Source: Candidatus Dorea gallistercoris (GTDB lineage: Bacteria > Bacillota > Clostridia > Lachnospirales > Lachnospiraceae). Taken from it: a stretch of DNA of 34,508 bases. A program made the position numbers and the translations under genes. Position 1 is the first letter of the stretch. Each line of letters opens with the position of its first letter. The DNA is taken from positions 1-34,508 of the forward strand of contig DXGF01000008.1 of NCBI GenBank assembly GCA_019114065.1, in the 5' to 3' direction. Of the stretch, positions 1 through 34,508 are shown in pieces. The notes under the pieces were generated by a model. That model was not told where the DNA came from. It saw only the letters and a list, made by a program, of their open reading frames with translations, and searched no databases.

Positions 1-1860
1 GCCCAGTGCGAGAAGTCCAGGGCTGAGAAGCTGGTGGTGTTTTCTACCATTGACAGCCAGAATTATACCATGTGTTACGGGAAGAGCGGGGAGCGGCCGG
101 AGAAAGAATATCATACCAGACGGAGCTTCCGGGCTGGCCAGATGGAGGAACTGTGCGGTTACTTTGCCCGGAAGACGGATATCTGCACGGTGGTCCTGCA
201 GCTTCCTTATCTGGCGGACCATATCAACGACCAGAATTTCCTGGGCGGGATCTTCCACGCGATCTATGAGAGGCGGCCTGCTGTCTTTCCTTATCGGCGG
301 GAAGATCCGCTGAGCTTCCTTACCTTCCATGACCTGGCGGATCTGATGATACAGATCCATCTGGAGACAGAAGATCAGAACGGGACTTACTTTGTGACCG
401 GAGGGAGCTGTTACACCTATGGTGATCTGGAGGCCATGCTCCATCTGGTGAGCCCGGAATTCCGTGTTTCTTATGAAAACAACCCCTATGTCGTTGATAT
501 TTCCGAATATCCGTCCAAGTTAAGGCGGCAGTATGGATTTGTACCCCAAGAGAATGCCATGGAGCATATAGGCGCTTATTACAGAGCCTTTGTACGGGAA
601 GTGATCGGACGACGGCCCGGGATCTGGGAGCGGGCGTGGGACTTCATCGCCAGATACGGCAAAGGGGTATTTCTGTGCGCAGAGCTGGTCTTTTTGTTTC
701 TTCTGGCGGAATTCCTTAGCCAGTACACCTCTGAGAACGTATATTTTCGTTTCGTAGATGTCCGCCTCTTCTATATTGTGATCATAGGCACGATGCATGG
801 GATGCGCAGCGGACTTGCGGCGGCGGTGCTGGAATGTTTTGCGTTGGCATATCAATATCTGCGGATCGGGGTAAATGGAACCGTGCTGTTCTATAATATT
901 GAGAACTGGATCCCCTTTGCTGTCTATCTGACCGCGGGATCGATCACAGGGTATCTCTCTGACAAGAAATCAGACGCCCTTGTCTTTCTCAGGCAGGAGT
1001 ATGAGCTCCTGCGGGAGAAATATCTGTTCTTGAATGATATCTATCGGGGAGCGGTCCGCAATAAGGAGGAGTATAAGAAGCAGATCCTGGGATTCAAGGA
1101 CAGCTTTGGGAAAATCTTTGACGCGGTGCAGAAGCTGGATGGGGAGCTGCCGGAGAGCATCTTTTTGTCCGGGCTGAAAGTTTTAGAAGATATCCTGGAA
1201 AACCATACCATTGCCATCTATACCCTGGATTCCTGGCAGAAATATGGCAGGCTGTCGGTGTGTTCCAACAGTCTGGTCACAACTCTGATGAAGTCCATCT
1301 GCCTGGAAGACCATGAGCGGATGTTCGCGGCGGTAAAGCAGGGGGATGTATGGAGGAATATCCAGATGGATGAGGGAGAACCGATGTATGCCTGCGGGAT
1401 CTTCCGGGGCGGACAGCCGGCTCTTCTGGTCACGATCTGGAAAGTCAAGGTGGAACAGTATGGGATGAATTATGTCAATATCTTCCAGATCCTGTGCGGG
1501 CTGATGCAGACATCCTTCCTGCGGGCCCTGGAGTATGAGGAACTTGCCCGGACAGAATTCTATTATCCGAATACGAATATTGTGTATCCTTCCAGGCTGA
1601 CCCGGGTTGTGGAGGTGCAGCAGGAAATGAGGGAGGAAGGCGTGGCCGACTATGTGTTGCTGAAACTGGAAGACCAGGATAAGACAAGGGTAAATGAGAG
1701 ATTGGCCGGTCTGGTCCGGGCCAACGATGTGATCGGAGCGGACCAGGGAGGAAACCTCTATCTCCTGCTGGTACAGATGAAACAGGAGAATCTTGGGATC
1801 GTGGGAGAGCGTCTGATGAGCAGAGGGTTGAAGTATCAGATCGTGGAAAAGATTGGATAG
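1..1860 (+). CDS. pelD: PelD-like c-di-GMP receptor with N-terminal SDR/NAD-epimerase-like domain (5' end outside window)
   Basis: Frame is open from base 1 (AQCEKSRAEKLVVFSTIDSQNYTMCYG...). SDR-like N-terminal half, four hydrophobic segments around LFLCAELVFLFLLAEF...LFYIVIIGTMHGMRSGLAAAVLECFALAY, GAF-like middle, and a degenerate GGDEF C-terminus (VRANDVIGADQGGNLYLLL) with an RxxD motif. Followed by PelE/A/F/G-like genes. Confidence 0.82.
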   Translation, partial: AQCEKSRAEKLVVFSTIDSQNYTMCYGKSGERPEKEYHTRRSFRAGQMEELCGYFARKTDICTVVLQLPYLADHINDQNFLGGIFHAIYERRPAVFPYRREDPLSFLTFHDLADLMIQIHLETEDQNGTYFVTGGSCYTYGDLEAMLHLVSPEFRVSYENNPYVVDISEYPSKLRRQYGFVPQENAMEHIGAYYRAFVREVIGRRPGIWERAWDFIARYGKGVFLCAELVFLFLLAEFLSQYTSENVYFRFVDVRLFYIVIIGTMHGMRSGLAAAVLECFALAYQYLRIGVNGTVLFYNIENWIPFAVYLTAGSITGYLSDKKSDALVFLRQEYELLREKYLFLNDIYRGAVRNKEEYKKQILGFKDSFGKIFDAVQKLDGELPESIFLSGLKVLEDILENHTIAIYTLDSWQKYGRLSVCSNSLVTTLMKSICLEDHERMFAAVKQGDVWRNIQMDEGEPMYACGIFRGGQPALLVTIWKVKVEQYGMNYVNIFQILCGLMQTSFLRALEYEELARTEFYYPNTNIVYPSRLTRVVEVQQEMREEGVADYVLLKLEDQDKTRVNERLAGLVRANDVIGADQGGNLYLLLVQMKQENLGIVGERLMSRGLKYQIVEKIG

Positions 1861-1875
1861 AAAGCAGGGATAGCC

Positions 1876-2778
1876 TTGATCATAATGATTTTGATCCTCC
1901 ACGCGATCCTGTGTGTGGTCGCGTATGTACTGATGAGGATGTCGGTCCTGAAGTGTACCCGGGCAGTCATGCCGATCGTGTGGCTGATCCCTGTGTGGGG
2001 ATTTGCGGCAATGGTGATTCTGGAGTTGCGGGCCAGAGATGATAAGAAAAACAGGGTAGAGGTGGGGATTGAAAAGCTGAAAGTCAACGATGCGGTACAC
2101 AAGAGTCTCCTTTTGGAAGAAAGCGCGGTGGAAGACCGGGTAGTCCCCCTGGAGGAAGCGCTTCTGATCAACGATGCGGCCACCAGGAGGCAGTTGATGA
2201 TGGAGGTGCTCTACGCCGACCCGGAGGACTATGTGGAACAGCTCAAGACAGCCCGCATGAACGAGGATACCGAGGTGGTCCACTACGCGGTGACCGCGCT
2301 GACGGAATTACAGAAAGAGTATGAGCTGCAGTTTCAGGAACTGGAGAGACAGCGGAAGGAAGACCCGGAGAACGAGGAAGTGACGGAGCGGTATCTTGAC
2401 GTCCTGAAGCGGTATCTGGAAAGTGGCATCGCGGAAGGCAATGAGCGGAAGATCAAGCTGACGATATACAGCAGCCTTCTGGAAGAACAGATCCGCCGGT
2501 ATCCAGAGGAACTGGATCTGCGGGAGGAGAAGGCCAGAGCGGATCTGGACACCGGCGCCTACGCGGCCACAAAGCGGGAGATCCGGCAGATCCTGGATCA
2601 CTGGAACAGAAGTGAAACAGGCTATCTGCTGATGCTCCAATACTATTCGGCGGTCTGGGACCGCAGGGGTATCGACGGCGTATTAGAGGAGATCCAGCGG
2701 AAAAATATCCATTTGACGCCGAGAGGACGGAGGATGACAGGATTCTGGAAGAAAGAAGAGGGCAGACGACAGGTTTGA
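1876..2778 (+). CDS. pelE: PelE-like membrane protein with N-terminal TM helices and helical/TPR-like C-terminal region
   Basis: TTG start at 1876 or ATG at 1885. Two N-terminal TM segments, then a charged helical region. Position between pelD and the deacetylase matches Gram-positive pel gene order. Confidence 0.65.
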   Translation: MIIMILILHAILCVVAYVLMRMSVLKCTRAVMPIVWLIPVWGFAAMVILELRARDDKKNRVEVGIEKLKVNDAVHKSLLLEESAVEDRVVPLEEALLINDAATRRQLMMEVLYADPEDYVEQLKTARMNEDTEVVHYAVTALTELQKEYELQFQELERQRKEDPENEEVTERYLDVLKRYLESGIAEGNERKIKLTIYSSLLEEQIRRYPEELDLREEKARADLDTGAYAATKREIRQILDHWNRSETGYLLMLQYYSAVWDRRGIDGVLEEIQRKNIHLTPRGRRMTGFWKKEEGRRQV

Positions 2779-4631
2779 AGAGGACAGGGACAGACAATAG
2801 AAAAAGACTGCGATTCCACCGGCTGCTGACGGTGCTGGGAGTATTTCTGATGCTGACCGCCGCGCTCTGTCTGGCTCAGGGGAATGTAAGCTATGAGCGG
2901 CAGGAACGGATAATGACACCGGAAGAACGGGTGCGGGAGACGGCAGATTCCGGAGCGGAGATCCTGGAACCGGAATGTCTGCTGGTGTGGTCGGATGACG
3001 ATATGGGTGCTCTGGGAAGGGAAATGATGGAGTCGGTCCTTGGTCAGATGCGGGTGCCCTACGATATCTGCGGGGACAAGGAGATCAGCCAAGTGGTATG
3101 GACAGACTACCAGACGGTAGTCTTATCGGTGACCGATCTGGGGCAGATGGGGGATAGTCTGCTGGATCTGCTGAACTGGGTAGAAGAAGGAGGCGGTCTT
3201 ATGCTGACTTATCCGCCGGAAGCCAATGGCATCTTCCAGAGCGTAGGGGGACAGCTTGGCATCGAGCAGATTGGGAATCACTATGTGGAGGTGTCCGGAC
3301 TTCACTTTCCCAGAGAATTTATGATCGGGGGCCAGGAGAAGGATTATCAGATCACAGATCCTTATGAATCTTCCCTGACGGTGGAGCTGTCTGACGATAG
3401 TCTGGTATATCTGGAATCTCAGGACGAGTATCCCACGCCTCTGATCTGGCGGAAGACGCTGGGAGAGGGAACGGTGGTGGTGGATAATCTGGGATTTCTG
3501 GAGAAAGGCTACAGGGGGTTCTATTCCGCCTCTTATGCTCTGCTGCAGGACGTCTTTGCCTATCCGGTCATCAATTCCTCCACTTTCTATATCGATGACT
3601 TCCCATCTCCGGTACCCGGAGGAAACAGCGAGTACATAGAGCGGGATTATCATATGAGTGTCTCGGATTTTTATACCAATGTGTGGTGGAACGATATTTA
3701 TAATCTGGGAGAAGCATATGGTATCCGCTATACAGGAATGGTGATCGAGGAATATTCAGACCAGGTAGAGGGATCTTTTGAACGGAACCAGGATGTACGC
3801 AGATTCCGGTATTTCGGGAATATGCTCCTGGACCAGGGCGGGGAGATAGGACTGCATGGATATAACCATATGCCACTGTGCCTGCCCGGATTTGACTATA
3901 AAGGAGAATATGATTCCTACAAATTGTGGAAAAGCTATGAAGATATGAAAGCCTCCATAGAAGAGCTGGAAGGCTTTTGCGAGGAACTCTTTCCGGGAGA
4001 GCGCTTCCAGGTCTATGTACCGCCTTCCAACATCCTGTCGGAAGAGGGAAGGCGGATGCTGGCAGAGGAGACGGATGTCCGGGCCATCGCCAGCGTTTAC
4101 CTGCCAAGCTATGATGGGATCCCTTATGAACAGGAATTCGAGGTGGCAGGGGACGGGGTGATCGAGACGCCCCGTGTGATCTCCGGATATCTGCTGGATG
4201 ATTATATGCAGGTGGTGGCTCTGTCAGAATTGAATTTTCATTTTGTGAACAGCCATTTCCAACACCCGGACGATGCCCTGGATGCAGACAGAGGCGCGGA
4301 ACTCGGATGGGAGGAAATGTATGGACGGCTGTCAGACTATGTGGAGTGGCTGTACGGGGCCGCGCCTGGGATCCGCAGCCTGACGGGAACGGAATTTGCC
4401 GCCGCTGTCCAAACTTACGACAGCCTGACGGTGGAACGTCAGCTTTCGGCCCAAGATCTGACTCTTACGCTGGATGGGTTCCAGAAGGAGGCCTGGCTGA
4501 TGGTAAGGATCAATGAGGGGACGCCGGGCGAGGTGGAAGGAGGGACGCTGACCCGGCTGCAGGAAGGGTTGTATCTTCTGGAGGCGGAGAAACCGATAGT
4601 CAAGATTGTGTTAGAGAAGGATATGAAATGA
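2775..4631 (+). CDS. pelA: DUF2194 / PelA deacetylase-domain-like protein
   Basis: Overlaps the previous stop (TTGA). N-terminal TM; polysaccharide-deacetylase-like motifs STFYIDDFPSPVPGG and GLHGYNHMPL (HxxxH). Immediately upstream of pelF. No hydrolase domain visible. Confidence 0.72.
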   Translation: MKRTGTDNRKRLRFHRLLTVLGVFLMLTAALCLAQGNVSYERQERIMTPEERVRETADSGAEILEPECLLVWSDDDMGALGREMMESVLGQMRVPYDICGDKEISQVVWTDYQTVVLSVTDLGQMGDSLLDLLNWVEEGGGLMLTYPPEANGIFQSVGGQLGIEQIGNHYVEVSGLHFPREFMIGGQEKDYQITDPYESSLTVELSDDSLVYLESQDEYPTPLIWRKTLGEGTVVVDNLGFLEKGYRGFYSASYALLQDVFAYPVINSSTFYIDDFPSPVPGGNSEYIERDYHMSVSDFYTNVWWNDIYNLGEAYGIRYTGMVIEEYSDQVEGSFERNQDVRRFRYFGNMLLDQGGEIGLHGYNHMPLCLPGFDYKGEYDSYKLWKSYEDMKASIEELEGFCEELFPGERFQVYVPPSNILSEEGRRMLAEETDVRAIASVYLPSYDGIPYEQEFEVAGDGVIETPRVISGYLLDDYMQVVALSELNFHFVNSHFQHPDDALDADRGAELGWEEMYGRLSDYVEWLYGAAPGIRSLTGTEFAAAVQTYDSLTVERQLSAQDLTLTLDGFQKEAWLMVRINEGTPGEVEGGTLTRLQEGLYLLEAEKPIVKIVLEKDMK

Positions 4632-6052
4632 AGATCTGTATGATATTAGAAGGGTGTTACCCTTATGTGACAGGTGGAGTTTCCACCTGGGTCCATCAGT
4701 ATATCAAGGCAATGCCCCAGCATGAGTTTGTGGTGTGGGCGGTGGGAGCCAACGCGAAAGACAGAGGGAAATTCAAGTACCAGATACCGGACAATGTGAC
4801 AGAGGTGCGGGAACTGTTCCTGGATGAAGCTCTGTCCATGGAGTATATCAGGGAGCACTACCGATTTCGGAAAGAAGAGATCCAGGCCCTGCGGGAATTC
4901 ATCAACTGCCAGAGCCCGGACTGGGAATGTCTGTTCCATATGTATCAGGACAAGAAGACCTCACCGGTGGCTTTCCTGATGAGTGAGGACTTCCTGAAGA
5001 TCCTGACGGAGCTGTGTCAGGAAGAGTACCCCTATACCAGCTTCGCTGATTTCTTCCACACGGTCCGGTCTATGTTGCTGCCCGTGTTGTACATTATGGG
5101 GGGCCAGGTGCCGAAAGCGGACCTGTATCACGCGGTCGCCACAGGCTACAGTGGGATCCTGGCCAGGCTGGGAAGCTATGTGAATCAGGTGCCCTATGAG
5201 ATCAGCGAACATGGAATCTATACCAGAGAGAGGGAAGAAGAGATCATCCGGGCCAAATGGGTCCTCCCCGAGTTTAAAAAGCTATGGGTGCGTTTTTTCT
5301 ATATGCTTTCCGGGGGCGCCTATGAGAAGGCATCCATGGTCACCAGCCTGTTTGAGCGGGCGCGGAAAATCCAGATCGAGATGGGGTGTGATCCGGATAA
5401 GTGCCGGTATGTGGCCAATGGGATCCATTATGAGAGATTTTCCGGGATTCCAAGGAAAAAAGAGAATGGGTATGTGGATATCGGAGCGATCCTCCGGATC
5501 TCGCCCATCAAAGATGTGAAGACCCTTCTGTACGCGTTCGCGGATCTGAAAGAGCGGGTGTCCAACGTCCGGCTTTATGTGGCCGGCCCGGAGGATGATG
5601 GAGAATACGCAAAGGAATGCTATGCGCTGAAAGAGCAGCTTGGATTAGAGGAGGCTTACTTTCCGGGGACCGTTGATACACTGGAATATATGGAGAGATT
5701 TGATTTTACCGTGCTCAGCAGCATTTCTGAGGGACAGCCGCTGGCGGTGCTGGAATCCTTTGCCGCCGGACGTCCATGTGTGGTGACGGATGTTGGCTGC
5801 TGCAAAGAGTTGATCTATGGAATGGAGGGGGATGACCTGGGGGCGGCCGGTTACTGTGTGCCTCCTATGTACCGGGAGGCGCTCTGTGACGCCATGGAGA
5901 GGATGTGCATCTATCCGGAGGAGCGCTGTCGGATGGGAGCGACAGGCAGAAAGCGGGTGGAGAACTTCTATCGGCATGAAGCTATGATACGTAATTATCA
6001 GCAGGTGTATGAAGAGGTGTTTCGAAGATGGCAGGAATCGGTTTCAGCTTAA
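4628..6052 (+). CDS. pelF: PelF-type GT4 glycosyltransferase (DUF3492)
   Basis: MKICMILEGCYPYVTGGVSTWVHQYIKAMPQHEF N-terminus and GT4 C-terminal motif SSISEGQPLAVLESFAAGRPCVVTDVG. ATGA overlap with the upstream gene. Confidence 0.93.
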   Translation: MKICMILEGCYPYVTGGVSTWVHQYIKAMPQHEFVVWAVGANAKDRGKFKYQIPDNVTEVRELFLDEALSMEYIREHYRFRKEEIQALREFINCQSPDWECLFHMYQDKKTSPVAFLMSEDFLKILTELCQEEYPYTSFADFFHTVRSMLLPVLYIMGGQVPKADLYHAVATGYSGILARLGSYVNQVPYEISEHGIYTREREEEIIRAKWVLPEFKKLWVRFFYMLSGGAYEKASMVTSLFERARKIQIEMGCDPDKCRYVANGIHYERFSGIPRKKENGYVDIGAILRISPIKDVKTLLYAFADLKERVSNVRLYVAGPEDDGEYAKECYALKEQLGLEEAYFPGTVDTLEYMERFDFTVLSSISEGQPLAVLESFAAGRPCVVTDVGCCKELIYGMEGDDLGAAGYCVPPMYREALCDAMERMCIYPEERCRMGATGRKRVENFYRHEAMIRNYQQVYEEVFRRWQESVSA

Positions 6053-9000
6053 AACGATTATTTCATCAAAAGGGCTTTTTTGCTCTGTGCAGGGCTTACG
6101 GCTATGCGGGGCTTATCTGCGCCGGACCTATGATCCTGGGCGTGATCCTGCTTGCCGGCATGAGCCTGGCGGCCCATCTGGCCGGCCTGTCGGACCACGA
6201 CAGAGAACTTTTGAATTGTATGATCACTTACTGCCTTCTGGCTTCTCTGACCTGCACCAGCTGGTTCAACATGGTCACCACCAGGTATGTGTCAGACATG
6301 CTGTACGAGGAAAAGCCGGAGAAGGTGCTGCCCTCCCTGTATGGAAGCTGCTCGATCCTGTTGGTGGTGGGGGCGGCTGTCTATGGAGTTTTCCTGTGGT
6401 TTTCCGGGGTGCCCTTCCTGGATCAGGTGCTGTGCCTATGGTTTGCCCTGATCCTGATCGTTGTGTGGATGGAGATGGTGTATCTGACGGCGCTGAAGGA
6501 TTTCCGGGGGATCGTGGTGGCGTTTGCGGCCTCACTGCTGATCGGATTTCTGCTGGCGCTGATCCTGATGGCAGGAGGATGGGCCAGTGTGGAGAGTCTT
6601 CTGCTGTGTGTGATCGCCGCCTATGGGAGTATGATGGTATGGTACTTTAAACTGCTTTTGGACTATTTTCCAAGAAGCGAGGGGAGTCGATTCTCCTTCC
6701 TGCGGTGGCTGGACCGGTACCGTTCTCTGGCGCTGTCCGGAGGACTTCTGAATATCGGACTGTTCGCTCATCTGGTGATCATGTATTTCGGTCCCCTGCG
6801 GGTGCGGGTAGAAGGTCTGTTCTATGGAGCGCCAAGCCATGATGTCCCCGCGCTGGCCGCTTTTTTCTCGATCCTGATCACTACGGTAAACTTTGTGACT
6901 TCGGTGGAGGTGCGTTTTTATCCGGCATACCGGAATTATTACAGTCTGTTTAACGATAAGGGGACGATCCGGGATATCCAGCAGGCAGAGAAAGAGATGC
7001 TGGGGATCCTGGAACAGGAGATGACCATCAGCGGCCATAAGCAGCTGATATCTACGATCTTGTTCGTGGTCCTGGGGAGTATTGTGCTGGAGTGGCTTCC
7101 CCTCGGATTTACCGATACATCCATTGGGATCTACCGGTTCTTGTGTGTGGGATACGGGATCTACGCTATCAGCAATTCGATGATGCTGATCTTGCTGTAT
7201 TTCGAAGATTACGCCGGGGCTCTGGCGGGAACAGCGGTGTTCGCCGCGGTCAGCGTGGCGGCGACCATCATTCAGAACCTGGAAAGGGAAATAGAATTTT
7301 TTGGCATTGGTTTTCTGGCCGGCGGGGTCTGCTTCTATCTGGTGGTCTGGTTCCGGTTGGAATGGTATACCAAGAGGCTGCCTTATTTTCTGCTCTGCCG
7401 GAAGTCCTTTGTCCCCAGCCAGGAAAAAGGGCTGTTCGCCAGACTGTGTGACTATCTGGATGAGAGAGAGGAGAAGCGCAAGGCGGGGAGCCGCCGGATG
7501 GCCTCCGGCGGCGCCATGCTTCTGTTGACACTGATCCTGATGGGCGGCACCTGGACTCTGACGGGATGCGGAGACAGCGGAGGAACCGGTTCACTGGAAG
7601 AAGCGCAAAGTATCAAAGGAACTTATGTGGAGAAAGAAGAGGAGCAAAAGGAGACGCTGGCAGACCAGCCAAGTGTCTACGCAGAGGATGAAGAGACCTC
7701 TGTGGTCACCATGTATCTGACGGTGCGCCAGGGAAACGCCGCCGACAACACAGATCATACCTGGTCGGAGATCAATACCTACGATACTTACTATTATGCG
7801 GACAATGGCCTGAGCCGGTATAACTGCGAGGCGCTTCTGCAGGTGGGAGACGAAAGCGGCCCGGCGGAGGAGGAAGTTGGATATGGAGAGACCGTATCCA
7901 ACGCCACTGTGCAGATCCGGGGACAGACATCCTCAAGAAGAGAACAGAAGAACTATAAGATCCGCATCAAGGAAGGGATGGGAGAATGGAGGGGACAGCG
8001 CACGATCGCGCTGAATAAGCACATCGGAGATCCCTTCCGGTTTCGGAACAAGCTGACCTATGATCTGATGAAAGAAATTCCTCAGATGATAAGCGCCAGG
8101 ACGCAGTTCGTCCACCTCTATGTAAAGGACGAGACAGAAGGAGGAAGCGGCGGCTTTGAGGATTATGGGCTCTATACCCAGGTGGAGCAGATCAATAAGA
8201 CTTATCTTCAGACCCATGGCCTGGATGACCGGGGATTCCTCTATAAGATCAATTTCTTTGAGTGGCTGCCCTATGAAGAACTGAGGCTGAAGACGGACCC
8301 GGAGTATGACCTAGGGGAGTTTGAGGGATATCTGGAGACCAAAGGGGACGATGATCATACCCGCCTTCTGGAATTGATCCGGGAGGTCAACGATTACGCG
8401 ATCCCCATTGAAGAGATCGTGGAAACCCATTTCAATCTGGATAATCTGTGCTACTGGATGGCGTTCCAGATCCTGACAGGCAATTACGATGTGGGATCCC
8501 GGAATTATTACCTGTACAGCCCAAAGAATTCAGAGAAGTGGTATTTTATCTCCTGGGACAACGATGCCGCGTTCTCCCGGAATTATCACCGGCTGGTAGA
8601 ATATACGGATGGGCAGTCCTGGGAACGGGGTCTGTCCCAGTATCTGCACATCGTCCTGTTCACCAGGATCTTCCGGGAGGAAGTATACCGGGATGCGCTG
8701 AGCGCGGCGGTGGAAGATCTGCGGGCCAATTATCTGACGGAGGAGAAGATATCTTCCATGGCCGCTGCTTACGCGGAAGTCGTGAAACCCTATCTGTACC
8801 GGGCGCCGGATCAGACATACGCGCCGGTGACGGCAGAGGAATATGACCGTCTGGTATCATCGATGGAAGAGGAGATAGCAGAAAACTACGGTTACTATCA
8901 GGAGAGTCTGGAGAAGCCCTGGCCTTTCTTTGTAGGCACGCCCAGGGTCCAGGATGGAAAGATCCAGGTGCAGTGGGACGCGGCCTACGATATGGACGGC

Positions 9001-9270
9001 GAGGAGATCACATATTCCTTTCTTGTGGCAAGAGATTATGAGTTTACCAATATCCTTTATCAAGAGGAAGATCTGGTCCTGCCGGAAGCCTCTTTTGACC
9101 GTCTTGCGCCAGGGCAGTATTATATCCGGGTCAGGGCCAGGAACGCATCAGGATATGTGCAGGACTGTCTGGACTATTACTCGAAAGACCAAGGCGGAAA
9201 AGTCTATGGAGCAAAGGCGTTTGTGGTAAATGAGGATGGAACGGTGTCAGATTATGTGGCGGAGGAATAG
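6028..9270 (+). CDS. pelG: PelG-type polysaccharide transporter fused in frame to a CotH-kinase-like domain
   Basis: MAGIGFSLKRLFHQKGFFALCRAYGYAGLICAGPMILGVILLAG is PelG-like and polytopic to about residue 480. Then MASGGAMLLLTLILMGGTWTLTGC (TM/lipobox), a CotH-like domain (ALNKHIGDPFRFRNKLTYDLM...FVHLYVKD...FISWDNDAAF) and a C-terminal FN3-like segment. Continuous frame of 1080 codons. Confidence 0.88.
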   Translation: MAGIGFSLKRLFHQKGFFALCRAYGYAGLICAGPMILGVILLAGMSLAAHLAGLSDHDRELLNCMITYCLLASLTCTSWFNMVTTRYVSDMLYEEKPEKVLPSLYGSCSILLVVGAAVYGVFLWFSGVPFLDQVLCLWFALILIVVWMEMVYLTALKDFRGIVVAFAASLLIGFLLALILMAGGWASVESLLLCVIAAYGSMMVWYFKLLLDYFPRSEGSRFSFLRWLDRYRSLALSGGLLNIGLFAHLVIMYFGPLRVRVEGLFYGAPSHDVPALAAFFSILITTVNFVTSVEVRFYPAYRNYYSLFNDKGTIRDIQQAEKEMLGILEQEMTISGHKQLISTILFVVLGSIVLEWLPLGFTDTSIGIYRFLCVGYGIYAISNSMMLILLYFEDYAGALAGTAVFAAVSVAATIIQNLEREIEFFGIGFLAGGVCFYLVVWFRLEWYTKRLPYFLLCRKSFVPSQEKGLFARLCDYLDEREEKRKAGSRRMASGGAMLLLTLILMGGTWTLTGCGDSGGTGSLEEAQSIKGTYVEKEEEQKETLADQPSVYAEDEETSVVTMYLTVRQGNAADNTDHTWSEINTYDTYYYADNGLSRYNCEALLQVGDESGPAEEEVGYGETVSNATVQIRGQTSSRREQKNYKIRIKEGMGEWRGQRTIALNKHIGDPFRFRNKLTYDLMKEIPQMISARTQFVHLYVKDETEGGSGGFEDYGLYTQVEQINKTYLQTHGLDDRGFLYKINFFEWLPYEELRLKTDPEYDLGEFEGYLETKGDDDHTRLLELIREVNDYAIPIEEIVETHFNLDNLCYWMAFQILTGNYDVGSRNYYLYSPKNSEKWYFISWDNDAAFSRNYHRLVEYTDGQSWERGLSQYLHIVLFTRIFREEVYRDALSAAVEDLRANYLTEEKISSMAAAYAEVVKPYLYRAPDQTYAPVTAEEYDRLVSSMEEEIAENYGYYQESLEKPWPFFVGTPRVQDGKIQVQWDAAYDMDGEEITYSFLVARDYEFTNILYQEEDLVLPEASFDRLAPGQYYIRVRARNASGYVQDCLDYYSKDQGGKVYGAKAFVVNEDGTVSDYVAEE

Positions 9271-9273
9271 CAG

Positions 9274-11046
9274 ATGAGAAGAGTGAGAAAAGAGATCTAT
9301 CTGGGAGCCTGTCTGCTGCTCCTGCTGCTGGCAGGATGTGGAGGCTTTAGCGGAACGGACGGAGGCTATCTGATCAGCGCGGATGAGACTTATGAGACGA
9401 CAGGGGAGAAGCCGGAGGATTATGTGGTGGAAGACCGCAAGACCCTGTACGAAGGAGAGGATCAGGAGGTTGTGACGATGTACCTGACGGTGGGGCAGGG
9501 AAACCAGGAGGATGGAACGGACCATACTTGGACAGAAGTGAACAGCTATCCGCTGGAATACTATGAGACAGAGGGGATTGATCCTTACCGCTGTGAGGCG
9601 GTCCTGCAGATCGGAGATGAGGAAGGACCCATCGAGGGGGAATTCGGCTACGGAGAGCGGGCGGCCAATGCCACCGTGCAACTTCGGGGGCAGGGAGCCT
9701 CCACCCAGCAGCAGAAGAGTTACCGGATCAAGATCAAAGACGGCAAAGGCGACTGGGAGGGGCAGAAAACAATCTCTCTGAACAAGCATGTGGGAGACCC
9801 GGTGCGCTTCAAAAACAAACTGGCTTACTCTCTGATGGAGGACATTCCTCAGATGTTTGGAGCCAGGACCCGGTTCGTCCACCTGTATGTGAAGGATAAG
9901 ACCCAGGGAGAGGAAGGGCTGTTCCGGGATTATGGGATTTATACCCAGGTGGAGCAGATCAACAAGACCTATCTGCGGAACCGGGGTCTGGATGAAGAAG
10001 GGCAGCTTTATCAGGCAGGACGCTCCTTTGACTGGGGCAGGCATGAGGACGCGATCCTTCCGGCGACAGACCCGGAGTATAATCAAGCCAGATTTGAGCA
10101 ATATCTTAAGATCGATGGCTCAGAGGACCATGAGAAGCTGGTTCGGCTGCTTGCGGCTGTCAATGATACCGAGAATGATATCCGGGATGTGATCGAGCAG
10201 TATTTCGATAAAGAGAATCTGTATTATTGGATGGCGTTCCATATCCTGATGGGAAATAAGGAGGCGCTGGAAGGAAATTATTATCTGTACAACCCAAGGG
10301 GGCTGGACCGGTGGTATTTCATCTCCTGGGACAATGACAGTATTCTGGAGGAAGGATATGAAACCCTGCGGGACGCCTCTTATGACAGGTCCTGGAAGGA
10401 GGGAATCTTTCTATTTGCAGAGCCCGTTCTTTTCCGCAGGATCCTTCGAGATACCTCCTGTCGGGAAGCGCTGAGCGCGGCGGTGGAAGATCTGCGAAAG
10501 AATTATTTAACGGATGAGGCGGTACAGGAGAAAATTGAGGTATATCAGGAGACGGTCAAGGCATATTTGTATGAACTGCCGGACCAGACTTTTGCCAGAG
10601 TGACGCCGGAGGAATATGACAGTCTGACAAGTACGATGGCAGCAGAGATCCAGGCTGACTATGAGGGCTTTCAGGACAGTATGGAGGGAATCTGGCCGTT
10701 CCACATCCTGACGCCTTCCGTCACAGGTGGAGAGACGGTCCTGAACTGGGAGGATGCTTATCGATTCCAGGAAGGGAACATAAGCTATGTGGTAGAACTG
10801 GCCAGGGACCCTGAGTTTGCGGAACTGATCCTGCGGGAAGAGACGGAGGAGAATCGTTATTCGGCCGGAGTCTTAGCGCCCGGGCAGTATTTTGTGAGGG
10901 TTGTGTCCCAGGGGCCCGAGGGGATCAGCCAGGACGCGTATGAATACTATCAGACAGAAATAGGAACAGTCAGCTACAGCACGCTCTGTTTCTATATCCA
11001 GGAGGACGGCAGGGCCGTCGCCCTTGAATACAGTGAGGATGGGTAG
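9274..11046 (+). CDS. CotH-kinase-like lipoprotein, paralogue of the PelG-fused domain
   Basis: Signal/lipobox ACLLLLLLAGCGG; TISLNKHVGDPVRFKNKLAYSLM, FVHLYVKD, YGIYTQVEQINKTYL, WYFISWDNDS; FN3-like C-terminus. Obvious sequence similarity to the second half of the preceding ORF. Confidence 0.87.
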   Translation: MRRVRKEIYLGACLLLLLLAGCGGFSGTDGGYLISADETYETTGEKPEDYVVEDRKTLYEGEDQEVVTMYLTVGQGNQEDGTDHTWTEVNSYPLEYYETEGIDPYRCEAVLQIGDEEGPIEGEFGYGERAANATVQLRGQGASTQQQKSYRIKIKDGKGDWEGQKTISLNKHVGDPVRFKNKLAYSLMEDIPQMFGARTRFVHLYVKDKTQGEEGLFRDYGIYTQVEQINKTYLRNRGLDEEGQLYQAGRSFDWGRHEDAILPATDPEYNQARFEQYLKIDGSEDHEKLVRLLAAVNDTENDIRDVIEQYFDKENLYYWMAFHILMGNKEALEGNYYLYNPRGLDRWYFISWDNDSILEEGYETLRDASYDRSWKEGIFLFAEPVLFRRILRDTSCREALSAAVEDLRKNYLTDEAVQEKIEVYQETVKAYLYELPDQTFARVTPEEYDSLTSTMAAEIQADYEGFQDSMEGIWPFHILTPSVTGGETVLNWEDAYRFQEGNISYVVELARDPEFAELILREETEENRYSAGVLAPGQYFVRVVSQGPEGISQDAYEYYQTEIGTVSYSTLCFYIQEDGRAVALEYSEDG

Positions 11047-11048
11047 AG

Positions 11049-11804
11049 ATGGCAGGTACTCTGCGGAAACGAGAATTATATCGAAATGAGTGGAAATATT
11101 ACATATCCCTGTGGGAAGGGGAACTGCTGAGGCGCCGGCTGGAGCCGTTCATGGAGGCGGACCCTTATGCCAGAGGGGGAGAGTATACGATCCGAAGCCT
11201 GTATTTTGACGATTACTGGGATTCTTCCTATGAGGAGAAGATCATGGGAGTAGAAGACCGCAGGAAATGGAGGATCCGTATCTATGACTACAGTGAATCC
11301 AGGATCAGGCTGGAGCGGAAGAAGAAGCGGGGAAGCTATATCCATAAGGATTCCGCGCCCCTTGAGCGCTCGGAGTACGAGAAGATCCTGGAGGGAGATT
11401 ATGGATTCCTGTTAAAGAGCAGATATCCTTTGTGCCAGGAATTCTATTATGAGTGTATGGTGAACCTGCAGCGCCCCAAAGTAGTGGTGGATTATGAGCG
11501 GAGGCCTTTGATCCGTGGGGAAGGGGATGTGCGGGTGACGTTTGACCGGAATGTGCGGGCAGGTATGTTTACCTGTGATATCTTTGATCGGGATCTTCCC
11601 GTGCGGGAGGTGCTGGAGCCGGATATGATGGTGCTGGAGGTGAAGTTTACCCAGCTGCTCCCGGGGATCATCAAGGAGCTGCTCCCTCTGGATGGACAGC
11701 AGTTTTCCGCTATTTCTAAATATACCTTGTGTTATGAGAAAGCTTTTTACCGGACAGATGCCCTGGCCGGGATCTCAAAAATAAACGGGAGGAAGAATAG
11801 ATGA
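11049..11804 (+). CDS. VTC-domain polyphosphate polymerase
   Basis: KREL.RNEWKYYIS, IRSLYFDDYWDS, RRKWRIRIYDY, IRLERKKKRGSYIHKDSA, VVVDYERRPL, RVTFDRNVRAG, MVLEVKFTQLLP, FSAISKYTLCYEK: the expected basic/acidic VTC tunnel motifs in order. Confidence 0.88.
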   Translation: MAGTLRKRELYRNEWKYYISLWEGELLRRRLEPFMEADPYARGGEYTIRSLYFDDYWDSSYEEKIMGVEDRRKWRIRIYDYSESRIRLERKKKRGSYIHKDSAPLERSEYEKILEGDYGFLLKSRYPLCQEFYYECMVNLQRPKVVVDYERRPLIRGEGDVRVTFDRNVRAGMFTCDIFDRDLPVREVLEPDMMVLEVKFTQLLPGIIKELLPLDGQQFSAISKYTLCYEKAFYRTDALAGISKINGRKNR

Positions 11805-12484
11805 GCATAAGAGATTATTTCAAAAACTCTGTGTGGGAGTCATTTGTGAGCGGCCAGGGATTGACGGCTGATTTTGCGGTGACGGCGGCCACGGCGATGA
11901 TCATGGCGGTGATCCTGGGGATCTGTATCTATAAGATCTACGGATTTTACTTTGGAGGCGTGGTGTTTTCCAGTTCTTTCGCCGTGACCCTGGTAGGGAT
12001 GACGGTGCTGAGCTGTATGTTGACGCTGGCGATCAGCAGTAATATCGTGATCTCTCTTGGTATGGTGGGCGCGCTGTCGATCGTGCGGTACCGTACCGCC
12101 ATCAAGGACCCGATGGATCTTCTGTACCTGTTCTGGTCCATCTCTGTGGGGATTACGCTGGGAGCGGGGCTTTCCATCCTGGCGGTGGCGACCATGATCA
12201 TCATGACTCTGGTGGTGCATATCTTCTACAACCGGAGGAAGAAAGGGACGATCTTCATCCTGGTGGCTCATTACGACACGGCCGTGGCGGGGGATGAGAT
12301 CCTCCGTATCTTACATAAGGTCCGCCATCAGTTGAAGTCCAAGACGATCCGGGGAGAGACGACGGAGCTGACGATGGAGCTTCTGTGCCGGACGGACAAT
12401 ACGGTATTCCTGGAGCAGATCCGGGCGGTGGAAGGAGTAAAGGACGTGACCCTGATCCAGTATAACGGAGAGTACCACGGATAG
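11801..12484 (+). CDS. DUF4956 multi-pass membrane protein
   Basis: ATGA overlap with the VTC gene; SNIVISLGMVGALSIVRYRTAIKDPMDLLYLFWSISVGI signature typical of DUF4956 partners of VTC proteins. Confidence 0.85.
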   Translation: MSIRDYFKNSVWESFVSGQGLTADFAVTAATAMIMAVILGICIYKIYGFYFGGVVFSSSFAVTLVGMTVLSCMLTLAISSNIVISLGMVGALSIVRYRTAIKDPMDLLYLFWSISVGITLGAGLSILAVATMIIMTLVVHIFYNRRKKGTIFILVAHYDTAVAGDEILRILHKVRHQLKSKTIRGETTELTMELLCRTDNTVFLEQIRAVEGVKDVTLIQYNGEYHG

Positions 12485-12485
12485 G

Positions 12486-13895
12486 ATGGGGGCAAGAATG
12501 AAAAAGAGGCGGTGGAAGACTGTGCACATAATCATATTAGGACTGACAGCCGTGATCGCGGCAGCATCTGTCTGCCTGTTTCTCCACCATGATCAGGCGG
12601 AACGGACGATCACCTTCCAGGAAAGCAGCGCGCCCTTGGACAATCCGCTGACAGGGTACGCGCCGCCAGCGGAGAATGTGGGAGAGTGTGAGGATTCCAG
12701 ACTGGTCTATATTGGTCTGACCTGGGCGGTGTGGGAGCCGGAGCCGGGGGAATATGACACGGAGGCCCTGGAGGAAAGGTACCACATCTCCCGGTGGAAG
12801 GAAGAGGGGAAGCATGGGATCTTACGGTTCCTGTGTGACCTTCCCGGGGAGGAAGACCATATGGATATCCCGGACTGGCTGTATGACAGGACCGGCGACG
12901 GGGTGTTCTATGATACCAGCTATGGACAGGGCTACGCGCCGGACTATAGCAATGCGTATCTCCGGGAACGGCATCGGCTGGCTCTGGAAGCCCTGGCAGA
13001 CTATTTTGGCGGCGATGCGTTTGTGGCCTATATCGAGCTTGGAAGCTTAGGGCATTGGGGCGAGTGGCACACCAACACAGACGAGGGACTTCTGCCTCTG
13101 CCTGACGCGGGGATCTGTCAGGAGTACGTGGCGGATTATCAGGAATACTTCCCGGAAGGCAGGCTTCTGATGCGCCGGAATTATACTATGGCGGCAGAAG
13201 GCGGCATGGGACTGTATAACGACATGACCGGAAGTCCGGAAGCTACCCGGGAGTGGCTGGGATGGCTCAGGGAAGGCGGCAGCTTTGAGACGGCAGGCGC
13301 GCCGCTTAAGTACCGCGGGATGGAGGACTTCTGGGAAGTCGCCCCCTGCGGCGGCGAGTTTACCAGTGCGTATCCCATGGGGGAACTTCTGGGAGAGCGG
13401 CTTTTAGAGACCCGACAGATGATCCGGGAGAGCCATATGACATTCCTTGGACCCAAATGCCCGGAGGGGAGCGAGAAGGAAGCGGAAGGAGCAGACCTGA
13501 TCCGGGAGGAACTGGGGTACCGGTATTATATTTCCCGGATGGAGATCCGGCGTTCCCACGGCCCGGGACAGATGCAGGTGGAGCTTACCTGGGAAAACAC
13601 AGGGATCGCCCCCATATATTGGGATTGGCCGGTGACCCTGTATGTCTATGACGGGGATGGAAACCTTCGACATCAGGAGGAGACCGGGCTTAGGCTGTCA
13701 AAGCTGTTGCCGGGGGAAACGGCAGAAACGTTGAGTCAGATTCCCTTTACAGAAGACTTGGAGAAAGGCTGCCAGATCGGGATCGGGATCACAGATCCAC
13801 AGAAACGAGTATCCCTGTACCTGGCTATGGAGTCCGAAAGGCGGGATCAGATACAGATCATCTATACAGAGCATGAAAGGATAGAAAAAAGATAA
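12486..13895 (+). CDS. DUF4874/DUF4832-type putative extracellular TIM-barrel (glycoside-hydrolase-like) protein
   Basis: Alternative start ATG at 12498. N-terminal signal anchor (VHIIILGLTAVIAAASVCLFL); DNPLTGYAPP, LTWAVWEPEPGEYD, YIELGSLGHWGEWHTN, RNYTMAAEGGMGLYNDMTGS. Confidence 0.75.
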   Translation: MGARMKKRRWKTVHIIILGLTAVIAAASVCLFLHHDQAERTITFQESSAPLDNPLTGYAPPAENVGECEDSRLVYIGLTWAVWEPEPGEYDTEALEERYHISRWKEEGKHGILRFLCDLPGEEDHMDIPDWLYDRTGDGVFYDTSYGQGYAPDYSNAYLRERHRLALEALADYFGGDAFVAYIELGSLGHWGEWHTNTDEGLLPLPDAGICQEYVADYQEYFPEGRLLMRRNYTMAAEGGMGLYNDMTGSPEATREWLGWLREGGSFETAGAPLKYRGMEDFWEVAPCGGEFTSAYPMGELLGERLLETRQMIRESHMTFLGPKCPEGSEKEAEGADLIREELGYRYYISRMEIRRSHGPGQMQVELTWENTGIAPIYWDWPVTLYVYDGDGNLRHQEETGLRLSKLLPGETAETLSQIPFTEDLEKGCQIGIGITDPQKRVSLYLAMESERRDQIQIIYTEHERIEKR

Positions 13896-13914
13896 ATCAG
13901 AGGAGGATAAGGAA

Positions 13915-14763
13915 ATGGCGGGAAGTGACAAAATGTTCCGTACAGCGATGTTTGGGGGGTATAACAGGGAGGACGTGGAAGAGTATGTCAGGACGGTAGA
14001 GCATGAGATCGACTCTATCAAGGTCCTGCACCAGAAGGAGAAGGCGGAGCTTCTGAGCAGACTGGAGGAAAGCGAGGCGAAAGCGGACTACAGCGAGCAG
14101 ATCCTGAACGCTGAGAAAGAGCGGGAAGGAAAAGTCAGGGAAGAGGAGAAGGCGAAAGAAGAGCCCAAAGAAGAGCCTAAGGAAGAGTCCAGGGAAGAAA
14201 CCGGGGAAGAGAAAGCCGCGGAAGAAGACGTTTCTGGAAAGCTGCGGCTGGAGATCGAGGAACTGAAAGCGGAAATAGAGAAGAAGGACCAGGAGTTGGA
14301 GAAGCTGAATGAGAAAAAAGGGGATGGACTGTTCGATTATGAAACAGTCATCCGGATCATGGAAGAGGCACGGCATAACGCGCAGCTGATCGAGAAGGAG
14401 GCGGCGCAGAAGGCTCTTTCTATGGTAGAAGAGGCGAAGACGAAGGCCAGAGAAGAAGAGGAACGCCAGAAAGGTATCATCGCGTCCAGAGTGAACGCCC
14501 AGCTGGAGGAAAAGGGGATCCAGCTCATGGCCGCCAAATATAAGATCGAACAGTACATGAAAGAAATCGAGAGCGCGCAGCAGGGGCTTTACAATCTGAA
14601 TGCCCGGATGGAAAAGATGGTCAAAGACATGCCGGCGCGTCTGGATGATTACTGGGAGGGAGAGCATTACCGGGAACTGGAAAATAAAAATGGAGAAAAA
14701 ATTCTGGAAAACGAGAAAGAACCGTCAGATATCTCTGGAATTATACATGCTGACGGGTTATAA
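13915..14763 (+). CDS. DivIVA-domain-like coiled-coil protein
   Basis: SD gaggagg upstream; MFRTAMFGGYNREDVEEYVRTVEHEIDSI resembles the DivIVA N-terminus (F.GY...DV..F/Y). Glu/Lys-rich low-complexity linker (EEPKEEPKEESREETGEE), then coiled coil. Confidence 0.7.
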   Translation: MAGSDKMFRTAMFGGYNREDVEEYVRTVEHEIDSIKVLHQKEKAELLSRLEESEAKADYSEQILNAEKEREGKVREEEKAKEEPKEEPKEESREETGEEKAAEEDVSGKLRLEIEELKAEIEKKDQELEKLNEKKGDGLFDYETVIRIMEEARHNAQLIEKEAAQKALSMVEEAKTKAREEEERQKGIIASRVNAQLEEKGIQLMAAKYKIEQYMKEIESAQQGLYNLNARMEKMVKDMPARLDDYWEGEHYRELENKNGEKILENEKEPSDISGIIHADGL

Positions 14764-14863
14764 TTTCTAGTGTAAATGAGATTTTTTGGAATTTTTCAAA
14801 ATCTGTAAACAGGGATGAGAACGCAGGAAAGGGTCTGCATGGCAGCAGGAGGATCATACGATA

Positions 14864-17800
14864 ATGAAGGAAAGAATGTCGCCGGAATCTGGGAAAGGGA
14901 GAGTAATGGGCCGCAGTGCTGAGCCAAAATACAGACACAAGCAGCCGGAGCTCCTGAGTGGAGAGACAGCACAGGAGCACATCACATGGTATCTGGAACA
15001 GATGTCAGAGGAGGAAGTCTGCGCGGCATTCATGATCGAACTTGACAATATCGCGGAGGCAGGGAAAATTCTCGGGCAGAAGAGTCTGGAACACATTGTC
15101 CACTGTGCGGGCCAGACTCTGTTGTCTGTCTTTAAGGCGGCGGATCTGGTCGGCCAGATCGGTGAGGATGAGTTTCTCGCTTTTATGTGCGGGAGGTTCA
15201 GTGAGGAAGAGATCCTTGAGAAGGCAGCGCTTTTGTGCGACCAGCTTCAGTATGAGGCGGGATCAGATCCTCCGGTCAGTGTATCTGCCTGCGTGGGTAT
15301 TTATATTGCTACCGGAACAGGGGTCACCTTTGAGACTGTATTCGGTCAGGCTGCCGCTGCCCTGTATGATGCCAGGAACAATGGGAGGGGCAGTTTCTGT
15401 GTGTGGACGGACGAGGCGGAGAAAAGCCGGAGGGAGAGGGCCTCGAAGCCAGAGGGAGGGATTCCCCTGAATACACTCCTGGAATATCTGGATGAAGGAG
15501 TGTGCCTTCTGGAGATCGGGGCGGAGATCAGGGTGATCTATGCCAGCCATGGATTTTATGAGATGCTGGGGAAGAAGCCGGAGGATATCCGTCTGCCCTG
15601 TGACATCAGAGATATCGGGATCCACCCGGATTATGAGACGGATTATGAGAAGGCGCTCCGGGACGGCATACAGGGAGGCGGAATCTCAGATCATATCCAC
15701 AGGATCCGAGGCAACGGGGCAGAATGGGTGTGGCGGCATGTCCGGGTGGCTAAGGTGGCCTATCCCGGCCGGGCATATCCTGTGATGCTGGAATTATCAA
15801 CAGACATTTCTGAACTGATCCAAAAGGAGCGGGAATTAAAAGAAAGCAAAGAACGTCTTCGTGTGGCCTTTCGACAGATGCCTCACATACTGTGGGAAGT
15901 CGATGTGGAGAAGAGGACATTTAATATCTATGATGTGGACGAACAGTGTTGTCAGCCGGACACGATCGTCCGGGATTTTCCGGGAGCTTTTCTCCAGAAT
16001 GGCTTTGTCCATCCGGATTCCGTGGAGGATTTCCGGGATTTCGCAGAGAATCTCCTGAATGGAAAGAGCGGGGGGACCAGCAATTTTATTATGCGCGATC
16101 GAGTCAGTAACTGTTATGGATGGGTCTCCCTTTCTTACCGTATGGTCTATGACAGAGATGGGGCCCCTGTCAAGGCAGTGGGAGTTCAGGCCAAACTTCC
16201 CAGCGTATCAGGGATTGGGTCTGATTCTTATCAGAGACGGATCCTGCCGGAAGTGGTGCGGCACAGTCTCCTGGCCAGGATAAAAGTGAACCTGACCGCG
16301 GACTCCATGGAAGAGCTCTGGGCGGATGGAATGGACCAGACTGCCTGGACCTGGGGAAAGACCTATTCTGAGATCATCGGAATGGAGCGGGTGAAGTTGT
16401 TTGGCCGGTCGGATGGAAAGGCGTTTGAGAGACGGTTTCGCAGAGAGACGCTCCTGAAAGCATTCGAAGAAGGGGAACGCTGGTCCACGAGGGAATACCG
16501 GCGGGTGGATGAAGGAGGCAATATCCGCTGGATGTCGGACACGGTGAACCTGGTGAGAGATACAAAAACTCAGGATATATATGTGTTCGGGTGCTTTTTT
16601 GACACAGAGAAAAGGCATGAGTGGGAGAATCAGGCAGGCGGAGAGATCGTCCGGGACTCTGTGACGGGAATCTATACGGCTGAGACAGTCAAAAAGATCG
16701 TGGAGTCCATATCCCCTTGCGGCACGGGTGGAAACTGCGCTCTGGCAATGATCCGCGTCGTGGGAAGCTTTCTGCCCTGTGATGAAAAGAAAGAAAAATG
16801 CCAAAAGGTCAGACGTTTTATCGCGACTGCGCTGTCTATGGCTCTGGGAGTGGATTGCATCGTAGGGCAATACCGTCCAGATACGCTGCTGGCATTCTTT
16901 CCGTCTGTTGGCTCTAAGCTCGATGGGAAACGCAGGGTCGAGGACGCGTTTGCCTATATCAGGACGGCAATGGCGGACATCCCGGAGATATCCGCTGCCC
17001 GGTTTGTGGCTGGCATGGTGATCGAGCGGGTAGAGAAAGTGGATTATGAACTTCTTCTCCTGAGGGCGGAATATCTGTGCGAAATGTGGAAAAACGCGGC
17101 GATGGATGCCGCTGTATTTCCCGGAGAGGAGGAAGACTGGGGATGGATCGGCCTTCACAGAGACAGTGATGAGGCTGTCTTGGCTCAGCCAGATAAAATG
17201 GACCGTCCGCTGACAAAGGAAGAGCAGAACGCCGCCTTCCGCTGCGTGACTGATATGCTGACCGCCCGCTCACTGGAAGCCTCACTCTTAAATGCGCTGC
17301 ATGGGATCGGAGACTATTATAAGGCGGCCAGAGTCTATCTTCTGGTCCTATCAGAGGACCGCAGGACAGTGACTCTGACGCAGGAGTGGACGAAGCAGGA
17401 CAGGCCGAGTATCCGGAATATGATGTCTGGTGTCAAGATCGAGGAGATCCCGCTTCTGGACAGGTGTATGAAAGAGGGCCTGCCGATCATGGCAGAGAGT
17501 TCGATGATCCTGTCTGTGGAACAGGAACATCAGGGGAAATGGCATTTCCTTGTATGCCCTTTGAAGAAGGAGGAGAGGCTTACAGGGTTCCTGTGCGTGG
17601 AAGATCCCCGGGAACATCTGGAGGAAACGGCGCTTCTGGGGACTCTGCTCCCCTATATACAGGGAGAAGAAAGCAGATTCCGTACAATGGAAGAACAGGC
17701 CCATATAACAGGGCGGGATGCACTCACAAAGCTGCCGAATCTGAACGCGTATCTGGATGTGATCTATTCCATGGATTCAGATTCCTACAGCTCTATGGGA

Positions 17801-18928
17801 GTAGCGGCGCTGGACATTCCGGAATTTTCCAAGGTGAACACAAACTTTGGGTTCGAATATGGAAAGAAGCTGTTGCTGTATATTTCTGAGACGCTGCGCA
17901 GTATATTTGGAAAGGCGTATGTCTTCCGTACCTGGGATACGGAGTTTATTGTTCTTTTCCCTAATACGATCCAGAGTGTTTTTACAGGCAGATGCCACCG
18001 GTTAAGAGCGGCGATCCAGCGCAGATATCCACGGAGGTTCCGGCTTGGATATGTGTGGACGGAAGGTGCCTTCTCCGCCAGAAATCTGGTAAGGAAGGCG
18101 CAGAGGATCATGCGCAGCCATAGTGTGGAGGAAGATCCTCTTCAGGCTGTTTTTCTGGAGGGGGAGCTGCGGCTTGAGGGACAAGAACACACGAAGACGC
18201 GGTTTGTTCCTTACTTCCAGCCTAAGATCGATATGCGGGATGGGAAGCTGGTCGGAGCTGAGGCCCTTGCAAGAGGCGTGACCCGGGAGGGCACGGTCGT
18301 CCAGCCCGGCCGATTTATCGAGGCGCTGGAACAAAACGGAGAGATCCGGGAATTGGATCTCTTTATCCTGGAGAGCGTGCTAAAGCAGCTCAGCGAATGG
18401 AAGCAGAAGGGGATCTCGCTGTTCAAAGTGTCGATCAATATCTCCAGGATCACCTTATTTAACCCGACTTCTCTTGCCTCTATACTGGCGATCCAGAGTC
18501 GCTATCCGGATATTCCCTCCGGCCAGATCCAGTTGGAGATCACAGAAACGGCCGGTGATGTGGAGAAGGCTACACTGGCAGAGGTGGTGGAGGATTTCAG
18601 GCAGTGTGGTATCTGTTTTGATCTGGATGACTTTGGTTCCGGTTACGCAAATATGTCAATCCTGAGCAATATCAAGTTTGATACGGTGAAGCTGGATCGC
18701 AGCCTGGTCAATGACCTGCCGGAAAATGAGATCAGTATCATGCTGGTCCAGAATATCATACAGATCTGTCGGAATTTCGGCATGGAGTGTGTGGCGGAGG
18801 GAGTCGAGACTTCTCAGCAGGCGGAAGCGCTCTTGAAAGCGGGATGTGTTTATGGACAAGGGTTCTATTACGCAAGACCTTTGTCGGCCCAGGAGTTTGA
18901 GAATCGATATCTGACAGGCGTTCAGTAA
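14864..18928 (+). CDS. Multidomain c-di-GMP signalling protein: GGDEF - PAS repeats - degenerate GGDEF-like - GAF - degenerate GGDEF - EAL
   Basis: N-terminal DLVGQIGEDEFLAFM (GEDEF). PAS-like segments around residues 200-460. C-terminal VFRTWDTEFIVLFP (degenerate). EAL domain with AEALARG, EITETA, DLDDFGSGYANMSIL, KLDRSLV, CVAEGVET. Confidence 0.88.
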   Translation: MKERMSPESGKGRVMGRSAEPKYRHKQPELLSGETAQEHITWYLEQMSEEEVCAAFMIELDNIAEAGKILGQKSLEHIVHCAGQTLLSVFKAADLVGQIGEDEFLAFMCGRFSEEEILEKAALLCDQLQYEAGSDPPVSVSACVGIYIATGTGVTFETVFGQAAAALYDARNNGRGSFCVWTDEAEKSRRERASKPEGGIPLNTLLEYLDEGVCLLEIGAEIRVIYASHGFYEMLGKKPEDIRLPCDIRDIGIHPDYETDYEKALRDGIQGGGISDHIHRIRGNGAEWVWRHVRVAKVAYPGRAYPVMLELSTDISELIQKERELKESKERLRVAFRQMPHILWEVDVEKRTFNIYDVDEQCCQPDTIVRDFPGAFLQNGFVHPDSVEDFRDFAENLLNGKSGGTSNFIMRDRVSNCYGWVSLSYRMVYDRDGAPVKAVGVQAKLPSVSGIGSDSYQRRILPEVVRHSLLARIKVNLTADSMEELWADGMDQTAWTWGKTYSEIIGMERVKLFGRSDGKAFERRFRRETLLKAFEEGERWSTREYRRVDEGGNIRWMSDTVNLVRDTKTQDIYVFGCFFDTEKRHEWENQAGGEIVRDSVTGIYTAETVKKIVESISPCGTGGNCALAMIRVVGSFLPCDEKKEKCQKVRRFIATALSMALGVDCIVGQYRPDTLLAFFPSVGSKLDGKRRVEDAFAYIRTAMADIPEISAARFVAGMVIERVEKVDYELLLLRAEYLCEMWKNAAMDAAVFPGEEEDWGWIGLHRDSDEAVLAQPDKMDRPLTKEEQNAAFRCVTDMLTARSLEASLLNALHGIGDYYKAARVYLLVLSEDRRTVTLTQEWTKQDRPSIRNMMSGVKIEEIPLLDRCMKEGLPIMAESSMILSVEQEHQGKWHFLVCPLKKEERLTGFLCVEDPREHLEETALLGTLLPYIQGEESRFRTMEEQAHITGRDALTKLPNLNAYLDVIYSMDSDSYSSMGVAALDIPEFSKVNTNFGFEYGKKLLLYISETLRSIFGKAYVFRTWDTEFIVLFPNTIQSVFTGRCHRLRAAIQRRYPRRFRLGYVWTEGAFSARNLVRKAQRIMRSHSVEEDPLQAVFLEGELRLEGQEHTKTRFVPYFQPKIDMRDGKLVGAEALARGVTREGTVVQPGRFIEALEQNGEIRELDLFILESVLKQLSEWKQKGISLFKVSINISRITLFNPTSLASILAIQSRYPDIPSGQIQLEITETAGDVEKATLAEVVEDFRQCGICFDLDDFGSGYANMSILSNIKFDTVKLDRSLVNDLPENEISIMLVQNIIQICRNFGMECVAEGVETSQQAEALLKAGCVYGQGFYYARPLSAQEFENRYLTGVQ

Positions 18929-18952
18929 GCAGCAAGATAGGAGGTATCAGGA

Positions 18953-19210
18953 ATTGAAGATCAAAGCGGCACGAAAAAGTCTCCTTTTATCATAGGGATC
19001 GGTGCTTCGGCAGGAGGTCTGGAGGCGCTTCAGCAGTTTCTCCAGCATATGCCGGGAAACAGCGGGCTGAGTTTCGTTGTTGTCCAGCATCTGTCGCCGG
19101 ATTAAAAAAGCCTGATGGCGGACATCCTTGGGAAGCATACGGAAATGACTGTTACGCAGGCGGAAAATGAGAAAGAAGGCAATAGGAGGAAGCAGAGATG
19201 GAAACAATCC
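18953..19210 (+). pseudogene. Decayed N-terminal fragment of a CheB-methylesterase-type protein
   Basis: Frame at 18953 reads IEDQSGTKKSPFIIGIGASAGGLEALQQFLQHMPGNSGLSFVVVQHLSPD*KSLMADILGKHTEMTVTQAENE. AGGAGG SD at 18939-18944 sits before ATT rather than ATG. In-frame TAA at 19103-19105. 3' boundary approximate. Confidence 0.8.
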
Positions 19211-19729
19211 TGGAAGAACAGAGCAGAAAGATCATAGGACAGTACAGAAAACGAAAATGGCTGGGGATCGGAAGCCTGGTCATTGGCATAGTGTACGCGT
19301 TTTATCTGCTGCTTGGAGTGTTGATTTTTGATTATGCACAATTATTATATCATTCTGTCCTCCTTATATTTCTTTCTGGGAAAAGGGGAGCAGACCGTGG
19401 AGCTTGAGAATATGTACCAGGCCGCGTTGAAAAACAGGAAGCGGGACAGGGACCGGCTGGAACGGCTCCGTACCAGCAATAACCTGATCCGGGCGGTAAG
19501 GAACGGGGATTATGAGAAAGCGTTCCGTTTTCTGACTCATCGGCGAGCAATGGATGCAAGATCCGCTTCCGCGACTCTTTTCAGAGTGTCGGACAGTATG
19601 TGGGAGGCCAGGATCTTCCTGGGACTGGGGGAGAAACAGGCGGCCAGGCTCAAATTGGAGTTTGTGATCGGCCGAGGAGGCCGGCTGGCGATCGCGGAGG
19701 AGGCCAGGCGGCTTTTGAAGGAATGTTAG
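19198..19729 (+). CDS. Small membrane-anchored helical protein, possibly frameshifted (ORFs 19198-19407 and 19328-19729 overlap in different frames)
   Basis: First ORF METILEEQSRKIIGQYRKRKWLGIGSLVIGIVYAFYLLLGVLIFDY; second begins LIMHNYYIILSSLYFFLGKGEQTVELENMYQAALKNRKRD. The hydrophobic region continues across the frame change. Confidence 0.45.
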
Positions 19730-19757
19730 TCAGCGTATTCCATTTTTCTTTTTCCTA

Positions 19758-19766
19758 TGGTATACT
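19758..19766 (+). promoter_or_regulatory. Extended -10 promoter (TGGTATACT) upstream of pyrH
   Basis: TG at 19758-19759 plus TATACT at 19761-19766, about 50 nt before the pyrH start; weak -35. Confidence 0.5.
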
Positions 19767-19817
19767 TTAGCTGAATATGCGAAGGCATGACAGAACAGAA
19801 GTAAGGAGTATCATACA

Positions 19818-20516
19818 ATGAAAAGGGTATTATTGAAGCTCAGTGGAGAGGCCCTCGCGGGTGAGAAGAAGACAGGCTTTGACGAAGAAACCTGTATGGG
19901 AGTCGCCCGCCAGGTGAAGACACTGGTGGATGAAGGGATCCAGGTGGCCATTGTGACAGGCGGCGGCAACTTCTGGAGAGGCAGGACCAGCGAGACCATC
20001 GACAGGGTCAAGGCAGATCAGATCGGGATGCTGGCTACAGTGATGAACTGTATTTACGTATCCGATATCTTCCGTTACGCGGGGATGGAGACGGAGGTGT
20101 TCACTCCCTTTGTGTGTGGGGCGTTTACCACACTCTTCTCCAAGGACGCCGCGGTGAAGGCGCTGAAGGAAGGCAGGGTGGTATTCTTCGCCGGTGGGAC
20201 AGGTCATCCTTATTTTTCCACAGACACGGGAGCGGTGCTACGGGCCATTGAGATCGAGGCAGACGCTATGCTTCTGGCGAAGGCCATCGATGGGATCTAT
20301 GACAGTGATCCCAAGGTGAATTCTGGCGCGAAGAAGTACAAGGAGATCTCCATCCAGGAGATCATCGATCAGAAGCTGATGGCTGTGGATCTGACAGCTT
20401 CTATCATGTGCCTGGAGAACAAGATGCCTATGATGGTATTTGGATTAAATGAAGAAAACAGTATTGTGGAGACCATGACGGGAACATTTACTGGAACGAA
20501 AGTGACAGTATCATAA
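19818..20516 (+). CDS. pyrH: UMP kinase
   Basis: [55 protein letters not shown]-type motifs; followed by frr. Confidence 0.97.
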
Positions 20517-20529
20517 GGAGGATATAACG

Positions 20530-21081
20530 ATGAATGAGCGGTTGAAAGTTTACGAAGAGAAGATGACGAAGACGCTTAACAATCTGGATGGCGAACTGGC
20601 GGCGATCCGGGCAGGGAGGGCGAACCCTAACGTGCTCAACAAGATCACGGTGGATTACTACGGAACGCCTACCCCGATCCAGCAGGTTGCCAATATTTCA
20701 GTGCCGGAGGCCCGGATGATCCAGATCCAGCCCTGGGAGAAGAATATGGTCAAGGTGATCGAGAAAGCGATTCAGACTTCTGATCTGGGGATCAATCCTA
20801 CCAACGATGGAGCCACTGTGCGGCTGGTATTTCCGGAGCTTACCGAGGAACGCAGAAAAGAGCTGGTGAAGGATGTGAAGAAGAAGGGTGAGGCGGCCAA
20901 GGTGGCGGTCCGCAACATCCGCAGAGACGGCAATGACATGTTAAAGAAGCTGAAGGGATCCGATATTTCTGAGGATGAGATCAAGGATATGGAAGACGAG
21001 CTTCAGAAGACCACAGACCGGTTTATCAAAGAGGTGGACAAGGCAGTGGAGGCGAAGTCAAAAGAGGTCATGACCGTATAG
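20530..21081 (+). CDS. frr: Ribosome recycling factor
   Basis: [52 protein letters not shown]. Confidence 0.98.
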
Positions 21082-21112
21082 ATGAAGGCCAAAGGACATT
21101 AGATGAGGTGTG

Positions 21113-21146
21113 GACAGACCCCTTGGAAAAGGGGGTCTGTCTTTTG
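21113..21146 (+). terminator. Intrinsic terminator after frr
   Basis: Perfect 10-bp stem GACAGACCCC (21113-21122) / GGGGTCTGTC (21132-21141), 9-nt loop, TTTTG tail. Confidence 0.8.
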
Positions 21147-21296
21147 TGCGATACGCCCGGAAAGTAGCTGCCGCGCTTGCTCGGGCAGATATTTGACGGG
21201 CAACGGACAGCAACGGTTATGCTGTGAGCTGTCCGTGATATTGCGGCGGATAGGGGAAGGAATCTTCCCTTATCCGATCATGGGAGGAGAAAGATT

Positions 21297-22013
21297 ATGA
21301 ATGTGCCTAGGCATGTGGCGATCATTTTGGATGGAAATGGCCGGTGGGCGAAGGCGAAGGGGCTGCCCCGCAATTACGGTCATGCCCAGGGAAGCAAGAA
21401 TGTGGAGAGGATCTGTGAGGAAGCTTACCGGATGGGTATCAAATATCTGACGGTGTACGCGTTTTCCACGGAAAACTGGAGCAGACCCAGGGATGAGGTA
21501 GACGCGCTGATGAAGCTTCTGCGCAATTATATGAAGACCTGTCTGAAGACGGCGGCGAAAAATGATATGAAGATCCGGGTGATCGGGGATATTTCCCGGC
21601 TGGATCCGGATATCCGCGGTCGGATCCTTGAGCTTGAGGAGGCCACCAAGGAGAATGGCGGACTGAACTTTCAGATCGCCATCAATTATGGAAGCCGGGA
21701 CGAGATCACCAGGGCGGTGCGCAGGATGGCGGAAGACTGTCAGACTGGGAAGCTCCAGGCAGAGGAGATCGATGAGACATTGATCGAGAGTTACCTGGAT
21801 ACCCATGATATCCCGGATCCGGATCTTTTGATCCGTACCAGCGGAGAACAGAGATTGTCAAACTATCTGCTGTGGCAGCTTGCCTACACGGAATTCTATT
21901 TTACGGATGTGCCATGGCCGGATTTTGACAAAGCAGAGCTGATCCGGGCAGTGGAGCAGTACAACTCCAGAGACAGGCGGTACGGGGGAGTGAAGGAGGA
22001 ACCGGATGTTTAA
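21297..22013 (+). CDS. uppS: Undecaprenyl diphosphate synthase (isoprenyl transferase)
   Basis: VPRHVAIILDGNGRWAKAKGLPRNYGH, YAFSTENWSRP, DLLIRTSGEQRLSNYLLWQLAYTEFYF. Confidence 0.98.
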   Translation: MNVPRHVAIILDGNGRWAKAKGLPRNYGHAQGSKNVERICEEAYRMGIKYLTVYAFSTENWSRPRDEVDALMKLLRNYMKTCLKTAAKNDMKIRVIGDISRLDPDIRGRILELEEATKENGGLNFQIAINYGSRDEITRAVRRMAEDCQTGKLQAEEIDETLIESYLDTHDIPDPDLLIRTSGEQRLSNYLLWQLAYTEFYFTDVPWPDFDKAELIRAVEQYNSRDRRYGGVKEEPDV

Positions 22014-22812
22014 GACAAGACTGTTGAGCGGGATCATATTGGTGATCGTGCTGATCCTTACGGTAGGATATGGAGGCAATCTGTTATTTGGGCTGCTGGC
22101 GGTAGTAAGTCTGATCGGAATGTCTGAGCTCTATAAGGTAGTAGATGTGCAGAAGAAAGTGCTGGGAATGGCCGGGTATCTGGCGGCGGCAGCGTATTAT
22201 GCGGTCCTGTATACAGGCAGTATGGAGCATATGACCATGGTATTCATCCTGTCTCTGATCCTGATCATGGGCATCTATGTATTTGCCTTTCCGGAATATC
22301 AGGCGGAGCAGGCAGTTACCGTCTTTTTCGGTCTGTTCTATGTGGCGGTCATGCTGTCCTACATCTACCAGACCCGGATGCTGCCGGAGGGCGGCATCGT
22401 GGTATGGCTGATCTTCTTAAGCTCCTGGGGCTGTGACACCTGCGCCTACTGTGTGGGGATGCTGATCGGCAAGCATAAGATGGCGCCCAAGCTAAGTCCC
22501 AAGAAATCTGTGGAAGGCGGCGTGGGAGGCGTGCTGGGGGCAGCCCTTCTGGGAGTGCTTTTTGCCTTGGCCATGAATCATTGGGGCGGTGAAGATGTGA
22601 ACGCACTGCATTACGCTGTCATCTGCGGCGTGGGTGGCATCATTTCCCAGGTAGGAGATCTGGCAGCCTCTGCCATCAAGCGGAACCATGATATCAAAGA
22701 TTATGGCAGGCTGATCCCGGGACACGGTGGGATCCTAGACCGGTTTGACAGTGTGATCTTCACGGCGCCTGTCATTTATTATCTGGCAACGGCGCTGGGA
22801 GGAACGCTTTAA
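22006..22812 (+). CDS. cdsA: Phosphatidate cytidylyltransferase
   Basis: Polytopic; C-terminal signature GDLAASAIKRNHDIKDYGRLIPGHGGILDRFDS. Confidence 0.96.
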   Translation: MFKTRLLSGIILVIVLILTVGYGGNLLFGLLAVVSLIGMSELYKVVDVQKKVLGMAGYLAAAAYYAVLYTGSMEHMTMVFILSLILIMGIYVFAFPEYQAEQAVTVFFGLFYVAVMLSYIYQTRMLPEGGIVVWLIFLSSWGCDTCAYCVGMLIGKHKMAPKLSPKKSVEGGVGGVLGAALLGVLFALAMNHWGGEDVNALHYAVICGVGGIISQVGDLAASAIKRNHDIKDYGRLIPGHGGILDRFDSVIFTAPVIYYLATALGGTL

Positions 22813-22866
22813 AGAATGTAGGATAATGAGAAGCGGGAAAGCAACATAGAATAAAAGGGAGACATT

Positions 22867-24009
22867 ATGAAGAAAATAGCGATATTGGGCTCTACTGGCT
22901 CCATTGGCACCCAGACCCTGGAAGTGGTCCGGGCGAATCAGGATATCCAGGTGTGCGCCCTTGCGGCGGGAAATAATATTGTCCGGCTGGAACAGCAGAT
23001 TCGGGAATTCCACCCGCGTCTGGCTGCGGTATGGAGTGAAGAGAAGGCAAAGGAGCTACGGATCAGAACGGCGGATCTTGAGGTGGAGATCGTTTCCGGC
23101 ATGGAGGGACTGATCCAGGTATCTGTTCTGGAAGAAGTAGAGATACTAGTGACAGCCATCGTGGGGATGATCGGCCTTCGGCCCACGATAGAAGCCGTCA
23201 AGGCGGGGAAGGATATTGCCCTGGCCAATAAGGAAACGATGGTGACAGCCGGCCATATCATCATGCCCCTGGCGGAGGAAAAAGGCGTATCCATCCTGCC
23301 GGTGGACAGCGAGCACAGCGCCATCTTCCAGTCCCTGCGGGGGAATGAGGAGAAGACGGTGAAAAAGATCCTCCTGACGGCTTCCGGCGGCCCTTTCCGG
23401 GGGAAGGTCCAGGAAGAGCTTCTGAATGTAACGGTAGAGGATGCCCTTCGGCACCCCAATTGGTCCATGGGCCGGAAGATCACCATTGACTCTTCTACCA
23501 TGGTCAACAAAGGACTGGAAGTGATCGAGGCCAAGTGGCTGTTTGGTGTGGACGTGGATCATATCCAGGTGGTGATCCAGCCCCAGAGCGTGATCCATTC
23601 CATGGTGGAATATGTGGACGGGGCGGTCATAGCCCAGCTTGGAACACCGGATATGAAGCTGCCGATCCAGTACGCGCTGTATTATCCGCGGCGCCGGTAT
23701 CTGCCGGGAGAACGTCTGGACTTCTGGAGCCTGGGTCATCTGGATTTTGAGAAGCCGGATCTGGACACCTTCTATGGCCTTGCTCTGGCCTACGAGGCAG
23801 GGCAGAAAGGGGGTACCCTTCCGACGGTATTCAACGCGGCCAATGAACTGGCAGTCAAGAAATTTCTTCTAAGGGAGATCAAATTCCTGGAGATCATTGA
23901 GATCATCGAGGATTGTATGAGAGCACATAAGAATCGTCCTGATCCTGATCTGGATGAGATACTTGAGGCGGAGGCGGCTACTTATGAACGGATCGAAAGC
24001 AGGAGGTAA
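22867..24009 (+). CDS. dxr: 1-deoxy-D-xylulose-5-phosphate reductoisomerase
   Basis: MKKIAILGSTGSIGTQTLEVV, ALANKETMVTAGHIIMPLA, PVDSEHSAIFQSL, LTASGGPFRG, HPNWSMGRKITIDSSTMVNKGLEVIEAKWLF. Confidence 0.98.
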   Translation: MKKIAILGSTGSIGTQTLEVVRANQDIQVCALAAGNNIVRLEQQIREFHPRLAAVWSEEKAKELRIRTADLEVEIVSGMEGLIQVSVLEEVEILVTAIVGMIGLRPTIEAVKAGKDIALANKETMVTAGHIIMPLAEEKGVSILPVDSEHSAIFQSLRGNEEKTVKKILLTASGGPFRGKVQEELLNVTVEDALRHPNWSMGRKITIDSSTMVNKGLEVIEAKWLFGVDVDHIQVVIQPQSVIHSMVEYVDGAVIAQLGTPDMKLPIQYALYYPRRRYLPGERLDFWSLGHLDFEKPDLDTFYGLALAYEAGQKGGTLPTVFNAANELAVKKFLLREIKFLEIIEIIEDCMRAHKNRPDPDLDEILEAEAATYERIESRR

Positions 24010-24017
24010 ACAGGGAC

Positions 24018-25049
24018 TTGGGTATTATATTGGCGATATTGCTCTTTAGTTTTATCATTTTTTTCCATGAGCTGGGACATTTTGTGCTGGCGAAGAAAAA
24101 TGGAGTGGATGTGGATGAATTCGCGATCGGAATGGGCCCTGCCATCTTTTCCAAAGAATACAAGGGGACCCAGTATTCCATCCGGATCTTTCCGATCGGC
24201 GGATTCTGTGCCATGGGGGAGGATGACGAAGCCACAGATTCTCCCAACAATTTTAATAACAAATCGGTATGGGCCAGGATCGCGGTCATTGCGGCCGGAC
24301 CGATTTTTAATTTCATCCTGGCTTTTATTTGCTCTGTGATCGTGGTGTGGATGACCGGGTATGATCCTCCGGTGGTGGGCAGCGTGGAAGAAGGCTATCC
24401 GGCGGCGGAGGCGGGGATCCAGGAGGGAGATACCATTGTTCGGATGGGAGATAAGAAGATCAATATCTTCCGGGAGATCAATTTCTACAATCAGTATCAC
24501 CAGGGGGAAGAGACGGAAGTTACGTATGTTCACGATGGAGAGGAAAAGACGGTCACACTGGCGCCAAAGCTGGATGAAGAACTGGGGTATTACCGGTTTG
24601 GGATCGGCTCCGCGCCGGTGCAGAAGGCCACGCCTCTGACGGCGCTTCAATATGGAGTCTATGAGGTGAAATTCTGGATCAGTACCACCATAGATTCTCT
24701 GAAGATGCTGGTGACAGGCCAGGTGGGTGTAGATCAGTTATCCGGGCCGGTGGGCATTGTGGATGTGGTGGACGACAGTTACCAGCAGGCCAGGACCTAT
24801 GGAGGCTTCGCGGTAGTGGCCCAGCTTCTTTACCTGGCCGTATTGTTGTCCGCCAATCTGGGCGTCATGAATCTGCTGCCCCTTCCGGCGCTGGATGGAG
24901 GCAGGCTGGTCTTCCTGATCGTGGAGGCCATCCGTGGCAAGCGGGTGCCGCCGGAAAAGGAAGGCTATGTCCATTTCATCGGGATCGTGGTGCTGATGGC
25001 GCTGATGGTGTTTGTCATGTACAATGATATCCGCAGGATATTCTTCTAG
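24018..25049 (+). CDS. rseP: RIP zinc metalloprotease (site-2 protease, RseP family)
   Basis: TTG start; FFHELGHFVLAKKNGV (HExxH), PDZ-like middle, LGVMNLLPLPALDGGRLVFL. Confidence 0.95.
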   Translation: MGIILAILLFSFIIFFHELGHFVLAKKNGVDVDEFAIGMGPAIFSKEYKGTQYSIRIFPIGGFCAMGEDDEATDSPNNFNNKSVWARIAVIAAGPIFNFILAFICSVIVVWMTGYDPPVVGSVEEGYPAAEAGIQEGDTIVRMGDKKINIFREINFYNQYHQGEETEVTYVHDGEEKTVTLAPKLDEELGYYRFGIGSAPVQKATPLTALQYGVYEVKFWISTTIDSLKMLVTGQVGVDQLSGPVGIVDVVDDSYQQARTYGGFAVVAQLLYLAVLLSANLGVMNLLPLPALDGGRLVFLIVEAIRGKRVPPEKEGYVHFIGIVVLMALMVFVMYNDIRRIFF

Positions 25050-25073
25050 GGGCAATGAAGCGTGCTCCAAAGG

Positions 25074-25117
25074 AAAGCAGGAGGGAATCTGGCAAAAGCC
25101 CCTCCTGCTTTTGTTTT
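25074..25117 (+). terminator. Intrinsic terminator after rseP, between convergent genes
   Basis: 12-bp perfect stem AAAGCAGGAGGG (25074-25085) / CCCTCCTGCTTT (25100-25111), T-rich tail TTTTGTTTT. Confidence 0.85.
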
Positions 25118-25124
25118 GACGGGA

Positions 25125-26390
25125 TCAGCCTAACTCCGCGATCCTGGAGACACCCACATAGACTTCTGAAATCTTATACCAGGTCCGATAATCTACGATG
25201 CCGGTGACCGGAAGCCCGAACAGGGACTGGATCTTCTCTACAGCGGCGGCGGTGGCCGGTCCATAGATGCCGTCGGGGGTGACGGTGGGAATGGCAGGAT
25301 ATCCTTTGTGGATCACATTGATCTCTTCCTGCATCTGGCGGACTTTGTCGCCGGTGGAACCGATCTCCAGATTGTAGCCGGGCCAGGAAGCAGGGATGCC
25401 GGAGATGGCTTCTGCTGTATTGATGTACATATCTTCCCCGTAGAAGGAACGCAGAATCTCGATGGCGCGGTAGCCCTGGTCTCCCAGGGACTTGCTGCCC
25501 CACTGAGTCATCCACCCGGGACACTGGACCTGTCTGCCGTCACAGTATTGGGTCAGGATCGGCTGGCGCACATTTGGCCGGGACAGATAGGCAGCAAAGA
25601 GCTCATCCACAATGACGGAAATGGTATCGTACACATTCCGTTCCGGAATCCATTTGTGATCAAAGGCGGTAGAAGAAGTAATGGTGAAATCATAGCCCAT
25701 ATTCCGGTACCATTCGGTATATACGCGATTTAAGGTAAAGGACATGATCGCCAGCACATTTGCCCGGATGGTCTCAGCGGGCCAGGTGGCGTAGATCTCG
25801 CTGGAGGCCACATTCTTGATATAATCCTTATATTTTACATAATAGTCTTTGGCGGTAGAATCTCTTGGACTTCCGTCATGGACCACAATGTATTCCGGCA
25901 CTACGACACGGCTTAGGACGATCTCCCCGGTCTCTGTGACAGGCTTGATCTCACTTTCCGGTATTTTCGCCGGGTAGGACCCATATAATGTATGTGCGGG
26001 AATGACAAAGACTTCCTCCTCCGGGCCGGAGGGCCGCAAGGGCCGCAGGGAAATGTTCTGGAGGGCGATGACGGCAGGAAGGATCTCCGCTCCGGCGACA
26101 CTGACAGATTCATAGCCTGGAGCCTCCACCTGAATGGTATATTCCGAGTAAGGCTGCTGCTCATTGGCTTCGTTAAGGCTGTATTCCAGAGGGGGAGCGG
26201 CCAGGTCGATGGTTTCTGTCTGGCCGGAGGAATCGGTGGTAAGCTGCTCCAGCATACTATCAGGGACTCCGGTATAGGAAATCGAGATGGTGGCGTCCGG
26301 GACCGGATAGGCTGTGGCCTGGGATGTGACGCTGACCTGGAGCTGTCCGGTTTCCTGAGAACCGGATGAAAGGGGATTGACTGCATTCAT
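25125..26390 (-). CDS. SpoIID-like domain plus C-terminal peptidoglycan-binding (PG_binding_1) protein
   Basis: YKDYIKNVASSEIYATWPAETIRANVLAIMSFTLNRVYTEW (SpoIID-like); C-terminal GSTGDKVRQMQEEINVI...TPDGIYGPATAAAVEKIQSLFGLPVTGIVDYRTWYKI. Confidence 0.8.
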   Translation of the reverse strand: MNAVNPLSSGSQETGQLQVSVTSQATAYPVPDATISISYTGVPDSMLEQLTTDSSGQTETIDLAAPPLEYSLNEANEQQPYSEYTIQVEAPGYESVSVAGAEILPAVIALQNISLRPLRPSGPEEEVFVIPAHTLYGSYPAKIPESEIKPVTETGEIVLSRVVVPEYIVVHDGSPRDSTAKDYYVKYKDYIKNVASSEIYATWPAETIRANVLAIMSFTLNRVYTEWYRNMGYDFTITSSTAFDHKWIPERNVYDTISVIVDELFAAYLSRPNVRQPILTQYCDGRQVQCPGWMTQWGSKSLGDQGYRAIEILRSFYGEDMYINTAEAISGIPASWPGYNLEIGSTGDKVRQMQEEINVIHKGYPAIPTVTPDGIYGPATAAAVEKIQSLFGLPVTGIVDYRTWYKISEVYVGVSRIAELG

Positions 26391-26456
26391 AAGAACTACC
26401 TCAAAGAAACTCTATTACTGTCATGATATGAGAAAAGGAGAAAACCGTTCCCTGTA

Positions 26457-26485
26457 TTGAGAAATTTCCAGGGAAGACTTATAAT
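26457..26485 (+). promoter_or_regulatory. Sigma-A-type promoter for the transglutaminase-like gene
   Basis: TTGAGA (26457-26462), 17-nt spacer, TATAAT (26480-26485). Confidence 0.75.
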
Positions 26486-26493
26486 GAAGAAAA

Positions 26494-27735
26494 TTGTCGA
26501 AAGGAGCAGGTATGTCGAAAGGAGCAGGTATGAGACGGAGAGCGCGCAGGCGGAAAAAGGGTTGTCTGGGAGTCGCGTTTATGGCACTGGTCTTAGTGCT
26601 GCTTCTTGGCGCGGCCGTGTTTCTTATCATAGGAGAACCGAAAGAAGGGGCTGGGCTTTTCCAGGCGCGGGAAGAGGAAATCCCATACCAGGAGGTCCAA
26701 TTAGAAGAGGGAGCTCTGGATCAGAAATATTATTACGGACAGATTCCCGAGGAAGAAAGAGACGCTTATCAGGAGATCCTTCAGGGGATCCAGGAACAGA
26801 AGGAGCAGATCTATGTACACTCTGGGAACGCGGACCGGACCAACGCTTTATTCAGTCTGGTGCTGAAAGATTTCCCGGAGATCTTCTGGTGTGACGGCAG
26901 GGCAAGCGCTACCGCTTATACCGGCGGGGAAGACTATACGGTGCTGGAACCAGAGTATCTCTACAGCGGGGAGGAAAAGGAAACCAGACAGAGGGAGATT
27001 GAGGCGGCGGCAGAGGAATGGCTTGCCGGTATTTCTGCCAAGGCTGGCGATTATGAGAAGATCCAATATGTGTATGAAACGATCGTAAATACCGTTGAGT
27101 ATGATGAGAATGCCACGGATAATCAGAATATCTACAGTGTCTTTGTCAATCGAAGGTCTGTGTGCGCCGGATATTCCAAAGCGGCCCAGTATCTCCTGGA
27201 GCGGCTGGGCGTCTTCTGCACCTATGTGACGGGGAAGACGGTGGGAAACCAGAACCACGCCTGGAATCTGGTCATCTGTGAGGGGGATTACTATTACGTG
27301 GACACCACCTGGGGAGACCCGGTGTTCCAGTCGGAGGAAGGCAGCCAGGAACAAGGATATATCAACTATGATTATCTGTGCTGCAGCGATGAGGAATTGT
27401 TTCGGACCCACACGCCGGATGCTGACGTTACATTGCCAGAGTGTACCAAAATGGACTGGAATTACTATGTGGTAAATGGCATGTACTATACAGAGTATGA
27501 CGGGGAACAGATTTTAAAAGACATGAATGAAGTGATCTCCCAGGGAGGAAATCCCTCCGTATTTAAATTTTCAGATTCTCAAGTATACGAACAGGCCAAA
27601 GAGGGGATTTTTGGAGATCTGATCCAAAGGGCGGCGGATAACCTGGCCAGATGGTATGGGCTGGCTGAGGTAAGATACCGCTATCTGGACGAGGAAGCCC
27701 AGAATAAGATCACGATCTACTGGCAGTACGAATGA
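26494..27735 (+). CDS. Membrane-anchored transglutaminase-like (cysteine protease fold) protein
   Basis: Start ambiguous (TTG 26494, ATG 26512, ATG 26530). N-terminal TM; NRRSVCAGYSKAAQYLLERLG (Cys), NHAWNLV (His), YYYVDTTWGDP (Asp) transglutaminase triad. Confidence 0.88.
   Translation: MSKGAGMSKGAGMRRRARRRKKGCLGVAFMALVLVLLLGAAVFLIIGEPKEGAGLFQAREEEIPYQEVQLEEGALDQKYYYGQIPEEERDAYQEILQGIQEQKEQIYVHSGNADRTNALFSLVLKDFPEIFWCDGRASATAYTGGEDYTVLEPEYLYSGEEKETRQREIEAAAEEWLAGISAKAGDYEKIQYVYETIVNTVEYDENATDNQNIYSVFVNRRSVCAGYSKAAQYLLERLGVFCTYVTGKTVGNQNHAWNLVICEGDYYYVDTTWGDPVFQSEEGSQEQGYINYDYLCCSDEELFRTHTPDADVTLPECTKMDWNYYVVNGMYYTEYDGEQILKDMNEVISQGGNPSVFKFSDSQVYEQAKEGIFGDLIQRAADNLARWYGLAEVRYRYLDEEAQNKITIYWQYE
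26495..26530 (+). repeat. Tandem 18-bp duplication of the SD plus start codon
   Basis: TGTCGAAAGGAGCAGGTA at 26495-26512 and again at 26513-26530, each followed by TG to make an ATG. Confidence 0.95.
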
Positions 27736-27742
27736 GAAAAGA

Positions 27743-28327
27743 ATGGAGCACAATATTTATGAGATCTACGAGAGCATCCTGCGGGCGGTGTTCTGCGCTC
27801 TGCTGACAGTGGCGGCCTGGAAGGATGGAAAGGAGCGCAGGATCCCAGACAGACTTACGGCGGCATTGGCAGGCTTTGGGATCTGGAGACTGCTGTGGAA
27901 GGCGGGCCTTTGGATAACCGGCATTTGGCCAAACGGCGGCCTGCTCTCTGGCGCTGTGGGCGGGACCGCGCAGGGAGCGGCAGGGCTGGCGGAGCATGTG
28001 TTTGGCAGCCTGGGAGGCGCGGTCTTTGGCGCCGGGATTTTCCTGGTGATCCTTTTGATCCGGCCCGGCGCCTTCGGCGGCGGGGACGTGAAGCTTCTGG
28101 CGGCCGGCGGTATCTTCCTAGAGCTGGAGCGGACGATCACAGCCTTTGGGATGAGCATCCTTCTGGCGGGAGTAGTGGAAGGCATCTGCCTGGCGGCAGG
28201 GAAGGGAAATACTGTGGGACGCAAAGGAGAGGAAGAGAGGCAGACTGCCTTTGGGCCGTTTCTTAGCGCCGGGATGATGTTGTCCTGCTTTTGGGGTGAG
28301 ATGCTGTGGAAGTGGTATGTGGGGTAG
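27743..28327 (+). CDS. A24-family prepilin peptidase
   Basis: AAWKDGKERRIPDRL and FGGGDVKLLAAGG aspartate motifs, FGPFLSAGM; polytopic. Confidence 0.85.
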   Translation: MEHNIYEIYESILRAVFCALLTVAAWKDGKERRIPDRLTAALAGFGIWRLLWKAGLWITGIWPNGGLLSGAVGGTAQGAAGLAEHVFGSLGGAVFGAGIFLVILLIRPGAFGGGDVKLLAAGGIFLELERTITAFGMSILLAGVVEGICLAAGKGNTVGRKGEEERQTAFGPFLSAGMMLSCFWGEMLWKWYVG

Positions 28328-28365
28328 GGGCGAAAGGAAGAATCTAAGATGTTTTCTGAGTTCTG

Positions 28366-28395
28366 TTGATTTCAGAAATGATAACAGTGTATAAT
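28366..28395 (+). promoter_or_regulatory. Sigma-A-type promoter for the MNT/HEPN module
   Basis: TTGATT (28366-28371), 18-nt spacer, TATAAT (28390-28395). Confidence 0.6.
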
Positions 28396-28455
28396 ATTAA
28401 TAGATAAAAATCCGGTCAGAAAATGTTACTATTTCCCAAAAAGGAGAAATTCGTT

Positions 28456-28818
28456 ATGAAAGAAGGTAAATTTCAGATTAGGTCAAAACGGCAGGCGGCA
28501 GCGTTGGAATATGCGTTGGATCAGCTTCACAGAAGTGATATCGCTCCTTATATTGAAAAAGTCTACTTATATGGGAGCTGTGCAAAAGGAGAGGAAAACT
28601 GGGATTCAGATGTGGATATATTCATCCAGCTATCGGAGACATGCAGAGACCATCCTGAGATAAAAAAATGTATGATCTTGTTAAAAGGAAGTGCTTCAAC
28701 TGATAATATAGAGGATCCCGAAGCTGATCTTAAATTTGTTGTGGGTCCAGAGTGGAGACGTAATTCTATGCTTTATTATAAAAATGTCAAAAAGGACGGT
28801 GTTGAAGTATGGCCTTAA
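28456..28818 (+). CDS. MNT-type minimal nucleotidyltransferase (antitoxin-like)
   Basis: LYGSCAKGEENWDSDVDIFIQL fits GSx10DxD. SD AAGGAG precedes ATG 28456; the ORF track start at 28423 is less likely. Confidence 0.82.
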   Translation: MKEGKFQIRSKRQAAALEYALDQLHRSDIAPYIEKVYLYGSCAKGEENWDSDVDIFIQLSETCRDHPEIKKCMILLKGSASTDNIEDPEADLKFVVGPEWRRNSMLYYKNVKKDGVEVWP

Positions 28819-29251
28819 AAACTTATTTTGATTTCGCGGAGGACGATTATAAATATTTTATGGACAGTTATAACAGCGGCCTTGTAGCCAACAGTATGGG
28901 GGCAAATGCGCAGGGGATTTGCGAAAATATATGAAGCATGTGATTTCGGAATATAAAACCCTACAAACTGGAGAAGAGGCTCGGATTCAAGAATCTATAT
29001 TGAGGACCCATAGTCTGCACCGATTGATTAGATATATGAAAGATTCTATGGGTATCGAGTTTTCACAAGAAACTAGAAATAAAATGAAGATCATTGACGG
29101 ATTTTATTTTACCTGCGGGTATCCAGGGGATGACAGCATCGAAATAGATAAAGAATCTTTGGATGATTGTGCAAAAGCGATTTCCAGCTGCAGAGGGGAA
29201 ATTATAAAAATTATTCAGGAGTATGAGGAAGGCAGCCTAAAAAGTACCTAG
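28810..29251 (+). pseudogene. HEPN-domain protein (toxin-like) interrupted by an apparent -1 frameshift
   Basis: Frame from ATG 28810 reads MALKTYFDFAEDDYKYFMDSYNSGLVANSMGANAQGICEN I*. Shifting by -1 in the A run at 28924-28927 gives ...AQGICEKYMKHVISEYKTLQ...ILRTHSLHRLIRY (RTHSLH = Rx4H) to the stop at 29251. Confidence 0.75.
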
Positions 29252-29277
29252 AGGAAATAAGGAGTAAAAATAAAATC

Positions 29278-29306
29278 TTGAAAACCGGTTTTTTTTGTAG
29301 TATAAT
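29278..29306 (+). promoter_or_regulatory. Sigma-A-type promoter for carAB
   Basis: TTGAAA (29278-29283), 17-nt spacer, TATAAT (29301-29306). Confidence 0.8.
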
Positions 29307-29367
29307 TTTTACAATTTAGGCAGGCGTGATTTGCCGGCGGGATGGATTCCAGGAGCAGGGCGGTTTC

Positions 29368-29397
29368 GTGTTTGTGCGAACTGCCTTTTTTGCGGGA
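29368..29397 (+). terminator. Terminator-like hairpin inside the carA leader (candidate attenuator)
   Basis: GGCGGTTTCG ... CGAACTGCC stem (one G-U pair, one bulged T), loop TGTTTGTG, followed by TTTTTT, between the promoter and carA. Coordinates approximate. Confidence 0.55.
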
Positions 29398-29443
29398 ATG
29401 TACGGCAGATCTGTCAATATGATCAGGGAGGAAAGACAAACCT

Positions 29444-30511
29444 ATGAAAGCATTTCTTATCTTGGAAGACGGCACAGTCTTTACCGGGACCAGCATAGGT
29501 TCCCAAAGGGAAGTGATCAGTGAGATCGTGTTCAATACCTCAATGACAGGGTATCTGGAAGTGCTCACAGACCCTTCTTACGCCGGACAAGCGGTGGTGA
29601 TGACCTATCCGCTGATCGGCAATTATGGCGTGACGCCGGACATGGAATCGAAGAAAGCCTGGCCGGATGGATATATCGTCCGGGAATTATCCCGGATGCC
29701 CAGCAATTTCCGCTGTGAGGGAAGCATCCAGGATTTCTTGGCGAAGCAGGATGTGCCGGGCATCGCCGGGATCGATACCCGGGCGCTGACCAAGATCCTC
29801 CGGGAGAAGGGGACCATGAACGGCATGATCACCACCAATGAGGATTATGAGCTGGAAGAAGTGCTCCCGAAGCTTAGAGCCTATCAGGTGGGCGATGTGG
29901 TGTCCAAGGTGACCTGCAGGGAAGCTTTCGTCCTGGAGGGAAACGGCCCCAAGGTCGCGCTGATGGATTTTGGAGCCAAGAATAATATTATCAGATCTTT
30001 ACATCAAAGAGGCTGTCAGGTGACGGTATATCCCGCGGACACGGCGGCCGAAGATATCATCAACGCCGCGCCGGACGGAATCATGTTGTCAAATGGACCG
30101 GGGGATCCGGAAACCTGTGTCTCCATCATTCGGGAAATCAAGAAGCTGTACGATACGAATATCCCTATTTTCGCAATCTGCCTTGGACATCAGCTGATGG
30201 CGCTGGCAAACGGCGGAAAGACCTATAAATTGAAATACGGCCACAGAGGCGGCAATCATCCGGTGAAGGATCTAAGCAGCGGAAGGGTCTACATTTCCTC
30301 TCAGAACCACGGGTACGCGGTGGATGCGTCCACACTGGATCCGGCCGTGGCGCAGGAAGCGTTTGTCAATGTAAATGACGGGACAAATGAAGGGATTTCC
30401 TATGTGGGGAAACGGATCTTCACGGTACAGTTCCACCCGGAGGCCTGTCCGGGGCCTCAGGACTCAGGCTACTTGTTTGACCGGTTTATGGATATGATGA
30501 AAGGAGTTTAG
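29444..30511 (+). CDS. carA: Carbamoyl-phosphate synthase small subunit
   Basis: FLILEDGTVFTGTSIG, FNTSMTGYLEVLTDPSYAGQ, GIDTRALTKILREKGTMNG, FAICLGHQLMALA, SQNHGYAVD, QFHPEACPGPQDSGYLFDRF. Confidence 0.98.
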   Translation: MKAFLILEDGTVFTGTSIGSQREVISEIVFNTSMTGYLEVLTDPSYAGQAVVMTYPLIGNYGVTPDMESKKAWPDGYIVRELSRMPSNFRCEGSIQDFLAKQDVPGIAGIDTRALTKILREKGTMNGMITTNEDYELEEVLPKLRAYQVGDVVSKVTCREAFVLEGNGPKVALMDFGAKNNIIRSLHQRGCQVTVYPADTAAEDIINAAPDGIMLSNGPGDPETCVSIIREIKKLYDTNIPIFAICLGHQLMALANGGKTYKLKYGHRGGNHPVKDLSSGRVYISSQNHGYAVDASTLDPAVAQEAFVNVNDGTNEGISYVGKRIFTVQFHPEACPGPQDSGYLFDRFMDMMKGV

Positions 30512-30513
30512 CG

Positions 30514-33500
30514 ATGCCTAAGAATAAAGAGATCAAGAAGGTTCTGGTGATCGGCTCAGGCCCGATCGTCATCGGCCAGGCGGCGGAGTTCGACTATGCG
30601 GGGACTCAGGCCTGCCGTTCTTTGAAGGAAGAGGGACTGGAAGTGGTGCTCCTGAATTCCAATCCGGCCACCATCATGACGGACAAAGACATCGCGGACC
30701 GGGTGTACATAGAACCGCTGACGGTGGAAGTGGTGGAGCAGCTGATCTTAAAGGAGAAGCCGGACAGCGTGCTTCCTACCCTGGGAGGCCAGGCCGCTTT
30801 GAACCTGGCCATGGAGCTGGAGGAAAATGGATTTTTAAAGCGGAATCAGGTGCGGCTGATCGGAACCACTGCCGAGACCATCCGAAAAGCGGAAGACCGT
30901 CTGGAATTTAAGACCACCATGGAGAAGATCAAAGAGCCCTGCGCGGCTTCTCTGGTAGTGGAGACGGTGGAAGATGGAGTGAGATTCGCGGAGAAGATCG
31001 GCTATCCGGTGGTCCTTCGTCCTGCCTATACCCTGGGAGGAAGCGGCGGCGGGATCGCCCACAGCCGGCCGGAACTGATGGAGATCCTGGAAAACGGCCT
31101 GCGGCTTTCCCGTGTGGGACAGGTGCTGGTAGAACGGTGCATCGCCGGCTGGAAAGAGATCGAGTACGAGGTGATGCGGGACAGCAAGGGAAACTGCATC
31201 ACCGTCTGCAATATGGAAAATATCGATCCAGTGGGGGTCCATACGGGAGACAGCATTGTAGTCGCCCCCTCCCAGACGCTGGGAGACAAGGAGTATCAGA
31301 TGCTGCGGACCTCTGCCCTGAATATCATCAGCGAGCTGAATATCACGGGAGGCTGCAACGTTCAGTACGCGTTAAACCCGGAGTCCTTTGAATACTGCGT
31401 CATCGAGGTAAATCCCCGGGTCAGCCGGTCCTCCGCCCTGGCCTCCAAGGCTACCGGCTATCCGATTGCCAAGGTGGCGGCTAAGATCGCCCTGGGATAT
31501 ACCCTGGATGAGATCAAGAACGCGGTGACGAAAAAAACTTACGCCAGCTTTGAGCCCATGCTGGACTACTGTGTGGTGAAGATCCCAAGACTTCCCTTTG
31601 ACAAATTCATCAGCGCCAAGCGGACCCTGACGACCCAGATGAAGGCCACCGGGGAAGTGATGAGCATCTGCGACAATTTTGAAGGAGCCCTGATGAAAGC
31701 CATCCGTTCCCTGGAACAGCATGTGGACAGTCTGATGTCCTATGATTTCTCACATCTGGACCGGGAGGAACTGCTGGAAGAACTGGCAGTGGTGGACGAC
31801 CGACGGATCTGGAAGATCGCGGAGGCCATCCGCCAGGGCATTTCCTATGAAGAGATCCACGACGTGACCAAGATCGACCTGTGGTTTATCGATAAGATCG
31901 CCATTTTGGTGGAAATGGAGCAGAAGCTTCAGAACAGTCCTTTAAACGCGGAAACCTTAAGAGAAGCTAAGCGGATGGAATTCCCGGACAGCGTGATCGC
32001 CAGGCTTACCGGCAATACCGAGCGGCAGATCCATGATATGCGCCAGGAGTATGGCATACGGGCGGCCTACAAGATGGTAGACACCTGCGCCGCGGAGTTT
32101 GCGGCGGAGACGCCTTACTATTATTCCGTCTACGGAAGCGAAAATGAGGTGGAAGAGACCAGGGACCGGAAGAAGGTGCTGGTGCTGGGGTCTGGCCCGA
32201 TCCGTATTGGACAGGGGATCGAGTTTGATTTCTGTTCCGTCCACTGTACCTGGGCATTTGCCAAAGAGGGCTATGAGACCATCATCGTGAATAACAACCC
32301 GGAGACGGTGAGCACCGACTTTGACATTGCGGACAAGCTGTATTTCGAGCCTCTGACGCCGGAAGATGTAGAAAGCATTGTGGATCTGGAACAGCCGGAC
32401 GGGGCGGTGGTCCAGTTTGGCGGACAGACTGCCATCAAGCTGACAGAAGCTCTGATGAAGATGGGCGTGCCGATCCTGGGAACTTCCGCTGAGAATGTAG
32501 ACGCCGCGGAGGACCGGGAGCTGTTCGATCAGATCCTGGAGAAATGCGGCATCCCGCGTCCCACCGGGGGAACCGTGTATACGGCCAAGGAAGCCAAAGA
32601 GGTGGCGAACCGTCTGGGCTATCCGGTGCTGGTGCGGCCTTCCTACGTGCTGGGCGGCCAGGGGATGCAGATCGCCATCAATGACCACGATATCGATGAG
32701 TTTATCGGGATCATCAACCAGATCGCCCAGGACCACCCGATCCTGGTGGATAAATACCTTCAGGGAAAAGAAATCGAGGTAGATGCGGTCTGCGACGGAG
32801 AGGATATTGTGATCCCGGGGATCATGGAGCATATTGAGCGGTCAGGGATCCATTCTGGCGACAGCATTTCCGTGTACCCTGCCAAAACGATTTCTCAGAA
32901 GGCAAAGGAAATCATTGAAGATTATACCTGGAAGCTGGCCCGGTCCCTCCACGTGATCGGTCTGATCAACATCCAGTTCATCGTGTGCGGGGAGGATGTA
33001 TATGTGATCGAGGTGAACCCAAGATCCAGCCGGACGGTGCCTTACATCAGCAAAGTTACCGGAATCCCCATCGTGCCCTTGGCGGCCAAAGTCATTATGG
33101 GATATAAGCTAAGAGACATGGGGTATACGCCGGGGCTGCAGAAAGAAGCCGATTACTTTGCGGTCAAGATGCCTGTGTTCTCCTTTGAGAAGATCCACGA
33201 CGCGGATATCAGCCTGGGACCAGAGATGAAATCCACCGGCGAGTGCTTAGGAATCGCCAGGACCTTTGATGAGGCCCTCTATAAGGCATTCCTGGGAGCC
33301 GGGATCAAGCTGCCCAAATATAAGAACATGATCCTGACGGTGCGAGACGAAGACAAACCAGAAGCGGTAGAGATCGGACGCAGGTTCGCGGCTATCGGCT
33401 ACCGGATCTTCGCCACCAAAGGAACGGCGGACGCGCTGAGAGCGGCAGGCGTCAAAGTCAACACCGTCAGCAAGATCGAGCAGGAATCACCAAACCTGAT

Positions 33501-33711
33501 GGATTTGATCCTGGGACATAAGATCGACCTGGTCATCGACACACCGCCCCAGGGAGCCGAGCGAGCCAGAGACGGATTCATCATCCGCAGGAGCGCCATC
33601 GAGACCGGCGTCAATGTACTGACCGCTATCGACACCGCAGAGGCGCTGATCACCAGTTTAGAAAATACAGATATCCAGAAGCTGACATTGATCGATATCG
33701 CGGAGATTTAA
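30514..33711 (+). CDS. carB: Carbamoyl-phosphate synthase large subunit
   Basis: VLVIGSGPIVIGQAAEFDYAGTQACRSLKEEG; duplicated ATP-grasp halves; VLGSGPIRIGQGIEFDFCSVH; C-terminal MGS domain. Confidence 0.99.
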   Translation: MPKNKEIKKVLVIGSGPIVIGQAAEFDYAGTQACRSLKEEGLEVVLLNSNPATIMTDKDIADRVYIEPLTVEVVEQLILKEKPDSVLPTLGGQAALNLAMELEENGFLKRNQVRLIGTTAETIRKAEDRLEFKTTMEKIKEPCAASLVVETVEDGVRFAEKIGYPVVLRPAYTLGGSGGGIAHSRPELMEILENGLRLSRVGQVLVERCIAGWKEIEYEVMRDSKGNCITVCNMENIDPVGVHTGDSIVVAPSQTLGDKEYQMLRTSALNIISELNITGGCNVQYALNPESFEYCVIEVNPRVSRSSALASKATGYPIAKVAAKIALGYTLDEIKNAVTKKTYASFEPMLDYCVVKIPRLPFDKFISAKRTLTTQMKATGEVMSICDNFEGALMKAIRSLEQHVDSLMSYDFSHLDREELLEELAVVDDRRIWKIAEAIRQGISYEEIHDVTKIDLWFIDKIAILVEMEQKLQNSPLNAETLREAKRMEFPDSVIARLTGNTERQIHDMRQEYGIRAAYKMVDTCAAEFAAETPYYYSVYGSENEVEETRDRKKVLVLGSGPIRIGQGIEFDFCSVHCTWAFAKEGYETIIVNNNPETVSTDFDIADKLYFEPLTPEDVESIVDLEQPDGAVVQFGGQTAIKLTEALMKMGVPILGTSAENVDAAEDRELFDQILEKCGIPRPTGGTVYTAKEAKEVANRLGYPVLVRPSYVLGGQGMQIAINDHDIDEFIGIINQIAQDHPILVDKYLQGKEIEVDAVCDGEDIVIPGIMEHIERSGIHSGDSISVYPAKTISQKAKEIIEDYTWKLARSLHVIGLINIQFIVCGEDVYVIEVNPRSSRTVPYISKVTGIPIVPLAAKVIMGYKLRDMGYTPGLQKEADYFAVKMPVFSFEKIHDADISLGPEMKSTGECLGIARTFDEALYKAFLGAGIKLPKYKNMILTVRDEDKPEAVEIGRRFAAIGYRIFATKGTADALRAAGVKVNTVSKIEQESPNLMDLILGHKIDLVIDTPPQGAERARDGFIIRRSAIETGVNVLTAIDTAEALITSLENTDIQKLTLIDIAEI

Positions 33712-33714
33712 TTT

Positions 33715-33774
33715 AATTCAGGACGTAATTCAATTCAGGACGTAGCAAACTTTCAAAAGGCTACGTCCTGAATT
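33715..33774 (+). terminator. Terminator-like 15-bp hairpin after carB with an extra copy of the 5' arm upstream
   Basis: AATTCAGGACGTAGC (33732-33746) / GCTACGTCCTGAATT (33760-33774); an additional AATTCAGGACGTA at 33715-33727; tail GCGTTTT. Confidence 0.75.
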
Positions 33775-33780
33775 GCGTTT

Positions 33781-33813
33781 TGCCCTGTACCAAAATGAAA
33801 AATGCCCTGTACC
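33781..33813 (+). repeat. Direct repeat TGCCCTGTACC, 22-nt period
   Basis: Copies at 33781-33791 and 33803-33813. Confidence 0.9.
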
Positions 33814-33874
33814 TGAATCATTTTTTGTGTTAGAAACGTTATATATGCAGGGGGACGCCCCGGGAGGTTTGATT

Positions 33875-34405
33875 TTGACGCGTGAAAATGAGTGGTTACG
33901 GAAAATTGCAGAGGGAGATCCGGCTGGCTGGGAGGAGCTCACGGATTTTTATTACGAGGATATCCTGCGGTACTGTCTGTATCATGCGCCGGACCGGTCC
34001 TTGGCGGAGGACGCGGTGCAGGAAACGTTTCTGAAGGTGGTCAGGTATTTCCCAAATTACCGGCACAGGGGAAGGTTCCGGGCTTTTCTCTATAAGGTGG
34101 CGGCCAACACCTGCGCGGATCTGTGGAGACGGCGCAGGGAAGAGCTGCCGATGGAAGAGCTGGAGGCCGTGGGCGCGGTGAGTGTTGGGGAGCCGGGATT
34201 TGGCCGGGCAGAGGAGGAGATGGTTTTCCAGGAGCTGGTCCGTGGACTTTCGGAGGAATTGAGGGAGATTGTGTATCTGAGATTCGCCCAGGATCTGAAG
34301 CTGAGGGAGATCAGCCAGGTAACGGGCCTTCCGCTGCGGACGGTCCAGTCCAGGCTGCGTTCAGCGCTCAGGCAGATCAAATCCGGGATGGAAAAGGAGG
34401 AGTGA
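33875..34405 (+). CDS. ECF-type RNA polymerase sigma factor
   Basis: SD GGGAGG and TTG start at 33875. DFYYEDILRYCLYHAPDRSLAEDAVQETFLKVVRYF (sigma2); LSEELREIVYLRFAQDLKLREISQVTGLPLRTVQSRLRSALRQIK (sigma4). Confidence 0.92.
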   Translation: MTRENEWLRKIAEGDPAGWEELTDFYYEDILRYCLYHAPDRSLAEDAVQETFLKVVRYFPNYRHRGRFRAFLYKVAANTCADLWRRRREELPMEELEAVGAVSVGEPGFGRAEEEMVFQELVRGLSEELREIVYLRFAQDLKLREISQVTGLPLRTVQSRLRSALRQIKSGMEKEE

Positions 34406-34408
34406 CGG

Positions 34409-34508
34409 ATGGATAAAGTGTTTTGCGCAAAACTGGAAAAGGCTTTGAAAATGGAGACCTGTCAGATCCAGGCCAGAGAACGGCTCCAGGCCAGGGAACG
34501 GCTCCAGG
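34409..34508 (+). CDS. 5' portion of a gene downstream of the ECF sigma factor (possible anti-sigma; truncated by window)
   Basis: ATG 34409 with AGGAGG upstream: MDKVFCAKLEKALKMETCQIQARERLQARERLQ..., open to the window end. Confidence 0.5.
   Translation, partial: MDKVFCAKLEKALKMETCQIQARERLQARERLQ
34469..34504 (+). repeat. 18-bp tandem repeat encoding QARERL
   Basis: CAGGCCAGAGAACGGCTC / CAGGCCAGGGAACGGCTC, followed by CAGG at the window edge. Confidence 0.9.

Follow-up and report, generated by a model that had tools for sequence, protein, structure and literature searches.

A Gram-positive Pel operon of Candidatus Dorea gallistercoris with the exporter PelG and a CotH kinase in one open reading frame

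We analyzed a 34,508-nucleotide stretch of DNA from Candidatus Dorea gallistercoris (hereafter the window), which is a complete contig of a 2.2-Mb genome in 195 contigs, and found a Pel exopolysaccharide gene cluster in which the exporter PelG and a CotH kinase domain are encoded by a single open reading frame (ORF). On balance, we consider it probable that the cluster belongs to the SDR-PelD/CotH type of Gram-positive Pel operon, that it is controlled by c-di-GMP, and that it brings PelG and the kinase, as one polypeptide, to the site of export. The PelG-CotH fusion, the lipobox retained inside it, and a degenerate second CotH are new details, and the fusion is new as far as we could locate literature. 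Gene families were assigned using Pfam and NCBIfam profiles with curated cut-offs, as follows.

1..1860, forward strand: SDR-PelD, 5'-truncated at the contig boundary (PF13493, a weak DUF4118 match just under the cut-off; RANDVIGADQGGN motif)
1876..2778, forward strand: PelE (own profile and position across relatives)
2775..4631, forward strand: PelA deacetylase, PelA_DA, DUF2194 (PF09960, 511.7 bits, E 3e-153)
4628..6052, forward strand: PelF glycosyltransferase, GT4 (NF038011, 339 bits versus a cut-off of 100; PF11997)
6028..9270, forward strand: PelG-CotH single-ORF fusion, 1080 aa (PF16933, 425 bits; PF08757)
9274..11046, forward strand: second CotH lipoprotein, lipobox LAGC (PF08757, 213 bits; 5JD9 match)
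11049..11804, forward strand: VTC-type polyphosphate polymerase domain, 251 aa (PF09359, 123 bits; Vtc4 match)
11801..12484, forward strand: DUF4956 (PF16316, 40.5 versus a cut-off of 30.6 bits)
12486..13895, forward strand: DUF4832 protein, predicted Pel-directed glycoside hydrolase (PF16116, 57 versus a cut-off of 29 bits; homology to SIR_1591)
13915..14763, forward strand: DivIVA-like coiled-coil protein (sub-threshold DivIVA signature; recurs in related loci)
14864..18928, forward strand: PAS-GGDEF-EAL c-di-GMP turnover protein, 1354 aa (domain matches; EAL motif kept)

The ten co-directional ORFs from base 1 to 14763 follow one another, from PelD to the DivIVA-like gene, at spacings of +15, -4, -4, -25, none (the fusion), +3, +2, -4, +1, and +19 nt. 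These measurements bear out a preliminary description of the locus as a tight array with overlaps or gaps of up to 15 nt and the DivIVA-like gene after 19 nt. The same description named CotH kinases among the added genes; two CotH domains (PF08757) are present, but the first has no gene of its own and lies behind PelG within one ORF. The co-directional run resumes 100 nt past the DivIVA-like gene with the PAS-GGDEF-EAL gene, followed by pyrH, frr, and a uppS-cdsA-dxr-rseP block. A promoter and terminator scan of the locus returned many weak consensus matches, none informative, and, given the fusion and overlaps, a terminator could not fit between pelG and cotH. The arrangement is not due to chance, since the same gene order recurs across dozens of other loci; the synteny survey that the preliminary description proposed likewise found CotH, VTC, DUF4956, and DUF4832 linked to pel in dozens of loci. 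This recurrent linkage has already been published: cotH, polyphosphate polymerase, DUF4956, and DUF4832 genes are contiguous with pelDEA(DA)FG in streptococci and clostridia, and the accessory block correlates with an SDR/epimerase domain on PelD (Whitfield 2020, PMC7112168). The window shares the core genes, the accessory genes, and their order with that cluster but differs in having PelG fused to CotH, a duplicated CotH with a degenerate second copy, and an added DivIVA-like gene.

PelF, PelG, the PelA deacetylase, and PelE are all present and in the order of a Gram-positive Pel cluster, with PelE, which has no Pfam match, recognized only by a profile that we built and by its position across relatives. 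In the proposed operation of the locus, PelF would polymerize the sugar, PelD, PelE, and PelG would export the polymer, the deacetylase would deacetylate it, and the DUF4832 protein would trim or release it. The PelD remnant combines a transmembrane region (weak DUF4118) with a degenerate GGDEF domain, in which the RxxD c-di-GMP site (RANDVIGADQGGN) is accompanied by a third Arg at +31, a spacing shared by most relatives. An SDR domain on PelD is reported for clostridial clusters (PMC7112168); in the window protein, the C-terminal RxxD site is retained and no SDR match is returned by Pfam, the N-terminal region where an SDR is expected being cut off by the contig end. Because nearly all PelD proteins of this type, that of the window included, keep RxxD and the Arg at +31, it is likely that c-di-GMP acts on the output of the operon through PelD. 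The PAS-GGDEF-EAL protein is likely a regulator of PelD output. Its gene lies after DUF4832 in the window, whereas the DGC/PDE gene of bifidobacterial clusters replaces DUF4832 (PMC7112168), and in the matching downstream place Claveliimonas bilis carries a hybrid histidine kinase, a REC-HD-GYP protein, and a GGDEF-profile protein. DivIVA is a weak assignment, its scores lying below the curated cut-offs (16.6 versus 28 bits for Pfam; 19.4 versus 22 for TIGR03544). By profile search this gene recurs in six related loci (L174 to L176 and L257 to L259); we rejected it as a general pel component, as a single-sequence search matched just 3 of 200 family genomes, including the window.

Both domains of the PelG-CotH protein are full, with the exporter at residues 1 to 453 and the kinase domain at residues 628 to 956 (PF08757, 248 bits). 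Among the 200 family genomes surveyed first, only the window had the fusion; a larger set of 397 family genomes yielded five with long PelG frames (1085 to 1108 aa), the window's genome among them. Locus inspection confirmed the fusions L254, L255, L256, and L257, from other genera of the family. Two more, both of 1088 aa, were located by named search: L175, in the complete isolate genome of Claveliimonas bilis c-25, and L197, in Paenibacillus abyssi. L257 comes from a single-contig genome, is near-identical to L175, and probably represents the same species. The presence of the fusion in the complete C. bilis genome, single-contig L257, L254 to L256, and P. abyssi rules out an assembly error or a stop codon lost in one genome. 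In the PelG tree, the six Lachnospiraceae fusions group together, and P. abyssi is distant from them. Two unfused loci, L177 and L258, fall inside this group at forks with weak support, and the starred branches require a minimum of two changes. By this tree, the fusion is old within one lineage and has at least one further, independent origin. The close relatives L057, L060, L177, and L258 work with pelG and cotH as separate genes, which we counted against a role for the single polypeptide at the export site.

In each of the seven fused proteins, the interdomain region has a stretch of net positive charge, a ∼12-residue hydrophobic segment, and a lipobox (LTGC, LNGC, LSGC, VTGC, or LTAC; LTGC with Cys514 in the window), which together make up a putative lipoprotein signal. 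In each protein this is the sole lipobox-type motif past residue 460, and its Cys falls exactly at position 514 in five of the fusions, two of which are near-identical. The linker sequence is very diverged (17 to 56% identity among the fusions), and dN/dS was uninformative there because dS was saturated. An AlphaFold model of the window protein predicted both domains with confidence and the linker between them (residues 490 to 542) as disordered, with 12 long helices in PelG that would put its C terminus in the cytoplasm; a simple hydropathy scan gave 11 PelG segments plus the junction segment. With helix counts of 12 versus 11, we infer a cytoplasmic C terminus from the model. The basic stretch, short hydrophobic segment, and lipobox, as a former CotH signal peptide, would then take CotH across the membrane, and the protein is probably lipidated at Cys514, after which signal peptidase II could release CotH, or CotH could stay attached. 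Viruses offer well-known examples of membrane polyproteins cleaved at an internal signal. A literature text search, which is weak evidence of absence, found no bacterial membrane polyprotein of this kind.

We aligned 99 CotH proteins, comprising 12 second copies from tandem loci and 87 single, first, or non-pel copies, and placed the catalytic sites by this alignment and the 5JD9 match, with the Asp dyad numbered D228/D251 after the CotH literature. The dyad is intact in the first copy of all seven fusions, including the window (GNYD...WDND). In the second CotH of the window, the equivalent of D228 is Glu (GNKE...WDND), and one or both Asp are lost in 6 of the 12 second copies (window, E/D; L057, D/N; L060, E/N; L211, E/D; L254, D/N; L258, D/N) compared with none of the other 87. 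Based on these residues, the second CotH of the window is probably a pseudokinase with a CotH fold, not an active kinase, and may act as a degenerate partner. The fused copy resembles the spore-coat kinase 5JD9 in its fold and Asp dyad, but is predicted to be an extracytoplasmic, lipoprotein-type domain attached to an exporter rather than a spore-coat protein. Made as a single polypeptide with PelG in this lineage, it would supply one CotH per exporter, located at the export site, where it may phosphorylate a surface partner and so tune Pel output or attachment. We know of no obvious ATP source for extracellular CotH kinase activity, a point that we counted against this reading.

The preliminary description knew of no characterized function for the combined gene set, which published mutants of Streptococcus intermedius answer in part (mBio 2025, PMC12345266). 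The SIR_1591-1594 genes of that species resemble the window in placing CotH, a polyphosphate polymerase, an MgtC/ACT membrane protein, and a DUF4832 hydrolase beside pelDEA(DA)FG; they differ in having no fusion and one reported CotH, and streptococci lack c-di-GMP signaling, unlike the PelD control proposed for the window. Each pel-locus gene was deleted there: the canonical pel genes were essential, and all four accessory mutants still made Pel and aggregated (PMC12345266). In artificial sputum, aggregation fell by >50% in the CotH and DUF4956 mutants, and Pel levels were down in the former and up in the latter (PMC12345266). We counted these shifts in Pel in favor of a kinase acting at the exporter and the dispensability of CotH for Pel production against it. 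The DUF4832 protein SIR_1591 is a glycoside hydrolase that disrupts Pel aggregates (PMC12345266); its aligned homologue in the window is predicted to be a Pel-directed glycoside hydrolase. For the VTC mutant, no significant change is reported (PMC12345266).

The window VTC is a soluble 251-aa domain that keeps the basic tunnel residues and catalytic Glu/Lys of yeast Vtc4, and the tunnel and catalytic positions (R12, E14, K16, R75, R77, E89, K91, R151, R162, E197, K199, and K224) are invariant in 26 sequences. Unlike Vtc4, it has no SPX or transmembrane domain and is partnered by DUF4956, a separate membrane protein rather than a channel domain on the VTC protein or complex. A DUF4956 model (pLDDT 81) shows an N-terminal membrane helical bundle and a C-terminal ACT/ferredoxin-like domain; by Foldseek, the C-terminal part matched ACT and the MgtC C-domain, the whole fold had no PDB match at E≤0.001, and a sequence search yielded nothing useful. 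VTC adjoins DUF4956 in nearly every locus of two locus sets and occurs in 150 of 200 family genomes versus 37 of 200 for PelG. VTC-DUF4956 is thus mainly a separate module, which in the window may have been co-opted as a cytoplasm/membrane phosphate module. Outside pel, its neighbor is often CotH (10 loci of one set) or a Cthe_2159-type carbohydrate-binding protein. All 38 pel-linked triads have the order CotH-VTC-DUF4956, and the 38 non-pel triads comprise 34 VTC-DUF4956-CotH, three CotH-VTC-DUF4956, and one CotH-DUF4956-VTC, counts in which some loci may be the same genome twice. Of the non-pel triads, 19 have no PelG or PelA profile match and are flanked on each side by at least 5 kb, among them L247, recorded as Clostridioides difficile HC132. 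L198 and L204, two of the three non-pel loci with the pel-type order, adjoin a PelF-like glycosyltransferase and may be Pel-like. The published claim (PMC12345266) that the syntenic trio does not occur outside pel fails for gene content, although the CotH-VTC-DUF4956 order is rare there.

Loss of a stop codon in an overlapping gene pair could have produced a neutral fusion, with CotH still begun mainly at internal starts. The overlap of pelG and cotH in several relatives is consistent with this account, as are in-frame ATG codons directly ahead of the junction hydrophobic segment in the window. However, L256 and L197 have no ATG, GTG, or TTG from which a separate lipoprotein with a basic N-region could begin, and the fusion has been kept in about five genus-level lineages and arose again in Paenibacillus; we regard neutrality as unlikely, though deserving of some weight.

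The remaining alternatives concern polyphosphate. If VTC-DUF4956 exported it and the extracytoplasmic CotH kinase used it as phosphoryl donor, the joint occurrence of the three genes both inside and outside pel would be explained; N-terminal signals on CotH copies and the fusions also place CotH outside by prediction. This coupling is distinctly improbable in our view, as our literature searches on CotH with polyphosphate or VTC located no biochemical precedent and the module has a nonkinase partner as well, Cthe_2159. Doubt is stronger still for the composite matrix of the preliminary description, in which VTC and DUF4956 would make and export polyphosphate to pair with cationic Pel and CotH would fix the matrix by phosphorylating surface proteins. 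Intact tunnel residues, the near-constant adjacency of VTC and DUF4956, and their recurrent linkage to Pel agree with such a matrix. In most genomes, however, the module lies outside pel, DUF4956 resembles MgtC-ACT proteins rather than an established polyphosphate channel, and, in the single direct test available, the S. intermedius VTC mutant still aggregated and made Pel, albeit in a bacterium without c-di-GMP and under few conditions (PMC12345266). We give least credence to a combined scheme in which PelG-CotH is a membrane polyprotein processed by Lgt and signal peptidase II and exported VTC-DUF4956 polyphosphate is the extracellular phosphate donor of its kinase.

The fusion, the retained lipobox, and the degenerate second CotH lead to a specific hypothesis, that CotH acts at the Pel exporter. 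By tying an accessory kinase physically to PelG, the fusion suggests that CotH works at the export step and is not a bystander gene, and PelG-CotH presents a multi-span membrane protein that carries a putative internal lipoprotein signal. Beyond pel, the widespread association of VTC-DUF4956 with CotH or Cthe_2159 suggests that Bacillota have a general surface phosphate module.

Three Lachnospiraceae loci that share the window's PelG-CotH fusion (L255, L256 and L257) carry two tandem, full-length PelA deacetylase genes upstream of PelF, whereas the window has one. In Claveliimonas bilis, where PelG and CotH are likewise fused, the DivIVA-like gene is followed by genes for a dCache hybrid histidine kinase, a REC-HD-GYP protein and a GGDEF-type protein (L175:12939-17984). 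Elsewhere in the window, we noted two adjoining genes:

25125-26390, minus strand, peptidoglycan-binding domain protein, also with a weak SpoIID match
26494-27735, transglutaminase-like gene

A second type of Pel locus occurs in the family (L034-L042, L046, L049-L052 and L054), including in G035, a genome from the same genus as the window's; these loci lack CotH, VTC and DUF4956 and encode an additional GT4 as well as DUF4832 proteins.

Across the phylum, the genes for VTC and DUF4956 occur as a nearly obligate pair, the third gene encoding CotH or a Cthe_2159 (PF14262) protein, and a two-component system is often encoded next to them (loci L128-L167 and L068-L127). At L198:7501-19045 and L204:7577-18257, a PelF-like glycosyltransferase adjoins CotH-VTC-DUF4956, and a profile search for PelG gave no match; L198 also encodes an HD-domain protein and L204 an epimerase. 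Possibly, these two represent another exopolysaccharide locus employing the CotH-VTC-DUF4956 trio.
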